From: Lentzea fradiae
GTDB taxonomy: Bacteria; Actinomycetota; Actinomycetes; Mycobacteriales; Pseudonocardiaceae
Direction: 5' to 3'
Assembly (NCBI RefSeq): GCF_900100955.1
Contig: NZ_FNCC01000001.1
Span: 620,001 to 684,000, forward strand
Length of the DNA: 64,000 nucleotides
Numbering within the stretch: position 1 is the stretch's first letter; every line of letters starts with the position of its first letter. Below, in pieces: positions 1 to 64,000 of this stretch. The translations under genes were made by a program, and so were the position numbers. The notes under the pieces were generated by a model. That model was not told where the DNA came from. It saw nothing but the letters and a program-made list of their open reading frames with translations, and did no database searches.

Positions 1-217
1 CGATGAGCACGACGGACCCGACCGAGGCACCTCCCGCCAGCGTCGACAGCCCCACCGTGTAGGCCGACAGCAGCAGCACCACGGACATGGCCTTGCGCGA
101 CAACCGCTGGTGCGGCGGGGGCGTGCGCGTCAGCCGGGCGACGAACGCCGGGTCCTCCTCTGCCAGCTGGTCCTCGATCTCCTGCAACTGGCGCATCTCG
201 TTCTCGGGAAGTCCCAC
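1..217 (-). CDS. DUF3040 domain membrane protein (3' end outside window)
   Basis: The 72 visible residues begin MGLPENEMRQLQEIEDQLA and continue with an 'EEDPAFVARL' segment, which is the usual start of actinobacterial DUF3040 proteins: a short acidic amphipathic N-terminus followed by membrane spans. A hydrophobic stretch (VVLLLSAYTVGLSTL) starts near residue 46. The GTG start at 217 is preceded by GGAGGAGG at a good distance. The gene runs leftwards off the window, so its C-terminus is missing. DUF3040 proteins are small inner-membrane proteins of unknown role; no function can be given beyond membrane localisation. Family call is from the N-terminal pattern. Confidence 0.8.
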   Translation of the reverse strand, partial: MGLPENEMRQLQEIEDQLAEEDPAFVARLTRTPPPHQRLSRKAMSVVLLLSAYTVGLSTLAGGASVGSVVLI

Positions 218-303
218 TCGACCACCACCTCCTCCACAGACAACGCACGGCACCCCGCACATGTCGCACCACGGGCCGCATTTGTTCTGCCGGGGAGAAC
301 GCG

Positions 304-2235
304 TCAACCGCGCGAGCGCTTGCCGCGGCTGGCGCTCCGGAACTGGCGCCACAACTGCTTCGCCTTCCGTTCGTGCCCGCCTTCGAGGAAGGCGGCCTCG
401 GCGGCGTGCAGGTGGTGCTGCACCTCGTCCTGCCGGTCGCCGTCGTACGCGATCAACGCGAGGTGCTTGTGGGCGCGTCCGACCAGGTCGTGGCGGCCGA
501 TCGCCGCGGAGGTCTCGACGCAGCCCGAGAAGTGCCCGGCAGCGCTTTCCTGTTGTCCCGCCGCTTCGGCGAGCACACCGAAGCTGTAGAGGACCTGGGC
601 CTCGCCGGTGCGGGATCCGGCGCCGCGGTGCCGGGCCAGCGCCTCGTCGTAGAGCCGCCACGCCGTGTCGAAGTCCTTGTGGCGCCAGGAAAGCAGCCCG
701 AGGTTGTGCAACGCCGTGCCGAGGCTCTCGTCGTCGCCGAGTTCGCGGCTGAGCGAGGCAGCCGCTTTCAACCGGATGCGGGCCTCCTCGTCGTGGCCGA
801 CCTCGCGGTGCAGACGGCCCAGTCCGAGCAGAGCCTGGACCTCGGCCTTCCGGTCGCCCAGGCTCACTGCGGCGTCCAAGGCCATCTCGTGGATGCCGAA
901 CCCCTCCGCCGACGTGCTGCGGCTGAAGAAGAAGTGCAGGAACGTGTCCAGGGACGACGTCAGGCGCAGCACCTGCTCGTGACGGCCGGTCCGGTGTGCG
1001 AGCGCGATGATGGCGACGATGGCGGCGCGTTCGGTTCGCAACCAGTCGTGGGCACGCTTGCGCGCCTCGCCGCGGGGGTGCTGTCGCGAGGCTTGCTCCG
1101 TCGCCGCGACGTAGTGGTCGACCAAGCGGGTGAGGGCGGCGTCGCGCACGTCCTCCGCCTCGGCTTCGCAGTGCTCCGACGCGTACAGCCGCAGCAGGTC
1201 GTGGAAGCGGAACCAGCCGGGCGCCCCGCCGTTCTCGATCATGTGCGCGCGCCGGAGGTCTTGCAACAGCTTCCGCGTCTCCTGCGGTGACAGTCCGGCC
1301 AGTGCCGTGGCGGCCTGGACGCTGATGCGGGGGCCGGGGTGGAGCGACAGCAACCGGAACAGCCGCCGTTCCCCGGCCGCGAGCCTGGCGTGGGAGAGGT
1401 CGAACGCCGCACGGACGGCGAGGTCGTCGTAGCTCAGCTCGGCCAGTCGTGCCTCCCGCAGCAGCACGACGAGCTCCGTGAGCGGAAGCCCGGGATCGTC
1501 GGACAGCAGGGCGGCGACGATGCCGAGCGCGAGCGGCAACCGTCCGCACAGCTCGGCGACCTCGTGCGCGGGCTCCGGGGCGTCGGTGACGCGGGTGTCG
1601 GCGGGATCGGTGGCGCGCAACAGGTTCGCGAGCATCTCCACCGCGTCGTCGGCGGGCAGCACGTCGATCTCCACGCGCCGCGCGCCTTGCAGGTCTGCGA
1701 GCGTGTGCCTGCTCGTCACGAGCACGCGGTGCCGGTTTCCCGCGGGCAGCAGCGGCCGGACCTGGTCGGACGACGACGCGTTGTCCAGCACCAGCAGCAT
1801 CGGTTCGCGCTTCGCGAGCCGCGACCGGTACAGGACTTCCCGTTCCTGCTGCGAGTCCGGCACCCGCGGCACTCCCAGCGCGCCGAGGAACGTGGCCAGC
1901 GCGGCCTGCGCGTCGACGCGGGAGCCGTAGCCCTGGAGGTCGACGAACAGCACACCGCCGGGAAACCGTCTGATGGCGTCGTGGGCGGCCTTGACCGCCA
2001 GCGTCGTCTTGCCGACACCGGCGAGCCCCGTGAGCACGGCGACCGGTTGCGGGCTTTCCAGCGCCGTGCCGACTGCGGCGAGGTCCGTGGAACGGCCGGT
2101 GAACTCGGCGGCGACAGGTGGCAGTCCGTCGAGGGCGAGCGGTTCCTGAGAGTGCAGGTACACGTCCCGCACCTGCACCACGGCGCCGTGGACGTCTCCG
2201 CTCACCTCGTTGTGCACCTGTTCGTTGTACCGCAA
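304..2235 (-). CDS. NB-ARC/TPR STAND-type ATPase
   Basis: About 643 residues. After an N-terminal 'HNEVSGDVHGAVVQVRDV' segment, common at the start of actinobacterial STAND proteins, comes an NB-ARC nucleotide-binding module: P-loop GLAGVGKTT near residue 70, Walker B 'MLLVLDNA' near 145, and a GLPLAL-like 'GRLPLALGI' near 230. The C-terminal third is TPR repeats (ALLGLGRLHREVGHDEEA, ALHNLGLLSWRHKDFDTA). AfsR/SARP relatives have a DNA-binding domain before NB-ARC; this protein has none, so it is probably a signalling or scaffold ATPase rather than a direct transcription factor (inference). It is divergent from the LAL regulator. The start is uncertain: TTG at 2235 or GTG at 2217; neither has a clear Shine-Dalgarno. 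Confidence 0.8.
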   Translation of the reverse strand: MRYNEQVHNEVSGDVHGAVVQVRDVYLHSQEPLALDGLPPVAAEFTGRSTDLAAVGTALESPQPVAVLTGLAGVGKTTLAVKAAHDAIRRFPGGVLFVDLQGYGSRVDAQAALATFLGALGVPRVPDSQQEREVLYRSRLAKREPMLLVLDNASSSDQVRPLLPAGNRHRVLVTSRHTLADLQGARRVEIDVLPADDAVEMLANLLRATDPADTRVTDAPEPAHEVAELCGRLPLALGIVAALLSDDPGLPLTELVVLLREARLAELSYDDLAVRAAFDLSHARLAAGERRLFRLLSLHPGPRISVQAATALAGLSPQETRKLLQDLRRAHMIENGGAPGWFRFHDLLRLYASEHCEAEAEDVRDAALTRLVDHYVAATEQASRQHPRGEARKRAHDWLRTERAAIVAIIALAHRTGRHEQVLRLTSSLDTFLHFFFSRSTSAEGFGIHEMALDAAVSLGDRKAEVQALLGLGRLHREVGHDEEARIRLKAAASLSRELGDDESLGTALHNLGLLSWRHKDFDTAWRLYDEALARHRGAGSRTGEAQVLYSFGVLAEAAGQQESAAGHFSGCVETSAAIGRHDLVGRAHKHLALIAYDGDRQDEVQHHLHAAEAAFLEGGHERKAKQLWRQFRSASRGKRSRG

Positions 2236-2336
2236 ACCAGCGGATTCTCCGCGGCGTGGACTGCCGGGCCGATGGTGGAAATCCCGCGCGGAGCGCGTGG
2301 TCGCGCATTACCGTTCGGGCCGGGGGAAGGGGGAAC

Positions 2337-5105
2337 GTGGCCGGTTCGCAACTGATCGGGCGTGAGCGTGAACTCGTTGCGGCGGCTGAGGTCCTCGCAC
2401 GGGCGCAGGAGTGCACGGCCCGGTTGCTGTTGTCGGGTGAGGCGGGCATCGGCAAGAGCGTGCTGTGGGAACAGGTGCTGGACGACGCCGCCGCGCGCGG
2501 CTTCACGGTCCTGTCGTGCCGCCCGGTCGAGTCGGAGGCGCAGCTGGCCTTCGGCGGCCTGGTCGACCTGTTCGACCGCGTGCCCGACCGCGCCTTCGCG
2601 CTCCTGCCGGGACCGCAGCGCACAGCGCTGGAGGTGGCGTTGCTGCGCCGCCAGGCCGACGACGGCGCCGGAGACCCGCGTGCGGTGTGCCTGGCGACGC
2701 TCAACGTCGTCCGCTCGCTGGCCGCGGACGCGCCGCTCGTGCTCGCCGTGGACGACGCGCAGTGGCTGGACGAGTCCAGCGGCCGGGTGCTGGAGTACGT
2801 GGCGCGCAGGCTTTCCGGCGAACGGGTGGCGGTCGTGATGTCCGTCCGCGACGAGACCGGCGGCCACGTGCCGCCGGGGCTGTCCGGGCAGGACCACCTG
2901 GTGCACCTGCGCCTGACCGGGCTGAGCATCGGCGCCCTGCACCGGCTCGTGCGCTCGGCGGTCGGGTCACCGCTGCCGCGTCCCGCGCTGGTCCGGTTGC
3001 AGCGGGCCTGCGGTGGCAACCCGTTCTACGCGCTGGAGCTCGCCGGGGTGCTGGACCGCGACGGCGGCGCACCGGGGCTGCCACTGCCGGCCCCCCGCGC
3101 GTTGAGCGAGCTGCTCGCGAACCGGGTGGTCGCGCTTCCACCGCGCAGCCGGGACGTCCTGCTCCACGCCTCGGCGCTGGCGCAGCCCACCGTCGACGTG
3201 CTGGCCGCGGTGCTGGGCGACGCGGAGGAGGTCCACGAGGCGCTGGCCGACGCGGAGGACCACGGCGTGGTGGAGGTGCTGGCGGGAGCCGTGCGCTTCA
3301 CCCACCCGTTGCTGCGTTCCGCGGTCTACTCGGCCGCGCCGAGCACGCGCCGCCTGCGGGTGCACCGGCGCCTGGCCGCCGTGCTGGACGATCCCGAGAC
3401 CCGCGCGCTGCACCTGGCGTTCGGCGCGGGCGGCCCGGCCCCCGAGGTGGCCGTGGCGCTGGACGAGGCGGCGCACCTCGCCCGGCAGCGCGGTGCGCTG
3501 GAGAACGCCGCCCGGATGTGGGAGCTGGCGGCGGGCCACGTCACCGACCCGGTGCGCAGGGCGGCGCTGCTCGTCCCGGCCGCGCAGTGCCTGTTCTCGG
3601 CGGGGGACGCGCGGCGGGCCAGGGAGCTGTTCGAGACGGCGGTGGCCGGGGTGCCCGCCGGGCCGGAACGCGCGGAGGCGTTGCTGGAGCTGGCGATCGT
3701 CGTGTTCTTCGGGGGCGGCCCCGTCGAGGCCACCGCGCTCAGCGACGAGGCGCTGGCCTGCGCCGGTGCCGACCCGGTGCTGCGCGCCACGATCTACCTG
3801 CGCCGGTCGTTGTTCTGCCAGAACGACACGGCCGAGCGCTACCGCAACACGCGCCAGGCGCTCGACGAGATCACCGGTCACGAGAGCACGGCACCCGACG
3901 ACATGGTGGCGTGCACCCTGGTCAGCAGCGCCTACTACCGGATGCTCGCCGGTGACGGCCTGCACGCCGACGACCTGCGGCGGGCCGGGGAACTGGTCTC
4001 GCCGAGCCGGCAGTCCCGCGACGCGCGGACGACCCGCAGCCTGCTGCGGGTGATGGCCAAGTACCTCGACCCGGTGCGCGGGCGGCAGGAGTTCACGCGC
4101 TCGCACCGCGCCGCGCTCGACCGCGGCGAGGAGGCCAACGCCGTGCACGAGCTGGTCCAGCTGGCGGAGCTGGACGTCTGGCTCGGCGACTGGGACCTGG
4201 CCGCCCGGGAGGCCGCGGAAGCCGTCGACGCCGCCGAGCAGACCGGGCAGCCGCCGTGGACCGCTTACGCCCTCTACACCCGCGCCCTCGTCGAAGCCCA
4301 CCGCGGCGACCACGACGCGGCCTGGGAGACGGCGGTGGAGGGGCTGCGCATCGCCACCGGCCTGGACGACTCGTGGGTCACCGTGCACCTGAGGGGCGTG
4401 CTGGGCTTCACCGAGCTGTCCCGGCGCGAGCCCGCGGCGGCCAGGACGCACCTGACGGCCGCGCTGGAGGTCTGCGCGGCGGTGGGGATGGGCGACTTCC
4501 CCGGCAGCTCCCTCTACGGCGACCTGATCGAGGTGACCACCGAGCTGGGCCTGGTCGCCGAGGCCGAGGAGCTGCTGGCGGAGCTGGAGCTGCGCCGCGA
4601 CCGCGCGCCGCGGCCCTGGATCACCGCCGTGGCCGCCCGGTCGGCCGCGCTGGTGCGGATGGCGCGCGGCGACCTGGCGGGCGCGCAGGCGGCCCTGGAC
4701 CGCGCACCGGACCTGCCGATGCCCTTCGACCAGGCCCGCACCGGCCTGGTGCGGGGCCGGGTGCTGCGGCGGTGCAAGGAGAAGCTGGCCGCGCGGGAGG
4801 TGCTGCTGGCCGCCCGGCAGGAGTTCGACAGGCTGGGCGCGCCCCGCTGGGTGGAGGAGGCCGACACCGAGCTGGGCAGGCTCGGGTTGCGCCGCGACGA
4901 CGAGCACGGCCTCACCGTGACCGAGCTGCACGTCGCCCGGCTGGTGGCGGGAGGGCTGAGCAACCGCGAGGTGGCCGCGGCGGCGTACGTGACGACGAAG
5001 ACGGTCGAGGCGCACCTGAGCAGGATCTACCGCAAGACGGGCGTGCGGTCCCGCCGCGAGCTGAGCAGGCTCGAGTTCCTGAGGGAGCCGCGCGAGCAAC
5101 TGTAG
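2337..5105 (+). CDS. LuxR-family large ATP-binding (LAL) regulator
   Basis: 922 residues from GTG 2337, which has GGGGGAAC just upstream; the reading frame stays open further upstream but that part is low-complexity and looks non-coding. The N-terminal AAA/STAND ATPase has Walker A 'SGEAGIGKS' near residue 35 and Walker B 'LVLAVDDAQWLD' near 140. A long helical TPR-like middle follows. The C-terminus is a LuxR/GerE helix-turn-helix (LTVTELHVARLVAGGLSNRE, then TTKTVEAHLSRIYRKTGV). LAL proteins are ATP-dependent transcription activators, often of antibiotic or sugar-utilisation genes. The target is unknown. It is divergent from the NB-ARC protein over a gap of about 100 bp and precedes the small protein/MocR pair. 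Confidence 0.88.
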   Translation: MAGSQLIGRERELVAAAEVLARAQECTARLLLSGEAGIGKSVLWEQVLDDAAARGFTVLSCRPVESEAQLAFGGLVDLFDRVPDRAFALLPGPQRTALEVALLRRQADDGAGDPRAVCLATLNVVRSLAADAPLVLAVDDAQWLDESSGRVLEYVARRLSGERVAVVMSVRDETGGHVPPGLSGQDHLVHLRLTGLSIGALHRLVRSAVGSPLPRPALVRLQRACGGNPFYALELAGVLDRDGGAPGLPLPAPRALSELLANRVVALPPRSRDVLLHASALAQPTVDVLAAVLGDAEEVHEALADAEDHGVVEVLAGAVRFTHPLLRSAVYSAAPSTRRLRVHRRLAAVLDDPETRALHLAFGAGGPAPEVAVALDEAAHLARQRGALENAARMWELAAGHVTDPVRRAALLVPAAQCLFSAGDARRARELFETAVAGVPAGPERAEALLELAIVVFFGGGPVEATALSDEALACAGADPVLRATIYLRRSLFCQNDTAERYRNTRQALDEITGHESTAPDDMVACTLVSSAYYRMLAGDGLHADDLRRAGELVSPSRQSRDARTTRSLLRVMAKYLDPVRGRQEFTRSHRAALDRGEEANAVHELVQLAELDVWLGDWDLAAREAAEAVDAAEQTGQPPWTAYALYTRALVEAHRGDHDAAWETAVEGLRIATGLDDSWVTVHLRGVLGFTELSRREPAAARTHLTAALEVCAAVGMGDFPGSSLYGDLIEVTTELGLVAEAEELLAELELRRDRAPRPWITAVAARSAALVRMARGDLAGAQAALDRAPDLPMPFDQARTGLVRGRVLRRCKEKLAAREVLLAARQEFDRLGAPRWVEEADTELGRLGLRRDDEHGLTVTELHVARLVAGGLSNREVAAAAYVTTKTVEAHLSRIYRKTGVRSRRELSRLEFLREPREQL

Positions 5106-5154
5106 GGTCCCTCCCCGATTCGTCAGGGGGGTCCCCGGCCGCAGGCTTGGACCC

Positions 5155-5454
5155 ATGACGACGCAGCCGGCGGGGCAGCTGTTCCTGGTGGAGTGCTACC
5201 TGCCCGGCGCCGCCGCGGACGAGATCGCCGCGGCGCTGTCGTCCGTGATGGCCGCGGACCGGGGGACCGCGGCGTTCGTCTGCTGCCTGGCCATCCCGGG
5301 CGACGACACCTATTTCTGCCTCTTCAGCGGTGGCACGCCGGACCGCCTGGAGCTGACCTTCCACAGGGCGGGGGTGCCCTTCGAACGGATCGTCGAGGCC
5401 AGGGAGGTCGGTGTGGACGCGGCTGGGGCGGCGTTCGCACTACAGGGGGAATGA
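5155..5454 (+). CDS. Small hypothetical protein (DUF4242-like fold possible)
   Basis: 99 residues with an internal pattern resembling small ferredoxin-fold (alpha+beta barrel) proteins: a strand 'FLVECYLPG', a helix containing 'ADEIAAALSS', then 'YFCLFSGGTPDRLELTFHRAGVPFERIVEAREV'-type strand/helix content. This loosely recalls DUF4242 / nickel-sensor SCO4226-like proteins, but I would not assign a function. Its stop overlaps the start of the following MocR-like regulator (ATGA), so the two are translationally coupled and probably act together, for instance as ligand sensor and regulator (inference). Confidence 0.6.
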   Translation: MTTQPAGQLFLVECYLPGAAADEIAAALSSVMAADRGTAAFVCCLAIPGDDTYFCLFSGGTPDRLELTFHRAGVPFERIVEAREVGVDAAGAAFALQGE

Positions 5455-6848
5455 TGCGCGACTCGGAGAGCTTGACGGTCCCGATCGGACTGGACCGGGA
5501 AGCCCGGCGCCCGTTGCAGGACCAGCTGGCCGACCAGCTGGCGGCCGCGGTCGACCGGGGCCAGCTCGCACGCGGCCACCGGCTGCCGTCCACGCGAACG
5601 CTCTCCGAGCGGCTGGACGTGTCACGCGGCGTCGCACTCGCCGCCTACGAGATCCTCTACTCCCGCGGCTACCTGGAGAGCCGCCGGGGTTCCGGCACCT
5701 ACGTGGCCGGCCGGACGGCGGCACGTCCCGCGACCCCGCCCGCGGCCGCACCACGCGGTGAGCCGATCGACTGCACACCCGGCCAGGCGACCCGCGACGG
5801 GTTCCCGCTGGCCGCGTGGCGGGCGGCGTGGCGGCACGCGAGCTTCCCGCCGCCGCCGGCGTGCGACCTGCCCGCCGGTGGCCTGCCGGAGCTGCGCGGG
5901 GCGATCGGGGAGCACCTGCGCCGCACCCGCGGCCTGGTGGCGCAGGAGCACGAGGTGCTGATCACCACCAGCGCGTCCAGGGGGATCGAGCACGTGCTCG
6001 ACCTGCTGGGAGCCGGGGGACGGCGCGTCGCCGTGCAGGACCCGGCCCCGCCCGCGCTGAGCCGGGCCGTCGGGAACGCCGGGGCCACCGCCGTGGCGCT
6101 GCCCGCGACCAGGGACGGCCAGTGGACCGGCGTGGTGCCACCGTCCTGCACGGCCGTCGTGGTCTCACCCGACGGCCCGGCCCCCCGCGGCACGGTCCTG
6201 CCCGCGCTGCGACGGCGGCAGCTCGCGGACTGGGCCCGCCGCGAGAACGGCCACCTGGTGGCGGTGGCGCAGGACCACATCGTGCCCTCCGCCGCCCCAC
6301 TGCCCAGGCTGCTGCACCTGGCCGGCCCGCGGGTCGTGGTGGTGGGCGACTTCCGCACCGTCTTCGCACCGTCGCTGCGCGTCGGCTACGTGCTGGTCCA
6401 CCGCGGTTTGCTCGCCGACGCCCCGAGGGACGCGTGCCGAGGACACGACCAACCGTCCGCCGTGGCCCAGTCCGCGATGGCCCACCTGCTGGCAGAGGGA
6501 CACGTGACGCGTCGCCTACGCCGCCTGGCGCGCCTGTTCGAGTGCAAGGACGCCCTGGTGCGAACCACCCTCGAACCCTTGGCGCGCCTCACACCGGGCA
6601 CGCCGGGCTCCGTCGTGGTGCACCTGCCCGACGACGTCCGTGCCGAGCACGTGCACGCCGAACTGAGCCTGCGCGGCGTGGTGGTGCCCACGCTCGCGTC
6701 CTATCACCTGCCCGGCCGCCCGGCGGACAACGCGCTGGTGCTCGGGTACGGACATCTGCCGGACCGGGCGCTGCGCACGACACTGCACGAGCTGGCCGCC
6801 GTGCTGCGCAGCGACCACACCGTTGTCGGCCGGGCGTGCGGGCTTTAG
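5451..6848 (+). CDS. MocR/PdxR-like GntR regulator with degenerate aminotransferase domain
   Basis: 465 residues. Residues about 15-80 form a GntR winged helix (RPLQDQLADQLAAAVDRGQL, LPSTRTLSERLDVSRGVALA, SRRGSGTYVAG). The rest is a fold-type I aminotransferase-like domain, as in MocR regulators such as PdxR and GabR. In this family the PLP-binding lysine lies in 'GTFSKTLFPALRLGY'; here the aligned segment is 'GDFRTVFAPSLRVGY', so the lysine is replaced by Thr303. The 'EDDYDSEFR' loop is also altered (AQDHIVPS). The domain probably cannot form an internal aldimine and may sense another ligand or none. The ATG at 5451 overlaps the upstream stop. DNA-binding role is known for the family; loss of PLP chemistry is inferred. 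Confidence 0.85.
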   Translation: MMRDSESLTVPIGLDREARRPLQDQLADQLAAAVDRGQLARGHRLPSTRTLSERLDVSRGVALAAYEILYSRGYLESRRGSGTYVAGRTAARPATPPAAAPRGEPIDCTPGQATRDGFPLAAWRAAWRHASFPPPPACDLPAGGLPELRGAIGEHLRRTRGLVAQEHEVLITTSASRGIEHVLDLLGAGGRRVAVQDPAPPALSRAVGNAGATAVALPATRDGQWTGVVPPSCTAVVVSPDGPAPRGTVLPALRRRQLADWARRENGHLVAVAQDHIVPSAAPLPRLLHLAGPRVVVVGDFRTVFAPSLRVGYVLVHRGLLADAPRDACRGHDQPSAVAQSAMAHLLAEGHVTRRLRRLARLFECKDALVRTTLEPLARLTPGTPGSVVVHLPDDVRAEHVHAELSLRGVVVPTLASYHLPGRPADNALVLGYGHLPDRALRTTLHELAAVLRSDHTVVGRACGL

Positions 6849-6921
6849 CCCTCACCGGCCGCTTCAGGACTCCGCGCGACTTGCGCGGTGACACAGGGAA
6901 GACGAACAGGGGAGAGTTCTC

Positions 6922-7089
6922 GTGAAGATTCGTGAATCGGCGGTTGCGGTCGCGGCGGTCGTGGCCGCTCTCGCACTCGTGATCGGTACGGCTCAGGGGG
7001 CAGTCGGCCCGCAGGACTCGGGCAGCACGTCGGCCATGCCGGGCAAGCCCGGCACCGGCTCGGACGGTGAGGGCGGCGGCAGCGCGTGA
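6922..7089 (+). CDS. Tiny secreted peptide (55 aa)
   Basis: GTG start at 6922 with GGGGAG upstream. The product has a short basic N-terminus (MKIRES), a hydrophobic core AVAVAAVVAALALVIG and a probable signal-peptidase site near 'AQGAVG', leaving a mature tail of about 28 residues rich in Gly, Ser and Pro (for example PGKPGTGSDGEGGGSA). No cysteine or lipobox. Too short for a family assignment. It is followed by a strong terminator at 7111-7146. It could be a small exported or cell-wall-associated peptide; function unknown. Confidence 0.55.
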   Translation: MKIRESAVAVAAVVAALALVIGTAQGAVGPQDSGSTSAMPGKPGTGSDGEGGGSA

Positions 7090-7110
7090 ACTGAGCCGGA
7101 AACCGAAAAC

Positions 7111-7146
7111 CGGAGCCGTTCCCTTCCTCGGAAGGGGACGGCTCCG
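7111..7146 (+). terminator. Hairpin terminator after the 55-aa peptide gene
   Basis: Two 16-base arms, CGGAGCCGTTCCCTTC and GAAGGGGACGGCTCCG, pair with a single G-T wobble around a short loop. It lies 21 bp past the stop at 7089 and about 105 bp before the convergent end of the tatA gene, so it may serve both strands. No T-tract, as usual in actinomycetes. Confidence 0.75.
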
Positions 7147-7250
7147 GCCGTTGCCGGCAACCCGCGACGGCGGGAACAGGTCTCGTCCTTCGGCCGAACC
7201 CGAAGGCGTCCGCGACCCGCGGGGCGAACCACCGCAGATCCCGGACACCT

Positions 7251-7394
7251 TCACTCCCCGTCCCGCTCGTCCCCGCGGCGCAGCTCCCGCCGCGCGTCCG
7301 AAAGGGACCGGGCGAGCTTCGGCAGTCGGCTGGCGCCGAACAGCAGCACCACCACCAGCAGGATCAGCAGGATCTCCGTAGTACCCAGTGGCAC
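7251..7394 (-). CDS. tatA: TatA/TatE-type Sec-independent translocase subunit
   Basis: 47 residues: MPLGTTEILLILLVVVLLFG then ASRLPKLARSLSDARRELRR and a charged tail. This is the TatA pattern: one N-terminal transmembrane helix, the FG hinge, then an amphipathic helix with 'LPKLARSL'. At 47 residues it is shorter than most actinobacterial TatA proteins, which carry a longer acidic tail. GTG at 7394 is preceded by GAGGAG. It starts 10 bp after the stop of the 1354-residue protein and two genes after a protein with a Tat signal, so it is the third gene of a Tat-substrate operon and probably a TatA dedicated to it (inference). TatB and TatC are not nearby. Confidence 0.88.
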   Translation of the reverse strand: MPLGTTEILLILLVVVLLFGASRLPKLARSLSDARRELRRGDERDGE

Positions 7395-7404
7395 GGCACT
7401 CTCC

Positions 7405-10400
7405 TCAGCTCAGCGCGACGGTGTCGGTGTGGACGAGGCGGGTGGCGGCGGTGCCGCCGTTGCCGTCGCGGTGCACCTCGAACTCCTCCACGACCAGCCG
7501 CAGCGCGCCCGCACCGGTGGGCAGCGAGACGGTGCCCGACCAGGTGTGGACGCCGTTCTCGCTGGTGGGGGTGGTGATCGTGGTGGCGAAGCCGCCACCG
7601 GCCGGCTGCCAGCGCAGCACCGGGTCCGTCACGCCGTCGAGCTGCCGCTCCACCGTCACCCTGACCTCGTTCAGGCGGCCGGAGTCGGTGAGCAGCGGGC
7701 CGGGGCCGACCAGCTGGACGGTTCGCGTGGAGCCGCTGCCGGTGACGACCACCGTACGGTCGGGGGCGAGCTGGGTGAAGTCCGCGGTCGCCACGGCGGA
7801 CAGGTAGCAGCCGTACAGCGAGTTGGGCTGGTAGCGGGCCAGTGCCAGGCGCACGAACGGGAAGTAGCCCGGCAACGGGTCGTCGCCCGACCTCGTGATG
7901 CGGATGTCGCAGTACCACAGGCCGCGCACCTCGTCGTAGGCCACGTCGTAGGCGGCGAACCGCAGGCCCGTGTCCGGGAACTCCGGCACCGTCATGCCCG
8001 AGCCGGAGCCGTAGACGGCGGCCTGCGGGAAGGAGCTCGGCGTGACGTCGTCGGGCAGGCCGGACGAGTGCATCGTGCCGTCGTTGCCCCACATCGTCAC
8101 CACGCCCTGCATGTGCTCCGGCACGTCCGTGACCACGTCCGGCCACATCAGGACGGCGAGCTTCTCCCCGGCGCCGCTGGAGAACCACGGCCGTTCCAGG
8201 TACACCCGCAGCCCGCCGCCGTGCCGCACGCTCCGGCCGGGCGCCGGGTTCTCCCAGCGGAAGATCGGCACGATCTGACGGATCTTGGGTGCGGCGGGAC
8301 GGGCCGTGCTGGGGATGTTCTGCTCGAAGACCGCGGGGGCGCTGCGGGTCTCCGGGCGGACGAACGACACCTGAAGCGTGCGCGGCGAGGTGAGCCTGCC
8401 GCCGTCCGTGCGGTTGAACGTGCCGTTGGCCGCGTTGGTGACCACGTAGTCGCCGGGTGCCTTGGCCGCGTCGCTTCCCACCGGGCCGGGCAGGTACTGC
8501 TGCCCGGTCTCCTCGTCGACGACGGCCAGGTGGGCGGGGTCGATCGGCACGCCGAGGGTGTGGCTCACGCCGTTGAACGCGACTTCCCGGTGTTCCCGGA
8601 AGAACTCGCTGAAGCGCGTCACCGCCCGCACCTCGTACCGGACGCGGCGGTGCTTGGTGTCGCCGAACTCGTGGCGTGCCTGGAACTCCAGCGTCTCCGT
8701 GTCCGGTGCGGGCCCGTGGGTCCTGTCGACCGTCACGGTGATCGGGGCTGCCCGGAAGTCCTGCACCTGCACCGGGTTCACGCCGTCGTCCACCGGCATC
8801 TGCCAGCGCCCGGCGAACTCCACGCCGCCGCTGCTCTTGCGGCTGATCCTCATGGACGGCCCGAGCACCGCGTGGGTGGAGCCGAGCTGTCCCTCCGCCG
8901 GTCTCCTGGCGGTGACCGAGCTGATGTCCGGCACGGCGAGCGGTGTGCGCACGGCGTGCGTCAGGGTGAGCGTCCTGGCGGGCGTGAACATCCAGTGCCG
9001 CCCACCGACGATCGAGTCCCGCAGAGCGGTGACGTTCACCTGGTCGGCCGGATGGGCGGCGTTCCAGGCGGTCGCGGCTTTCTCGACCAACGGCCACAGC
9101 GCCATCAGGTCGAGGTCGCCGCTGTCGAACTGGGTGGAGAGCTGGAGCTGGTAGCTGTCGCCCGGCATCAGCCGCACGGTCAGCACGCGGCTCGTCCCGT
9201 TCCACGACCAGCCGGGTGTGCCCTGCTGCAGGCGCAGGCGGAAACCCTTGACGTCGGGCCAGGCGGTGCCCGTGGGCTGGCCGATCGTGAACGTCGTGGT
9301 GCTGCCGGGGAGCCCGCGCACCAGGACGCGCCGGGCCAGCGGTTCCGGCAGGTAGGGAACGGGCAGCGTGTCGGTGTCGTAGTACCAGTGGTCGTCCGCC
9401 GGTGCGGGCAGGGTGTGCGCCGAGGAGTGCTGCTCCAGCACGGCGGCGTCGCGGGCGGCCAGGTCGGCGTACGCGACGGCGTCCATCGGCCTGCCGTCGA
9501 CGGCCCGGTCGAGCATCCCGTGCTGTTCGGCGACCTGGACCGTGCTGCGGGGCGGCAGCACGTGGCGGTCGGCGGTGCCGACGTTCGTGTCGCTGCCCGT
9601 GTTGCCGCGCAACACCATCAGCTCCAGCGACTCGGCCTCGCCCGGCACCGAGCGCAGCAGCACCTCGGGGGCGGGCACCGGTTCGAACCGCCGGAACGTC
9701 TCGGCCGCGGTGGACAGCGCCGAGTCGGTCATCGCGTCGGCCTGCTCGGCGGTCACCGAGTTGCCGGCGATGTCCACGGCGCGCGCCCGCAGCCGGTACC
9801 GCCTGCCGAACCGAAGGCGCGGCAACGCACGGGCGCTGAACTTCGTGCGGAACGGGAAGTCCTTGTCCACCAACCCGTCGTTGTCCGCGAGCCCGTTGTC
9901 ACCGGCGAGTCCCTTGCCGGGGCGGCCGACGGCCAGGCTCCAGCCCGCCCAGTGCATCAGCGACTCCTGGACGTACAGGTCCTGGTCGCCCTCGGCGCCG
10001 GAGGTCGTCGCGGCGGTCTGCGCCGCCGTCTCCTCCAGCACGGCGACCTCGTCGCCGGTGCGGTCGAACATGTAGGCGCCGTCACGCCACATCAGGGAGA
10101 ACCACCTGCCGGTCGTCTCGTCGCGCACGTCCCACCGGTAGCCCCGCACCACGTCGTCGGCGCTGAGCGCGATGTCGTCGGTGATCTTCCAGCCGTCCTG
10201 CCGGAACGCGGCGTCGTTGTTCTTGCGGTTGCGGTCGATCGTCTCGGCCAGCCGGGCCGCCCGCGACAGCCTGCCGACCGAGAACCCGGCCGTGTGCAGC
10301 GAGGGGAGGGCTTGCCGGTCCGGGGTGGCCGAGCTGCGCTTGAGCACCTGCCCGCCCTGCTCGTAGCGGGCGCGGGTCACGGTGTCGGCGAACTGGCGCA

Positions 10401-11469
10401 CGGCGAGCGCCGCGCTGTCCGGGTCGACCTGCACCACGGCGAACCGGTCGGTGTCGCCCACGAGCAGCATCCCGTCGCGCAGGTCGCTGCCGGAGTCCTG
10501 CGGGACCGCGGTGAACACGTGCCGGACGCCCTTGCCGACCTTGCACCGCATGGTGGGCCGCACGTGCACGTCGGCTTCCTTGCCCAGCACCGGTTTCAGG
10601 TCGGTGACCACGCGGACCGCCATCACCCGCTCGTTGCCGCGGACCAGGCTCAGCAGCGCGGGGTCGGCCGACTCGAAGTCGAGCACCAGGCCGAGCAGCC
10701 GCTGGAGGTGGTCGTACTCGCGGGTCATCGAGACGACCTGGTGGAAGTCGAGCTTCGGCTGGGTGAGCTTCGGCGGGTCCCCGGCGGGTGGCTGCTCCCG
10801 CCTGCGGTGGAACCGCTCGGCCTGAAGGAAGGACAACGCGATGCCGTCGGCGGTCGTGGCGTCGCCCGGCCGGAACGGCACCGCCCACCTGATCGGCTTC
10901 TGCGGCCCGCCGGGGCCGAGGTCGAACAGCTGCTCCAGCTCCTCGCGCAGCCGTTGCTTGCGCAGCAGCCCCGGCCCGGTCCTGTCGCTGTCGAACTCGA
11001 ACCCGACGGGGCCGAACCCGTCGGCAGCGGCCAGCGCGTCGAGCGTGGGGTGCTCCTCGGCGTACCGCGCGCCGAACCGGCCGTAGCGCTCGTGCACGAA
11101 GTCGCGCACGTGCCGGGTGGGGTAGGACCGGAGCCGGCGTTCGGCGAGCTTCGGCAGGGCGTGCCCCGCGACGTGCGACGACAGGGCGAACAACGCCGTC
11201 CAGCGGGCGCTGACCGGCTTGGACACGCGGGTGGCGGAGACGCGCAGGGGGCTGCCGCCCTGGCCGGAGAGGTCGGTGAGCTCCAGCCCGAACGTCGCCG
11301 CGGACACCGTGGCCGGCCAGTCCTGCCAGTCGGGGAAGTCCCGCAGCGTGCCGGACGCGTTCGGCGCGGTGGTCAGCCGCGGTGCGACGTGCACCGAGAA
11401 GAAGACCTTGTCCAGGCCCGCGGCGATCCCGTTGGGCAGCACGGTCCAGGTGATGGTCTGACTGGTCAT
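7405..11469 (-). CDS. Large uncharacterised protein of the Tat operon (1354 aa)
   Basis: ATG at 11469 (MTSQTITWTVLPNGI) lies 2 bp after the stop of the upstream gene (TGA-TC-ATG). The frame stays open further upstream but there it overlaps the upstream gene and is a shadow. The sequence is 1354 residues, rich in predicted strands, with no signal peptide, no transmembrane helix and no enzyme motif I recognise. It contains long hydrophilic beta-type stretches and a C-terminal region ('VRLVVEEFEVHRDGNG'-like) that looks like a beta-sandwich. Because it has no export signal yet sits between a Tat substrate and TatA, I infer that it forms a complex with the 1063-residue protein and may be exported by hitchhiking. 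Function unknown. Confidence 0.8.
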   Translation of the reverse strand: MTSQTITWTVLPNGIAAGLDKVFFSVHVAPRLTTAPNASGTLRDFPDWQDWPATVSAATFGLELTDLSGQGGSPLRVSATRVSKPVSARWTALFALSSHVAGHALPKLAERRLRSYPTRHVRDFVHERYGRFGARYAEEHPTLDALAAADGFGPVGFEFDSDRTGPGLLRKQRLREELEQLFDLGPGGPQKPIRWAVPFRPGDATTADGIALSFLQAERFHRRREQPPAGDPPKLTQPKLDFHQVVSMTREYDHLQRLLGLVLDFESADPALLSLVRGNERVMAVRVVTDLKPVLGKEADVHVRPTMRCKVGKGVRHVFTAVPQDSGSDLRDGMLLVGDTDRFAVVQVDPDSAALAVRQFADTVTRARYEQGGQVLKRSSATPDRQALPSLHTAGFSVGRLSRAARLAETIDRNRKNNDAAFRQDGWKITDDIALSADDVVRGYRWDVRDETTGRWFSLMWRDGAYMFDRTGDEVAVLEETAAQTAATTSGAEGDQDLYVQESLMHWAGWSLAVGRPGKGLAGDNGLADNDGLVDKDFPFRTKFSARALPRLRFGRRYRLRARAVDIAGNSVTAEQADAMTDSALSTAAETFRRFEPVPAPEVLLRSVPGEAESLELMVLRGNTGSDTNVGTADRHVLPPRSTVQVAEQHGMLDRAVDGRPMDAVAYADLAARDAAVLEQHSSAHTLPAPADDHWYYDTDTLPVPYLPEPLARRVLVRGLPGSTTTFTIGQPTGTAWPDVKGFRLRLQQGTPGWSWNGTSRVLTVRLMPGDSYQLQLSTQFDSGDLDLMALWPLVEKAATAWNAAHPADQVNVTALRDSIVGGRHWMFTPARTLTLTHAVRTPLAVPDISSVTARRPAEGQLGSTHAVLGPSMRISRKSSGGVEFAGRWQMPVDDGVNPVQVQDFRAAPITVTVDRTHGPAPDTETLEFQARHEFGDTKHRRVRYEVRAVTRFSEFFREHREVAFNGVSHTLGVPIDPAHLAVVDEETGQQYLPGPVGSDAAKAPGDYVVTNAANGTFNRTDGGRLTSPRTLQVSFVRPETRSAPAVFEQNIPSTARPAAPKIRQIVPIFRWENPAPGRSVRHGGGLRVYLERPWFSSGAGEKLAVLMWPDVVTDVPEHMQGVVTMWGNDGTMHSSGLPDDVTPSSFPQAAVYGSGSGMTVPEFPDTGLRFAAYDVAYDEVRGLWYCDIRITRSGDDPLPGYFPFVRLALARYQPNSLYGCYLSAVATADFTQLAPDRTVVVTGSGSTRTVQLVGPGPLLTDSGRLNEVRVTVERQLDGVTDPVLRWQPAGGGFATTITTPTSENGVHTWSGTVSLPTGAGALRLVVEEFEVHRDGNGGTAATRLVHTDTVALS

Positions 11470-11471
11470 GA

Positions 11472-14400
11472 TCAGGCTCCCACGGGGGCGAACGCGGCGC
11501 AGTAGCCCGCCCAGTCCTGCTGGGTGAAGGCGGCGCCGAACGGGTGAGCGGGGATCGCGGGCGCGGCGGCCAGTGCCCGGCGCTGCCCGGCGGCGGAGCG
11601 CTTCGCCGCGGGCGGCGGGCTCTTGGCGAACTCGCGCTGGGTGCGGAAGGTGTGCGTCTCGCTGATGAAGAAGCACTCGATGGAGACCGTCACGTACGCC
11701 TCGCCGAACAGCACCGAGCTGCCGTCGGTCTTCTGCAGGTAGGTGAGGCCCATGTAGAACTCGACCGACACGGTGCAGATGCCGAAGATCTTCAACGCCC
11801 CGCGGATCCGCAGGAACGCGGCGAGGCCGACCTGCTGGCGCACCACCTCCGCGCCGTTCTCGGTGACCTTGACCTTCTCCAGCAGGTAGGTGATGCCGCC
11901 TGCGACCTCGACGACACCGGAGCCGATGCCCACGTCCAGCGACATCCCCGCCCCGAAGACGAAGCCGATCTCCAGCCGTTCCATCCCGTCGGCGCCCAGC
12001 ACCACGTCCACGTGGCCGCCGCCGTTGAACCCGAAGACGCGCAGCTGGAACGGCCGTTCGCGGCTGTTGAGCCCGAAGCTGAGCCGCACCGGCGTGCCGT
12101 CGAACGGCAGCTCCACGGCGGCGCGGAACGCGAGCTCGGTGATCGCCATCGGGCCCAGCGAGATCTCCGGCAGCTGGAACCGCAGCCCCGCCTTGACGCT
12201 CGCCGTCGACGCGGTGATCTCCAGCTTGCCGCCCAGGAACGAGAACTTCTCGGCGATGTCCTGCACCCACTGGAGGCTCTTCTGGAAGTTCACCCGCCGC
12301 ACGTGGCAGTCCACCTGCGTCTTCGCGCCGCTGGCCGAGGCGTAGCGCAGGTAGTCGAACTCCAGGCTGACCCAGTGGTTCGGCTTGCCGAGCAGGTACA
12401 GCGTGAAGTCCCGCAGCTCGGCGTTGAGACGGACACCGGACTCCGCGCCGTCCCGGTAGGGGGTGCTGTAGACGGAGCTGAGGATCAGCGGGTGCGGCGT
12501 CGACTGCCCCGGCTCGAACCCCGGCGCCGCCTTCACCTTCGGCATCCAGTACATCGACCACTCGTCGACCCCGAGCTCCGGCACGCGGCGGTGACCCATC
12601 TTGGGCACCAGGTCCGAGTTGGCCAGTGAACCCTCCGGCGACGGCAGCAGGTCCTTGAGCGGCAGACCGCCGAGGAACTTGGCCTTGCCGCCGTCACCGA
12701 ACAGCAGCGCCGGGTCGTACTGGTCCTTCGCCACGTCGATCGGCCAGGCGGTGCCGGGCCCGTACTTGGCCGAGATCGACTGGATGTCACCGGCGGGGGT
12801 CGCCAGGCCGCCGGTCGTGGCGGGGGAGACCGCGAGAGGCGTCGGCGGCGCGGACGAGTGCAGCGCCAGGAAGACGCCGCCGGCGTTCGCTCCGCTTCCC
12901 ATGCCGCTGTCCAGGTAGGGCTGGGCGAACTCGAACGCCGTCGCGGGCAGCGCGGCGCCGGTCACCGCGGAGACCTCGGGCAGCCGCAGCACCGCCCGTT
13001 CCATGCGCGGCTGGAACGGGGCCCTGCCGGTCGCCGAGGACAGGACGCGGGAGTGCAGCACGATCCGGTCCACGGTGGCGGTGGTGCTGCCCGCCGGGTG
13101 CGTGCCGCGGTGCGCCAGGGCGATCTTGCGGCCCGCCGTGTCGATGGTGCGCAGGGCGACGGCGTCGGGGGACGTGCCGGTGTTGTGGGCGTTGCGGATG
13201 CCGTTGAGCAGGCTGGTGGAGGTGGTCGTGGAGCCCGGCACGAACACGACCGGCGCGGTGAAGTCGACCTCGCCGCCTTCGTGGTCGATGCCGCGCAGGT
13301 GGAACAGGAACGGCGTCGTCGGCGCGGTCGCGGCCTTCGGCACGAAGGAGGCGTACGTCCCGGTGGGTTTCGCCGGGTCGGCGAAGTCCTTGAAGGCGGC
13401 CAGCTCCGGCGTCCTGCGGGTGAGCACGCGGATCGCGGCGAACGGCAGCTCACGGCCGTCCTTCTCGAGCGCTTCGTCGTTCCAGTAGGTGACCGTGGGC
13501 TGCTGCACCACGACGTACTGGGTCTGGCGCAGGTAGGCGTACCACGGGCCGGGACTGCCGTCGGGGTTCGGTCGGCGGGCCACCCGGCGTTCGGCGACCT
13601 GGATCAGGGAGGCGCGGTGGCCGTAGGGCCACAGGTACCCCGCGTCCTCGGTGCGCACCTCGTGGTCGCGGCCCAGGGTGGCGCGGTGCCGCCAGCCCAC
13701 GAGCTGCAGGTCGGCGGTGGGGCGGTAGTTCCACCGGCCCTCGGCCTCGAAGCTCGCGCCGAGGCTGCTCAGCGTCAGCCCGGACACCTCGACCGGCTTG
13801 GGCAGCGACGGGTCGACCCCGTTGCGCAGCGCCGGGTCGGCCGACAACCGGACGATGGAGAACCGCTGCTTCGGCGTCAGCACGTGCGTGATGTCCTCGG
13901 AGGAGGGCACGGAGGACGGGGAACGCACCCACGCCGCCATCTGCGGGTCGGCGAGCCAGATCGCCCGCATCTCGCGGGCCCGCGGGTCGTCGTCGACCAC
14001 TGCCCCGTTCCTGGCACCGAGCCGGGTGTGCCACAGCTCGGTCCAGTCGTTGCGGGTCACCGGCGTGGTCGCGTGCTTCCAGCCCTCGGTCTCGTCCGGC
14101 GACAACAGCATCCGCCACGGCAGCTCCAGCGCGGTCTCCGTGTCGATGGGCGCCACCAGCGCGGACGCGGTCTGCGTGGTGGTGGCGGTCGGGGCCAGCC
14201 TGGGGACGAACGCCGTCCACGCCAGCAGCGCGTCGACCGTCAGCGCCATCGGCAGCGCCGAGGTGATGTCGAAGGCGAGGCGGCTCGGTCCCGAGACCCT
14301 GGTGGGCAACGGCAGGTCACCCAGGCCGAGCCGGTTCGTCAGCGTCCGCTCCAGCACCGCCTGCGGCGGGAAGTGCACCACCAGGTACGCGCCGCCCGAG

Positions 14401-14663
14401 CCGACCTTGCGCAGCTGCGCGCCGGACACGTCGGCGTTGAACAGGTCGATCCGCAGGTTGAGCGAGTCCTCCCGGCGCCGCAGGTGCAGCGTCCGGGTGG
14501 CGGTGGCGGTCAGCGCGTAGCCGGCGGTCGCGTCACCGGGCGCCGTGCCCCCGGACCTGGCGACCGCCAGCACCAGGCCACCCGCACCCGTCAGATACAG
14601 GAACCGGCGGCGGCTGACGGTCTTGCCCTGGTCGTCCCGCGCCGGCAGTTCGTTCTCACTCAT
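11472..14663 (-). CDS. Large Tat-exported uncharacterised protein (1063 aa)
   Basis: The N-terminus carries a twin-arginine signal: SRRRFLYLTG at residues 17-26, then a hydrophobic 'AGGLVLAVA' region. The remainder is about 1000 residues of predicted beta-rich sequence. The C-terminal 250 residues show repeated alternating amphipathic strands (FGAGMSLDVGIGSGVVEVAG, GLAAFLRIRGALKIFG, VSVEFYMGLTYLQ, AYVTVSIECFFISET) like a layered beta structure seen in other very large uncharacterised bacterial proteins. No catalytic motif found. ATG 14663 has AGGA upstream. First gene of the operon with the 1354-residue protein and TatA. Role in a folded, exported cell-surface or secreted complex is inferred. 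Confidence 0.82.
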   Translation of the reverse strand: MSENELPARDDQGKTVSRRRFLYLTGAGGLVLAVARSGGTAPGDATAGYALTATATRTLHLRRREDSLNLRIDLFNADVSGAQLRKVGSGGAYLVVHFPPQAVLERTLTNRLGLGDLPLPTRVSGPSRLAFDITSALPMALTVDALLAWTAFVPRLAPTATTTQTASALVAPIDTETALELPWRMLLSPDETEGWKHATTPVTRNDWTELWHTRLGARNGAVVDDDPRAREMRAIWLADPQMAAWVRSPSSVPSSEDITHVLTPKQRFSIVRLSADPALRNGVDPSLPKPVEVSGLTLSSLGASFEAEGRWNYRPTADLQLVGWRHRATLGRDHEVRTEDAGYLWPYGHRASLIQVAERRVARRPNPDGSPGPWYAYLRQTQYVVVQQPTVTYWNDEALEKDGRELPFAAIRVLTRRTPELAAFKDFADPAKPTGTYASFVPKAATAPTTPFLFHLRGIDHEGGEVDFTAPVVFVPGSTTTSTSLLNGIRNAHNTGTSPDAVALRTIDTAGRKIALAHRGTHPAGSTTATVDRIVLHSRVLSSATGRAPFQPRMERAVLRLPEVSAVTGAALPATAFEFAQPYLDSGMGSGANAGGVFLALHSSAPPTPLAVSPATTGGLATPAGDIQSISAKYGPGTAWPIDVAKDQYDPALLFGDGGKAKFLGGLPLKDLLPSPEGSLANSDLVPKMGHRRVPELGVDEWSMYWMPKVKAAPGFEPGQSTPHPLILSSVYSTPYRDGAESGVRLNAELRDFTLYLLGKPNHWVSLEFDYLRYASASGAKTQVDCHVRRVNFQKSLQWVQDIAEKFSFLGGKLEITASTASVKAGLRFQLPEISLGPMAITELAFRAAVELPFDGTPVRLSFGLNSRERPFQLRVFGFNGGGHVDVVLGADGMERLEIGFVFGAGMSLDVGIGSGVVEVAGGITYLLEKVKVTENGAEVVRQQVGLAAFLRIRGALKIFGICTVSVEFYMGLTYLQKTDGSSVLFGEAYVTVSIECFFISETHTFRTQREFAKSPPPAAKRSAAGQRRALAAAPAIPAHPFGAAFTQQDWAGYCAAFAPVGA

Positions 14664-14889
14664 CCGTCGTCCTCACCACGTCCGGGATGTACGCATCGCC
14701 CCAATGTCGTGCGGGCCCTCGCGAGGCGGCAGATCCACTACCCGGTGGCCTGCACAGGTCCACTGCCGCAGTGAGCACTGGCCCGGTGGGAAGCCCGCGT
14801 TTGCGGACCTGTCGTGGCCGGGTGGACGCCCACAGGATGACGACGCGCGGCGAAGGGCCGCGCATCCGAGGAACGAACGAGGGGGCTCG

Positions 14890-15252
14890 ATGAAAAATCT
14901 CCTGCGCAAGGCGGGAAAGGCCGCGGTGGCGGGCGCGCTGGCGCTCGGCGTCGTGGCGGGCTCGGCGGTGGCGGCCACCGCGGCGCCACCCGGATCGGTG
15001 ATCTTGTCCACGCCGAAGCGGAACCTGTACTGCACCCTGGGCACCAGCACGACGGCGGGCTTCACCCACGGTGCCGCGTCCTGCTACAACGGCCTGTGGC
15101 CCGCTGAGGCAGGCTGGTGGATCGTCGTGACGTGCGTCGGTGGGTCCACGGCGACCAGCGGCCTCGTGGCGTCCTCGCCCTACCAGTGGAACTCGGTGAG
15201 CGCGGGCTGGTGCTGGTACGGCGTCGCGGACATCTCCGTCCGGGAGCCGTGA
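14890..15252 (+). CDS. Small secreted four-cysteine protein (120 aa)
   Basis: ATG at 14890 after GAGGGGG. Residues 1-32 form a Sec signal peptide (MKNLLRKAGKAAVAGALALG then a stretch ending ATAA). The mature part of about 88 residues has four cysteines (48, 65, 82, 108), suggesting two disulphides, and many aromatic residues (WWIVV, YQWNS, WCWYG). It does not match a family I can name; the size and pattern recall small secreted inhibitors or beta-sandwich proteins. It is divergent from the Tat operon over about 225 bp and is followed by a strong hairpin. Confidence 0.7.
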   Translation: MKNLLRKAGKAAVAGALALGVVAGSAVAATAAPPGSVILSTPKRNLYCTLGTSTTAGFTHGAASCYNGLWPAEAGWWIVVTCVGGSTATSGLVASSPYQWNSVSAGWCWYGVADISVREP

Positions 15253-15556
15253 CCGGGCTCGGGCGGCTCTCGTGCCGGGTGTGCCGGGTTCGGCACACCC
15301 GGCACCCTTCTGCGTCCACATCGGACGGTTTTGCGAAGTCGCGGGTTCTCCCGCCGACCGTCCCGCTTGGACTTCCGTCGATGAGCCGGGAACCGATCGC
15401 GCTGTTTCCCCGACTACTGGTGCGTGACGAGCTGGAGTGCGCCCGTGGCCGTGGCCGGATCCGGGCGGATGTTGGCTTCGCGGCCACTTCTCGGCGTCGT
15501 GGCGGACGGTGACGATGGGGGTCGTCAACGGTCACCGGTCGTGAGGGAGGCTGGTC
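15253..15556. other. Intergenic region before the ABC transporter operon
   Basis: Apart from the terminator at 15272-15305 I see no gene. It should hold the promoter of the DJ-1/ABC operon. No IdeR/DmdR-like (TTAGGTTAGG) or Zur-like element is visible, so metal control is not shown by the sequence. Confidence 0.5.
15272..15305 (+). terminator. Hairpin terminator after the four-cysteine protein gene
   Basis: A perfect 14-base inverted repeat, GTGCCGGGTGTGCC and GGCACACCCGGCAC, around a 6-base loop, 19 bp after the stop at 15252. Confidence 0.75.
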
Positions 15557-16174
15557 TTGCGGGTCCACATCGTCGTCTTCGACGGCATGGACGACCTGGA
15601 CGTCGTCGGGCCGTTCGCGGTGCTGGGCATGGCCGGACGGGCCGGGCTGGGGGTGAGCGTGCGGCTGACCGCGCCCGGTGACCCGCCGCACGCGACCACC
15701 AGGGGCGGGTTGCCGCTGCACCCGGAACCGTGGGCGCCGCGGGACGCGGACGTGCTCCTCGTGCCGGGTGGCGGGTACGGGCAGGGGGACGGCGCCGGTG
15801 TGCGTGCCGAGATCGCCGAGGGACGGGTGCCGGCCGCGCTGGCCGACGCCGTCCGGCCGGACCTCGTGCTGGCATCGGTGTGCACGGGTGCGTTGCTGCT
15901 GGCGGCGGCCGGGGTGGTGACAGGACGCCCGTGCACCACGCACCACCGGGCGGTCGGCGACCTGGTCGAAGCCGGTGGGGTGCACGTCGACGCACGGGTG
16001 GTCGACGACGGTGACCTGGTGACGGCCGGTGGCGTCACGTCCGGGCTGGACCTGGCGCTGTGGCTGGTGGAGAGGTTCCGCGGGCCCGACGCGGCGGAAC
16101 GGGTGCAAAGCGCCCTGGAGTACGAAAGGCGCGAACCGCTGTGGCTGCGTGCCGGGGAAGTGGCGGCGCGATGA
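15557..16174 (+). CDS. DJ-1/PfpI family protein, isonitrile-hydratase-like
   Basis: 205 residues from TTG 15557, chosen because GGGAGG lies just upstream and the protein then begins MRVHIVVFDGMDDLDVVGPF, the typical first strand and helix of the family. The nucleophile elbow is 'ASVCTGALLLAAAG' with Cys109, followed by 'CTTHH', close to the 'CTGxLxLxxAG...TTHW' pattern shared by isonitrile hydratase (InhA) and GlxA-type regulators. There is no DNA-binding domain, so this is an enzyme-like stand-alone member. Its stop overlaps the ATG of the solute-binding lipoprotein (ATGA), so it is the first gene of the importer operon and may process the imported chelate or a related small molecule (inference). 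Confidence 0.78.
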   Translation: MRVHIVVFDGMDDLDVVGPFAVLGMAGRAGLGVSVRLTAPGDPPHATTRGGLPLHPEPWAPRDADVLLVPGGGYGQGDGAGVRAEIAEGRVPAALADAVRPDLVLASVCTGALLLAAAGVVTGRPCTTHHRAVGDLVEAGGVHVDARVVDDGDLVTAGGVTSGLDLALWLVERFRGPDAAERVQSALEYERREPLWLRAGEVAAR

Positions 16175-17151
16175 AGCGAACGGTGCTGGTTCTGGCCGTG
16201 GTGCTGCCGCTGACGGCGTGCGGCACCGCCAATCCGTCGCCCACGTCCGTCGCGAGTGGACAGATCACGGTGAAGGACTGCGCGGGGAAGGACGTCACGT
16301 TCGACAAGGTGCCGGAGCGGGTGGTGACGCTCGACGGCTACGCGGCGCAGACCCTCGTGCGGCTCGGGGTCGCGGACAGGGTCGTGGGCACCGGGTTTCC
16401 CGCGCCGTTCGGCGCCGACAGCGCGCCGCACGCGGAACGGCTGGCGCGGATCCCGGTCCTCGCGGAACGGGTGCCGGTCAACGAGGTCGTGGCCGCGCAG
16501 CAGCCCGACCTCGTGCTGACGAGCTTCGAGTCGTTCGGTGGCCCGCCCGGCAGCCCGAAGGAGGCCGACCTCGTCACGATGGGGGCCAAGGGGCTCACGT
16601 CCTGCCTGAAGGGGTCGAGCGAAGGCCCGTTGACGGATCTCTCGCCCACCTACGAGTACGTGCGCAAGCTCGGCGCCGTGTTCGGGGTGCGGGACCGTGC
16701 GGAACAGCTCGTCGCGGAGCTGGAGGGCCGCGCGCAGGCCGTCGCGGCCAAGGTGACGGGGGACAGGCCGAAGGTGCTGGTGCTTCAGGACAACCCGGTG
16801 GCCGGGCAGCCGTTGCGGACCTCGGGCGCGGGCACGATCGCGCACGCCCTGATCAGCATGGCCGGTGGGCAGAGCGTCTTCTCCGACGTGTCGTCGATGC
16901 ACGCGGAGATCTCGCCGGAAGAGGTCGTGCGCCGCGACCCGGAGGTCGTCTGGGTCATCACGGACTACACGTTCGCCAAGCTCAAGGGGCAGGAGCTGGT
17001 GGCGGCGGTGCGGACGAACCCGTTGCTGGCCGGCACCACCGCGGGCAGGCAGAGCAAGGTCGTCTCGACCTCGCAGTACCTGGTGTCGTTCCCCAGCCCG
17101 CTCAACCTCGACGGGCTGGAACAGCTCGCGAACGCGCTGCACGCCGGCTGA
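16171..17151 (+). CDS. Metal-chelate ABC transporter substrate-binding lipoprotein
   Basis: 326 residues. Lipobox 'LPLTAC' with Cys17 after a short signal. The body is a FecB/BtuF-like periplasmic-binding-protein type 2 (class III, two lobes joined by a long helix): 'VPERVVTLDGYAAQTLVRLG', 'EVVAAQQPDLVLTS', 'EEVVRRDPEVVWVI'. Such proteins bind ferric siderophores, haem or cobalamin at the membrane outer face. The ligand cannot be read from sequence. It overlaps the upstream DJ-1 gene and is followed 1 bp later by the permease. Could serve the NRPS metallophore 7 kb downstream, but this is only proximity. Confidence 0.88.
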   Translation: MKRTVLVLAVVLPLTACGTANPSPTSVASGQITVKDCAGKDVTFDKVPERVVTLDGYAAQTLVRLGVADRVVGTGFPAPFGADSAPHAERLARIPVLAERVPVNEVVAAQQPDLVLTSFESFGGPPGSPKEADLVTMGAKGLTSCLKGSSEGPLTDLSPTYEYVRKLGAVFGVRDRAEQLVAELEGRAQAVAAKVTGDRPKVLVLQDNPVAGQPLRTSGAGTIAHALISMAGGQSVFSDVSSMHAEISPEEVVRRDPEVVWVITDYTFAKLKGQELVAAVRTNPLLAGTTAGRQSKVVSTSQYLVSFPSPLNLDGLEQLANALHAG

Positions 17152-17152
17152 C

Positions 17153-18238
17153 ATGACCACGACCGTCGGCAAACCGTCCCCGGCGCCCGCCGCACGCGCG
17201 TGGCGGACCGGAGCCCTGTCCCACCCCGTCCTGCTCGTCCTGCTGGGTGCCGCGCTCGTCGTGTCGGCACTGATGGCCACCGGTGTGGGACCGGTCGGCG
17301 TGCCCGCCGGAGAGGTGGCGGGCATCCTGGTGCACCACCTGCGCGGCGGGGGAGACACCGGTGCCGCCGCCGACCTGATCGTGTGGCGCATCCGGTTCCC
17401 CCGCGTGCTGCTCGGCGCCGTCGTGGGGGCCGGTCTCGCCCTCGCGGGAGCCGTGGTGCAGGGCGTCGTGCGCAACCCGGTCGCCGACCCCTACCTGCTG
17501 GGCCTGTCCCACGGCGCGTCCGTGGGCGCGGTCCTGGTCCTGACGACCGGTGCCTCGGTGCTCGGCGCGCTGACCCTGCCGTTCGCGGCGTTCGCGGGCG
17601 CCACCGCCGCGATCGCGGTGGTGCTCGTGATGGCACGGCACCGGGGCCGGTTGCTGCCGATGCGGCTGATCCTCGTCGGCGTCGCGTTCGGGCACCTGTT
17701 CGCCGGGGTCACCTCGTTCATGCTCGCCCGCACGGACTCCTCCGCCGCCCAGCAGCAGATCATCTTCTGGATGCTCGGCGGCCTGTCCGGCGCGCGGTGG
17801 GCCACGCTCCCGGTCACCGCCTCGGTCGTCGTGGGCGTCGGCGCGCTGCTGCTGGTGCGGGCGCGAAGGCTGAACGCGCTCGTCCTCGGTGAGGAGGCCG
17901 GCGCGGCACTCGGCCTCAACGCCAGCCGGTTGCGCTGGTACCTGCTGGTCCTCACCACCCTGCTGACCGGCACCGTCGTGGCCGTGTCGGGCGGCATCGG
18001 GTTCGTCGGCCTGATCGTGCCGCACCTGGCGCGCATGCTCGTCGGCGCCGACCACCGGCGGATGCTGCCCGTCACCGCGCTGCTCGGCGCGTTGTTCCTG
18101 CTGTGGGCCGACGTGGCGGCGCGGATGCTCATCGCGCCGGCCGAGCTGCCGATCGGCATCCTCACCGCGTTCCTCGGGGTGCCGTTCTTCCTGCTCGTCA
18201 TGCGCGCCCGCGGCCTGGCCACCGGGGAGAACGCGTGA
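17153..18238 (+). CDS. FecCD-family ABC transporter permease
   Basis: 361 residues with about nine to ten hydrophobic segments. Typical FecCD/BtuC motifs are present: 'RFPRVLLGAVVGAGLALAGA', 'QGVVRNPVADPYLLGLSHGA', and near the C-terminus 'GGIGFVGLIVPHLARMLVG', which contacts the ATPase. It forms the homodimeric membrane channel of a siderophore, haem or cobalamin importer with the neighbouring lipoprotein and ATPase. Only one permease gene is present, as in BtuCDF-type systems. Its stop overlaps the GTG of the ATPase gene. Confidence 0.92.
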   Translation: MTTTVGKPSPAPAARAWRTGALSHPVLLVLLGAALVVSALMATGVGPVGVPAGEVAGILVHHLRGGGDTGAAADLIVWRIRFPRVLLGAVVGAGLALAGAVVQGVVRNPVADPYLLGLSHGASVGAVLVLTTGASVLGALTLPFAAFAGATAAIAVVLVMARHRGRLLPMRLILVGVAFGHLFAGVTSFMLARTDSSAAQQQIIFWMLGGLSGARWATLPVTASVVVGVGALLLVRARRLNALVLGEEAGAALGLNASRLRWYLLVLTTLLTGTVVAVSGGIGFVGLIVPHLARMLVGADHRRMLPVTALLGALFLLWADVAARMLIAPAELPIGILTAFLGVPFFLLVMRARGLATGENA

Positions 18239-19065
18239 GACTCGACCTCGACTCCGTCTCCGTCGCGCTGGGTGGGACCCCGGTGCTGGACCGGATCAGC
18301 CTGACCGTCCACTCCGGACAGTTCGTGGCGCTGGCCGGTCCCAACGGCAGCGGCAAGTCCACCCTGCTGCGCACCGTCTACCGGGCCCGGCGGCCCGACT
18401 CGGGCACGGTCCGCGCGGATGGCCGCGACCTGTGGTCGCTGCCCGCGGCGGAGACGGCCAGGGACATCGGCGTGCTGACGCAGGAACAGCACTCCGGCTT
18501 CGAGCTCACCGTCGCCGAGACCGTCGCGCTGGGCCGCACCCCGCATCTCGGCCTCTTCGACCGGCTGACCCGTGCCGACCACGCCGCGATCGGCGAGGCC
18601 GTCGAACGGACCGGGCTGACCGCGTTCACCGGCCGCCGCGTCGGGGAGCTGTCGGGCGGGGAACGGCAGCGGGTCCTCCTCGCGCGCGCCCTCGCCCAGC
18701 AGCCCCGGCTGCTCGTGCTCGACGAGCCCACGAACCACCTCGACCTGCGGCACCAGCTCGACCTCCTGGAGCTCGTCCGCGACCTCGGCGTCACCGTCGT
18801 CGCGGCACTGCACAGCCTCGACCTCGCCGCCACGTACGCGGACGCCGTGGCCGTTCTCAAGGACGGCGAGCTGTTCGGGTACGGGCGTCCGGCGGAAGTC
18901 CTGACACCGCAGGCCATCGGCGAGGTGTTCGGAGTGGACGCCACCGTGCACCACGACGACGGAGCCACCAGGTTCGTGCTGCGGCCGCGGTGCGTCTGCC
19001 CGGACGCCTGCCACTGGAGCTGCCGCACCCGCCGCCTGGCCAGGACGGGCGCCGATGCCGGCTGA
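18235..19065 (+). CDS. Metal-chelate ABC transporter ATPase with Cys-rich C-terminal tail
   Basis: 276 residues from GTG 18235. Walker A GPNGSGKST at residues 35-43, signature LSGGERQRVLLARAL, Walker B 'LLVLDEPTNHLD' with Asp163-Glu164. This is a FecE/FepC-type importer ATPase. Unusually, after the normal domain there is a tail with 'CVCPDACHWSC' (Cys253, 255, 259, 263 plus His260) in a basic context, which the family does not need for ATP hydrolysis. It could bind a metal or an Fe-S cluster and couple transport to metal status or reduction (inference). The gene overlaps the permease gene by 4 bp and the AraC gene by 11 bp. Confidence 0.88.
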   Translation: MRLDLDSVSVALGGTPVLDRISLTVHSGQFVALAGPNGSGKSTLLRTVYRARRPDSGTVRADGRDLWSLPAAETARDIGVLTQEQHSGFELTVAETVALGRTPHLGLFDRLTRADHAAIGEAVERTGLTAFTGRRVGELSGGERQRVLLARALAQQPRLLVLDEPTNHLDLRHQLDLLELVRDLGVTVVAALHSLDLAATYADAVAVLKDGELFGYGRPAEVLTPQAIGEVFGVDATVHHDDGATRFVLRPRCVCPDACHWSCRTRRLARTGADAG

Positions 19066-20023
19066 CCCGCACGTCGTCGCCGTGCTCGCCGTCGACGGCG
19101 TCGTGGGCTTCGACCTGGCGATCCCGTGCCAGGTCTTCGGCCTCGCCCGGCTGCCCGGCGGCGACTACCCGTACCAGGTGCGCGTCTGCGGCACGGCGCC
19201 GTCGGTCCCGGCCACGGCGGGCGGCGTCGGCTACTACCGGATCGAAGCCCCGCACGGCCTCGACGCGGCGGAGGACGCGGGCACCATCGTCGTGCCGGGG
19301 ATGCCCGTCACCCGGCCGGTGCCCCCGGAGGTGGTCTCCCTGCTGCGCGCCGCCGCGCGTGGCGTCCGCACGATCTCGATCTGCACGGGTGCGTTCGCCC
19401 TCGCCGAGGCCGGTCTGCTCGCCGGTCGCCGCGCCACCACCCACTGGGCCGCCGCGGCCGAGCTCGCCCGGCGCCACCCGGACGTCGAGGTCGACGCCGG
19501 AGCCCTCCACGTCGACGAGGGCAAGGTCCTCACCTCCGCCGGGGTCGCCGCGGGCCTGGACCTGTGCCTGCACGTCGTGCGCCGTGACTTCGGCGCCGCC
19601 GTGGCCGCGGCGGTGGCCAGGGCCGTCGTCATGCCGCCCACCCGTGACGGCGACCAGGCCCAGTTCATCCCGCCACCCCCGGCGCCCACCGGCGGCGGGT
19701 CGCTCGCCACCACCCTGGTCTGGATGCGCGAACGGGCGTCGGAGCCGCTCAGCCTCGCCGACATCGCCCGGCACGCCAACCTCAGCGTCCGCACCCTGAC
19801 GCGCCGGTTCCGCGAACAGACCGGCACGACCCCGCTGGAGTGGCTGTCCCGCCAGCGCCTCCAGCTCGCTCGCGAGCTGCTCGAGACCACGGACCTGCCC
19901 GTCCCGGTCGTCGCCGAACGCAGCGGCCACGGCTCGGCCACCGCGCTGCGCGCCCGGTTCGGCCGCGAGCTGCACGTCAGCCCGAACCGGTACCGCCGCT
20001 CGTTCCGGCAGAGCGAGCCGTGA
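19055..20023 (+). CDS. AraC-family regulator with DJ-1/PfpI N-terminal domain
   Basis: 322 residues. Residues 1-200 are a GATase1/DJ-1-like sensor domain (VLAVDGVVGFDLAIPCQVFG; 'ISICTGAFALAEAGLLAG' with Cys110; 'ATTHW'), as in FtrA/CdhR/GlxA-type regulators. Residues about 215-320 are an AraC double helix-turn-helix (SLADIARHANLSVRTLTRRF, then 'GTTPLEWLSRQRLQLARELL'). Last gene of the importer operon, starting inside the ATPase gene, so it most likely regulates this operon in response to a small molecule. The same domain type also opens the operon as a separate protein. Confidence 0.88.
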   Translation: MPADPHVVAVLAVDGVVGFDLAIPCQVFGLARLPGGDYPYQVRVCGTAPSVPATAGGVGYYRIEAPHGLDAAEDAGTIVVPGMPVTRPVPPEVVSLLRAAARGVRTISICTGAFALAEAGLLAGRRATTHWAAAAELARRHPDVEVDAGALHVDEGKVLTSAGVAAGLDLCLHVVRRDFGAAVAAAVARAVVMPPTRDGDQAQFIPPPPAPTGGGSLATTLVWMRERASEPLSLADIARHANLSVRTLTRRFREQTGTTPLEWLSRQRLQLARELLETTDLPVPVVAERSGHGSATALRARFGRELHVSPNRYRRSFRQSEP

Positions 20024-20183
20024 CGCGGGACGGATCTTCCTTCGATTTGAGCAGTGCTCACCAATTGAGTCGCACTATGTCGGCTGACGTGCTGCTATAG
20101 CTTTCCGGTGGTGCGCCTATCTGGAATACGCGACGCGGGGATAACGCTTTGTTCCGGAAATCGACCTCTTTCGTGCTGGGGTC

Positions 20184-21455
20184 GTGGAGAACAGGAGCGT
20201 GCTGACGGTGCAGATCGGTCGCGGTGGCTGGGAAAAGGCTTTTGACGACGACGAGGCGGACAAGGTGGCGCGGCTGCGCACCTTGCTCGAAACGGGGGAC
20301 GAGGTGTGGGACGGGGCCGCGGGCAAGATGGTCCCCGAGTACGTGCTGACGACGAGCGAACTGGAGCTCGACGCCTTGGAGGAGGTGCTGTCGATCCTGG
20401 AAGGGCACGTCAAGCACCCCTTCCTGCCGCAGAGCGACCTGGACGCGCTGGCGAAGGAGATCGAGCAGCGCAAGGACCCGGTGTGGGTCGAGGAGCAGGA
20501 ACGCAGACGCAAGCAGCGCTGGGACGACCAGGCCGCGACGGAGAGACGGGTGCTGGCGGAAGGGCTCGACGCGCTCGGCGGGTCCGGCGACACCTGGAAG
20601 GAGCGGCTGCCGCAGATCAAGCAGTGGTGGGAGCGCGTGAAAGCCGACGAGGCCAAGGAGACCTGGCACGGCGTCTACACCGCGAACCGGATGTCGGCCA
20701 GGCAGATCAGCGCCACCGGCCGCGGCGGCACGTTCTCGATCGTCAACCGCGCCGAACGCAAGAACGTCGCCAAGCGCCGTGACATCCTGCTCGACCGCAC
20801 GGCAGGCGGAATCCTGAAGCGGACCGATCCCGCGAACTTCGTGGACCCGAAAACCGGCGCCAGCAAGAAGGACACCGAGGGTCTTTACGACCTCAGCGCC
20901 TCACTGCTCGACTCGCGCAAGCCCGTCATCGACAAACAGCTGAAGTTCTACAAGGACGCCGTCCTCGTCCTGATGCCCGTGCCGACCGAACGCGACGCGA
21001 AGATCTTCCACGCCATCTCCTCGCTCAAGGACCCCGACGACAACTTCCTGCGCGCCATCCGTTCCACGTTCACCCGGATCCGCCTGGCGCAGGGCAGCGA
21101 CATGCACACCATCTACGTCGACGACACCGACGGCCCGGACCAGCCCAAGAAGGTCCGCTACGGCGTCACCGGCCGGGTGCACCTCACCGGCGGCGAGGTG
21201 GTGCGCGCCGACGACGCCCACATCGCCGTGCGGCGCACCGATGCCCTCGAACACAGCCGCATCCTCGGCGCGGGAGCCACCCAGCCGGTGAACGAGATCG
21301 TCATGGTCTACCGGCAGCACGCCTCGCCGGTGTTCCCGCTGTTCGCGAAGTGGGACGCGAGCGAGAAGCGGTTCGACGTCCTCGACCGCGAGTCGCTGGA
21401 ACCCACCGGCGACCACATCACGAACAAGGGCGAGTGGGTGTCCGGGAAGTCGTGA
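20184..21455 (+). CDS. Uncharacterised hydrophilic protein (up to 423 aa)
   Basis: No family recognised. The first 170 residues are strongly charged and probably helical or coiled (LELDALEEVLSILEGHVKHP, EEQERRRKQRWDDQAATERR). The second half has more mixed strand content with 'KIFHAISSLKDPDDNFLRAI' and 'YGVTGRVHLTGGEVVRADDA'. No signal peptide or membrane segment. Start uncertain: GTG 20184 gives the longest frame; GTG 20208 has AGGAG about 10 bp upstream and is plausible. It is convergent with the FAH-family gene and overlaps it by 38 bp. Preceding 160 bp are relatively AT-rich and probably hold its promoter. Confidence 0.65.
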   Translation: MENRSVLTVQIGRGGWEKAFDDDEADKVARLRTLLETGDEVWDGAAGKMVPEYVLTTSELELDALEEVLSILEGHVKHPFLPQSDLDALAKEIEQRKDPVWVEEQERRRKQRWDDQAATERRVLAEGLDALGGSGDTWKERLPQIKQWWERVKADEAKETWHGVYTANRMSARQISATGRGGTFSIVNRAERKNVAKRRDILLDRTAGGILKRTDPANFVDPKTGASKKDTEGLYDLSASLLDSRKPVIDKQLKFYKDAVLVLMPVPTERDAKIFHAISSLKDPDDNFLRAIRSTFTRIRLAQGSDMHTIYVDDTDGPDQPKKVRYGVTGRVHLTGGEVVRADDAHIAVRRTDALEHSRILGAGATQPVNEIVMVYRQHASPVFPLFAKWDASEKRFDVLDRESLEPTGDHITNKGEWVSGKS

Positions 21456-22629
21456 CGGAACCCAGCAGGCCGCGGGCGGCGAGGTTCTCCATCAGCGCGG
21501 TGATGCCGAACGTCCAGTCGTCCGCGGCCTCGGCGGTGTTCACGACGTTCGTCAACGCGCCCAGGCGGGGCGAGGAGATGCGGACGACGTCGCCGACCTT
21601 GTGGGTGAACCCCTCACCGGGCTGGTCGCGGTCCTCGGTCGGCGCGAACATCGTGCCGGTGAACAGCACGAACCCGTCCGGGTAGCGGTGGTGGGCGCCG
21701 TAGGCGTGGGACACGAGCTCGTCGAGCTCCCGGCTGATCTCGGACACCGGGTTGACGCCGTGCAGCTCGAACCCGTCGGGCCCGGTGATGTCCAGGGCGA
21801 TCTCGGTGGCCTTGGCGTCCGCCGGCGTGAACCCGTCGTCGAACAGCCGCAGGAACGGCCCGATGGCGCAGGACGCGTTGTTGTCCTTCGCCTCGGTGAG
21901 CAGAAGCGCGCTCCGGCCCTCGAAGTCGCGCAGGTTGACGTCGTTGCCGAGCGTCGCGCCGACCGGCACCCCGCGCGAGCTCACCACGAGGACGAGCTCG
22001 GGTTCGGGGTTGTTCCAGGCCGAGCGGGCGAGCACGCCGATGTCGGCACCCGGTCCCACGGCCGACAGGACCGGGGCCTTGGTGAAGATCTCGGGGTCGG
22101 GGCCGATGCCGACCTCGAGGTACTGCGACCACAGGCCCTCGGCCTGGAGCACCCGCTTCACCTCCTCGGCCTCCGCCGACCCCGGCTTGAGGTGGGAGAT
22201 GTGGCCCTGGACGATCGCGCCCACCTTCCGCCGCACCTCCTCGGCACGGGCGGGGTCACCGTCGGCCCGCTCCTCGATGACCCGTTCGAGCATGCTGCGC
22301 ACGAAGGTCACCCCGGCCGCCTTGAGCACCTGAAGGTCGACCGGCGCGAGCAACCGGGGAACGTCACCGGACGGGTTCGCCGTGGCGGCCAGGACGTCCG
22401 CGAGCGGCCACGACGTGCCGCCCTGGGAACCCCTGACGACCTCCACCACGTCCGGCCGCTCCAGCAACGACGACACCGTGGGTGCCACCGCCGACAGGTC
22501 CACGACCTCGTCGCCGCGGATCGTCACGACCGACGGGCCGCCCACCGCCGGGTCGAAGACCCTCCCGACGAGAGTGGCGTCCGCCGCGTCGAGGGGGAGA
22601 ACGTCGGCCGCGCTGAGTGAGATCCCCAT
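21418..22629 (-). CDS. FAH-family 2-keto-3-deoxy-pentonate dehydratase-like enzyme
   Basis: 403 residues from ATG 22629 (AGGAAGGA upstream). The central block 'NNPEPELVLVVSSRGVPVGA', 'GNDVNLRDFEGRSALLL' and 'AKDNNASCAIGPFLRLFDDG' is the fumarylacetoacetate-hydrolase superfamily core, with acidic metal ligands in PEPE and GND. The pattern is closest to XylX-type 2-keto-3-deoxy-D-xylonate/arabinonate dehydratases of oxidative pentose catabolism, which would yield alpha-ketoglutarate semialdehyde. Subfamily assignment is from remembered motifs. No pentonate dehydratase or dehydrogenase genes are adjacent, so substrate is not confirmed. Converges on and overlaps the unknown 423-residue gene. Confidence 0.78.
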   Translation of the reverse strand: MGISLSAADVLPLDAADATLVGRVFDPAVGGPSVVTIRGDEVVDLSAVAPTVSSLLERPDVVEVVRGSQGGTSWPLADVLAATANPSGDVPRLLAPVDLQVLKAAGVTFVRSMLERVIEERADGDPARAEEVRRKVGAIVQGHISHLKPGSAEAEEVKRVLQAEGLWSQYLEVGIGPDPEIFTKAPVLSAVGPGADIGVLARSAWNNPEPELVLVVSSRGVPVGATLGNDVNLRDFEGRSALLLTEAKDNNASCAIGPFLRLFDDGFTPADAKATEIALDITGPDGFELHGVNPVSEISRELDELVSHAYGAHHRYPDGFVLFTGTMFAPTEDRDQPGEGFTHKVGDVVRISSPRLGALTNVVNTAEAADDWTFGITALMENLAARGLLGSVTTSRTPTRPCS

Positions 22630-22777
22630 GGAAGTCCTTCCTGCTCGCACCGCGAGATCAGCTCGAAGTCCCGACGAGCTTCCCCCACCAGGGCTTCGGG
22701 CGACAGCGCCGCACGGCGGTGCGAAGGGCCGCGAGCCCGGTAACGGGTATCTCCGGCCACGCGATTCACCGTGCACT

Positions 22778-23392
22778 ATGGCGACGGGTCGGGCCGCGGT
22801 GCGCGTTCTTCTCACGGGCTTGGTGCTGTACCTCTATTGGAAGTTCAAAGAGGGAGCGCCGGCCCAGCTGGCCTTCATCGCCTACGTCGGCGCGTTGTTC
22901 GTGGAGCAGTGGGCGATGGCCCGTTTCCGGGAGAAACGCCCGCAGGCGGCGGAGACCTCGGTCGCCGACGGCCACGGACATCGGGGCGTCGACCGCCAGA
23001 GCCCTGGCGGCGCGCAGCGGGAGTCGTCCGGCGGCTACCTGTCGGCCTTCGTCGTGCTGATGGCCGTGCTGCTCATGAGCGACTCGTTCTTCTTCACCGA
23101 CTGGCTCGTCTTCGGGGCGCCCGGCTCAGGGGAGGCGGGAGGCGTCGTGCTCGCGAAGGTCGTCGCCTCGCTGGTCGCGCTCGTGGCCGCCTTCGCGGGG
23201 CCGCTGGTCGCGGGGGTCGTCACCTACATCGACCTGGCCGAGTGGATCTCCCGCCGCCGCCAGGGGTCGTCGAGCTTCCTGTCGGGCTTCGGACCGGTGG
23301 TTCCCGCCGCCGTCGTGGCGATCGCCTGCTACGGACACTTCTACCTGGCCTACCTCGTCTACAGCGCGATGGGCGTGCTGAGGCCGGGCTGA
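22778..23392 (+). CDS. Uncharacterised integral membrane protein
   Basis: 204 residues from ATG 22778; the frame is open far upstream but those residues lack sense and overlap the FAH gene antisense. About five hydrophobic segments: 'VRVLLTGLVLYLYW', 'LAFIAYVGALFVEQW', 'YLSAFVVLMAVLLMSDSFFF', 'VVASLVALVAAFAGPLVAGV', 'VVPAAVVAIACYGHFYLAYL'. A polar loop separates spans 2 and 3. No family recognised. Shine-Dalgarno weak, so the start may differ. Convergent with the EF-hand gene, sharing the terminator at 23415-23459. Confidence 0.62.
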   Translation: MATGRAAVRVLLTGLVLYLYWKFKEGAPAQLAFIAYVGALFVEQWAMARFREKRPQAAETSVADGHGHRGVDRQSPGGAQRESSGGYLSAFVVLMAVLLMSDSFFFTDWLVFGAPGSGEAGGVVLAKVVASLVALVAAFAGPLVAGVVTYIDLAEWISRRRQGSSSFLSGFGPVVPAAVVAIACYGHFYLAYLVYSAMGVLRPG

Positions 23393-23414
23393 GGGGTGAC
23401 CCGGCACCCACGAG

Positions 23415-23459
23415 CCGAGGAGGCGTCGCCGAGTGTCCGGATCGGCGACGCCTCCTCGG
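23415..23459. terminator. Bidirectional hairpin terminator
   Basis: A perfect 18-base inverted repeat, CCGAGGAGGCGTCGCCGA and TCGGCGACGCCTCCTCGG, with a 9-base loop, in the gap between the convergent membrane-protein and EF-hand genes. Confidence 0.85.
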
Positions 23460-23493
23460 AAGACGCCGGGCACAGCGGCCGCAGCGGGTCCCG

Positions 23494-24018
23494 TCAGAGA
23501 CCGAGCAGCATGCTTCCCGCTGACCGCGGGTCCGAGCTCAGCAGCATCTCCCTCGTCGCCTGGTCCCACTCCGCCTTGGTGATGTGCCCGTCGCCGTCGG
23601 TGTCGAGCCGCTGGAACGCGGCGCGCACGCCCTCGGGGTCGATCCCGTCCCGCAGCAGTGCCCTGGCGAGCTCCTGCTCGGTGACGAGGCCGTCGCCGTC
23701 CACGTCGATGATCCGGAAGAAGGAGGCGTTCATCGAGACGTAGATCCGTTCCACCACGCTCTCGTCGATCGCCTCGGCGTACTCCTCCTTGGTGATCACG
23801 CGGTCGCCGTCGCTGTCGGCGTGGCTCAGCAGCTGCCACAGCTCGGCGCCCGACCTGCGGATGTCCATGGCCTGGATCGAGTCCATCGGGACGTTGAAAT
23901 CCCTGAGGAACCCCTCGATGTGCGCGAAGATGTCCGATTGGTCGATCGCGCCGTCGTTGTTCCTGTCCAGCTTCGAGAACAACAGTTCGCGTTTTTGCTC
24001 CTGCAAGCCCGAAGTCAT
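23494..24018 (-). CDS. Four-EF-hand calcium-binding protein (calerythrin-like)
   Basis: 174 residues from ATG 24018 with AAGGAG upstream. Four EF-hand loops can be read: DRNNDGAIDQSD, DSDGDRVITKEE, DVDGDGLVTEQE and DTDGDGHITKAE, each with the Dx(D/N)xDG pattern and a final acidic residue (loop 1 ends in Asp). The layout, with a longer gap between loops 1 and 2, matches calerythrin and the sarcoplasmic-calcium-binding-like proteins of Saccharopolyspora and Streptomyces. It should act as a cytosolic calcium buffer or sensor. No membrane segment. Upstream lies the 450-bp divergent region in front of the NRPS. Confidence 0.92.
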   Translation of the reverse strand: MTSGLQEQKRELLFSKLDRNNDGAIDQSDIFAHIEGFLRDFNVPMDSIQAMDIRRSGAELWQLLSHADSDGDRVITKEEYAEAIDESVVERIYVSMNASFFRIIDVDGDGLVTEQELARALLRDGIDPEGVRAAFQRLDTDGDGHITKAEWDQATREMLLSSDPRSAGSMLLGL

Positions 24019-24470
24019 CGCGTTTCTCCTTGCGCTGCTGGTTGGCGTCGAATTGTCGCGGTGGAACTCGTGTGACCTTCCGGTCGTGTATACCGTCCAC
24101 CGCGCCTGACCGGCTCGTTCGTCACTCCGCAGGGGAGGGAATGGTGCCCGGAAAGCTGTACTTCGCCACGGGCTGTGCAGAGCGGGGCGCGATGTCGGAC
24201 GCATTTACGCCTCGGTGTTTCCCGTGTCGCCGACAGCGCTCGTCCGGGTGTTCCCCGGCGATTCCGGACGCCGAATCGAAGTGCCGAGAGTGATCACCGT
24301 TCCCCGGTGAGTAGTGATCGCCTCGCACGATGGGGTTGTCGGCGGGACGGGGCAGCGCCGGGACCGGTTCCGCACTCCATCCTGCTGAAGGCAGTTCCGC
24401 CTGCCGGGTCTTCCGGCGCGGCGGAGCTCACCTGTCCTGTCCTGACGCGGCGCCCCGGAGTGACGACACG
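24019..24470. other. Divergent intergenic region upstream of the NRPS operon
   Basis: No gene seen. It should carry the promoter of the NRPS operon and that of the EF-hand gene. It contains direct repeats AGTGATCACC (24289-24298) and AGTGATCGCC (24313-24322), 24 bp apart, the first including the palindrome GTGATCAC. No recognisable Zur or IdeR/DmdR box. Confidence 0.45.
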
Positions 24471-27400
24471 ATGATCGACAGGATCACCTTCCCGCAGCCG
24501 GACGTCCCGCGGCGGGACGGAGGGCAGTGGCCGCGCGACGAGGCCGAGGTGCGTGAGCACATCTGCCGGTCCACCGGGCTGCGTCACGACCAGGTGACCG
24601 AGGACGCCGACCTCGTCGCCCTCGGCGTCGACTCGATCTTCGTGCTGCGGACGGCGGCCCTGCTGCGCCGCAACGGCGTGCGGGTCGGGTCCAGCGAGCT
24701 GGCGGCACGCCCGACCCCGGCGGCCTGGTGGGAGCTCGTCCTCCGCAACCGGCGCGAGGACCGGGCGCGGGAGAGCGCGCCGGTCGTGGTGGACGAGTCG
24801 GCGCCGTTCCCGCTCGCCACGATGCAGCACGCGTTCTGGCTCGGGCGGTCGCCCGGTCAGGAGCTGGGCGGGGTGGCCGCGCACTTCTGCACGGAGCTCG
24901 AGACCCGCCCCGGTGAGGGCGTCGACCCGGAGCGGCTCGGCAGGGCGCTGCGGGCGGTCGTCGAGAGGCACGGCATGTTGCGGGTCCTGGTCGGGCCGGA
25001 CGGCACGCAGCGCATCGGGGAGAACGGCGGGTCCGGCCTCACCGTCCACGACCTGCGCGACCTCCCGGACGACGAGGTGCAGGCACGGCTGGCGCGCATC
25101 CGCGAGCGGCTGGCGAATCGGGCAGGGGACCTCGCGGCGGGCGAGGTGTTCGAGATCGAGCTGTCCTCCCTGCCCTCCGGGGCCAGCCGGCTGCACCTGA
25201 ACCTGGAGATGGTCGCGGCGGACGCGCTGAGCCTGCGCACCGTCCTCGCGGACCTCGCCCACCTGTACCGGACGCCGGACGACCCGTTGCCGCCACTGCG
25301 TTTCAGCTATCCGCGCTATCTCGCCGAACGGGCCGCGTCCCGCCGAGACGCGAGGGAGCGGGCACGGGCGTGGTGGGCTGACCGCCTTCCCGGACTGCCC
25401 GGCCCGCCCGCTCTCCCCGTGGGCACCGAGGACACGGGTGGGTTCACCCGGCGGCACCACTGGTTCTCCGGCGACGACGTCCTGCGGCTGCGGGAACGGG
25501 CCGCGGCGCACAGCCTCACACCGGCCGCCGTTCTCGCGGCGGTGTTCGCGGAGACCATCGCGGCGTGGAGCTCGACGGACAGGTTCCTGCTGAACCTGCC
25601 CGTGTTCTACCGGGAGCCGCTGCACGAGGACGTGGACGGGCTCGTCGGCGACTTCTCCAGCTCCGTCCTGCTGGACGTGGACATGTCCGCGCCGCTGTCG
25701 TTCGCGCAGCGGGCGCACGACCTCCAGTCCCGGCTGCGGGAGACGCTCGGCCACGCCGAGTACACGGGCGTCGAGGTGCTGCGCGACCTGAGCAGGCTCA
25801 ACGGGGGCGAGCGCGTGCTGGCCCCGGTGGTCCACACGAGCGCGCTGGGGCTCGGCGAGCTGTTCGGCCGCGAGGTGCGGCGGTGCTTCGGTGAGCCGTG
25901 CTGGGTCGGTTCGCAGGCGCCGCAGGTGTGGCTGGACGCCCAGGTCACGGAGTTCGACGGCGGAATCCTCGCGAACTGGGACGCACGGGAGGGACTCTTC
26001 CCGCCCGGGGTCCTCGACGCGATGTTCGACGCCTACACCGGTCTGGTTCGCGGTCTGCTCGACGGCGGCACGCCGTGGGACGAAGCGGTCCCTTCGCTGT
26101 TGCCGCCGCGGCAGCGCGAAGTACGCGAGAAGGTCAACGACACGGCGGGCCCGCCGCCCGGTGCCCCGCTGCACGAACGGTTCTTCGCCCACGCTCTGTC
26201 CACTCCGGATAGTCCGGCGCTGCTGTGGGGTGAGGACGGCTCGCTGAGCTACGGGGAGCTGGCCACCAGGGCGCTGCGCGTGGCGGCACTGCTGCGGGCG
26301 CGCGGGGTGGGGGCGGGCGACAGCGTCGGCATCACCGTGCCCAAGGGCGTGGACCAGGTGGTGGCGGTGCTCGGCGTGCTGGCGGCGGGGGCGGCCTACG
26401 TTCCGTCCGGTGTGGACGTTCCTCCTGCCCGGCGTGCGGCGGTCCACCGCGCGGCGGGAGTGCGGTACGTGCTCTGCGACCGGGAGACGGCCGCGGTCCC
26501 GGCCGGCCCGGAAGCGTTGGTGCTCGACGACTCCGCCGCGTTCACGCCGCTGTCCGCGCCGGTGGCGGTCGAGCGGGAGGCCGTGATGTACGTGATCTTC
26601 ACGTCCGGCTCGACGGGGGTGCCGAAGGGGGTGGAGGTGCCGCACCGGGCGGTGGCGAACACCGTCGACGCGGTCGGCGACCTGTTCGGCGTGGGGCAGG
26701 AGGACCGCACGATCGCCCTGTCGGCACTGGACTTCGACCTGTCGGCCTACGACCTGTTCGCGTTCCTCGGGTCCGGCGGCAGCGTGGTGGTCCCGGACGA
26801 GGGGCTGCGGCGCGACGCCGCCGCGTGGGCCGAGCTGATCCGCCACTGGCGCGTCACGGTGGTCAGCGCCGTGCCCGCGCTGCTGGACATGCTGCTCGTG
26901 GCGGCGGACGGACCCGGTCTCGGCGACTCGCTCCGGCTGGTCATGCTCGGCGGCGACCGCGTCACGCCGGACCTGCCGCACCGGCTGCGGGAGCTGGTGC
27001 CCGGCTGCCGGTTCGCGGGCCTGGGCGGGATGACGGAGGCCGCCGTCCACGCCACCGCGTGCGAGGTGGGCGAGGCCGACCCGCGGTGGCGGGCGGTTCC
27101 CTACGGCACGCCCCTGCGCAACGTCACCTGCCGGGTCGTGGACAGCAGGGGCCGGGACTGCCCCGACTGGGTCGCCGGAGAGCTGTGGGTGAGCGGCGCG
27201 GGACTCGCGCACGGCTACCGCGGCGATCCCGTGCGCACGGCGGAGAAGTTCGTCGAGCACGACGGCCGGCGCTGGTACCGCACCGGCGACCTGACCCGCT
27301 ACCTGCCCGACGGCACCGTGGAGTTCCTCGGCCGCACCGACCACCAGGTCAAGATCCGCGGCCACCGGATCGAGCTGGGCGAGGTCGAGGCCGTGCTGAC

Positions 27401-30400
27401 CGGGCACCCGCTGGTGGACGCGGCGGTGGCGACCGTCGTGCTGACCGCCTCCCGGCAGCTGGCCGCCGCGGTGGTCGCCCCGGAGTCGCTGGAGCCCGCG
27501 GCGCTGCGGACGTGGCTGGCCGGCCGCGTGCCGGGCTACCTCGTGCCGGAACACCTCAGCGTCGTGGAGGCCCTCCCGCTCACCCCGAACGGCAAGATCG
27601 ACCGCAAGGCGGTCCACCGGGCGCTGCAAGCCGGGGCGGGCAGGCGTGGAAGTCCCGTCAGCCCGGCGCCGCTCAGCCCGGTCGAACGTGCGGTCGCCGA
27701 GGTGTGGCGCGACCTGCTCGACGTCGAGGAGGTGGGGCCCGGCGACGACTTCTTCGCCCTGGGCGGGGACAGCCTGCTGGCGACGAGCCTGATGAGCGGC
27801 CTCGGCCGCCTCGGCCTGCGCGGCGCGGAGCTGGCGGACCTCTTCACCACACCGGTCCTGCGCGACTTCGCCGCCCGGCTCGTCGCGGGCGACGCGCGGC
27901 CCGAGTCCGTGGTGCGACCGGACCCCGGGCACCGGTACGAGCCCTTCCCGCTCACCGACGTGCAACGGGCGTTCTGGATCGGGCGCGACGGCAGCCTGCC
28001 GCTCGGCGGCGTCGGCTCGCACTTCTACGTCGAGTTCGAAGGGGCCGACGTCGACCTGTCCCGGGTCGAGGAGGCGTGGAACCGGCTCGTCGCCCGGCAC
28101 GAGATGCTGCGCGCCGTCATCGCCGCCGACGGCACCCAGCGCATCCTGCCCGAGGTTCCGCGCTACCGGATCCGCGCGACCGACGCGGGCCACCGGCCGG
28201 AGGCCACCCTGCACCGGCTGCGCACCTCGTTGTCCCACCAGCTCTTCGACACCTCGACGTGGCCGCTGTTCGACATCCGCGCCGTGCACCACGTCAGCGG
28301 CGGGCGGCGGTGCACGCGGCTGCACGTCGGCTTGGACAGCATCGTGATGGACGGCCGCAGCATCATGGTGCTGCTGGCGGAATGGGCCAGGCTGAGCGCC
28401 GACCCGGACGCCGTGCTGCCGCCGCTCGGCCTGTCGTACCGCGACTACGTGCTCCAGGTCCGGCCGGACCCGGAGCGGCTGGGGCAGGCGCGGGAGTACT
28501 GGCGCGGACGCGTCCGCGAGCTGCCGCCGCCACCGGCGCTGCCCCTGGCCGGGGACCCTGCCGCGTCCGGCAGGCCGACGTTCCACCGCCGGCACCACGA
28601 CATCGGCGCCCGCACGTGGGCCTCGATCACGGCCCGTGCCCGCGAGCACGGCCTCACACCCAGCGCCGTCCTGCTCGCCTGCTACGCCGAGGTTCTGGGC
28701 GCGTGGAGCGACCAGCGCGACCTGACGGTCACCCTGACCCTCTTCGACCGCAACGACGTGCACCCGGACGTGCACCACGTCGTCGGAGACTTCGCGTCGC
28801 TGCTGCTGGTGAGCCACCACCGGGACGACGGTGAGGCGTTCGCCGAGAACGTCCGCGCGTTGCAGGAACAACAGGGCCGCGGCCTCTCGCACCGGGAGGC
28901 GTCGGGCATCTGGGCGCTGCGCGAGCTGGCCCGGCGCCGCGGGACGGCGTCCGCGTCGGTCCCCGTCGTGTTCACCAGCGTGCTCGGCGTCGACGTCCCG
29001 TCCGAGCTGTCCGGCCCGTTCGCGGAGCAGGTCTACGGCGTCACGCAGACGCCCCAGGTGTGGCTGGACAACAAGGTGGCGAGGTCCGGCGGCGGGATCA
29101 CCGTCGACTGGGACGCCGTCGAGGACCTGTTCCCGGACGGCGTCGTGGACGCGATGTTCGACGGCTACGTGCGGCTGGTCGAGAGCCTGGCCGAGGCCGA
29201 CTGGTCCGCACCGCTCCCGCTGTCGCTCACGCCGGACGACGTCACTCTGAGGAACACCGCCCTGGAAGCGAGGGTGGCCGACCGGCAGGAGGTGGCCCGG
29301 CCGGGGCCCTCGGCCACCGCGGTCGAGGAGGCGGTCGCGAGGGTGTGGGCCGAGGTCCTCGGGGTGCGGGAGGTCCGGCGCTCCGACGGTTTCTTCGAGC
29401 TCGGCGGCGACAGCATCCTGGCCACTCGCCTGATGGTCCGGCTCGGCGCCGAGGGCCTGGCGGGCGCGGAGCTGGCCCGCCTGTTCACCCACCCGGTGCT
29501 GCACGAGTTCGCGGCGACGATCACGCACGGTGCGGCGACGGCTCCCGCGGTGCTCGCCGCGGACGAGGAGCACCGCCACGACCCGTTCCCGCTGACCGAC
29601 GTCCAGGCGGCCTACTGGGTGGGCCGCTCGCCGGACTTCCGGCTCGGTGGGATCGGCGCCCAGCTGTACGTCGAGTACGAGCACGCGGAACTGGACGTGC
29701 CGCGGCTGGAACGGGCGTGGAACCGGCTCGTCGCCCGGCACGAGATGCTGCGGGCGGTCGTGACGCCGGACGGGATGCAGCGCGTCCTGCCCGAGGTACC
29801 GGACTACGCCATCACGGTCGTCGACGGTGGTGAGTCACCGGAGCACGTGCAGGAGCAGGTGCGGGAGCTCATGTGCCACGGCGCTGTCGACGTGGAGAGC
29901 TGGCCGTTGTTCGACATCCGCGTGATGACCCGTGCGAACGGCACGGCCCGGCTGTGCGTGGCGTTCGACAACATCGCCGTGGACGGGCTGAGCATCCTCA
30001 CGCTGCTGGCCGAGTGGGACGCGCTCTACCGCGACCCGCAGGCGGCGCTCCCGCCCATCGGGGTGTCCTTCCGCGACTACGTGCTGGGCACCGTCCCGGA
30101 ACCGGAGGTGCTCGCCGAGGCGCTGGAGTACTGGCGTGGACGCATGACGGGCTTGCCGCCGGGACCGGAGCTGCCGTTGCGGGCGAGGCCCGCCGAGATC
30201 GTCCGTCCCCGGTTCGAACGCCGTGAACGCGGCCTGGGCACCGCGAGGTGGCGTGCCGTCACGGAGCGGGCGAAGGCGTTCAACGTGACGCCCAGCGTCG
30301 TGCTGTTCTCCTGCTACACGCTCGTTCTCGGCGCGTGGAGCGCGAGCCGCGACCTGACGGTGAACATGACCCTGTTCGACCGGCGGGACGTGCACCCGGA

Positions 30401-32669
30401 CATCGGCCGCGTCGTCGGCGACTTCACCTCGCTGCTGCTCGTCGCGGACCGGCCGGAACCGGGGGAGAGCTGGCTCGGCCGGGTGCGGCGGCTCCAGGAG
30501 CAGGTGTGGCGCGACCTCGGCCACCAGCAGGTGTCCGGTGTTCGGGTGCTGCGGGAGCTGGCCAGGGAGAACGCCCGCCTGGCCGAGCCCGTCCCGGTCG
30601 TCTTCACCAGCATGCTGGGCGTCGACGACGCGCTGGCCGCGGCGGTGCGCTGGCCGGACCGCACTCGGTCGCAGACGCCGCAGGTGTGGCTCGACCACCA
30701 GGTGATCGAGCTGCCGGACGGCCTGCTGCTGAGCTGGGACTCGGTGGACGAGCTGTTTCCCGAGGGCGTGGTGGACGCCATGTTCGACGCCTACTGCGAC
30801 CTCGTGTCGTGGCTCGCCGAGGGCGACTGGACCGCCGAGCCGCCCGACCTGCTGCCAGCCGCCCAGCGGTCGGTGCGCGAGAAGGTCAACGCGACGACGG
30901 GCCCGGAACCGGAGAGCACCCTCGGCGGGGGACTGCTGCACGGCGCGTTCTTCGAGCAGGCCGCGGCGCACCCGGACCGCGTCGCCGTGGTGGAGAGCCG
31001 GGGCGGGCGCCTGACGTACGGCGAGCTCGCGCACCGGGCCCGGCACGTGGCGGGGATGCTCGCCGATCACGGTGTCCGCCCGGGAGATCCGGTCGCGGTG
31101 ACTCTGCCCAAGGGCGGCGACCAGGTGGCCGCGCTGCTCGGCGTGCTGGCCGTGGGCGCGGCCTACGTACCGGTCTCCGCCGACCAGCCGCCGGTGCGCG
31201 CCGCCCGCATGCTCGACCGGGCGGGTGCCGCGTTTCTGCTGGGCGACGGGACGCCGCGGGACGGCGTGCGGTCGTTGTCCATTCGCGACGCGGAACGGTT
31301 CGCGCCGCTGGAGGCGATCGGTGGCGCTCCGGACGGGCTGGCGTACGTGCTGTTCACCTCGGGGTCGACCGGGGAACCGAAGGGTGTCGAGATCCGGCAC
31401 CGCAGCGCGGTGAACACCGTCGCCGACGTGTGCGACCGCTACGGCGTCGGACCGGACGACCGCGTGCTGGCGCTGTCCGCCGCCGACTTCGACCTGTCCG
31501 TGTTCGACCTGTTCGGGCTGCTCGGCTCGGGCGGGACGGTCGTCCTCGTCGCGGAGGACGAGCGCCGCGACCCGCAACGCTGGCTGGCGCTGGCCCGCGA
31601 GCACCGGGTGACGGTGTGGAACTCCGTGCCCGCCGTGTTCGACATGCTGCTGACCGCGGCCGAGACCGGTGCGGGGCTGCCGGACTCGCTGCGCCTGGTC
31701 CTGCTGTCGGGCGACTGGGTCGGACTCGACCTGCCTGCCCGGCTCGCGCGGCAGACCCGGTGCGCCCTGGTCGCGCTCGGCGGGGCGACCGAGGCGTCGA
31801 TCTGGTCCAACGCCTGCGACGCCGGGGTGGCCGACCCGGGCTGGGCGTCCGTCCCGTACGGCTTCCCGTTGCGCAACCAGAGGTTCCGGGTGGTCGACGA
31901 GGAGGGCCGCGACCGGCCGGACTGGGTGCCGGGTGAGCTGTGGATCGGCGGGACCGGGGTGGCCCGCGGCTACCGCGGCGACCCGGAGCTCACCGCGGCC
32001 AGGTTCCTCGACCACGACGGCACGTCCTGGTACCGGACCGGGGACGTGGGCCGCTACTGGCCGGACGGCACGCTGGAGTTCCTGGGCAGGCGCGACGACC
32101 AGGTGAAGATCCGGGGCCACCGGGTGGAGATGGGCGAGGTCGAGGCCGCCGTGTCGGCGTTCCCCGGTGTCCGCCACGCCGTCGCCGCCGCAGTGGCGGG
32201 CAGGGACGGCAAGCGGCTCGTGGCGTTCGTGCGGGCGGAGGAGGACGCCCCGCTGGGCGACCTGCCGGGGTTCCTCGCCGAACGCCTGCCCGGCCACGCG
32301 ATCCCCGGCGTCGTCCGGGTGGACGGGTTCCCCCTGACCGCCAACGGCAAGGTCGACCGCACCGCGCTGGCCGGGCGGCTGGTGCCCGCCGGGGAGCCGG
32401 TCGCGCGGGAGTCGTTGTCCGGCAGGGAACGCGTGCTCGCGGACCTCTGGGGCGAGCTGCTCGACCGGGCGCCGGGGACCGGGCACGACAACTTCTTCGC
32501 CCTCGGCGGCGACTCCCTCAGCGCGACGAGGCTGGTCCAGCTGGTACGCGGCAGGTTCGGGGTCACCGTGTCGCTGCGCGACTTCTTCGCCGACCCGACC
32601 GTCGCGCATCTCGCCGCCGCCGTCGGCCACGCGATCGGCAGTCAGGACGAGGAGGAAGGCAGTCTGTGA
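24471..32669 (+). CDS. NRPS1: aryl-CP, three cyclization domains, two A domains, three PCPs
   Basis: 2732 residues, ATG 24471 with GGAG 10 bp upstream. Domain order: carrier (GVDSIF, Ser55) that should accept salicylate; Cy1 (about 111-545; motif E246-x4-D-x2-S); A1 (about 567-1060; core Asp756; code by eye DLYSMGLVH); PCP1 (Ser1101); Cy2 (about 1156-1590; D1289-x4-D-x2-S); PCP2 (Ser1648); Cy3 (about 1702-2140; D1833-x4-D-x2-S); A2 (about 2155-2620; core Asp2341; code DLFNLSLIW, cysteine-like); PCP3 (Ser2682). The first part copies the HMWP2 layout in which one A domain loads two PCPs. Condensation domains here form thiazoline or oxazoline rings. The C-terminus ends in an acidic tail (DEEEGSL) that probably binds the docking domain of NRPS2. 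Stop overlaps the NRPS2 start. Confidence 0.92.
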   Translation: MIDRITFPQPDVPRRDGGQWPRDEAEVREHICRSTGLRHDQVTEDADLVALGVDSIFVLRTAALLRRNGVRVGSSELAARPTPAAWWELVLRNRREDRARESAPVVVDESAPFPLATMQHAFWLGRSPGQELGGVAAHFCTELETRPGEGVDPERLGRALRAVVERHGMLRVLVGPDGTQRIGENGGSGLTVHDLRDLPDDEVQARLARIRERLANRAGDLAAGEVFEIELSSLPSGASRLHLNLEMVAADALSLRTVLADLAHLYRTPDDPLPPLRFSYPRYLAERAASRRDARERARAWWADRLPGLPGPPALPVGTEDTGGFTRRHHWFSGDDVLRLRERAAAHSLTPAAVLAAVFAETIAAWSSTDRFLLNLPVFYREPLHEDVDGLVGDFSSSVLLDVDMSAPLSFAQRAHDLQSRLRETLGHAEYTGVEVLRDLSRLNGGERVLAPVVHTSALGLGELFGREVRRCFGEPCWVGSQAPQVWLDAQVTEFDGGILANWDAREGLFPPGVLDAMFDAYTGLVRGLLDGGTPWDEAVPSLLPPRQREVREKVNDTAGPPPGAPLHERFFAHALSTPDSPALLWGEDGSLSYGELATRALRVAALLRARGVGAGDSVGITVPKGVDQVVAVLGVLAAGAAYVPSGVDVPPARRAAVHRAAGVRYVLCDRETAAVPAGPEALVLDDSAAFTPLSAPVAVEREAVMYVIFTSGSTGVPKGVEVPHRAVANTVDAVGDLFGVGQEDRTIALSALDFDLSAYDLFAFLGSGGSVVVPDEGLRRDAAAWAELIRHWRVTVVSAVPALLDMLLVAADGPGLGDSLRLVMLGGDRVTPDLPHRLRELVPGCRFAGLGGMTEAAVHATACEVGEADPRWRAVPYGTPLRNVTCRVVDSRGRDCPDWVAGELWVSGAGLAHGYRGDPVRTAEKFVEHDGRRWYRTGDLTRYLPDGTVEFLGRTDHQVKIRGHRIELGEVEAVLTGHPLVDAAVATVVLTASRQLAAAVVAPESLEPAALRTWLAGRVPGYLVPEHLSVVEALPLTPNGKIDRKAVHRALQAGAGRRGSPVSPAPLSPVERAVAEVWRDLLDVEEVGPGDDFFALGGDSLLATSLMSGLGRLGLRGAELADLFTTPVLRDFAARLVAGDARPESVVRPDPGHRYEPFPLTDVQRAFWIGRDGSLPLGGVGSHFYVEFEGADVDLSRVEEAWNRLVARHEMLRAVIAADGTQRILPEVPRYRIRATDAGHRPEATLHRLRTSLSHQLFDTSTWPLFDIRAVHHVSGGRRCTRLHVGLDSIVMDGRSIMVLLAEWARLSADPDAVLPPLGLSYRDYVLQVRPDPERLGQAREYWRGRVRELPPPPALPLAGDPAASGRPTFHRRHHDIGARTWASITARAREHGLTPSAVLLACYAEVLGAWSDQRDLTVTLTLFDRNDVHPDVHHVVGDFASLLLVSHHRDDGEAFAENVRALQEQQGRGLSHREASGIWALRELARRRGTASASVPVVFTSVLGVDVPSELSGPFAEQVYGVTQTPQVWLDNKVARSGGGITVDWDAVEDLFPDGVVDAMFDGYVRLVESLAEADWSAPLPLSLTPDDVTLRNTALEARVADRQEVARPGPSATAVEEAVARVWAEVLGVREVRRSDGFFELGGDSILATRLMVRLGAEGLAGAELARLFTHPVLHEFAATITHGAATAPAVLAADEEHRHDPFPLTDVQAAYWVGRSPDFRLGGIGAQLYVEYEHAELDVPRLERAWNRLVARHEMLRAVVTPDGMQRVLPEVPDYAITVVDGGESPEHVQEQVRELMCHGAVDVESWPLFDIRVMTRANGTARLCVAFDNIAVDGLSILTLLAEWDALYRDPQAALPPIGVSFRDYVLGTVPEPEVLAEALEYWRGRMTGLPPGPELPLRARPAEIVRPRFERRERGLGTARWRAVTERAKAFNVTPSVVLFSCYTLVLGAWSASRDLTVNMTLFDRRDVHPDIGRVVGDFTSLLLVADRPEPGESWLGRVRRLQEQVWRDLGHQQVSGVRVLRELARENARLAEPVPVVFTSMLGVDDALAAAVRWPDRTRSQTPQVWLDHQVIELPDGLLLSWDSVDELFPEGVVDAMFDAYCDLVSWLAEGDWTAEPPDLLPAAQRSVREKVNATTGPEPESTLGGGLLHGAFFEQAAAHPDRVAVVESRGGRLTYGELAHRARHVAGMLADHGVRPGDPVAVTLPKGGDQVAALLGVLAVGAAYVPVSADQPPVRAARMLDRAGAAFLLGDGTPRDGVRSLSIRDAERFAPLEAIGGAPDGLAYVLFTSGSTGEPKGVEIRHRSAVNTVADVCDRYGVGPDDRVLALSAADFDLSVFDLFGLLGSGGTVVLVAEDERRDPQRWLALAREHRVTVWNSVPAVFDMLLTAAETGAGLPDSLRLVLLSGDWVGLDLPARLARQTRCALVALGGATEASIWSNACDAGVADPGWASVPYGFPLRNQRFRVVDEEGRDRPDWVPGELWIGGTGVARGYRGDPELTAARFLDHDGTSWYRTGDVGRYWPDGTLEFLGRRDDQVKIRGHRVEMGEVEAAVSAFPGVRHAVAAAVAGRDGKRLVAFVRAEEDAPLGDLPGFLAERLPGHAIPGVVRVDGFPLTANGKVDRTALAGRLVPAGEPVARESLSGRERVLADLWGELLDRAPGTGHDNFFALGGDSLSATRLVQLVRGRFGVTVSLRDFFADPTVAHLAAAVGHAIGSQDEEEGSL

Positions 32670-35600
32670 CGATCACCGACCTGCTCACGGAGCTGAGGCA
32701 CCTCGGCGTCAGCCTGTGGGCCGACGAGGGCGACCTGCGCTTCCGGGCACCGCGCGGCGTGCTGACCGACGAACGGCGGACCGCGTTGCGCGCCAACAAG
32801 ACCGAGGTGCTGCGGCTGCTGGAACGCGAGTCGGAGCTGCCGCCGGCGGAACCGGACCCCGCCGGGCGCCACGACCCGTTCCCGCTCACCCCCGTCCAGT
32901 CCGCGTACCTCCTGGGCCGCCACCCCGCCTACCCGTACGGCGGTGCGGCCTGCACGAGCTACCTGGAGGTCGAGCTTCCCGGCGCCGAGCCCGGACGGGT
33001 CGAGGACGCCTGGAACGAGCTCGTCGCCCGGCACGACATGCTGCGCGCCGTCGTCCACGCGGACGGCTACCAGCGCGTGCTGCCGGAGGTCGACCGGTAC
33101 CGGGTGCCGGTCGCAGACCTGCGCGACGCCCCGCCCGACCGGGTTCAGGCGCACCTGGACGCCTGCCGCGACGAGCTGACGGGCCGGCTGGGCGACACCG
33201 GGCGGTGGCCGCTGTTCGCGGTGCGCGTCACCCGGACCCGCGAGGCGACGATCGTGCACCTGGCGGTGGAACTGCTGACGGTGGACGCGTCGAGCCTGCA
33301 AGCACTGCTCGGTGAGCTGGGCGAGCTCGTCAGCGGCGGCACCGGGCTTCCCTCCCCGCCGGAGATCACCTTCCGCGACTACGTCCTGGCCGAGCGGAAG
33401 CTGCGCGACACGCCGCGCTACCAGCGCGACCGGAAGTACTGGCTGGACAGGATCGACGACCTCCCGCCCGCTCCGCTGCTGCCACTGTCCGAACAGGACG
33501 CACCGGCCGGTCCGGTGCGGTTCGACCGGGTGCACCACTGGCTCACCGACGTCGAGCTGACCGGCCTGCGGGACCGGGCGCGTGCGCACGGGGTGACGGT
33601 GTCCGCGACGGTGCTGGCCGCCTACGCCGAGGTCATCGGCCGGTGGAGCCGTCACCGCCGGTTCACCCTCACCCTCCCGGTCGCCGGTCGCCTGCCGGTG
33701 CACGAGCGGGTGGACGACCTGGTCGGCGACTTCTCGTCGGTCGGCCTGCTCGCCGTGGACCTGGACGAGGCCGCCGCGTTCGCCGGCCGGGTCAGGGCGG
33801 TCGCGGCCCGGTTGTTCGAGGACCTGGACCACCGGTCGTTCACGGGAGTGGACGTGCTGGCCGAGCTGACGCGCCGCGCGGGCAGCCCGGTGCTGATGCC
33901 CGTCGTGTTCACCAGCACCGCGGGCCTCGGCCGTCCGGCACGGCCACCGGTGCGGATCCGCCGCGGCCTCACGCAGACGCCCCAGGTGTGGATCGACTGC
34001 CAGCTCACCGAGTACGACGGCAGCCTCATGCTCGCGTGGGACGTGCGGCGCGGCGTGCTGGCCGACGGTGTGGCCGCCGACGCGTTCGAGGCGTTCCGCG
34101 ACCTGGTCCACGCGCTGGCGACGGACGACGACGCGTGGACCGCCCGCCAGCCGGTGCGGCTGCCGGAGGATCAGCGGCGGCGCCGTGAGTCGGTCAACGA
34201 CACCGCCGCCGACCGTCGCGCCCGGTTGCTGCACGAACCGGTGTTCGCCCGGGCCGCCGCGCGCCCGGACGCGGTCGCGGTGGTGTCCGGCGGCACGGCG
34301 ATGACGTTCGGCGAGCTCGCGGCCCGTGCGTCCGACCTGGCGGCGGCGTTGCGCGAGAACGGTTGTGCGCCCGGTGAACGGGTGGCGGTCGTGATGGACA
34401 AGAGCGCCGAGCAGGTCGTGGCCGTGCTGGGCGTGCTCGCCGCGGGCGCGGTGTACCTGCCGATCGACGCGGGCCAGCCCGTCGCCAGGAGGGACCGGGT
34501 CCTGCGCGACGCGGGAGTCCGGTTCGCGGTGGTGCGGACCGGGGACGAGGTGGCGAGGGACCTTCCCGCGCACCCGGTCGTCGTCGATCTCGCCGTGGAA
34601 CCCGCCGGGGACGTCGCGCCCGCCGGGCGTGCGGCGCCGGCAGACCCGGCGTACGTCATCTACACCTCGGGATCGACCGGCGACCCGAAGGGCGTGGTGG
34701 TGAGCCACCGGGCGGCGGCGAACACCCTCGACGACCTGGAACGCCGTTTCGGCCTCGGACCCGCCGACCGGGTGCTCGGGGTCGCGAACCTCGGGTTCGA
34801 CCTGTCCGTGTGGGACGTCTTCGGCGTGCTCGGCGCCGGTGGCGGGCTCGTGCTCCCCGACGCCGCCAGGGCGGCCGACGCGTCGCACTGGGCGGAGCTG
34901 ATCGCCCGGCACGGCGTGACGTTGTGGAACACGGTGCCCGCCCAGTTGCGGATGCTCCAGGCGTACGTCGACTCGGAGCCGGAGGCGGACATCTCCGGGC
35001 TGCGGCTGGCTTTGCTGTCCGGCGACTGGATCCCGGTGGACCTGCCCGGCCGCGTGCGCGCGAAGCACCCGAGCCTGGAGCTGGTGAGCCTCGGCGGTGC
35101 GACGGAGGCCGCGATCTGGTCCATCTGGCACCCGATCGGCGACGTGCCGCCGCACTGGCGGAGCATCCCCTACGGCACGCCGTTGGAGAACCAGTCGTTC
35201 CACGTCCTGAACGACGTCCTGGAGGACTGCCCCGACCACGTGACCGGTGAGCTGCACATCGGTGGCGCGGGCCTGGCGGAGGGCTACCTCGGCGACCCCG
35301 GACGCACCGCCGAGCGGTTCGTCGTCCACCCGCGCACCGGCGAACGCCTCTACCGCACCGGCGACCTCGGGCGGTACCTGCCGGACGGTGCCATCGAGTT
35401 CCTCGGCCGGGAGGACGGCCAGGTGAAGGTGCGCGGGCACCGGGTGGAGCTCGGCGAGGTCGAGGCGGCGCTGCGGGCACACCCGGCCGTCGCGGACGCG
35501 GTGGTGGTCGCCACGGGGGAGCGGGACGCCCGCAGGCTCGCCGGCTTCGCGGAACCCGCCCCCGCCGCCGTGCCACCGGCACCGTCGTTCGTGCACGTGG

Positions 35601-38116
35601 CGGACGTCGCCACGGCCACGGCCGGGGAGCTGGAGGCGAAGCACGGCGGCGAGGACTTCGCCGCCCTCGTGCGTGCCGTGGACGAGGTCGCGATCCTCTC
35701 GATCGCGGCCAGGCTGCGGGCCGACGGCCTGTTCGCCACCGCCGCCGACCGGTGCGACCTCGCCGCCATCGCCGCGGCGACGGGCGTCTCCGCACGGCAG
35801 GACCGGTTGCCGCGCCGGTGGATGGACGCCCTGGTGCACGCCGGGGCGGTCGGGTTCGACCCCGCCTCCGGCACCTACGGCGACCTGGTCGCCGCGTCGG
35901 AGGAGGACATCCGGGCGCTGTGGCGGCGGATCGAGGACCTGAACGAGCGGGTCGGCTACGGCGCCTCGACCCTGGAGTACATCCGGACGTGCAGCAGCCG
36001 CCTGGACGAGCTGCTCGACGGACGGCTGGACGTGCGCGAGCTGCTGTTCCCCCACGGCGAGGTCGGCGCGGCACACGCCGTCTACCGGGAGAACCTGGTC
36101 GGCCACAGCATGCACCAGATCATGATCTCGGCGATCCGGGCGGTCGCGGCGGCTCACCCGCGCGGGGGGATGCGGCTGCTGGAGGTCGGCGGCGGGGTGG
36201 CGGGCACCAGCACCGACCTGATCCCGGCGCTGGCCGAGTTCGAGCCGGACTACCTGTTCACCGACATCTCCGAGTTCTTCCTGGGCGAGGCGCGGGAGAA
36301 GTTCGCGGACCACCCGTGGGTCCGCTGCGGCCGGTTCGACATCAACGCCGACGCCCGCGCGCAGGGCATCCCGCCCAACAGCGCGGACGTGGTGCTGTGC
36401 GCGAACGTGCTGCACAACTCGCGCGACGCCGGTGAGGTGCTGGCGAGGCTGCGCGAGGTCCTGGCACCGGGCGGGTGGCTGGTCTTCCTCGAACCGACGC
36501 GGCGGCACAACTACCCGTTGCTGGTGTCGATGGAGTTCGAGTTCTTCAGCGAGCTGGCCGAGTTCACCGACCTGCGCGCCGGCACCGGGCAGGCGTTCCT
36601 CACCAGGAGCCAGTGGATCTCGCTGCTCGGCGAGGCGGGCGCGGACGAGTCGCTGTGCCTCCCGCCGGTCGGCCACACGCTGGCCGCGCCGGGGCAGGGC
36701 GTGTTCCTGGCCAGGTTCGGCACGGACCGCGCCCGCGTGACCGGCGACGAGCTGCGCCGCCATCTGGAGAGCCGGCTGCCCGCGCACATGGTGCCGGCGC
36801 GGCTGGAGCTGCTGGACGCCGTCCCGAGGACCCCCAACGGCAAGGTAGACCGGGCCGTGCTGACCGCGTGGGCGGACGGGCAGCAGGACGACCACCGCGG
36901 CGGGCGAGTGGTCGAGGAGCCCGCCGACGACCTGGAACGCCGGATCGCCGCGCTGTGGGCCGAGATGCTCGGCCTCGACCGTGTCTCCCGCGGCGAGGAC
37001 TTCTACTCGCTGGGCGGCGACTCGTTGCTGCTGTCGCGGATGGTCGGCAGGCTGCGGGAGCGCGAACCGGAGGCCGCCGCGCTGGAGTGGCAGGAGCTGC
37101 TGCGGCAGATGCTGCGCGACGCCACTGTGCGCGGGCTGGCGGCGTTCATCCGGTCGTCGGGGGAGGCGGCACCGGAGCGGACGCCGGCGCGTTCCTCCCT
37201 GATGCGGCTGGGCGGGTCGGCCGGAGCCGTCACCACGGTCCTCGTGCACGCGGGTTCGGGCACTCTCCAGCCGTACCGGCCGCTGCTCGCACACCTGCGG
37301 GCGGCCGGGACCGGGCAGCTGGTCGGCGTGCAGGTCGAGGACTACGACCGGTACCTCGCGCTGCCACCGGAGACGGTCGTGGCCCGGCTCGCGGCCGACT
37401 ACGCGCGCGAGCTGCTCGGCGCCGGCGACCGGTTCCGGCTCGTCGGCTACTGCGTGGGCGGCCTGCTGGCCACCGAGATCGCCCGCGACCTGACCGAGTC
37501 GGGGGCGACGGTGGACGAGCTGACCGTCATCAGCTCCTACCGGCCGCCCGCGGTGCACGACGAGCTGATGGCCGAGTACGTGTTCGCGCTGGCGACGGGC
37601 ACGGACCTGGCCGCCGCCGGGTGGCCCGCCGACCCGGACGTCTTCAACGCCGCGGTCCGGTCGATCCTGGACCGGACCCCCGGCCAGGTCCCCGACGGCG
37701 CGCTCGCCGGGCTGACCGGCCGCTTCGCCGACCTGGGTGCCCGCTTCCGCGAAGTCGGGGCGCTGCCGGGACAGGAGCGACTGCGGGCGCTGCACCGCGC
37801 CTCCCGTTCCGGCGGTGCCTACGACCCCGGCGACTGCTCCTTCGCCGACTACACCCGTCTCCACGCGGTGTTCCGGCAGAGCATGTCCGCCGTGTCACGG
37901 CACGAGCCGGAGCCGTACCTGGGCCCGATCACGGTGCTGCGCAACAGCGACTCGTCGACGCTGCTGCCCGGCACGCGCACCGACGTGGGCGAGTTCTGGC
38001 GGGAGATCTGCCTCGGCGAGCTGACCGTGCGGGACATCCCCGGCGACCACTTCGGCTGCGTGTCGGCCGCGCACGCCGCCGGGCTCGGCGCCCTGCTGAC
38101 GGGTGGGCGCGGGTGA
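32666..38116 (+). CDS. NRPS2: TubC dock-Cy-A(MT)-PCP-TE
   Basis: 1816 residues from GTG 32666 (GTGA overlap with NRPS1). Residues 1-55 match TubC-type N-terminal docking domains (LLTELRHLGVSLWADEGDLR; LTDERRTALRANKTEVLRLL). Cy4 about 69-500 (E202-x4-D-x2-S). A3 starts about 521 with core Asp712; code by eye DLWNLSLIW, cysteine-like. A methyltransferase is inserted between A8 and A10 (about 955-1360; SAM motif LLEVGGG near 1171), as in PchF, pointing to N- or C-methylation of the thiazoline/thiazolidine. PCP4 Ser1453. The thioesterase has GYCVGG, so Cys1596 replaces the usual Ser nucleophile; His1795 in GDHFG. It should add the last ring and release the product. Confidence 0.92.
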   Translation: MTITDLLTELRHLGVSLWADEGDLRFRAPRGVLTDERRTALRANKTEVLRLLERESELPPAEPDPAGRHDPFPLTPVQSAYLLGRHPAYPYGGAACTSYLEVELPGAEPGRVEDAWNELVARHDMLRAVVHADGYQRVLPEVDRYRVPVADLRDAPPDRVQAHLDACRDELTGRLGDTGRWPLFAVRVTRTREATIVHLAVELLTVDASSLQALLGELGELVSGGTGLPSPPEITFRDYVLAERKLRDTPRYQRDRKYWLDRIDDLPPAPLLPLSEQDAPAGPVRFDRVHHWLTDVELTGLRDRARAHGVTVSATVLAAYAEVIGRWSRHRRFTLTLPVAGRLPVHERVDDLVGDFSSVGLLAVDLDEAAAFAGRVRAVAARLFEDLDHRSFTGVDVLAELTRRAGSPVLMPVVFTSTAGLGRPARPPVRIRRGLTQTPQVWIDCQLTEYDGSLMLAWDVRRGVLADGVAADAFEAFRDLVHALATDDDAWTARQPVRLPEDQRRRRESVNDTAADRRARLLHEPVFARAAARPDAVAVVSGGTAMTFGELAARASDLAAALRENGCAPGERVAVVMDKSAEQVVAVLGVLAAGAVYLPIDAGQPVARRDRVLRDAGVRFAVVRTGDEVARDLPAHPVVVDLAVEPAGDVAPAGRAAPADPAYVIYTSGSTGDPKGVVVSHRAAANTLDDLERRFGLGPADRVLGVANLGFDLSVWDVFGVLGAGGGLVLPDAARAADASHWAELIARHGVTLWNTVPAQLRMLQAYVDSEPEADISGLRLALLSGDWIPVDLPGRVRAKHPSLELVSLGGATEAAIWSIWHPIGDVPPHWRSIPYGTPLENQSFHVLNDVLEDCPDHVTGELHIGGAGLAEGYLGDPGRTAERFVVHPRTGERLYRTGDLGRYLPDGAIEFLGREDGQVKVRGHRVELGEVEAALRAHPAVADAVVVATGERDARRLAGFAEPAPAAVPPAPSFVHVADVATATAGELEAKHGGEDFAALVRAVDEVAILSIAARLRADGLFATAADRCDLAAIAAATGVSARQDRLPRRWMDALVHAGAVGFDPASGTYGDLVAASEEDIRALWRRIEDLNERVGYGASTLEYIRTCSSRLDELLDGRLDVRELLFPHGEVGAAHAVYRENLVGHSMHQIMISAIRAVAAAHPRGGMRLLEVGGGVAGTSTDLIPALAEFEPDYLFTDISEFFLGEAREKFADHPWVRCGRFDINADARAQGIPPNSADVVLCANVLHNSRDAGEVLARLREVLAPGGWLVFLEPTRRHNYPLLVSMEFEFFSELAEFTDLRAGTGQAFLTRSQWISLLGEAGADESLCLPPVGHTLAAPGQGVFLARFGTDRARVTGDELRRHLESRLPAHMVPARLELLDAVPRTPNGKVDRAVLTAWADGQQDDHRGGRVVEEPADDLERRIAALWAEMLGLDRVSRGEDFYSLGGDSLLLSRMVGRLREREPEAAALEWQELLRQMLRDATVRGLAAFIRSSGEAAPERTPARSSLMRLGGSAGAVTTVLVHAGSGTLQPYRPLLAHLRAAGTGQLVGVQVEDYDRYLALPPETVVARLAADYARELLGAGDRFRLVGYCVGGLLATEIARDLTESGATVDELTVISSYRPPAVHDELMAEYVFALATGTDLAAAGWPADPDVFNAAVRSILDRTPGQVPDGALAGLTGRFADLGARFREVGALPGQERLRALHRASRSGGAYDPGDCSFADYTRLHAVFRQSMSAVSRHEPEPYLGPITVLRNSDSSTLLPGTRTDVGEFWREICLGELTVRDIPGDHFGCVSAAHAAGLGALLTGGRG

Positions 38117-39219
38117 GCGGACCGGTGGCGGTGCTCGGCGCCGCCGGGACGGTGGGCCGTTCTGCGGTCGGCCTCCTGCACGACCTCGGCATCGACGACG
38201 TGGTGGCCGGTGACCGGGACACCACCGGCGGCGCCGTCCACGTCGACGCCGAAGATCCCGTGCCCCTGCGGCGGTTCTGCGCCGGAGCCGAGGTGGTGCT
38301 GAACTGCGCGGGACCGTCGTACGCGCTGCTGGACCGCGTCGCCAGGGCCGCACTCGCCGCGGGCGCCCACTACGTCGACATCTCCGGCGACCGGCCGGTG
38401 CACCACCTGCTGACGGCCTCCGGCGCGGTCCGCGGCCGGGCCAGGGCCGTGCTCTCGGCGGGGATGACGCCAGGACTGGCCAACCTGGTCCCACGCGTCC
38501 TGGCCGCGGACGGGCTCGCGGGCGCCGACCTGGTGGTGCACGCCGGGGGCGTCGAGCGGTTCAGCCCCGCTGCGGCGGGCGACCTCGTGCTGACCGTCGA
38601 CGGCGTGGAGGAGGCGGGGCAGGGCGCCTACTGGTACGGCGAGGCCCTCGCCGCCTGGCGGGACGGCCGGGTGGTCTCCGGCGCGCTGGTGACCGCCGAG
38701 GACGTCGAGCTGCCGTACTTCCCCGGCCGGGTCACCCTGGTCCCGTTCCTCACCGCCGACGCCGCCCGCCTGGCCAGGCAGGCGGGGCTCGCCTCGCTCG
38801 ACTGGTTCACCGTGTTCACCGGCAGCCGGCTGCGCCCCGCCCTGTCCCGGTTGCGGGGACGGGTGCCGCGCGAGCCGGCCGCGCTCGCCGCCGCGGCCGC
38901 CGAGCTGATCGAGGCCGGGGAGCTGGACCGGGCGGGACAGGACCCGTACCACCTCATGACGTTCACCCTCCACAGTGGACAACGGTCGCGGACGGCCGTG
39001 CTGCGCACGACGAGCAGCTTCCGGTTGAGCGCCGCCACCGCCGCGCTCACGGTCCGCGCGGTGCTCGACGGCTCGGTGCCGCCCGGCCTGCACCACGCCG
39101 ACGAGGTGCTCGACGCCGAGGCGACGCTGCGCGGGGTGGTGGAGCTGGGCGTGCTGTCCGCGTTCGACGTGCACGACCACGACCGGTGGTCCAAACCGAT
39201 CGAGGAAGGGATGCTGTGA
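38113..39219 (+). CDS. Saccharopine-dehydrogenase-like NAD(P)-dependent oxidoreductase
   Basis: 368 residues from GTG 38113 (GTGA overlap). N-terminal Rossmann motif 'VLGAAGTVGRSAVGLL', then 'VVLNCAGPSYALLDRVARAA' and 'AGAHYVDISGD', the signature of saccharopine-dehydrogenase-like NADP-binding proteins. The C-terminal half is family-specific. Genes of this kind accompany coelibactin-type NRPS loci as I remember them. It probably reduces an imine or an enzyme-bound intermediate during assembly, distinct from the thiazolinyl reductase encoded next; the precise step is not known. Part of the overlapping operon 24471-43224. Confidence 0.78.
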   Translation: MSGPVAVLGAAGTVGRSAVGLLHDLGIDDVVAGDRDTTGGAVHVDAEDPVPLRRFCAGAEVVLNCAGPSYALLDRVARAALAAGAHYVDISGDRPVHHLLTASGAVRGRARAVLSAGMTPGLANLVPRVLAADGLAGADLVVHAGGVERFSPAAAGDLVLTVDGVEEAGQGAYWYGEALAAWRDGRVVSGALVTAEDVELPYFPGRVTLVPFLTADAARLARQAGLASLDWFTVFTGSRLRPALSRLRGRVPREPAALAAAAAELIEAGELDRAGQDPYHLMTFTLHSGQRSRTAVLRTTSSFRLSAATAALTVRAVLDGSVPPGLHHADEVLDAEATLRGVVELGVLSAFDVHDHDRWSKPIEEGML

Positions 39220-40355
39220 CGACTCCCGGGACGACCCCCACCTCCCGCCGGCCCCGCGTCGTGGTGTGCGGCACGTCGTTCGGCCGCGTCTACCTGCGTG
39301 CGGTGCACGAGGACCCGACAGTCGAGCTGGCGGGCGTGCTGTCCAAGGGCAGCCCGCGGTCGCAGCACTACGCCGACGCCTACGGCGTGCCCAGCTACCA
39401 CGACCCCAAAGAGGTGCCGGACGACGTCGACATCGCCTGCGTCGTCGTGCGCGCGGGAGTGGCCGGTGGAGCGGGGGCCGAACTGGCGCAAAGCCTGCTG
39501 TCCCAGCGAATCCACGTGCTGCAAGAGCACCTGCTGCACCCGATGGAGCTGGCCGAGTGCCTGCACGTCGCACGGCGGCACGGGGTCCGGTACCGGGTGA
39601 ACGCCTTCTACCCGCACGTCGAAGCCGTCCGGCGCTTCCTGCGGGCGGCACGGGCCATGCGACGTGAACAGCCGCCCCTGTTCGTGGACGCGATGGCGGG
39701 CGTCCAGGTCCTGCACCCGTTGCTCGACGTGATCGCCCGCGCGGTCGGCGGACTGCGGCCGTGGCGGTTCGCCGACGCGTCCCCGTTCCCGGCGGAGCTG
39801 CACGACCTGGCCCGCCATCCAGGCCCGTACACCCACCTGCACGGCGTCGTGGGCGGCACGCCGGTGTCGTTGCGGGTGCAGAACCACGTCCACCCGGCCG
39901 ACCCGGACAACCACGCGCTGCTGCTGCACCGGATCTCGCTGGTCTTCGAGTCCGGCGTGCTTTCGCTCGCGGACACTCACGGGCCGGTGCTGTGGAGCCC
40001 GCGCCTGCACAGCGAACGCGACGGGACCGGCCGCCTGATCATGGAGGGAACGGGCACCGAACGGCTCCAGGTCCCGGCCACCGAACCGCTGGGACCGGAC
40101 TCCGCCCCGACGTTCCGCGACGTGTTCGACCGGGTGTGGCCCGACGCCGTGCGGGTGGCGCTGAAGGAGCTGCGCGCGGACATCGCCGACGAACGCCGCT
40201 CGACGGTGGCCGGTCAGTGGGCGCTGTCCGTCGCGGGGATGTGGCAGGACGTCACCCGGCGGCTCGGCGAGCCGCGGTTCATCCACCCGGACGCACCGGA
40301 CCGCGTCGACCTGCCGGAGCTGGTGGCCGCCGAGTCCAAGGCGGTGCCGCGGTGA
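39216..40355 (+). CDS. Thiazolinyl imine reductase (PchG/Irp3/YbtU type)
   Basis: 379 residues from GTG 39216 (GTGA overlap). Begins 'RPRVVVCGTSFGRVYLRAV' and contains 'VELAGVLSKGSPRSQHYADA', 'HVLQEHLLHPMELAECLHVA' and 'YRVNAFYPHVEAVRRFLRAA', which match PchG, Irp3 and YbtU. These Gfo/Idh/MocA-related enzymes use NADPH to reduce a PCP-bound thiazoline to a thiazolidine in trans during pyochelin and yersiniabactin assembly. Here it likely reduces one of the rings made by NRPS1 or NRPS2, permitting N-methylation by the embedded MT domain. Confidence 0.9.
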   Translation: MTTPGTTPTSRRPRVVVCGTSFGRVYLRAVHEDPTVELAGVLSKGSPRSQHYADAYGVPSYHDPKEVPDDVDIACVVVRAGVAGGAGAELAQSLLSQRIHVLQEHLLHPMELAECLHVARRHGVRYRVNAFYPHVEAVRRFLRAARAMRREQPPLFVDAMAGVQVLHPLLDVIARAVGGLRPWRFADASPFPAELHDLARHPGPYTHLHGVVGGTPVSLRVQNHVHPADPDNHALLLHRISLVFESGVLSLADTHGPVLWSPRLHSERDGTGRLIMEGTGTERLQVPATEPLGPDSAPTFRDVFDRVWPDAVRVALKELRADIADERRSTVAGQWALSVAGMWQDVTRRLGEPRFIHPDAPDRVDLPELVAAESKAVPR

Positions 40356-41629
40356 GCGCGGGACCGCTCCGGACGGCGTTGGGCGCGGTCAGGGAGCTGA
40401 AGGAGTTCTCGGTCGACCCGTACGGTGCGATGGACCGCCTCCACGACCGGAACGGCCCGGTCTCCTGGCTCGGCGCCGGTCCTGTGCGCTTCGCCCTGCT
40501 GCTCGGCCAGGAGAGCACCGCGTTCGTCCTGGCCCGCACCGGGGCGTTCAGCTGGCAGCGCGCCTTCGGCAGCCTCACACCGCTGGCGGGCGCCAACGCG
40601 TTGCTGGTCAACGACGGCGAGCGGCACCGGAGGCTCCGCAGGCTCGTGCACCCGGCGTTCACCGCGCACCGGGCCGCCGGTCACGCCGGGACGGTGCGGC
40701 GGCACGTCGACCGGGTCGTCGGCACGTGGCGTGCGGGTGAGGTGGTCGAGGTCCAGCGGCAGTTCCGGTTCGCCCTGCGTGACGCCCTGACCGAGATCCT
40801 GTTCGGACCTGACTCCCTCACTCGTGCGGCCGGGCTGCGGGGCCACCTGGAGACCATCCACCGGGCGGTCGACGCCGGTCCGTTGCGGCGCCGGGTGCAG
40901 GTGCTCGGCCTGCCCTCGTGGAAGCGCGCCGTCGCCGCCCGCGAGACCGTCCGGCGCTGGGTGGCCGCGGAGAGTGCCCGGCGGCGGTCCGGGCGGACAC
41001 CCGCGGGGGAGGACGTGCTGTCCACGTTGCTGGCCGCCGCGGCGCAGGGCGTTCCGCCGCTGACCGACGACGAGCTGTGCGACCAGCTGGTCAGCTTCTG
41101 GGAGGCGGCGGCGGAGACGACGTCGTCGACCTTCGCCTGGTCGCTGCACGCCTCGCTGTCCGACCGCGCGGTGTGGGAGTCCATCACCGCCGATCGGTCC
41201 TCCGTGGACAGAATCGTGCGGGAGACGCTGCGGCTGTACCCGGCGACCGGGGTGGTCGCGCGGGCGGTGGCGACCGAGCTCTCCTTCGCGGGTCACCGGT
41301 TCCCGGTGGGGACCAAGCTGCTCATCAGTCCGTTCCACACCCATCGGCTGGCGAGTGTGTGGGAGGACCCGCTGCGGTTCGACCCCGGCAGGTGGGACAG
41401 CACCCGGCCGGGCTTCCGCGCCCGGCCTCCCCACGAGTACCTGCCGTTCGGCGGCGGACCGCACCGGTGCGTCGGCGCCGTCCTGGCGACCACGATCGTG
41501 CGGGCCGCGCTCACCGGGGTGGCCGAGCGGGCGGACCTGCGTCTGGTGTCCGAAGTGGACCCGAAACCCACCGGCCTGATCGGGATGCGGCCCCGCGACG
41601 GCGTGACCGTCCGGGTGGTGCGGCGGTGA
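40352..41629 (+). CDS. Cytochrome P450
   Basis: 425 residues from GTG 40352. Haem-binding loop 'FGGGPHRCVG' with Cys373; ExxR helix 'RETLRLYPATGV'; I-helix 'FWEAAAETTSSTFAW', where the usual acid-alcohol pair appears as Glu-Thr (AETT) rather than the commoner Asp/Glu-Thr after AGxx. Soluble bacterial class. Lies between the reductase and the salicylate ligase with 4-bp overlaps, so it belongs to the pathway and probably hydroxylates or oxidises a ring of the product; coelibactin loci also carry a P450. No ferredoxin gene is adjacent. Confidence 0.92.
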   Translation: MSAGPLRTALGAVRELKEFSVDPYGAMDRLHDRNGPVSWLGAGPVRFALLLGQESTAFVLARTGAFSWQRAFGSLTPLAGANALLVNDGERHRRLRRLVHPAFTAHRAAGHAGTVRRHVDRVVGTWRAGEVVEVQRQFRFALRDALTEILFGPDSLTRAAGLRGHLETIHRAVDAGPLRRRVQVLGLPSWKRAVAARETVRRWVAAESARRRSGRTPAGEDVLSTLLAAAAQGVPPLTDDELCDQLVSFWEAAAETTSSTFAWSLHASLSDRAVWESITADRSSVDRIVRETLRLYPATGVVARAVATELSFAGHRFPVGTKLLISPFHTHRLASVWEDPLRFDPGRWDSTRPGFRARPPHEYLPFGGGPHRCVGAVLATTIVRAALTGVAERADLRLVSEVDPKPTGLIGMRPRDGVTVRVVRR

Positions 41630-43224
41630 CCACCGACTTCGTCCCGTGGCCGGAGGAGGACGCCGCCCGGTACCGCGCCGCCGGGTACTGGCGCGGCGAA
41701 ACGTCCTCCCGGTTCCTGGAGCGGGTGACCGGGTTGTCCGGCGAACGGACGGCCCTGGTCGACGACCGGGTCCGGCTGACGTACCGCGACCTCTTCGAGC
41801 AGTCCCGGCGCGTCGCCGGTGGCCTGCGCGCGCTCGGGGTCGGGGCGGGGGACAAGGTGCTCGTGCAGCTGCCCAACCGCGCCGAGTTCGTCGTGCTGTG
41901 GTTCGCGTTGCAGCACCTCGGTGCCGTGCCGGTGCACACCCAGCCCGGCCACCGGCACGCCGAGATGATTCACCTCGCGCGGCTGACCGAGGCCGTCGCG
42001 TACGTCGTCCCGGACGTCCGTTCGAGGTTCGACCACCGGGAGCTGGCGTCACTCGTGCGCGCGAACGTCCCGTCGTTGCGGCACGTCATCGTCGTCGGCG
42101 ATCCCGGCGGTCACATCGCCTTCGAGGACCTCCTGGCACCGGCACCGGTGCCGGTGGAGGACCTCGCCCGGCCGGGGGACGTCGCCCTGCTCCTGCTCTC
42201 CGGCGGCACCACCGGAGCGCCCAAGCTGATCCCGCGCACGCACGACGACTACCTCTGCAACGCCAGGCTGGCGGCCGAGGCGTGCCGCCTGGGCGACGAC
42301 GCGGTGTACCTGGCGGTCCTGACCATCGGGTTCAACTTCACGTTCGGTTGTCCCGGTCTGCTCGGGGTGCTCGGCGTCGGCGGCACCGTCGTGCTCGCGG
42401 ACAACCCCGACCCGTCGTACTGCTTCGGTCTCCTCGAGCGGGAGCGCGTGACGATCACGGCGATCAACCCGCTGCTCACCCCGCTGTGGCTGGACGAGGC
42501 GCTGGCGACCGACGCGGACCTGTCGAGCCTGCGGGTCCTCCAGATCGGCGGCGCGCGGCTGCCCGGCGACCTCGCCCGCCAGGTCGCCGCGACGTTCGGA
42601 GGCACCCTCCAGCAGGTGTTCGGCATGGCCGAGGGCCTGCTGTGCACGACCGGACTGGACGAGGCTCCCGAGGTGATCGCGACGACGCAGGGCAGACCGG
42701 TCGCGGAGGCCGACGAGGTGCGCGTCGTCGACGAGCACGGCGCCGAGGTGCCCGGCGGCGCCGTGGGCGAACTGCTGACCAAGGGCCCGTACACGCTGCG
42801 CGGCTACTACCGTGCCGACGAGCACAACGCCACGGCGTTCACGGACGGCTTCTACCGCACAGGAGACCTGGTCCGGCGGCTGCCGTCAGGGCACCTCGTC
42901 GTGGTGGGCCGCCGGAAGGAGCAGATCAACCGGGGCGGCGAGAAGTTCGCGGCCCCCGAGGTCGAAGGCCACCTGGAGGCCCACCCGCTGGTCCGCGCGG
43001 CGGCGCTGCTCCCGGCCCCGCACCCGTACCTCGGCGAACGGTCGGTCGCCTTCATCGTGCCGGCCGGGACGGGCGCGCCCACCCGGGAGGACCTGCTGAC
43101 GCACCTGGCCGCGCGCGGGCTGGCCGCCTACAAGACGGTCGACGAGGTCCGGCTGCTGGAGGAGATGCCGAGCACACCCGTCGGCAAGGCCGACAAGAAG
43201 GCGCTGGCGCGGCTGCTGGTCTGA
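41626..43224 (+). CDS. Salicylate-AMP ligase (YbtE/PchD/MbtA type)
   Basis: 532 residues from GTG 41626. Stand-alone aryl-acid adenylation enzyme. P-loop 'LSGGTTGAPK' at 191-200; A8-like 'YRTGDLVRRLPSGHLVVVGR'; C-terminal lysine in 'TPVGKADKK'. In DhbE-type enzymes the aryl pocket is 'HNYPLSS'; here it is 'FNFTFGC' (236-242). The Asn is kept, and Cys242 stands where DhbE has Ser240, a change typical of salicylate rather than dihydroxybenzoate activation. The leading His is replaced by Phe. It should adenylate salicylate and load Ser55 of NRPS1. The stop is 2 bp from the convergent salicylate synthase gene. Confidence 0.9.
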   Translation: MTTDFVPWPEEDAARYRAAGYWRGETSSRFLERVTGLSGERTALVDDRVRLTYRDLFEQSRRVAGGLRALGVGAGDKVLVQLPNRAEFVVLWFALQHLGAVPVHTQPGHRHAEMIHLARLTEAVAYVVPDVRSRFDHRELASLVRANVPSLRHVIVVGDPGGHIAFEDLLAPAPVPVEDLARPGDVALLLLSGGTTGAPKLIPRTHDDYLCNARLAAEACRLGDDAVYLAVLTIGFNFTFGCPGLLGVLGVGGTVVLADNPDPSYCFGLLERERVTITAINPLLTPLWLDEALATDADLSSLRVLQIGGARLPGDLARQVAATFGGTLQQVFGMAEGLLCTTGLDEAPEVIATTQGRPVAEADEVRVVDEHGAEVPGGAVGELLTKGPYTLRGYYRADEHNATAFTDGFYRTGDLVRRLPSGHLVVVGRRKEQINRGGEKFAAPEVEGHLEAHPLVRAAALLPAPHPYLGERSVAFIVPAGTGAPTREDLLTHLAARGLAAYKTVDEVRLLEEMPSTPVGKADKKALARLLV

Positions 43225-43226
43225 CG

Positions 43227-44543
43227 TCAGTGCTCCCCGCGGCCGGCCGGGACGAGGAAACGCGCCACGCTGTCGAGCTTCTCGCACGTCTCCTCGAACT
43301 CACGGTCCGGTGTGGACTGTGCGACGATGCCCGCGCCCGCCCGCAGCCAGGTGCGGCCGTGCTGCCGGTACACCGACCTGAGCACCAGCGCGGCGTCGAG
43401 CGCGCCGGACTGGTCCACCGTCAGCACCGCACCGCCGTAAAGCCCTCGCGGTTCGGTCTCGTGGCGCCGGATCGCCTGGTAGGCCGCCTCCTTCGGCACC
43501 CCGGACGCCGTCACCGCGGGGAAGATCGCCGCGAACGCGTCCCAGGCGTCGCACCCGTCCGCGAGCCGCCCGGCCACCTCGGAGGCGAGGTGCTGCACGC
43601 TGCCGCGTCGTTTCACCGACATCAGGTCCCGCACGTGCACGGAACCCGGTTCGCAGAACGACAGGAACTCGTCGTTGCCGACCTTCACCGAGATCGCGTG
43701 CTCGTAGATCTCCTTGGCATCGGCGAGCAGGTCCGCGCGATAGCGCTCGTTCAGGGCTTCGTCGTCGCAGAGCGCCCTCGTCCCGGCCAGCGGATGGCTC
43801 ACCACCGCGCCGTCGCTGCTCACCGACGCGACGATCTCCGGACTGAAGCCCGCCGCCTCGACACCGTCGAGGCACAACAGGAAGGACCGCTCCGGCAGGT
43901 TCGCCCGCCGTCCGGCCGCGTAGGTCGCGGGGAGGTCGATGGCCTGGGACAGCTCGACCACCCTGGAGAGGATGACCTTCTGCAACAGCTTCGCCTTGAT
44001 CTCACCGACCGCGTCCGCCACCGCCGAGCGGTAGGCGCGGCTGCCGCTCGTCCGCACGTCCACGGGTTCGGGAGACCGCGTGACGAGCGGGCGGAAGCCG
44101 GTGAGCACCTCAGCCACCGCGTCGGCCTCGACCGGGTCCACTGACCTGATCAGAGCCACGCCGTCGGAGACACGGACTTCGCAGCGCGGCACCACGAGGT
44201 GCAGAAGCCGTTGGCTGCCAAGCAGATCCCGCTCACCGCTCCTGGCGTAGGAGAGCTCGAAGGCGGCCCACCCGTAGGCCCGCCAGCCGTCCACACGCAG
44301 CTCCGACAGCAACGACCTGACGATGCTCAGCGGATCGTCGTTCCAGGCCGGCACCGTGTCGCCGGACCTGGCCCCGTCGCGGTCGAGCGTCACCTGCGCG
44401 AGAACCCCACCGGCATAGGAGAACTCGCCGTTGTTCTCGTAGACGACGTACTCCTCGTGGAGCCCGGCCTCGACCAGCCGCACCACGGCGTCGAGCGGTT
44501 CCCCGCACACCGCGACCTTCGTCTCCGAGTACTGCGCGGTCAT
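43227..44543 (-). CDS. Salicylate synthase (MbtI/Irp9 type)
   Basis: 438 residues, close to Irp9 and MbtI length. Chorismate-binding fold with 'VSHPLAGTRA', 'DAKEIYEHAISVKVG', 'HLASEVAGRLADG', 'FPAVTASGVPK' and the terminal 'LRAGAGIVAQSTPDREFEET' acid cluster that binds magnesium. MbtI/Irp9 enzymes turn chorismate into salicylate via isochorismate, releasing pyruvate, without a separate lyase; no PchB-like lyase gene is present, which agrees. Provides the starter for the aryl ligase. Encoded on the opposite strand, 37 bp downstream of a methyltransferase gene in the same direction. Confidence 0.93.
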   Translation of the reverse strand: MTAQYSETKVAVCGEPLDAVVRLVEAGLHEEYVVYENNGEFSYAGGVLAQVTLDRDGARSGDTVPAWNDDPLSIVRSLLSELRVDGWRAYGWAAFELSYARSGERDLLGSQRLLHLVVPRCEVRVSDGVALIRSVDPVEADAVAEVLTGFRPLVTRSPEPVDVRTSGSRAYRSAVADAVGEIKAKLLQKVILSRVVELSQAIDLPATYAAGRRANLPERSFLLCLDGVEAAGFSPEIVASVSSDGAVVSHPLAGTRALCDDEALNERYRADLLADAKEIYEHAISVKVGNDEFLSFCEPGSVHVRDLMSVKRRGSVQHLASEVAGRLADGCDAWDAFAAIFPAVTASGVPKEAAYQAIRRHETEPRGLYGGAVLTVDQSGALDAALVLRSVYRQHGRTWLRAGAGIVAQSTPDREFEETCEKLDSVARFLVPAGRGEH

Positions 44544-44579
44544 GGTGCCTTCCTCGTCCGCCGGAAGGGGCCCGCCTCG

Positions 44580-45368
44580 TCAGCGGACGAGCACCCATGT
44601 CTCGTACAGCGTGTCGTCCGCGGCGGGTCTGGTCGTGTAGTTGTCGTAGACGTCGGCCTGACGGAACCCTGCGTCCAAGGCCGCGCGCCGGACCACCTCG
44701 CGCTTGAACGCGTGCAGCCGGTGGGTCGTCCGGTCCACCCGGTGCAGTCCCAGGGCGCCGGTCTGGGTGAACTGCGAGAAGTGGTAGTCGCAGTAGTCGG
44801 TGCCGGGCTCGCTGTCGAACCACCAGATGGCGGCCAGGTCACCCAGGTCGACCGCGAGGTCGTTGTCGCTGAACGCTTCCTTGAGCATGTGCCACGACAT
44901 CAGGTCGAACGTGAACGTGCGGCCGCGCGGCAGCACCCTGGCCACCGCGGCGAACGCCCGTCCGAGAAGGTCCTGTCCCGCCAAGTGGTTCAACGCGCTG
45001 CCGGGACACACCACCGCGTCGGCCCGCTGCCGCACCGGCAACTCCGGCAGCTCACCCTGGACGAGCTCCACCTCGTCACCCAGGGCCGCCCGCGCGTGCG
45101 CGAGCATCGAGGGCGAGCCGTCGACCCCGGTGACCGAGTAGCCCCGCTCCCTCAGCAAACGCAGGTTCCGCCCCGACCCGCAGCACAGCTCCAGCACGCG
45201 CCGCACCGGAGCCGCCTGGTTCCTCCACACCGACTCGAAGAAGTCGACGATCGTGGCCGGTGCGCTCTCGCCGGTCTTGCCGAGGGCCCACTCGGCCAGC
45301 CGCAGCGCGCCTTCGTCGTAACCGGCGTAGAGGTCGGCGTGCTCCGCCGGAAGCGGTTGTGCCTGCAT
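44580..45368 (-). CDS. Class I SAM-dependent methyltransferase
   Basis: 262 residues from ATG 45368 (MQAQPLPAEHADLYAGYDEG); the frame is open upstream but lacks conserved sense. SAM-binding motif I 'VLELCCGSGRNLRLLRERGY', motif II 'GVDGSPSMLAHARA' and post-motif 'ADAVVCPGSALNHL'. Cytosolic, non-membrane. Co-directional with and directly upstream of the salicylate synthase gene, so it probably acts in the same pathway, in addition to the MT domain inside NRPS2. Target (aryl hydroxyl, thiazoline carbon or an amine) cannot be told from sequence. Confidence 0.82.
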   Translation of the reverse strand: MQAQPLPAEHADLYAGYDEGALRLAEWALGKTGESAPATIVDFFESVWRNQAAPVRRVLELCCGSGRNLRLLRERGYSVTGVDGSPSMLAHARAALGDEVELVQGELPELPVRQRADAVVCPGSALNHLAGQDLLGRAFAAVARVLPRGRTFTFDLMSWHMLKEAFSDNDLAVDLGDLAAIWWFDSEPGTDYCDYHFSQFTQTGALGLHRVDRTTHRLHAFKREVVRRAALDAGFRQADVYDNYTTRPAADDTLYETWVLVR

Positions 45369-46015
45369 CCTGACCGCACTCTCCCGAGGGTTCCGGGCAT
45401 CCGAACTGACGAGCCAGTGGAGCACGGCGCGACTTCCGCCTGCCACCGGTCATCGGAGCTGTCACCTGATAGGTCGGCTTTTTTCGCGGATCGGGCGTTG
45501 ACCGGTGACTTGGGGAGATCTCGGCGTACCTGCCCGCGGTCAGCACGACCGAGAACCGCGTGGTCGTCCGGGAACGGTCGTGACTCAGGCAGAACAAGAC
45601 CACGGCGGTGCCGGAGGCCCCGCACGTTCGACGCGGAACCGGCCACCGTCTCGCCTCAGTCCTGCCGAAGCCGGCGCCGTACTCGGCCGACCCGGTCGAC
45701 TGGGGCGTCTGCCACCCGATGTACTGCACCACTTACGGGCCTACGCGGGCGGTCCGCGGCTGGACATGCGGCGCGACAACGGAACGACCGGCGGCCGCAC
45801 GAGCGGGGTTCACCCCTATCCGTAACGCCCCACCCCGCTCGCGACTCTCTTTCGTGTTTCCCGTGTAGTACGCGGGGGCCCTACGTCCCATGTACGGAAA
45901 CGTAGGGCCCCCGCGTTCCCAAGCCACGTCACGCAGCGCAGGCGGGACCGCCTGGGTGGGTGACGCGCGGGCGGGTGTGTGGCGGGAGAAGGGGACAGAA
46001 CCTCTGGCGGAGTGC
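45369..46015. other. 647-bp intergenic region between methyltransferase and SDR genes
   Basis: No convincing gene; short open frames here have no recognisable sense. It should contain the promoter of the methyltransferase-salicylate synthase operon. Near 45471-45484 there is a small palindrome ACCT-GAT-AGGT next to a T-run, a possible operator but weak. The major landmark is the inverted repeat at 45870-45916. Confidence 0.45.
45870..45916. terminator. Perfect 17-bp inverted repeat, probable terminator of the SDR gene
   Basis: Arms ACGCGGGGGCCCTACGT (45870-45886) and ACGTAGGGCCCCCGCGT (45900-45916) pair perfectly around a 13-base loop. It lies 100 bp beyond the stop of the leftward SDR gene, so termination is the simplest role; no T-tract follows. 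Confidence 0.7.
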
Positions 46016-46786
46016 TCAGATCAGGGGGACTTCGCCGCCGTCGAGGACCAGCGTCGCTCCGGTGATCCACTGCGCTCGGTCGGAGGCCAGGTAGGCGACG
46101 GTCTCGGCGACGTCGCGCGGGTCGCCGGGACGTCCCAGCGGGATGCCGGACCTGATGTCGTCGAGCGAGATCCCCACCGCGTCGGCCAGGTCCTGGCGGA
46201 TCGCTTCGCCGCCGGGGGTGACCACGTTGCCGGGCAGGATCGTGGTGACGCGGATCCCGGCAGGGGCGAGCTCGGCGGCGAGCGCCTTGCCGTAGGCGTT
46301 GAGGGCGGCCTTGGCGGCGCTGTAGTGGGCCAGCTGCGGCGTGGGGAGGCGCGCCGCGACCGAGGAGATGTTGACGATCGCTCCGCCCTCACGCAGAGCC
46401 GGGAGCAGCGCGTTGGTGACCCGGACGGCGGAGAGGTAGTTGAGGTTGACGGAGTCGAGCCACTCCTCGTCGGGGATGGACGACGTGCCGCCGAGGTGAG
46501 CGCGGGCCGCACCCGCGTTGTTGACCAGGATGTCGACGCCACCGAGCACGCCGAGCGCCGCCTCGGCGAACGCCCGCACGCCCGTGAGCGTGCTGAGGTC
46601 ACCTGCGATGAACGTGGCGGCCTTCGGCATCTCGTCGGTGGCCTTGCGTGCCGTGGTCACGACGGTCGCGCCACCGTCGAGCAGCCGCTGCGCGGTGGCC
46701 GCGCCGATCCCACGACTGCCTCCCGTCACGACCGCCCGCTTGCCGGCGAACTCGGTGGGATCGGGTGGAGCAAGAGTTTTGAACAT
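46016..46786 (-). CDS. SDR-family oxidoreductase
   Basis: 256 residues. Classical short-chain dehydrogenase: cofactor motif 'VVTGGSRGIGAATAQRLL', 'ILVNNAGAA', catalytic Ser in 'IVNISSVAA', 'YSAAKAALNAYGKAL' with the Tyr-x3-Lys pair, and C-terminal 'WITGATLVLDGGE'. Likely NADP-dependent ketone reductase or dehydrogenase of unknown substrate, cytosolic. Divergent from a TetR gene whose product most likely represses it; the 77-bp gap holds repeated operator-like motifs. Confidence 0.92.
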   Translation of the reverse strand: MFKTLAPPDPTEFAGKRAVVTGGSRGIGAATAQRLLDGGATVVTTARKATDEMPKAATFIAGDLSTLTGVRAFAEAALGVLGGVDILVNNAGAARAHLGGTSSIPDEEWLDSVNLNYLSAVRVTNALLPALREGGAIVNISSVAARLPTPQLAHYSAAKAALNAYGKALAAELAPAGIRVTTILPGNVVTPGGEAIRQDLADAVGISLDDIRSGIPLGRPGDPRDVAETVAYLASDRAQWITGATLVLDGGEVPLI

Positions 46787-46810
46787 ACGGTCCAATATAG
46801 GCGCGTTCTG

Positions 46811-46845
46811 GAACGAACGTCCAGTACTGTCGGGACGGACGTCCC
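46811..46845. promoter_or_regulatory. Operator-like repeats between SDR and TetR genes
   Basis: Two copies of GRACGRACGTCC (46811-46822 and 46833-46844) are spaced 22 bp start to start, about two helical turns, and the second lies in the palindrome GGGACG-GA-CGTCCC (46832-46845). This is where a TetR repressor of the divergent pair should bind; assignment is by position and symmetry. Confidence 0.55.
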
Positions 46846-46863
46846 GCGGCGTACCGTTGGGGC

Positions 46864-47451
46864 ATGGGCCGACCACGGAAGTTCGACGAGCGCGAGGTGC
46901 TGGCGACCGCGCGCCGGGTGTTCAACGAAACCGGCTTCCACGGCACCTCGGTCGACGACCTCTCCCGCGCCACGGGCCTCAGCAAGGGCAGCCTCTACGG
47001 CGCCTTCGGCGACAAGGACGCCCTGTTCCAGCGGATCTTCGACGACTACTGCACATCGGCGGGCCAGGACGCCGCTGCCCGCGTCGAAGGCCCGGACGAC
47101 GAGGCGCTCAACCGCCTCCACGCGTGGCTCCGGGTGCCGGACGGCCACCGGGGAAGCCTCGGCTGCCTGCTCGCCAAGGCCACGGCGGAGCTGGCCTGGG
47201 AGAACGAGGCCATCGCCGCCCGCTCCCGCACCACGTACGAGATCCTGCTCGACAGCTGCCGCCGTCTCGTCGAACAGGCGCAGCGCGCCGGGCACGTGGA
47301 CCCGGCCGCCGACGCCGAGGCGCTGGGCGGGCTGGTCGTCACCACGCATCGCGGCATCGAGGCGCTCGCCAAGGCGGGAGTCGACCCGGCGACGTTGAAC
47401 CGCATCGCCGACGCCGCGATCGACAGCATCGCGCTCAGGGTGCGCGTGTAG
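46864..47451 (+). CDS. TetR-family regulator
   Basis: 195 residues. N-terminal helix-turn-helix 'REVLATARRVFNETGFHGTS', 'VDDLSRATGLSKGSLYGAFG', 'DKDALFQRIFDDY' is the standard TetR DNA-binding domain; the helical C-terminal domain binds an unknown ligand. Divergent from the SDR gene, which it probably controls together with itself. Confidence 0.92.
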   Translation: MGRPRKFDEREVLATARRVFNETGFHGTSVDDLSRATGLSKGSLYGAFGDKDALFQRIFDDYCTSAGQDAAARVEGPDDEALNRLHAWLRVPDGHRGSLGCLLAKATAELAWENEAIAARSRTTYEILLDSCRRLVEQAQRAGHVDPAADAEALGGLVVTTHRGIEALAKAGVDPATLNRIADAAIDSIALRVRV

Positions 47452-47459
47452 CTCGCTGT

Positions 47460-47493
47460 GTGCCGCGCCGAGGACGATGCCCCGACGCGGCAC
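47460..47493. terminator. Possible terminator between convergent TetR and oxidoreductase genes
   Basis: GTGCCGCG and CGCGGCAC pair across an 18-base loop in the 47-bp gap between convergent genes. The loop is long, so this is tentative. Confidence 0.35.
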
Positions 47494-47498
47494 GGCGG

Positions 47499-49613
47499 TC
47501 AGTCCTCGATGACGCGGTCCAGCCGGATCGGCAGCTCCCGCTGGCGTTTCCCGGTGGCGTGCCAGACCGCGTTCGCGATGGCCGCGGCGACGGCCACCGT
47601 GCCGATCTCGCCCGGCCCCTTCAACCCCAGCGGGTCGTCGGGTTCGTGGTCGTCGACGAAGTCGGCGTCGATGAACGGCACGTCCGCGTTCGCCGCGAAG
47701 TGGTAGTCGGCGAAGTCGGCGTTCACGTGCCTGCCGCTGGCCTCGTCGTGCACGATCTCCTCCTGCAGCGCGATGGACAGGCCCATCACCATGCCGCCGG
47801 TGAGCTGGCTGCGGACCATCAGCGGGTTCACCACGCGCCCCACCGCGAACCGGCCGACCAGCCTGCGCACCCGCACCTCACCGGTGGCCGGGTCGACGGT
47901 GACCTCGGCGAACACGGCGCTGTAGGAGTGCCGTTCGCGATGTGGCCGCGACATGATCTCCTCCGTGGTGTCGGAGGTGACCGACACCGGCAACGCGGGC
48001 CCGGACTCGAGCCGCGCGAGCAGGTCCCGTGCGGCCGCGACGATCGCCCAGCCCCACGACGTCGTGCCGAGCGACCCGCCGGACTGCCAGGCCGGGCCGA
48101 TGGCGCTGTCGCCGATCTTCAGGTGGACGCTGTCCCAGCCGACGCCCAGCGCGTCCGCGGCGATGGCCCGCAACGCCGTTCGCGCGCCCGTACCGATGTC
48201 GATCGCGGCGATGGCCACGGTGAACGTGCCGTCCGGCTCGGCCGTGATCGTCGCGGACGACGGGAACGCGGTGGTCAGGAACGACGTGCCGGCCATGCCG
48301 GTGCCGACCAGCAGGCGGCCCTGCCTGGTGCGGCGGGGCCGGTGGTCGCGGCCCGCCCAGCCGAACCGCCGCGCGCCCTCGGTCAGGCAGAGCTGGAACC
48401 GGCGGCTGGTGAACGGCAGACCGGACACCGGCCCGGTCTCCGGTTCGTTGCGCCGCCGCAGCTCCAGCGGGTCCATCTCCAGCCGCTCCGCCAGCTCGTC
48501 CATCGCGGACTCCAGCGCGAAGGACCCCGGCGCGGTGCCCGGCGCGCGCACCGAGGCCACCGGCAGGATGTCGAGCGGCACCACCGAAAGCCTGGTGCGG
48601 ATCGCGTCGGCGGCGTAGAGGGTCTTGGCGATCTCCACGCAGTTCTCGATGAACTCGGCCTTGCCGGAGATCTCGAACGTGGCCTCGTGGCCGATCGCAC
48701 GCAGCCTGCCGCCGGCGTCGGCGCCCAGCCGCACACGTTGGTCGGTGCGCGGGCGCGCTGACGTCGTCAGGAAGACCTCTTCCCTGGTCAGGGCAACGCG
48801 AACCGGCCGATCCAGCAGCACGGCCGCCATCGTCGCCAGGATCAGCTGCGGCCCGACTCCCGTCTTCGACCCGAACCCCCCACCCACCTGCTCGCACTGG
48901 ACGCGAACCTCCGGCAGCGGCTTGCCGAACAGCGTCGCGAGCGTGGCCGCGACTCCGTACGGGGCCTGGTTCGAGTCGATCGCGCGCAGGACAACACCTT
49001 CCTGCCAGACCGTTGCCGTGTGCGGCTCCATCGCACAGGCGTGCTGTGCGGGCGTCATGTACCTTTCGTCCACCACCACGGCCGACGCAGCCAGTTCCGC
49101 CTCCAGATCGCCCTTGTCCGCGTCCGGACCGAACGCCGTCAGCGCAGGTCGGACGGCCTGGTGGTTCGGTCCGAACGCGATGTCGTGCGGCTCCTCCACA
49201 CAGGACACCCGCAGCAGTTCGGCCCCGGCGCGGGCCTGCTCGGGAGTCTCCGCCACCACGAGCGCGACGGGCTGGCCGCCGTGGCTGACCCGGTCGTCCT
49301 GCAACAGCTGCAACTGGCCGTCCGGCCCGAAGAACGGCGAGCCCGTCTCCTTGTTCAGACGCAAGGCGTTGCGGTGGTCGATCACACCGATCACACCGGG
49401 CGACGCGAGGGTGGCTCGGTCGTCGATCCCGCTGATGCGGCCCCGTGCGACCGTCGCGGTCACGACCGCGCCGTGGGCGAGCCGCTCGACCTGGACGTCC
49501 CCGGCGTAGCGGGCTTTCCCGCTCACCTTGTCCTCGCCCTCGACCCTGGTCCTCGGCGAGCCGATCGACGGGGTGGCGCCCAGGCCGTCGATCACCTGTG
49601 GGTGCGTGGTCAT
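47499..49613 (-). CDS. paoC: Molybdopterin-binding subunit of PaoABC/YagTSR-type aldehyde oxidoreductase
   Basis: 704 residues. Xanthine-oxidase-family large subunit: 'IGSPRTRVEGEDKVSGKARY', 'QVGGGFGSKTGVGPQLI', 'VRAPGTAPGSFALESAMDEL', and 'LKGPGEIGTVAVAAA', where Glu669 is the expected catalytic base. Length fits PaoC/YagR (about 730). With the FAD and 2Fe-2S subunits encoded upstream it should oxidise aldehydes to acids using molybdopterin cytosine dinucleotide. ATG 49613 follows GGGGAGGA. No dedicated MCD insertion chaperone (PaoD/XdhC) is seen nearby. Confidence 0.88.
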   Translation of the reverse strand: MTTHPQVIDGLGATPSIGSPRTRVEGEDKVSGKARYAGDVQVERLAHGAVVTATVARGRISGIDDRATLASPGVIGVIDHRNALRLNKETGSPFFGPDGQLQLLQDDRVSHGGQPVALVVAETPEQARAGAELLRVSCVEEPHDIAFGPNHQAVRPALTAFGPDADKGDLEAELAASAVVVDERYMTPAQHACAMEPHTATVWQEGVVLRAIDSNQAPYGVAATLATLFGKPLPEVRVQCEQVGGGFGSKTGVGPQLILATMAAVLLDRPVRVALTREEVFLTTSARPRTDQRVRLGADAGGRLRAIGHEATFEISGKAEFIENCVEIAKTLYAADAIRTRLSVVPLDILPVASVRAPGTAPGSFALESAMDELAERLEMDPLELRRRNEPETGPVSGLPFTSRRFQLCLTEGARRFGWAGRDHRPRRTRQGRLLVGTGMAGTSFLTTAFPSSATITAEPDGTFTVAIAAIDIGTGARTALRAIAADALGVGWDSVHLKIGDSAIGPAWQSGGSLGTTSWGWAIVAAARDLLARLESGPALPVSVTSDTTEEIMSRPHRERHSYSAVFAEVTVDPATGEVRVRRLVGRFAVGRVVNPLMVRSQLTGGMVMGLSIALQEEIVHDEASGRHVNADFADYHFAANADVPFIDADFVDDHEPDDPLGLKGPGEIGTVAVAAAIANAVWHATGKRQRELPIRLDRVIED

Positions 49614-49628
49614 CTCGGTCCTCCCCGG

Positions 49629-50609
49629 TCAGCCGGCGATCTCGGTCAGCACGGACTGGATGAGGTTGCGAGCCAGCGTCACCTTGTAACCGTTGTGCGG
49701 CAACGCCCGCGCTGCGGCGAGCTCGGCCTCGGCGGCGGCACGGAACCGTTCGGGGACAGCGGGCCCGCCACGAAGTTCCTCCTCGGCGATCCGCGCCCGC
49801 CAGGGATGCGAGGCGACGCCACCCAGTGCGATGCGCACTTCGTGCACCCGGCCCGCCCGCACTTCCAGATCCGCCGCGACGGACACGGTGGCGAAGGCGT
49901 AGGACGCACGTTCGCGCACCTTGCGATATCGCGACCGTTCTCCCGCGGTTGCACGGGGAAGCCGCACAGAAGTGATCAGCGCACCGGCTGGAAGCGCCGT
50001 CTCGACGTGCGGCGTGTCGCCCACAGGCCGGTAGAACCGCGAAAGCGGGATCTCACCTTCACCGTCCAACGTCTCGTAGTGCACGACCGCGTCGAACAAC
50101 ATGAGCGATACCGCCATGTCCGACGGATTCGTGGCGACGCAGGAAGGTGAGGTGCCGAGAATCGCGTGGTTGTGGTGCACGCCCGCGAGCGCGGCGCAGC
50201 CGCTGCCGGGCACCCGCTTGTTGCACGCGGTGGAAAGATCGGCGAAAAAGGCACATCTGGTGCGCTGCAACAGGTTCCCCGCCACCGTGGCCACGTTGCG
50301 CAACTGCCCGGAAGCCCCGGCCAGCACCGCCTGGCTCAGCGCCGGATAGCGGCGGCGCACCTCCGGATGGGCGGCGGCGTCGCTGTTCGTCGTCGTCGCC
50401 CCGATCACCACGTCGCCGTCGTCGTCTTCACGCACCCCCGCGAGCGGCAGAGAACGCACGTCCACCAACAGGTCCGGTGCCTCCACACCGCGTTTCATCA
50501 GATCGACGAGATTCGTGCCGCCGCCCAGAAATCGGCCGTTCTCCTGCTCCGCCACCATGACCAGGGCCTCGCGAACCCCGTTCGCCCTGCTGTACGCGAA
50601 CTCCTTCAC
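49629..50609 (-). CDS. paoB: FAD-binding subunit of PaoABC-type aldehyde oxidoreductase
   Basis: 326 residues from GTG 50609, which overlaps the stop of the 2Fe-2S gene (GTGA). FAD motif 'GRFLGGGTNLVDLMKRGVEA' and 'GQLRNVATVAGNLLQRTRC'. The loop 'RCAFF...ACNKRVPGSGCAA...SPSC' has four cysteines, the extra [4Fe-4S] site typical of PaoB/YagS and absent from ordinary CoxM-type subunits. Transfers electrons from the Moco subunit to the Fe-S clusters. Confidence 0.88.
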   Translation of the reverse strand: MKEFAYSRANGVREALVMVAEQENGRFLGGGTNLVDLMKRGVEAPDLLVDVRSLPLAGVREDDDGDVVIGATTTNSDAAAHPEVRRRYPALSQAVLAGASGQLRNVATVAGNLLQRTRCAFFADLSTACNKRVPGSGCAALAGVHHNHAILGTSPSCVATNPSDMAVSLMLFDAVVHYETLDGEGEIPLSRFYRPVGDTPHVETALPAGALITSVRLPRATAGERSRYRKVRERASYAFATVSVAADLEVRAGRVHEVRIALGGVASHPWRARIAEEELRGGPAVPERFRAAAEAELAAARALPHNGYKVTLARNLIQSVLTEIAG

Positions 50610-51151
50610 CTCGCCACCTCCGCACGTTCGTCGGCGGCGTCGAGAACAGCACGCACGATCGACGGGTAAGCACCGCAGCGGCACAGGTTCCCGCTCATCC
50701 GCTCGCGCACCTCGTCGGCGTCAAGCGGCGGGTGCGGACAGTCGGGGGAGACGTCAGCCGTGACGGCGCTCGGCCACCCCGCCGCGTGCTCAGCCAGCAC
50801 ACCCACCGCCGAGCACAACTGCCCCGGCGTGCAGAACCCGCATTGCAGCCCGTCGAGGCGCACGAACGCTTCCTGCACCGGACGCAGTTCGTCCTTTTCC
50901 GCGAGCCCCTCGACTGTCGTGATCTCCGAACCCTGCGCGGCGACGGCGAGCGTCAGGCAGGACACCACACGCCTTCCGTCCACCAGGATCGTGCAGGCGC
51001 CGCACTGACCGAAGTCACATCCCTTCTTGGGCCCGGTGTGCCCCGTGTCCTCCCGCAGCGCGTCGAGCAGCGTCCTGCGGTTGTCGACATCGATTCGATG
51101 CTCGGCCCCGTTGACTTGTAAAGAAATCGCACCCCGAGTGGCGTCGGTCAT
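50606..51151 (-). CDS. paoA: 2Fe-2S subunit of PaoABC-type aldehyde oxidoreductase
   Basis: 181 residues from ATG 51151 with GGGAGGG upstream. N-terminal plant-type [2Fe-2S] ferredoxin fold ('KGCDFGQCGACTILVDGRRV', then Cys in VVSC) and the C-terminal helical [2Fe-2S] domain ('QCGFCTPGQL' and 'GNLCRCGAY'). E. coli PaoA carries a Tat signal for periplasmic export; this protein starts directly with the ferredoxin domain after a short MTDATRGA, so the complex is probably cytoplasmic. Confidence 0.9.
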   Translation of the reverse strand: MTDATRGAISLQVNGAEHRIDVDNRRTLLDALREDTGHTGPKKGCDFGQCGACTILVDGRRVVSCLTLAVAAQGSEITTVEGLAEKDELRPVQEAFVRLDGLQCGFCTPGQLCSAVGVLAEHAAGWPSAVTADVSPDCPHPPLDADEVRERMSGNLCRCGAYPSIVRAVLDAADERAEVAR

Positions 51152-51424
51152 CGCCCTCCCTTTCGACTTCCGTGATCGAAGCAGCGGGAAAGGACAGGGG
51201 CATGACGGATGCTCCCGAGTTCTTGCCTGATCGTGCTCGGCGCGCGTTCGCCGGAGTCCGGACGGTTTGACCGATTTGACGTTGAGTGACCACGCGGAGA
51301 CCCCCGGATGGACCCTTGCTTTAGCGTTCAAGAGAGGCGAACCCTGTGTCTGCGCCAGCTGCCTCCGCCGAAAGCGTCGCGACGACCGAAGCCCCATGCG
51401 ATGTTGATCACGACAGGAGAGCAG

Positions 51425-52603
51425 ATGCGCCGGAGAACGAGCGGTGTCTTGGTCATGGCCATGTCGGCAGTTGCCGCGGTGACGGCCGTGATCGTCGCGA
51501 GCCCCGCGTCCGTGCACGCGGTCGACGCGCCGGTGTGCGAGGTCGGCTACCAGGTCGACCAGTGGAACAACGGCTTCGTCGCGCAGGTCAAGCTGACCAA
51601 CAACGGCGCCCCCGTCAGCAGCTGGGCGCTGACCTGGACGTTCCCCGGTGACCAGCGCGTGACGTCCGGCTGGAGCGCCGACGTGACGCAGTCCGGCAAG
51701 GTCGTGACCGCGAAGAACCAGTCGTACAACGGCAACCTGGCCACCGGAGCGTCCGTCCAGTTCGGATTCCAGGGCGCCTACCAGGGCACCAACGAAGCAC
51801 CGGTGGACTTCGCCCTCAACGGTGTGCGGTGCAACGACACCAACCCGACGACGTCGACTACCACCACCACAACGACGACCACGACGACCACAACGACGAC
51901 GACGTCACAGCAGCCGCCGCCGAACTGCCCGACTGGCGCGTTCTGCGACGGTTTCGAAAACCAGACGGGCACGACACCGGCAGGGGACTGGTCGTTGACG
52001 TTCCCGAACTGCCAAGGGGCGGGCACCGCGACCGTCGACAGTTCGACGGCGTACAGCGGAAGCAAGTCCATCCGGATCGATGGCCGCGCCGGCTACTGCA
52101 ACCACGTGTTCCTCGGAACCACCAAGGGAATGAACGGCTCGGGCACGTACGCGCGGTTCTACGTGCGACACACCACCGCGCTGCCGGAAGCGCACGTGAC
52201 GTTCGCGGCGATGAAGGACTCCGCCGACAACGGCAAGGACTTGCGGATGGGCGGCCAGAACCGCGCCCTGCAGTGGAACCGCGAGTCCGACGACGCCACG
52301 CTGCCCGAGCAGAGCCCCAACGGGGTCGCCCAGAGCACCCCGCTGGCGCTGAACCAGTGGACCTGCGTGGAGTTCGGCGTCACCGGCTCGGAGCTGCGGA
52401 CCTGGGTCAACGGCACCGAGGTGCCGGGCTTGGTGGCCGACGGCGTGTCCACGCCCGACGTCGACTCGCAGTGGCTGCGCCGGAGCGGATGGCGGCCCGC
52501 GCTGACCGACTTCCGGCTCGGCTGGGAGAGCTACGGCAGCGGTGACGACACGCTGTGGTTCGACGACGTGGTGATCTCGCCTTCGCGGGTCGGTTGCGCC
52601 TGA
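51425..52603 (+). CDS. Secreted CBM2 protein with poly-Thr linker and Cip1-like C-terminal domain
   Basis: 392 residues from ATG 51425 (AGGAGAG upstream). Signal peptide to about residue 32 (AVAAVTAVIVASPASVHA). Residues about 36-137 are a family 2 carbohydrate-binding module with the exposed Trp set (YQVDQWNNGFVAQVKLTNNG, SWALTWTFPGDQRVTSGWSA). A linker with 16 consecutive Thr residues follows. Residues about 165-392 ('CPTGAFCDGFENQTGTTPAG', 'YSGSKSIRIDGRAGYCNHVF', final 'DTLWFDDVVIS') form a beta-jelly-roll-type domain that resembles Cip1 of Trichoderma, a polysaccharide-lyase-like protein. Likely binds crystalline cellulose or chitin outside the cell; catalytic activity is unproven. Confidence 0.82.
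   Translation: MRRRTSGVLVMAMSAVAAVTAVIVASPASVHAVDAPVCEVGYQVDQWNNGFVAQVKLTNNGAPVSSWALTWTFPGDQRVTSGWSADVTQSGKVVTAKNQSYNGNLATGASVQFGFQGAYQGTNEAPVDFALNGVRCNDTNPTTSTTTTTTTTTTTTTTTTSQQPPPNCPTGAFCDGFENQTGTTPAGDWSLTFPNCQGAGTATVDSSTAYSGSKSIRIDGRAGYCNHVFLGTTKGMNGSGTYARFYVRHTTALPEAHVTFAAMKDSADNGKDLRMGGQNRALQWNRESDDATLPEQSPNGVAQSTPLALNQWTCVEFGVTGSELRTWVNGTEVPGLVADGVSTPDVDSQWLRRSGWRPALTDFRLGWESYGSGDDTLWFDDVVISPSRVGCA
51857..51904 (+). repeat. Thr-codon microsatellite in the CBM2 linker
   Basis: Sixteen consecutive ACN codons (mostly ACG and ACC) encode the poly-Thr linker. Tracts like this can change length by slippage and are usual O-glycosylated linkers in actinobacterial cellulose-binding proteins. 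Confidence 0.85.
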
Positions 52604-53253
52604 TACCTGCTTCGCGCGGCAGGAGCCGGGGCCCGGGGTGCTCAGCGCACTCCGGGCCCCCGCCTGAAAAAGGTCACCGGCGGTTGCGGAAGTGATAGCC
52701 GCTGTCACCCCACTGCTCGCCGTGGTTTACTTCTTGTCCAAACGAGCGGTGTTCGAACTATTCGACGTGGTGCGGGGCAAGCATGAACTTCCAGCTGGCG
52801 TAGTAGGCTGTCGTGATCCAGGACGGCGCACTTCTGATGGTTCGCAAAAGTACGGAAGATTCCCACAACCCCAACCGGTGGGAGCTTCCCTGATCTCGCT
52901 GAGGCAGCCGGGGCTCTTGCTCGTCCGCACGGTGGACAGGGAGCCCACGAGCAACCTGCGGCGCACGGTTTCGATGACGAGTCGCAGGTCTTCGTCGGTC
53001 GTGCTCGCGCGGTGCGCCGCTCAGTGCTGGTAACCGCCCACCAGCGGCGAGTGCCGGCTGGTGACTGGCTCGGCCTAGCGCAGCCGCACCTTCCGGCCGA
53101 CCCACTTCGGAGACGAGATCGACGAGGCGCTGAGATGCGTCGCATCAGGCGTGATCATCGGGTCCGACGATACTGGAGCCGCCTCACCGCGCCGTGGACG
53201 CCACCACGATCGCGAACCCGGTCCCGGGGGTGACGGCGAACCTGGCCGAACGA
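52604..53253. other. 650-bp region without a convincing gene
   Basis: After the terminator at 52628-52660 I see only short open frames on both strands with no family sense. Base composition is less GC-rich (52700-52880) than neighbouring genes and the minus-strand frames 52705-53145 have stretches of protein-like sequence broken between frames, so this may be the remains of a gene or mobile element. No inverted repeats of an IS were found. Confidence 0.4.
52628..52660 (+). terminator. Hairpin terminator after the CBM2 gene
   Basis: GGGGCCCGGGGTGC and GCACTCCGGGCCCC pair with one G-T wobble around a 5-base loop, 24 bp after the stop at 52603, followed by CGCCTGAAAA. Confidence 0.75.
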
Positions 53254-54951
53254 TCAGGCGGCGGGCTCCAAACAGGCCGGGGGAAGAATGAACCAGCGCA
53301 GTTCCTCGAAATCCCGCGGAAGTCCGGTGGGCCCGTCGGCGATCACGTCGACGTGAGCCGTGAGCTGGCGCCGGGCGTCCTCCAGTTGGCCCGCGAGGAC
53401 CGTGTCGTCGTCGTGTGAGGACGGCGCGGGCTCAGGGGTGGTCACCGCGGAGCGCAGATCGGGCAGCAGTGAGGGGAGGGACGCTGTGCCGCGGTGCCGC
53501 CACAGTCCGGCTCGCGGGTCGAAGGTGTAGTCGGTCAGCAGCCGGTGGCCGTGCCGGGCGACCAGCCGCACGGCCTCGACCAGGTAGTCGCGGACGGCGT
53601 CGGAGATGAAGTAGCTGAAGCTGACCCGCACCCAGCCCGGCTTGATGCCGTGACAGCCCGCGGCGGCGTTGCGGTCGTAGGCGCCGGACCGCTCGGGGCC
53701 GATGTCGAGCAGGCGATGTCCGTAGGGGCCCGCGCACGAACATCCCCCGCGGGCCTGGATGCCGAACAGGTCGTTGAGCACGGCGACGACGAACTCGTGG
53801 TGCAGGAACCGTCGCCCGTGACGGATGCGGAACGACACGATCGACAACCGGGCGGCACGAAGGTCGCCGAGGATCTCGATGCCGGGTTCCTCCTGCCAGG
53901 AGGCGAGCGCGTGCTGCCACAGCCGGTCCTCGCGCTCCTGGATCACCTCGGTCCCGACGGCGTTCTTGAGCGCGAACACCAGACCCGCGCGAATGGACTC
54001 CACGATCGCGGGAGTGCCGCCTTCCTCCCGCGCCACCGGGTCGTCGAGGTAGCGGTGGCCCTTCGGGTGGACGAAGCTCACGGTGCCACCGCCCGGCGCC
54101 GTGGGCACGCTGTTGGTGACCAGCTCGCGGCGCACCACCAGCACGCCGGGCGTCTGCGGGCCACCGACGAACTTGTGCGGTGACAGGAAAACGGCGTCCT
54201 TGTGGTCACCGCGTCCCGGCGCGCTCTCCTGCACCCGGATCGGTACGTGCGGTCCGGCGGCAGCATAGTCCCAAAAGGACAGTGCGCCGTGTTCGTGCAG
54301 CAGCGCGGCGATGCTGTCGGTGTCGGTCAGGACGCCGGTGACGTTGGACGCGGCGGAGAAGCTGCCGATCAGCGGGCGGCCGGCGTGGCGGACGAGCTGC
54401 CCGCGCAGCTCGGTGATGTCGATCTGCCCGCGGTCGTCCTCTCCGATGGCCACGACATCCGCGACGGACTCGCGCCACGGCAATTCGTTGGAATGGTGTT
54501 CGTAGGGCCCGACGAACACGACCGGTCGTTCGTCTCGCGGAATTCGATCTTCCAGCGAGTGCTTGTCGTTCAGGCCCGCGGGAACCCTGATCTCCAGAAT
54601 TCCGATCAGCTTGCTCACCGCGGCGGTCGCGCCGGAGCCGCAGAAGATCACGAGGTCGTCCTCGGTGCCACCGACCGAGTCGCGGATGAGCTGCCTGGAC
54701 TGTTCCCGCAGCCGCGTGGTGTACCGGCCGGTGCCCGAGCTTTCGCTGTGGGTGTTGGCGTAGCGGGGCAGTACCCGCGCACGGACGAAGTCCTCGATGA
54801 AGTCGAGCGCCCGGCCCGACGCGGTGTAGTCGGCGTAGACGATCTTCCGCCGCCCGTACGGGCCGTCGAGCACCTCGTCGTCGCCGATGAGCCCGCGGCG
54901 GATGCGGTCCAGCAGCGGCACGTCGAGCGGGGCGGTGGTCTCACCTTCCAT
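53254..54951 (-). CDS. Class V aminotransferase-fold PLP enzyme (cysteine-desulfurase-like)
   Basis: 565 residues, longer than SufS/CsdA (about 410). 'IVYADYTASGRALDFIEDFV', 'ANTHSESSGTGRYTTRLREQ', 'VIFCGSGATAAVSKLIG', 'FVGPYEHHSNELPWRES', and the PLP lysine in 'LSPHKFVGGPQTPGVLVVRR' identify the fold. A Cys-rich loop 'ARGGCSCAGPYGHRLL' lies at the usual desulfurase loop position but does not align simply with the SufS active Cys. The last 90 residues are an extra tail with a low-complexity stretch. No suf or isc genes lie nearby, so the substrate is unknown. ATG 54951 has a weak ribosome site. Confidence 0.82.
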   Translation of the reverse strand: MEGETTAPLDVPLLDRIRRGLIGDDEVLDGPYGRRKIVYADYTASGRALDFIEDFVRARVLPRYANTHSESSGTGRYTTRLREQSRQLIRDSVGGTEDDLVIFCGSGATAAVSKLIGILEIRVPAGLNDKHSLEDRIPRDERPVVFVGPYEHHSNELPWRESVADVVAIGEDDRGQIDITELRGQLVRHAGRPLIGSFSAASNVTGVLTDTDSIAALLHEHGALSFWDYAAAGPHVPIRVQESAPGRGDHKDAVFLSPHKFVGGPQTPGVLVVRRELVTNSVPTAPGGGTVSFVHPKGHRYLDDPVAREEGGTPAIVESIRAGLVFALKNAVGTEVIQEREDRLWQHALASWQEEPGIEILGDLRAARLSIVSFRIRHGRRFLHHEFVVAVLNDLFGIQARGGCSCAGPYGHRLLDIGPERSGAYDRNAAAGCHGIKPGWVRVSFSYFISDAVRDYLVEAVRLVARHGHRLLTDYTFDPRAGLWRHRGTASLPSLLPDLRSAVTTPEPAPSSHDDDTVLAGQLEDARRQLTAHVDVIADGPTGLPRDFEELRWFILPPACLEPAA

Positions 54952-55149
54952 TTTCCCAGTATGTGTCCGGAATAGTGGTGCGGTGACGGCCGATCGGCGT
55001 AGCCCTCCATTTGAGACGGAAACTATTCTTCTTGGTGTGGAACGAAAAAGTGGATGTTGCCGATGATTGCGGCGAATTGAGCGGAGATGGCCGTGGTGCG
55101 GGGGACAGCCACCCGTGGCAGGCCGTCATCGGCTGGTGGCCGTCCAGGC

Positions 55150-56400
55150 TCAGCCGCGCGCCTGAGCCGGCAGCGGAGCCAGCTGGTTCTCCTCCTGCCG
55201 CGTGGCGGATGACCGGCGCGGCCTGAGACTCAGGGTGAACAGCAGGGCGGCCGCGGCACTGCCGGTCATGACCACCGCGGTGGCGGTGCTGTCGTTGCCG
55301 AGCACACCCACCACGGGGGCGATGGCGGAACCCAGCCCGAACCGGATCGCTCCGAGCACCGATGCCGCGGTGCCGGCGGCCTGGCCGTGCTGCGAGAGCG
55401 CCAGCGCTGTGGCGTTCGGCGTGACGAGCGCGATGCTGCCGATCACGATGGCCAGCGGGACGAGGAAACCGGTCAACGACGTCGATGTCGTCGTGGCGAA
55501 GACCAGCACACCGGCGGTGGTGGTCGCGATGGCGGTCGCGGCGACCATGACCTGGAGAGGTGTGAAACGGCGCAGCAGCAGGGGATTGAGCTGCGTACCG
55601 CCGACGAGTGCGACGGCACCGAGGCCGAACATCAGACCGAACTCGCTCTCGTCCAGGCCGTACTGGTGCTGCAGCACGAACGGCGCGCCGGAGATGTAAG
55701 CGAAGACCGACCCGAAGGCGAGCCCGGACACCAGCGTCAGCACGACGAACTCACGGTCCCGCAGAACGGTCAGAAACCCTTGCAGCGCAGGGCGAAGCGC
55801 GTGGGCGGCGCGACGCCGCGGAGGCAACGTCTCCGGCACCGCGAACACCGCTACCGCCACCAGTGCCGCTCCGATGAGTGCCAACGCGCCGAACACCCAG
55901 CGCCAGGACCCGGCGAGCAGCACCGCGCTGCCGAGCGACGGGGCGAGGATGGGCGCGACACCCGTCACCAGCATCAGGTGGGAGATCATCGTCGCCGCCC
56001 TGCGTCCGTCGTGCAGGTCGCGAACCACCGCCATCGCCACCACCGTCGTCGCCGCGGCGCCGATGCCTTGCAGCACACGGAGAACCGTGAGCGTCGTGAT
56101 GTCGCTGGTGAACGCGCACAGCACGGACGTGAGCACGTGCAGGAGGGTGCCCAGGACCAGCGGCAGCCGCCTGCCGACGGCGTCGGAGTACGGGCCCACG
56201 AGCAGCTGCCCGAGCCCGAGGCCCAGCAGGCTGCCGGTCAGCGTCAGCTGGACCGACGGTGCCGTGGTGCCGAGGTCCGTGACGATCGAGGGCAGTGCCG
56301 GCAGGTACATGTCGATCGTGAGCGGCCCCAGGCCGACCATCGCACCGAGGGCGATGACCAACCGCGTGCTGGAGCGCTGGTCCGGTCGCGTGATGGTCAT
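55150..56400 (-). CDS. Bcr/CflA-family MFS drug exporter
   Basis: 416 residues, 12 predicted membrane spans. DHA1 Bcr/CflA motifs: 'GLGPLTIDMYLPALPSIVTD', 'LGLGQLLVGPYSDAVGRRLP' (motif A), 'RVLQGIGAAATTVVAMAVVR' and 'GVAPILAPSLGSAVL' (motif C). Proton-driven export of drugs or metabolites from the cytoplasm. ATG 56400 has AAAGGACG upstream. Downstream, same strand, of the aldehyde dehydrogenase gene with 118 bp between, so it may belong to the same TetR regulon (inference). Confidence 0.92.
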   Translation of the reverse strand: MTITRPDQRSSTRLVIALGAMVGLGPLTIDMYLPALPSIVTDLGTTAPSVQLTLTGSLLGLGLGQLLVGPYSDAVGRRLPLVLGTLLHVLTSVLCAFTSDITTLTVLRVLQGIGAAATTVVAMAVVRDLHDGRRAATMISHLMLVTGVAPILAPSLGSAVLLAGSWRWVFGALALIGAALVAVAVFAVPETLPPRRRAAHALRPALQGFLTVLRDREFVVLTLVSGLAFGSVFAYISGAPFVLQHQYGLDESEFGLMFGLGAVALVGGTQLNPLLLRRFTPLQVMVAATAIATTTAGVLVFATTTSTSLTGFLVPLAIVIGSIALVTPNATALALSQHGQAAGTAASVLGAIRFGLGSAIAPVVGVLGNDSTATAVVMTGSAAAALLFTLSLRPRRSSATRQEENQLAPLPAQARG

Positions 56401-56518
56401 CGTTCGTCCTTTCGTGACGGCGGCGGACACCGGGTCCGCCGCCGTGCGATGGGCATGCCGAAGACACCCGTGAATTGGTGGGTGTTCCAGAAAATGGGGA
56501 GGGGAAAGCGTTTCCGCG

Positions 56519-58039
56519 TTACAGGGCGACGACGACGGCCTTCGACTGGGTGTAGGCGTCGAGGACCTCCAGACCGCCTTCACGGCCGAGACCGGACTGC
56601 TTGTAGCCGCCGAAGGGGAGGCTGCCGGTGCTCATCTCGCCCCACGTGTTCACCCAGACCGTGCCCGCCTGGACCGCCGCCGCCACGCGGTGCGCGGTGC
56701 TGAGGTCGGTCGTCCAGATCGAGGCGGCCAGGCCGTACTCGGTGTCGTTGGCCTTGGCGATCGCGTCGTCGACGTCGGTGAAGGTCATCAACGCGCCGAC
56801 CGGCCCGAAGATCTCCTCCCGCACGACGCGCATGTCCGGGTGCACGTCGTCGAGCAGCGTCGGCGCGATGAAGTAGCCGTGGTCGCCGTAGCGGGTACCG
56901 CCGGTGACGACGTTCGCGCCCTCCCGGACGGCGAGCTCCAGGTACGAGCTGACCCGGTCGAACTGGGCCTTGGTCGACAGCGGGCCCACGACCGTGCCGG
57001 ACGACAGCGAGTCCGCCGGGGTGAACACGGTGGTCATCGCCTTCTTCAGCAGCGCGGTGAACTCCTCGCGGACGCTCTCCTGCACGAGGATGCGCGTCGT
57101 CGACACGCAGGCTTGCCCCGCGTTGCCGAGGAACCCGGCGGCGACGCCGCGGGCGGCCTGTTCGAGGTTCGCGTCGGCGAACACGACCGACGGCGACTTG
57201 CCGCCCAGTTCGAGGGTCACGTGCTTGAGCGTCTCGGTGGCCGTCCTCTGCACGTGCTTGCCGGTGGCGGTGGAACCGGTGAACGCGATCTTGGTGACGT
57301 CCGGGTGCGCCACCAGCGCCTGGCCCGCCTCGTCACCTCGTCCGGTCACCACGTTGACCACACCCTCCGGCAGGTCGGTGTAGGAGAGCAGCTCGGCCAG
57401 GCGCAGCGTGCTCAGCGACGCCGTCTCCGCCGGCTTGAGCACGACGGTGTTGCCCGCGGCGAGCGCCGGGGCGAGCTTGCCGGGCAGCTGGCCCATCGGG
57501 CCGTTCCAGCCCCAGATGATCCCGACGACGCCCAGCGGCTCCCTGCGGGTGTAGGCGAGCCGGTTGTCGCGGGTGGGGACCTGCGTGCCGAAGAGCTTGG
57601 TGGGCCAGCCCGCGTAGTAGCGGAAGATCTCGCTCGCCTCGGCCAGCATGTTCCGGGTGATCATGCGCGGCGCGCCCATGTTCACCGAGTCGATCGTCGC
57701 GAGCTCCTCGGCGTGCTGCTCGATGACGTCGGCGATCTGGTGGAGGACGCGGCCCCTGCGGTCCGGCGTCATCGCGGCCCAGGCCGGGTCGGCGAACGCC
57801 TTCTTCGCCGCCCGCACCGCCGCGTCGACGTCGGCGGCGTCGCCGCGGGGAACGGTCGCGAGGGGCTCCTCGGTGACCGGGTCGGTGTTGGACAGGGTCA
57901 GGCCGGACGACGCGGCCACCCACGTGCCGCCGATCCACATCCGCCGGTCGCCGGAGAGCACGAACCCGGGCACGTCACGACGGGCCTCCTCGGCGATCGG
58001 CGGGGTGGTGGCGACTGCGTCCAGCGGCTGAACACTCAT
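56519..58039 (-). CDS. NAD(P)-dependent aldehyde dehydrogenase
   Basis: 506 residues. ALDH superfamily: 'GIIWGWNGPMGQLPGKLAPA', 'AGNTVVLKPAETASLSTLRL', 'IAFTGSTATGKHVQ', catalytic Glu in 'LELGGKSPSVVFADA', catalytic Cys in 'GNAGQACVSTTRILVQE', and C-terminal 'SLPFGGYKQSGLGREGG'. Closest in pattern to betaine-aldehyde or aromatic aldehyde dehydrogenases. Substrate unknown. Starts 43 bp after a large palindrome on its promoter side and 115 bp downstream of a TetR gene that likely controls it. Confidence 0.93.
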   Translation of the reverse strand: MSVQPLDAVATTPPIAEEARRDVPGFVLSGDRRMWIGGTWVAASSGLTLSNTDPVTEEPLATVPRGDAADVDAAVRAAKKAFADPAWAAMTPDRRGRVLHQIADVIEQHAEELATIDSVNMGAPRMITRNMLAEASEIFRYYAGWPTKLFGTQVPTRDNRLAYTRREPLGVVGIIWGWNGPMGQLPGKLAPALAAGNTVVLKPAETASLSTLRLAELLSYTDLPEGVVNVVTGRGDEAGQALVAHPDVTKIAFTGSTATGKHVQRTATETLKHVTLELGGKSPSVVFADANLEQAARGVAAGFLGNAGQACVSTTRILVQESVREEFTALLKKAMTTVFTPADSLSSGTVVGPLSTKAQFDRVSSYLELAVREGANVVTGGTRYGDHGYFIAPTLLDDVHPDMRVVREEIFGPVGALMTFTDVDDAIAKANDTEYGLAASIWTTDLSTAHRVAAAVQAGTVWVNTWGEMSTGSLPFGGYKQSGLGREGGLEVLDAYTQSKAVVVAL

Positions 58040-58082
58040 GTCTCGTCTTCTCTCGTTCTCGGGGGTGTGGCCACTGCCCGAA

Positions 58083-58130
58083 GCAAACGGACAGCCTCTC
58101 CACAAAGTAGTGGAGAGGCTGTCCGTTTGC
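58083..58130. promoter_or_regulatory. Long palindromic operator upstream of the aldehyde dehydrogenase
   Basis: Perfect 21-base inverted repeat (58083-58103 and 58110-58130) with a 6-base centre. Its outer ends read AAACGGACA and TGTCCGTTT, a half-site pattern found in many TetR operators and repeated imperfectly in front of the TetR gene at 58756-58774. An operator is the best reading; a TetR-gene terminator is an alternative. Confidence 0.7.
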
Positions 58131-58154
58131 AAGAAGACTCGCGTATGTCCGCCT

Positions 58155-58709
58155 CTACCTGCGAAGACCGTCGAACAGCACCTGGACCATCGAGGTCTTG
58201 GAGGACGGGTCCTCCCGCACCCGCTCCAGGGCGACGACGGCGTCGAGAACCTGGCCGAGGGACACGTCGTCCCGCACCTGGCCGCTCTTCGCGGCGGCGT
58301 CGAAGAGGGGCTGCGCCGCGGCGACCACACGTGCCCGGCTTTCGTTGAGCACGGCGCTGTCGCCGCCGGAGTCCTCCAGGAGCAACATCGCGAGCGGCCC
58401 CTTGCGCGCCCCGGCGGCGTGGAAGCGTCCGAGCCACGAGAACAGCGCCTCACCGGCCGTGTCGCCACCGGCCGCCGTCGCCGAGGCGCAGATGTCGTCG
58501 ACCTGCGAGCGGTACAGCTCCTCGACCAGCTCCGGCCTGCCGGGGAAGTTGCGGTAGAGGGTGGCCATGCCGACCCCGGCGCGCCGGGAGATCTCCGCCA
58601 TCGACGGGAGGTCACCGGTCTCCGCGAGCGCCTCGCGGGCGACGTCGAGGATCTTGGCGCGGTTCCGCCTGGCGTCGACCCGCTTGCCGGTCGCGAGCTC
58701 TTCGGTCAT
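58155..58709 (-). CDS. TetR-family regulator of the aldehyde dehydrogenase
   Basis: 184 residues. Helix-turn-helix 'ILDVAREALAETGDLPSMAE', 'ISRRAGVGMATLYRNFPGRP', 'ELVEELYRSQVDDI' is typical TetR/AcrR. The C-terminal domain resembles the TetR_C type with 'LFSWLGRFHAAGARKGPLAM'. Upstream of and co-directional with the aldehyde dehydrogenase; the two share AAACGGACA-type half-sites, so autoregulation plus control of that gene is likely. Confidence 0.92.
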   Translation of the reverse strand: MTEELATGKRVDARRNRAKILDVAREALAETGDLPSMAEISRRAGVGMATLYRNFPGRPELVEELYRSQVDDICASATAAGGDTAGEALFSWLGRFHAAGARKGPLAMLLLEDSGGDSAVLNESRARVVAAAQPLFDAAAKSGQVRDDVSLGQVLDAVVALERVREDPSSKTSMVQVLFDGLRR

Positions 58710-58755
58710 GTGCGCGCCCTCTTCCGGTCGACCTGCGGTGCGGGCTCCCAGCTTA

Positions 58756-58774
58756 CCGGACAGGGTGTTCGTTT
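58756..58774. promoter_or_regulatory. Probable TetR autoregulatory operator
   Basis: CCGGACAGGGTGTTCGTTT contains CGGACA-GGG-TGTTCG, a near-perfect palindrome 47 bp before the TetR start. On the other strand it reads AAACGAACACCCTGTCCGG, matching the outer half-sites of the 58083-58130 palindrome. Confidence 0.6.
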
Positions 58775-58826
58775 AATGGGCGGCCTGGGTCTGGCCATGG
58801 CTTCAGTGTTGATCGAAGTGAGCACT

Positions 58827-59405
58827 TCACGGCGTGAGCTGCGACCGGATCAGGTGTTCCACGATGCCGTCGAGACTGGCCGGGATCTCCCGTCCGGCAC
58901 TGAGATACCGGCGTACCGCGGCATAGGGCAGGTCGACCGCGACGAGAAGAATCTCGGCGGTGCTGCGCCCGGTCACCCGCTTGAGGCCGGTCACCAGCCC
59001 GCGGACGTGCTCGTCCCAGCGCGCCTGCTCGGCCTCTCGCCGGGTTCGGCTCTCCTCGGGCCAGGACGCGGGTTCGAAGGAGCCGAGACCGGCCAGCAGC
59101 ACCCGTGCGTTCTCCGGCTGGGCGCGGCACCAGGACACCGTCCGGCTGCCGAGGGTGGCCGCGGCGGCCACGGGTTCGCCGGAGAAGAGGTCGTACAGCT
59201 CGGCGTGGAAGCTCTCGGCCGCCCGGTTCCAGACCGCGGCGAGCAGTGCCGCTCGGGTGGGGAACCGGTGGTAGACGGAGCCGCTGGACACGCCCGCCTC
59301 CCGGATCACGCCCGCGACGGTGATCCCGTCGGCGCTTCCGGTGGCGGCGAGCAGCCGGACCGCCGCGTCGAGCATCGCTGACGTGTCGTGGACGAGGCGC
59401 GGCAT
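58827..59405 (-). CDS. TetR-family regulator (divergent to alcohol dehydrogenase)
   Basis: 192 residues. 'MLDAAVRLLAATGSADGITV', 'AGVIREAGVSSGSVYHRFPT', 'RAALLAAVWNRAAE' form the TetR DNA-binding domain. Divergent from the zinc-type alcohol dehydrogenase with a symmetric operator in the 72-bp gap, so local repressor is the likely role. Ligand unknown. Confidence 0.92.
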   Translation of the reverse strand: MPRLVHDTSAMLDAAVRLLAATGSADGITVAGVIREAGVSSGSVYHRFPTRAALLAAVWNRAAESFHAELYDLFSGEPVAAAATLGSRTVSWCRAQPENARVLLAGLGSFEPASWPEESRTRREAEQARWDEHVRGLVTGLKRVTGRSTAEILLVAVDLPYAAVRRYLSAGREIPASLDGIVEHLIRSQLTP

Positions 59406-59426
59406 GGGTTGAAAGATACGGCAGCC

Positions 59427-59454
59427 GCTCTCTAGAGTGCGTTCTCTAGAGAGC
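59427..59454. promoter_or_regulatory. Symmetric operator between TetR and alcohol dehydrogenase genes
   Basis: Perfect 11-base arms GCTCTCTAGAG and CTCTAGAGAGC around TGCGTT. Each arm contains CTCTAGAG, itself palindromic, which would suit two TetR dimers. Position between divergent genes supports an operator overlapping both promoters. Confidence 0.75.
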
Positions 59455-59477
59455 AGCGTCTAATAGTGGGGGATACC

Positions 59478-60509
59478 GTGCGAAGCCTCATCCTCAACGG
59501 TCCGGGGGACCTCGGCTGGCAGGACCGGCCGGAGCCCCGGCTGTCCGCCCCGACGGACGCCCTCGTGCGGCCGATCGCGTCCGCCGCCTGCGACCTCGAC
59601 CGCAGGCTGGTCAGCTCGCCCGCTCCGTTCGAGACGCCGTTCGCCCTCGGCCACGAGGCGGTCGGCGTCATCGTCGACCCCGGCGACGACTCGCCGTTCC
59701 AGGTGGGTCAGCGGGTGGTCGTGCCGTGGCACATCAGTTGTGGCACCTGCGAGAACTGCCGGCGCGACCTGCCGGGCTCGTGCGCGTCGGTGCCGCCTCT
59801 GGCCTCCTTCGGCACGAGCATCGGGGGCCACTGGGGCGGGTTGTTCGACGAACTGGTCCGCGTTCCCTGGGCCCGGTACAACCTCACGCCCCTACCGGAA
59901 GGCGTCGATCCGTTCCTGGCCGCGTCGGCCGCCGACAACCTCACCGACGCCTTCCAGGCCGTCCGGCCGACGCTCGCCGCCCAGCCGGACGCCGAGGTCC
60001 TCGTGGTCGGGGGAACGGCAAGCCTCGGCCTGCTCGCGGTGCTGAGCGCCATCGCGCTGGGCGCGCCGAAGGTCACCTACCTCGACGTCGACGAAGGGCG
60101 ACGGGCCAAGGCCGCTGCGGCGGGCGCGAACGTCGTCGCCGCGGACACCTATCCCGACCGGCTCGACGGCCGGTTCGACCTCGTCGTGGACGCCTCCGCC
60201 GCGACCGCGGGCTTCCGGTGCGCCGTGCTCTCCACCCGGCCGGGCGGCACGTGCGTCGTCCGGTCCGTCTACTTCGGCGAACCGCGGCTTCCGTACTTCT
60301 CCTTGTACGCGACGGGCATCAACCTCGTCATGGGGCCACCGCACGCCGGTCCGCACGTTTCCGCTGTGCTGCGGCACATCGGGAACGGGACGCTGGACCC
60401 GTCTCCGGTCCTGGCCGGTCCGTTCGACCACGACGACGCCGTCGAGGTGCTGCTGGACCCACCGGCGGTCAAACCGGTCTTCGTCCGGAGCGAGCGCGGC
60501 GGTTCCTGA
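59478..60509 (+). CDS. Zinc-dependent medium-chain alcohol dehydrogenase
   Basis: 343 residues from GTG 59478, chosen because GGGGGAT lies 5 bp upstream and the protein then starts MRSLILNGPGDLGWQDRPEP; GTG 59466 would add four residues. MDR superfamily: catalytic-zinc His in 'FALGHEAVGVIVD', structural-zinc cysteines in 'CGTCENCRRDLPGSC', cofactor motif 'VLVVGGTASLGLLAVLSAIA'. The usual first zinc-ligand Cys sits in 'ASAACDLD'. Likely oxidises or reduces an unknown alcohol/aldehyde under control of the divergent TetR. Confidence 0.9.
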   Translation: MRSLILNGPGDLGWQDRPEPRLSAPTDALVRPIASAACDLDRRLVSSPAPFETPFALGHEAVGVIVDPGDDSPFQVGQRVVVPWHISCGTCENCRRDLPGSCASVPPLASFGTSIGGHWGGLFDELVRVPWARYNLTPLPEGVDPFLAASAADNLTDAFQAVRPTLAAQPDAEVLVVGGTASLGLLAVLSAIALGAPKVTYLDVDEGRRAKAAAAGANVVAADTYPDRLDGRFDLVVDASAATAGFRCAVLSTRPGGTCVVRSVYFGEPRLPYFSLYATGINLVMGPPHAGPHVSAVLRHIGNGTLDPSPVLAGPFDHDDAVEVLLDPPAVKPVFVRSERGGS

Positions 60510-60589
60510 TGTGATGCGGACACGCTTGTTCATGTCGTGGAAACCAACGCGACGGCGGTGCGACCTACTGTCTGGACATCTTCGACGAG

Positions 60590-62815
60590 ATTGATCCATT
60601 CATCGGCACGGCTGCCACCTCACTGCCAGCGGCGCAGGGGCTGGCGGCCACCTGGTGGTGGCCGAAAGCGCAGGTCGGCAACACGCACCCCGGCGCGACG
60701 TCCCCGCTGGGCATGGTGTCCGCCTGCGCCTACTCCGGTGCCTACCCGACCGGGTACGGCCTCTACATGAAGAACACCGAGGGGCAGCCCGAGGAGTTGT
60801 TCGACCGGATGCAGGCGTCCGGTTTCACGCACTTCCAGCAGTCCGGCACGGGTGCGATCCGCAAGTACTACAACTACGTGCGGGTGACCCCGATGGTGCA
60901 GCCGCTGGACGTCCTGGGCCAGGCGTGGCCGCTGCACGACGAGACGGCGGAGGCGGGCTACTACGCGGCCACCCTCGACACCGGCATCCGTTGTGAGGTC
61001 ACCGTCGGCGCCAAGGTCGCCGTCCACCGGTACGTCTTCCCCGAGCACCGCAGTGCCCGGCTCGTCGTAGACCTGTCGTGCGGCGGGCTCGCCATCGACC
61101 TCGGCCGCACGGTGCCGTTGCGGGCGCACGTGGAAAGTCTCGGCAACGGCCGGGCCCAGGGCACGGTGGTGGTCGAAGGCGTGCCGCTGTCGGTGTACAT
61201 CAGGGTCGACAGCCCCGGCTGGCGGCAGATGCTGTGGCACGACCGGCGGTTGATCGAGGGCGGCACGCGGCTCGACTTCGACCGCATCAGGCAGACCACG
61301 TTGCGCCCCTTCGGGATGCTCTACATGGGGCCCACGACGGCGGGGCAGAGCGTCGAGATCCAGATCGGGTTCTCACTGCGCGGTTGTGAGCAGGCCAAGG
61401 AGAACCTCTACCGCGAATGCGGCGACGAGGCGCAGTCGTTCGACGTGGTGCGGGCGCGGACCGGGGACCGGTGGCGCGACCACGTGGGGCGGGTGGAGGT
61501 CGAGGGCGGGTCACCGGCCAGGCGGCAGGTGTTCGCGACGGCCCTGTACCACTCGCTGGTCAAGCCGTGCTTCGCCGACGACGAGAGCCCGTTCTGGCCG
61601 TCCTCCGGGCCTTTCGTGTTCGACATCTGCACGATGTGGGACATCTACAAGACCCAGCTGCCGCTGCTCATGGCGCTCTGCCCGGACCGGGCGGTCGACC
61701 TGCTGGAGTCGCTGATCCGGGTCTGCGAGGAGGAGGGCAACTTCCCGATCGGCTACCGGATGGCCCGCGGCGCGGACAGGTTCTTCCGGCAGGCCAGCGC
61801 GTTGGTCCACACCGCGCTGGCCGACGTGCACGCCCTCGGGCTCGGCGACCTGGACTGGGCCTGGGCGCTGGTGCACATGTACGACGACCTGCGCCGGATG
61901 TACGGCGAGGACTTCTACGAGCACGGCGTCGTGCACCCGATCTCGCACACCCTCGACCTCGCTTACGCCTGTCACTGCACCGCCGGTGTGGCCAGGGCGC
62001 TGAACGACGTCCAGCTCGCCGACGACCTCGACGCGCGCAGCCACCTGTGGTCCAACGCGTTCGACCCGGACACCGGTCTGCTCGTCGACTCGTCGTTCTA
62101 CGAGGGCGGCAAGTGGAACTACTCGTTCCGGCTGCTGCACGACATGGCCGCGCGGATCGCGATGGTCGGCGGGAACGAGGCTTTCGTCGGCACGCTCGAC
62201 GCGTTCTTCGGCTACGGCGCCCCACCCGTGACGCAGCCGGGGAAGCGGCCGAGCGCCGCGGAGATGGCGGCCGGCTACCTGCTGAACCGGTTCGAGGGGC
62301 TGAACAACGAGCCGGACATGGAAGCGCCGTGGTCCTACCACTACGCGGGCAGGCCCGACCGCACGGCCGAGGTCGTGCACGCGGCGCTGACGTGGCAGTT
62401 CGGCACCGGCCGCGGCGGCCTGCCGGGCAACGACGACTCGGGCGGGCTGAGCTCGTGGTACGTGTGGGCCTCGCTCGGTCTCTTCCCGGTCGCCGGGCAG
62501 AACCTGTTCCTCGTCAACGCGCCCGCCTTCAGCCGCGCCACGCTGCACCTCGGTGACCGCGACTTCGTCATCGAGACGCGGGGACACCGCGAGACGTCCA
62601 TCAGCTCCGACGGGCTGGACGCGGACCCGCCACCGCAGTACGTGCGGTCGGCCCGGCTGAACGGCACACCGCTGGAGGCGGCGCACCTGCGCGCGACCGA
62701 CCTCCACGCGGGCGGGCAGCTGCTGCTCGAGCTCGGCCCGCGTCCCTCGGACTGGGGCCAGAAGATCCTTCCGCCGTCGGTGTCCGACCCGTTCCGAAAG
62801 GGGGCTCGCCCATGA
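60590..62815 (+). CDS. GH92-family alpha-mannosidase, start codon unresolved
   Basis: The protein carries GH92 hallmarks: N-terminal 'IDPFIGT' and 'GNTHPGATSPLGMVSACAYS', central 'DIWDIYKTQLPLL'-type 'TMWDIYKTQLPLLMALCPDR', 'MARGADRFFRQASA', 'FEGLNNEPDMEAPWSYHYAG', and the C-terminal 'GNDDSGGLSSWYVWASLGLF'. These calcium-dependent exo-alpha-mannosidases trim mannose from glycans or mannosides. No signal peptide is visible, so it is probably cytoplasmic. The conserved N-terminus begins at about 60590, but between the in-frame stop at 60512 and ATG 60713 there is no ATG, GTG or TTG in frame; 60590 is an ATT. Either a rare start is used or there is an indel. The stop overlaps the next gene (ATGA). 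Confidence 0.82.
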   Translation: MDPFIGTAATSLPAAQGLAATWWWPKAQVGNTHPGATSPLGMVSACAYSGAYPTGYGLYMKNTEGQPEELFDRMQASGFTHFQQSGTGAIRKYYNYVRVTPMVQPLDVLGQAWPLHDETAEAGYYAATLDTGIRCEVTVGAKVAVHRYVFPEHRSARLVVDLSCGGLAIDLGRTVPLRAHVESLGNGRAQGTVVVEGVPLSVYIRVDSPGWRQMLWHDRRLIEGGTRLDFDRIRQTTLRPFGMLYMGPTTAGQSVEIQIGFSLRGCEQAKENLYRECGDEAQSFDVVRARTGDRWRDHVGRVEVEGGSPARRQVFATALYHSLVKPCFADDESPFWPSSGPFVFDICTMWDIYKTQLPLLMALCPDRAVDLLESLIRVCEEEGNFPIGYRMARGADRFFRQASALVHTALADVHALGLGDLDWAWALVHMYDDLRRMYGEDFYEHGVVHPISHTLDLAYACHCTAGVARALNDVQLADDLDARSHLWSNAFDPDTGLLVDSSFYEGGKWNYSFRLLHDMAARIAMVGGNEAFVGTLDAFFGYGAPPVTQPGKRPSAAEMAAGYLLNRFEGLNNEPDMEAPWSYHYAGRPDRTAEVVHAALTWQFGTGRGGLPGNDDSGGLSSWYVWASLGLFPVAGQNLFLVNAPAFSRATLHLGDRDFVIETRGHRETSISSDGLDADPPPQYVRSARLNGTPLEAAHLRATDLHAGGQLLLELGPRPSDWGQKILPPSVSDPFRKGARP

Positions 62816-64000
62816 GCAGGCCACACCGCCGTCTGGTCATCGTGGTCAGGGCCGACCCGGTCATCTGCGGTCACTCGGGAGAAGCCCGCAACCTGGCGGA
62901 GGTCGCGCTCACCCGCGGCTTCGACGACGTCCGGCTGCTGACGTGGCCGATCCCCGTGCTGCAGGCGGCGGGACTGCCGCTCAAGCCGCTGGACCGCATC
63001 CTGCCCTACAGCGCGGGCATCACCGTGGAACGGCCGGAGCCGGTCGGCGACTACCGCGTGCCCGACGGCCGTCACCTGGCCGGGCTGACCGGACGCCTGG
63101 TCGAGCTGCTCGCCGAACCGGTCCCGACCACGTGCGTGTCGATGTACCTCGCGCCGCACGATGCCGTGGTGCGTGACGCCGTCGACGCGGCACGCGCGGC
63201 CGGCTACGCGCCCGACGTCCACACCATCGCGAAGGCGGTCGGTTCGGACGTCACCAACGTGATCCGCTCGTGCCTGCGAGACGGACGGTTCGGTGCCGCG
63301 GTGGTCCTGTTCACCCGGTTCCTCGCCAACGACCAGGTGATCGCGGTGTCGGAGTACACCAAGCAGGAGATCATCGCCTGCGCGGAGGCCGTCGACGCGC
63401 ACTGCGGCACCCGGTTCGCCCGCCAGTGCGTGCGCCGGATCTCGGTCAGCTACCCGCCGATCGACACCTCGGCCTACCTCGACCTCGACCCGGCGGCCGT
63501 GGACGCCGCACTGGCGCGACGCGGCCTGGAACGCGACGGGTACGTGCTGTTCCTGTCCCGGGTGACACGGGCCAAGGGCATCTACGACCTCGTGGAGGCG
63601 TTCGCCCGGTGTCAGGCGCGGTCACGGGTGAAGCTCGTGATCGCGGGCAACGGGCCCGAGCTGGAGCACCTCCGTGCGATCACCCGCGACGACGACCGGG
63701 TCCTCTTCCTCACCGACGTGGAGGACGAGGAGAAGCCGTTGCTGATGAACGGCTGTGCCGTCTACGCGCTGCCGACCAAGCCCGAACCGGAGTTCGTCGA
63801 GACCTTCGGCATCGCGCTGACCGAGAAGATGCTCGCGGGCGGCGGGCCGGTGATCACGACCACCACCGGGGGCGTCGGCGAGGCGGTGGGGGACACGGCC
63901 ATCCTCGTGGAAGCCGGGAACGCCACCCACATCGCCGCCGCGATCGACCGCGTGGTGCTCGCCATGCCGGCGGGGGAGCGGCGGCTCATGGCGGACCGGG
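62812..64000 (+). CDS. GT4-family glycosyltransferase (3' end outside window)
   Basis: 396 residues visible. GT-B fold: N-terminal 'RLVIVVRADPVICGHSGEAR', then acceptor-side sequence, and C-terminal GT4 motifs 'GYVLFLSRVTRAKGIYDLVE', 'KLVIAGNGPELEHLRAI', and the E-x7-E pair in 'EFVETFGIALTEKMLAGGGP' that holds the nucleotide sugar. Probably a retaining transferase using a UDP- or GDP-sugar, cytosolic. Overlaps the mannosidase gene by 4 bp, so both are in one operon of sugar or glycoside metabolism. Continues past the window end. Confidence 0.88.
   Translation, partial: MSRPHRRLVIVVRADPVICGHSGEARNLAEVALTRGFDDVRLLTWPIPVLQAAGLPLKPLDRILPYSAGITVERPEPVGDYRVPDGRHLAGLTGRLVELLAEPVPTTCVSMYLAPHDAVVRDAVDAARAAGYAPDVHTIAKAVGSDVTNVIRSCLRDGRFGAAVVLFTRFLANDQVIAVSEYTKQEIIACAEAVDAHCGTRFARQCVRRISVSYPPIDTSAYLDLDPAAVDAALARRGLERDGYVLFLSRVTRAKGIYDLVEAFARCQARSRVKLVIAGNGPELEHLRAITRDDDRVLFLTDVEDEEKPLLMNGCAVYALPTKPEPEFVETFGIALTEKMLAGGGPVITTTTGGVGEAVGDTAILVEAGNATHIAAAIDRVVLAMPAGERRLMADR

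Follow-up and report, generated by a model that had tools for sequence, protein, structure and literature searches.

In Bacillus subtilis the gene of the Tat substrate PhoD is located beside the genes of TatAd and TatCd, and the gene layout of HybOC in Escherichia coli provides one subunit with a Tat signal and a partner without. The same division is described for E. coli PaoABC, a redox enzyme of 135 kDa whose signal-less partners cross the Tat system and for which a band near 270 kDa, perhaps a dimer, was seen in the periplasm, the source passage being silent on crossing in that form (PMC4273604). A 2026 review gives FdnGH, of 142 kDa, to illustrate how large the largest known Tat substrates are (PMC13186574), and in the open-licence literature searched no natural Tat cargo larger than those named was found. 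In Campylobacter jejuni the nap operon, with nitrate reductase as substrate, ends with tatA2, encoding a short TatE-like TatA (57 aa) whose amphipathic helix is without the conserved Phe, and a full TatA is also encoded in the genome; TatA2 is judged not to be specifically required for NapA, despite a fall in NapA activity by about half, the suggestion being that it depends on TatA1 to work properly (PMC4148689).

The locus described here was found in a window of 64,000 nucleotides (the whole stretch of DNA that was analysed) from Lentzea fradiae and resembles each of these systems in part. As for PhoD, the gene of a putative substrate lies beside that of a Tat component, but the PhoD locus includes TatC while the Lentzea locus has TatA alone. 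The likeness to the C. jejuni nap operon extends to a short TatA at the distal end, a missing Phe and a full TatA elsewhere in the genome, whereas in place of nitrate reductase there are two giant proteins, A and B, without recognised family. As in PaoABC and HybOC, a single subunit has the Tat-type signal and no convincing signal was found on its partner, although A and B together come to ~257 kDa and are predicted to be beta-rich. The original prediction knew of no described system with this composition, and this stands, in the libraries searched, for the families of A and B but not for the Tat side, since an operon for a Tat substrate with an accessory tatA at its end is known already, as are signal-less Tat partners.

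The A-B-tatA locus of Lentzea fradiae

Genes A, B and tatA follow each other on the minus strand with intergenic gaps of 2 bp (A-B) and 10 bp (B-tatA), and both the coordinates and the open reading frames (ORFs) agree with the three genes of 1063, 1354 and 47 amino acids proposed originally. The features of the locus are:

11472..14663, minus strand, gene A, start codon ATG, 1063 aa with an SRRRFL Tat-type signal (ORF list)
14547..14615, minus strand, Tat-type signal core of A, residues 17-39 (SRRRFLYLTGAGGLVLAVARSGG), identified by motif
11619..12227, minus strand, residues 813-1015 of A, an amphipathic beta-meander (conservation and predicted model)
11475..11567, minus strand, tail of A, residues 1033-1063, a low-confidence linker followed by a conserved W-x-x-Y-C-x-A-F helix
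7405..11469, minus strand, gene B, start codon ATG at 11469, 1354 aa (ORF list; frame open from 12561)
7251..7394, minus strand, tatA, start codon GTG, 47 aa (ORF list and Pfam match)
7091..7160, minus strand, terminator-like hairpin stretch 3' of tatA (folding -46.5 kcal/mol, z -5.2)

The mass of A, the N-terminus of which reads MSENELPARDDQGKTVSRRRFLYLTGAGGLVLAV, is 114.3 kDa, or 109.7 kDa once residues 1-45 are removed (the site of the cut being a guess), and with the 147.6 kDa of B the shortened form gives the ~257 kDa of a 1:1 complex.

The three genes, closely spaced and followed by the hairpin, would share one transcript. A stem resembling the hairpin can be read 3' of tatA in Lentzea jiangxiensis as well (a reading of the unfolded sequence), the hairpin was not picked up by a simple scan for T-run terminators, and simple promoter and terminator scans gave nothing on the minus strand of A-B-tatA. 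No regulatory RNA above the Rfam gathering scores was found at 5000-17000, and the repeats in 6900-15400 resemble chance matches of GC-rich DNA (GC of the window ~0.67-0.75 in 2-kb steps; genome 8.5 Mb). A small gene at 14890-15252, divergent from A, has a start resembling a secretion signal.

When compared with the window, L. jiangxiensis aligns in three blocks between 15255 and 2273 with 81–87% DNA identity, and these blocks, together with an A-B order recurring in 67 of 70 loci, argue that the locus is not the product of chance. A link with a siderophore cluster is unsupported, the alignment stopping at ~15255, before the cluster. Between the two species dN/dS is 0.60 for A, 0.44 for B and 0.06 for TatA (the last over just 47 codons).

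A and B as a pair

In 67 of the 70 loci A is followed by B on the same strand, though the loci are not all independent. The set comprises 51 loci from a scan of genome contigs with B, 5 of the 11 plasmid records matching B, 12 loci from the same-phylum sample described below, one from a genome of the same family and the window (L019–L074, L093–L105 and the window, near copies such as L024, L036 and L058 being counted apart). L001–L018 and L075–L092 stand outside the set as further or shorter copies of counted places, with the exception of L013 and its companions (G006, same genus), a separate place where A, according to the ORF coordinates, precedes B on one strand. The three remaining loci of the set are L029 and L069, in which B starts at the edge of the available sequence, and L062, with just a 411-aa fragment of B. 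In 52 of the 67 pairs the conserved B domain starts no more than 60 bp from the stop of A, and in 58 no more than 110 bp; among the other pairs L044, L046 and L065 carry a gene between A and B.

Among 396 genomes of the same phylum, the window's own included, A is present in at least 15 and B in at least 13, all B-bearing genomes also harbouring A with B adjoining it (these counts are lower bounds, two candidates per genome being scored). In G118 and G398, the two genomes with A but without B, the match to A is weak and incomplete, and the pair of G182 (L104) is likewise partial and weak. Within the genus the occurrence of A is sporadic (4 of 24 genomes), and the hosts of the pair range over Actinomycetota, Chloroflexota, Armatimonadota, Bacteroidota, Chlorobiota, Cyanobacteriota, Bacillota, Aminicenantes and plasmids of Pseudomonadota. 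The distances within A and within B correlate with r = 0.94 over 66 loci (best of 500 permutations 0.24) and with r = 0.51 at 1913 deep pairs. The check proposed with the original prediction, whether homologues occur without each other, thus found the two nearly always together, and A-B is taken to be a functional two-gene unit. The neighbouring genes of the other A-B loci are mixed, and therefore no functional partner is claimed for the pair.

Neither protein matched any family in Pfam, PHROG or PADLOC, and in NCBIfam nothing was above the cut-off. Against PDB sequences A gave one weak row (E 0.26) as a single sequence and B nothing better than E 0.26, while profile searches gave zero rows for both; the families of A and B are consequently without a name in the libraries searched (Pfam, NCBIfam, PHROG, PADLOC and PDB). 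A and B show no detectable relatedness to each other, and the N-terminal extensions of ten long A proteins contain no Pfam family over the cut-off. No match to B was found in 50,697 phage records, none of 29 pattern matches in viral contigs was confirmed, and the A model matched no viral structure at E ≤ 0.001. A, B and TatA gave 0 matches to the PADLOC anti-phage defence models at E up to 1. Among the plasmid records that match B, 6 cover at least 80% of it.

Residues 813-1015 belong to the most conserved stretches of A and are barrel-like in the predicted model. Comparing the models with PDB (VIA-align) gave rows mainly on residues 679-1035 of A and on model residues 687-1200 of B, the B model (residues 155-1354 only) being predicted as a chain of Ig/Fn3-like beta-sandwiches. 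As the Foldseek TM-scores by query length are 0.05 to 0.13 in the rows shown, no fold family is claimed for A or B. The fold resemblance to outer-membrane-type beta-barrels such as CymA and OmpG is partial, with low TM-scores, and concerns a barrel-like match on part of A alone, whereas many A-B hosts are Gram-positive, Bacillota and Actinomycetota among them. The motif W-x-x-Y-C-x-A-F lies within 45 aa of the C-terminus in 61 of the 67 A proteins, against 1 of 1455 other ORFs of at least 300 aa, using a pattern composed after inspecting the sequences; in the model pLDDT is below 50 at residues 1033-1043, and the conserved tail is a candidate docking peptide. A peptidoglycan-binding-like insert was identified in all six Streptomyces B proteins tested, three of them reaching the Pfam cut-off, and in 3 of the 22 members of alignment A4.

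Export signals and the TatA of the operon

The twin-arginine signal ascribed to A is plausible: SRRRFL is followed by a hydrophobic stretch and similar motifs are present in 15 relatives, while the NCBIfam Tat signal model TIGR01409 gives 10 bits, below its cut-off of 16.7. In total 16 of the 67 A proteins, window included, have a Tat-type motif and a hydrophobic stretch before the A domain, and these derive from Actinomycetota, Chloroflexota, Armatimonadota, Bacteroidota, Chlorobiota, Aminicenantes and one unassigned MAG. Motif matches located inside the domain (L026, L034 and L050) or without a proper hydrophobic core (L094) were excluded from this count, and the motif of L020 is borderline (0.85 on the scale used here). 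By the same motif the other 51 A proteins, three of which (L035, L038 and L056) are cut or short N-terminally, show no Tat signal, and in some hosts, accordingly, the pair must function independently of Tat. On a quick tree of A (62 rows, with an arbitrary midpoint root and long branches for L102, L097, L096 and L105) the Tat label changes 5 times, compared to 14.4 times with shuffled labels; the scattering of the motifs over deep branches would fit an old exported state that was repeatedly lost and, equally, repeated gain.

For B no signal had been seen originally, and a scan for Tat motifs near the B starts of the 67 pairs agrees with this, two hits being obtained of which neither is convincing (in L074 the hit precedes the probable start codon, and in L104 the match is partial). 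Provided that the start of B lies beyond the stop of A, the B domain follows this stop so closely that little room is left for a signal, and B would therefore need to hitchhike on A to leave the cell. The layout, a signal-less partner encoded with a signal-bearing subunit, fits a hitchhiker complex in the Tat-type pairs.

The identification of the 47-aa protein as TatA was borne out by a match to Pfam TatA_B_E (E 1.7e-11; 43.6 bits, cut-off 21), with 49 bits for NCBIfam TIGR01411, below the cut-off of 53.9. It has a hydrophobic stretch and an FG hinge, and carries Ser and Leu in place of the Gly and Phe kept by the copies L002 and L022. The genome of the window encodes three proteins of the TatA/B family, L002 being a housekeeping-like TatA located elsewhere. 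By analogy with C. jejuni TatA2, the most likely part of the operon TatA is to support the main TatA and not to take its place.

The conservation of tatA next to the pair, on which the idea of a dedicated TatA depended, was not found. Only in three of the 70 loci does tatA adjoin A-B, namely in the window, in L. jiangxiensis (L019) and in Candidatus Zipacnadia, an Armatimonadota MAG (L022), where it lies ~300–360 bp upstream of A at a contig end; all three A proteins carry the Tat motif. No tatA was found beside the pair in the near Tat-type relative L070, and tatA is not a general part of A-B. Two TatA sequences served as queries in the scan of the flanks (E up to 1), which extend over at least 500 bases on both sides in 61 of the 67 pairs, and within these limits a distant TatA could be missed. 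A whole-genome TatA search for 34 of the 51 scan loci revealed TatA/B family genes in 33 of 33 genomes. Among the 24 genus genomes a 52–55-aa TatA frame occurs in only two, that of the window and that of L. jiangxiensis, both with a Tat-type A-B, and as these are close relatives they may represent one event. Three TatA/B matches were found in 10 of the 24, mostly with longer, better-scoring extra copies. A second A-B copy in L. jiangxiensis (L063) has neither Tat motif nor tatA.

A putative exported complex and its alternatives

The reading that we prefer, with a probability of roughly 0.45, is that A and B would be two subunits of one large beta-rich complex which, in the Lentzea lineage, would fold in the cytoplasm and be exported by the Tat translocase by means of the A signal, B riding along as a signal-less hitchhiker. 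The short TatA of the operon would then act as an accessory subunit beside the housekeeping Tat components, and the reason may be a cargo that, as a 1:1 complex, greatly exceeds what Tat usually carries. On the outer side of the membrane B may form an Ig/Fn3-like stalk, while the amphipathic meander of A may hold a hydrophobic ligand or touch the membrane. This is consistent with the fixed order, co-occurrence and correlated distances of A and B, with Tat-type motifs on A across scattered phyla and no convincing signal on B, and with the candidate docking tail; for the part of TatA it is consistent with a short frame confined to the two genus genomes with a Tat-type pair, with the second L. 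jiangxiensis copy lacking both motif and tatA, and with few amino-acid changes in TatA between the two species. Against it speak the majority of pairs beside which no tatA was found, L070 included, the extra TatA/B-family genes common in the genus, the many A proteins without Tat signal and the score of the window's own A below the TIGR01409 cut-off, the Ser and Leu of the operon TatA, and a folded cargo beyond the Tat substrates found in the literature excerpts. The peptidoglycan-binding-like inserts in B of Streptomyces pairs without Tat signal also fit poorly with export by Tat only.

Several of these points bear on whether the housekeeping Tat system alone exports A-B, the operon tatA being a bystander, or an extra TatA of general use that shares the operon by chance. 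This is possible, if on the unlikely side: so few pairs have tatA next to them, three TatA/B-family matches are frequent in the genus, another TatA with the usual Gly and Phe is encoded in the genome (L002), and C. jejuni tatA2 is judged not specifically required for NapA despite the partial loss of activity (PMC4148689); against it stand the few amino-acid changes in TatA, the absence of the short form from the 22 genus genomes without a Tat-type pair, and its place 10 bp behind B with a hairpin at its 3' side. The size of a 1:1 complex raises another question, since ~257 kDa would exceed FdnGH (PMC13186574): either the Tat system copes with an unusually large cargo in this case, or A is exported without B. 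That only A crosses, or is anchored by an uncleaved signal, while B remains in the cytoplasm as its partner or chaperone would also agree with the lack of a convincing signal on B in the 67 pairs, yet appears quite improbable. Unlike the small chaperones known for Tat substrates, B exceeds A in size and has diverged about as fast; furthermore, the Ig/Fn3-like sandwich chain predicted for B is of a type common in extracellular proteins, and the peptidoglycan-binding-like inserts of the Streptomyces B proteins likewise speak against this reading.

It is very unlikely that A-B is basically a cytoplasmic machine, possibly tied to beta-propeller proteins, in which Tat signals are a matter of side branches. 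The A proteins without signal by the motif used agree with it, as do the WD40 genes between A and B in L044 (by Pfam) and in L046 and L065 (by kinship), the WD40 part fused to A in L061 and its close relative L063, and the RCC1 repeats that adjoin the pair in L036 and in L058, a near copy, but on the quick, midpoint-rooted tree Tat motifs turn up in several phyla and on deep branches far apart. A wider form of the preferred reading, export of the A-B complex through Tat, would make A-B a giant secreted machine in two parts, of a class not described before and spread across phyla, that in Tat-type lineages crosses folded at ~257 kDa and for which, in Lentzea, its own TatA was recruited to widen the pore; taken as a whole this is rather unlikely.

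If A and B do cross together, they would set a new size mark for folded export, nearly twice that of FdnGH, and the upper size limit of Tat as well as the role of an accessory TatA would become directly testable. Natural comparison pairs exist, with and without tatA and with and without Tat signal, even inside one L. jiangxiensis genome, and allow the role of the extra TatA to be asked. Whatever the route of export, A-B is a nearly always paired and widely spread family of giant proteins that has no name in the libraries searched.

A-B loci in other genomes

Two copies of A-B, the gene pair encoding a giant protein (A) and its large partner (B), are found in one genome, that of Lentzea jiangxiensis; the copy at locus L019 carries the Tat motif and is accompanied by tatA, while the copy at L063 is longer and has neither the Tat motif nor tatA. 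In the B proteins of six Streptomyces loci (L037, L040, L043, L051, L053 and L054) a peptidoglycan-binding-like insert (PF01471) was observed, with E values from 6e-6 to 4e-4, three of the six matches reaching or exceeding the cut-off, and a motif search of the A partners of these insert-bearing B proteins found no Tat signal. Several lineages have beta-propeller proteins (WD40, RCC1, Beta_propel, BNR) in the vicinity of the pair, between its two genes or as a fusion with it; they were called by Pfam at L044, L061, L036, L023 and L056 and by likeness or position at L046, L065, L063 and L058.

Other genes in the window

304-2235, minus strand, NB-ARC/TPR protein
2118-5105, plus strand, large AAA/LuxR-type regulator
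14890-15252, plus strand, small protein of 120 aa with a secretion-signal-like N-terminus
24330-44543 and 16060-17151, NRPS cluster and Peripla_BP_2 protein

The first two genes adjoin each other. The gene of the 120-aa protein is transcribed divergently to A, and Lentzea jiangxiensis DNA aligns over its region. The NRPS cluster contains a TubC_N docking domain, an Irp3-like thiazolinyl imine reductase, a methyltransferase and a chorismate-binding enzyme, and together with the Peripla_BP_2 protein it looks like a thiazoline siderophore cluster.
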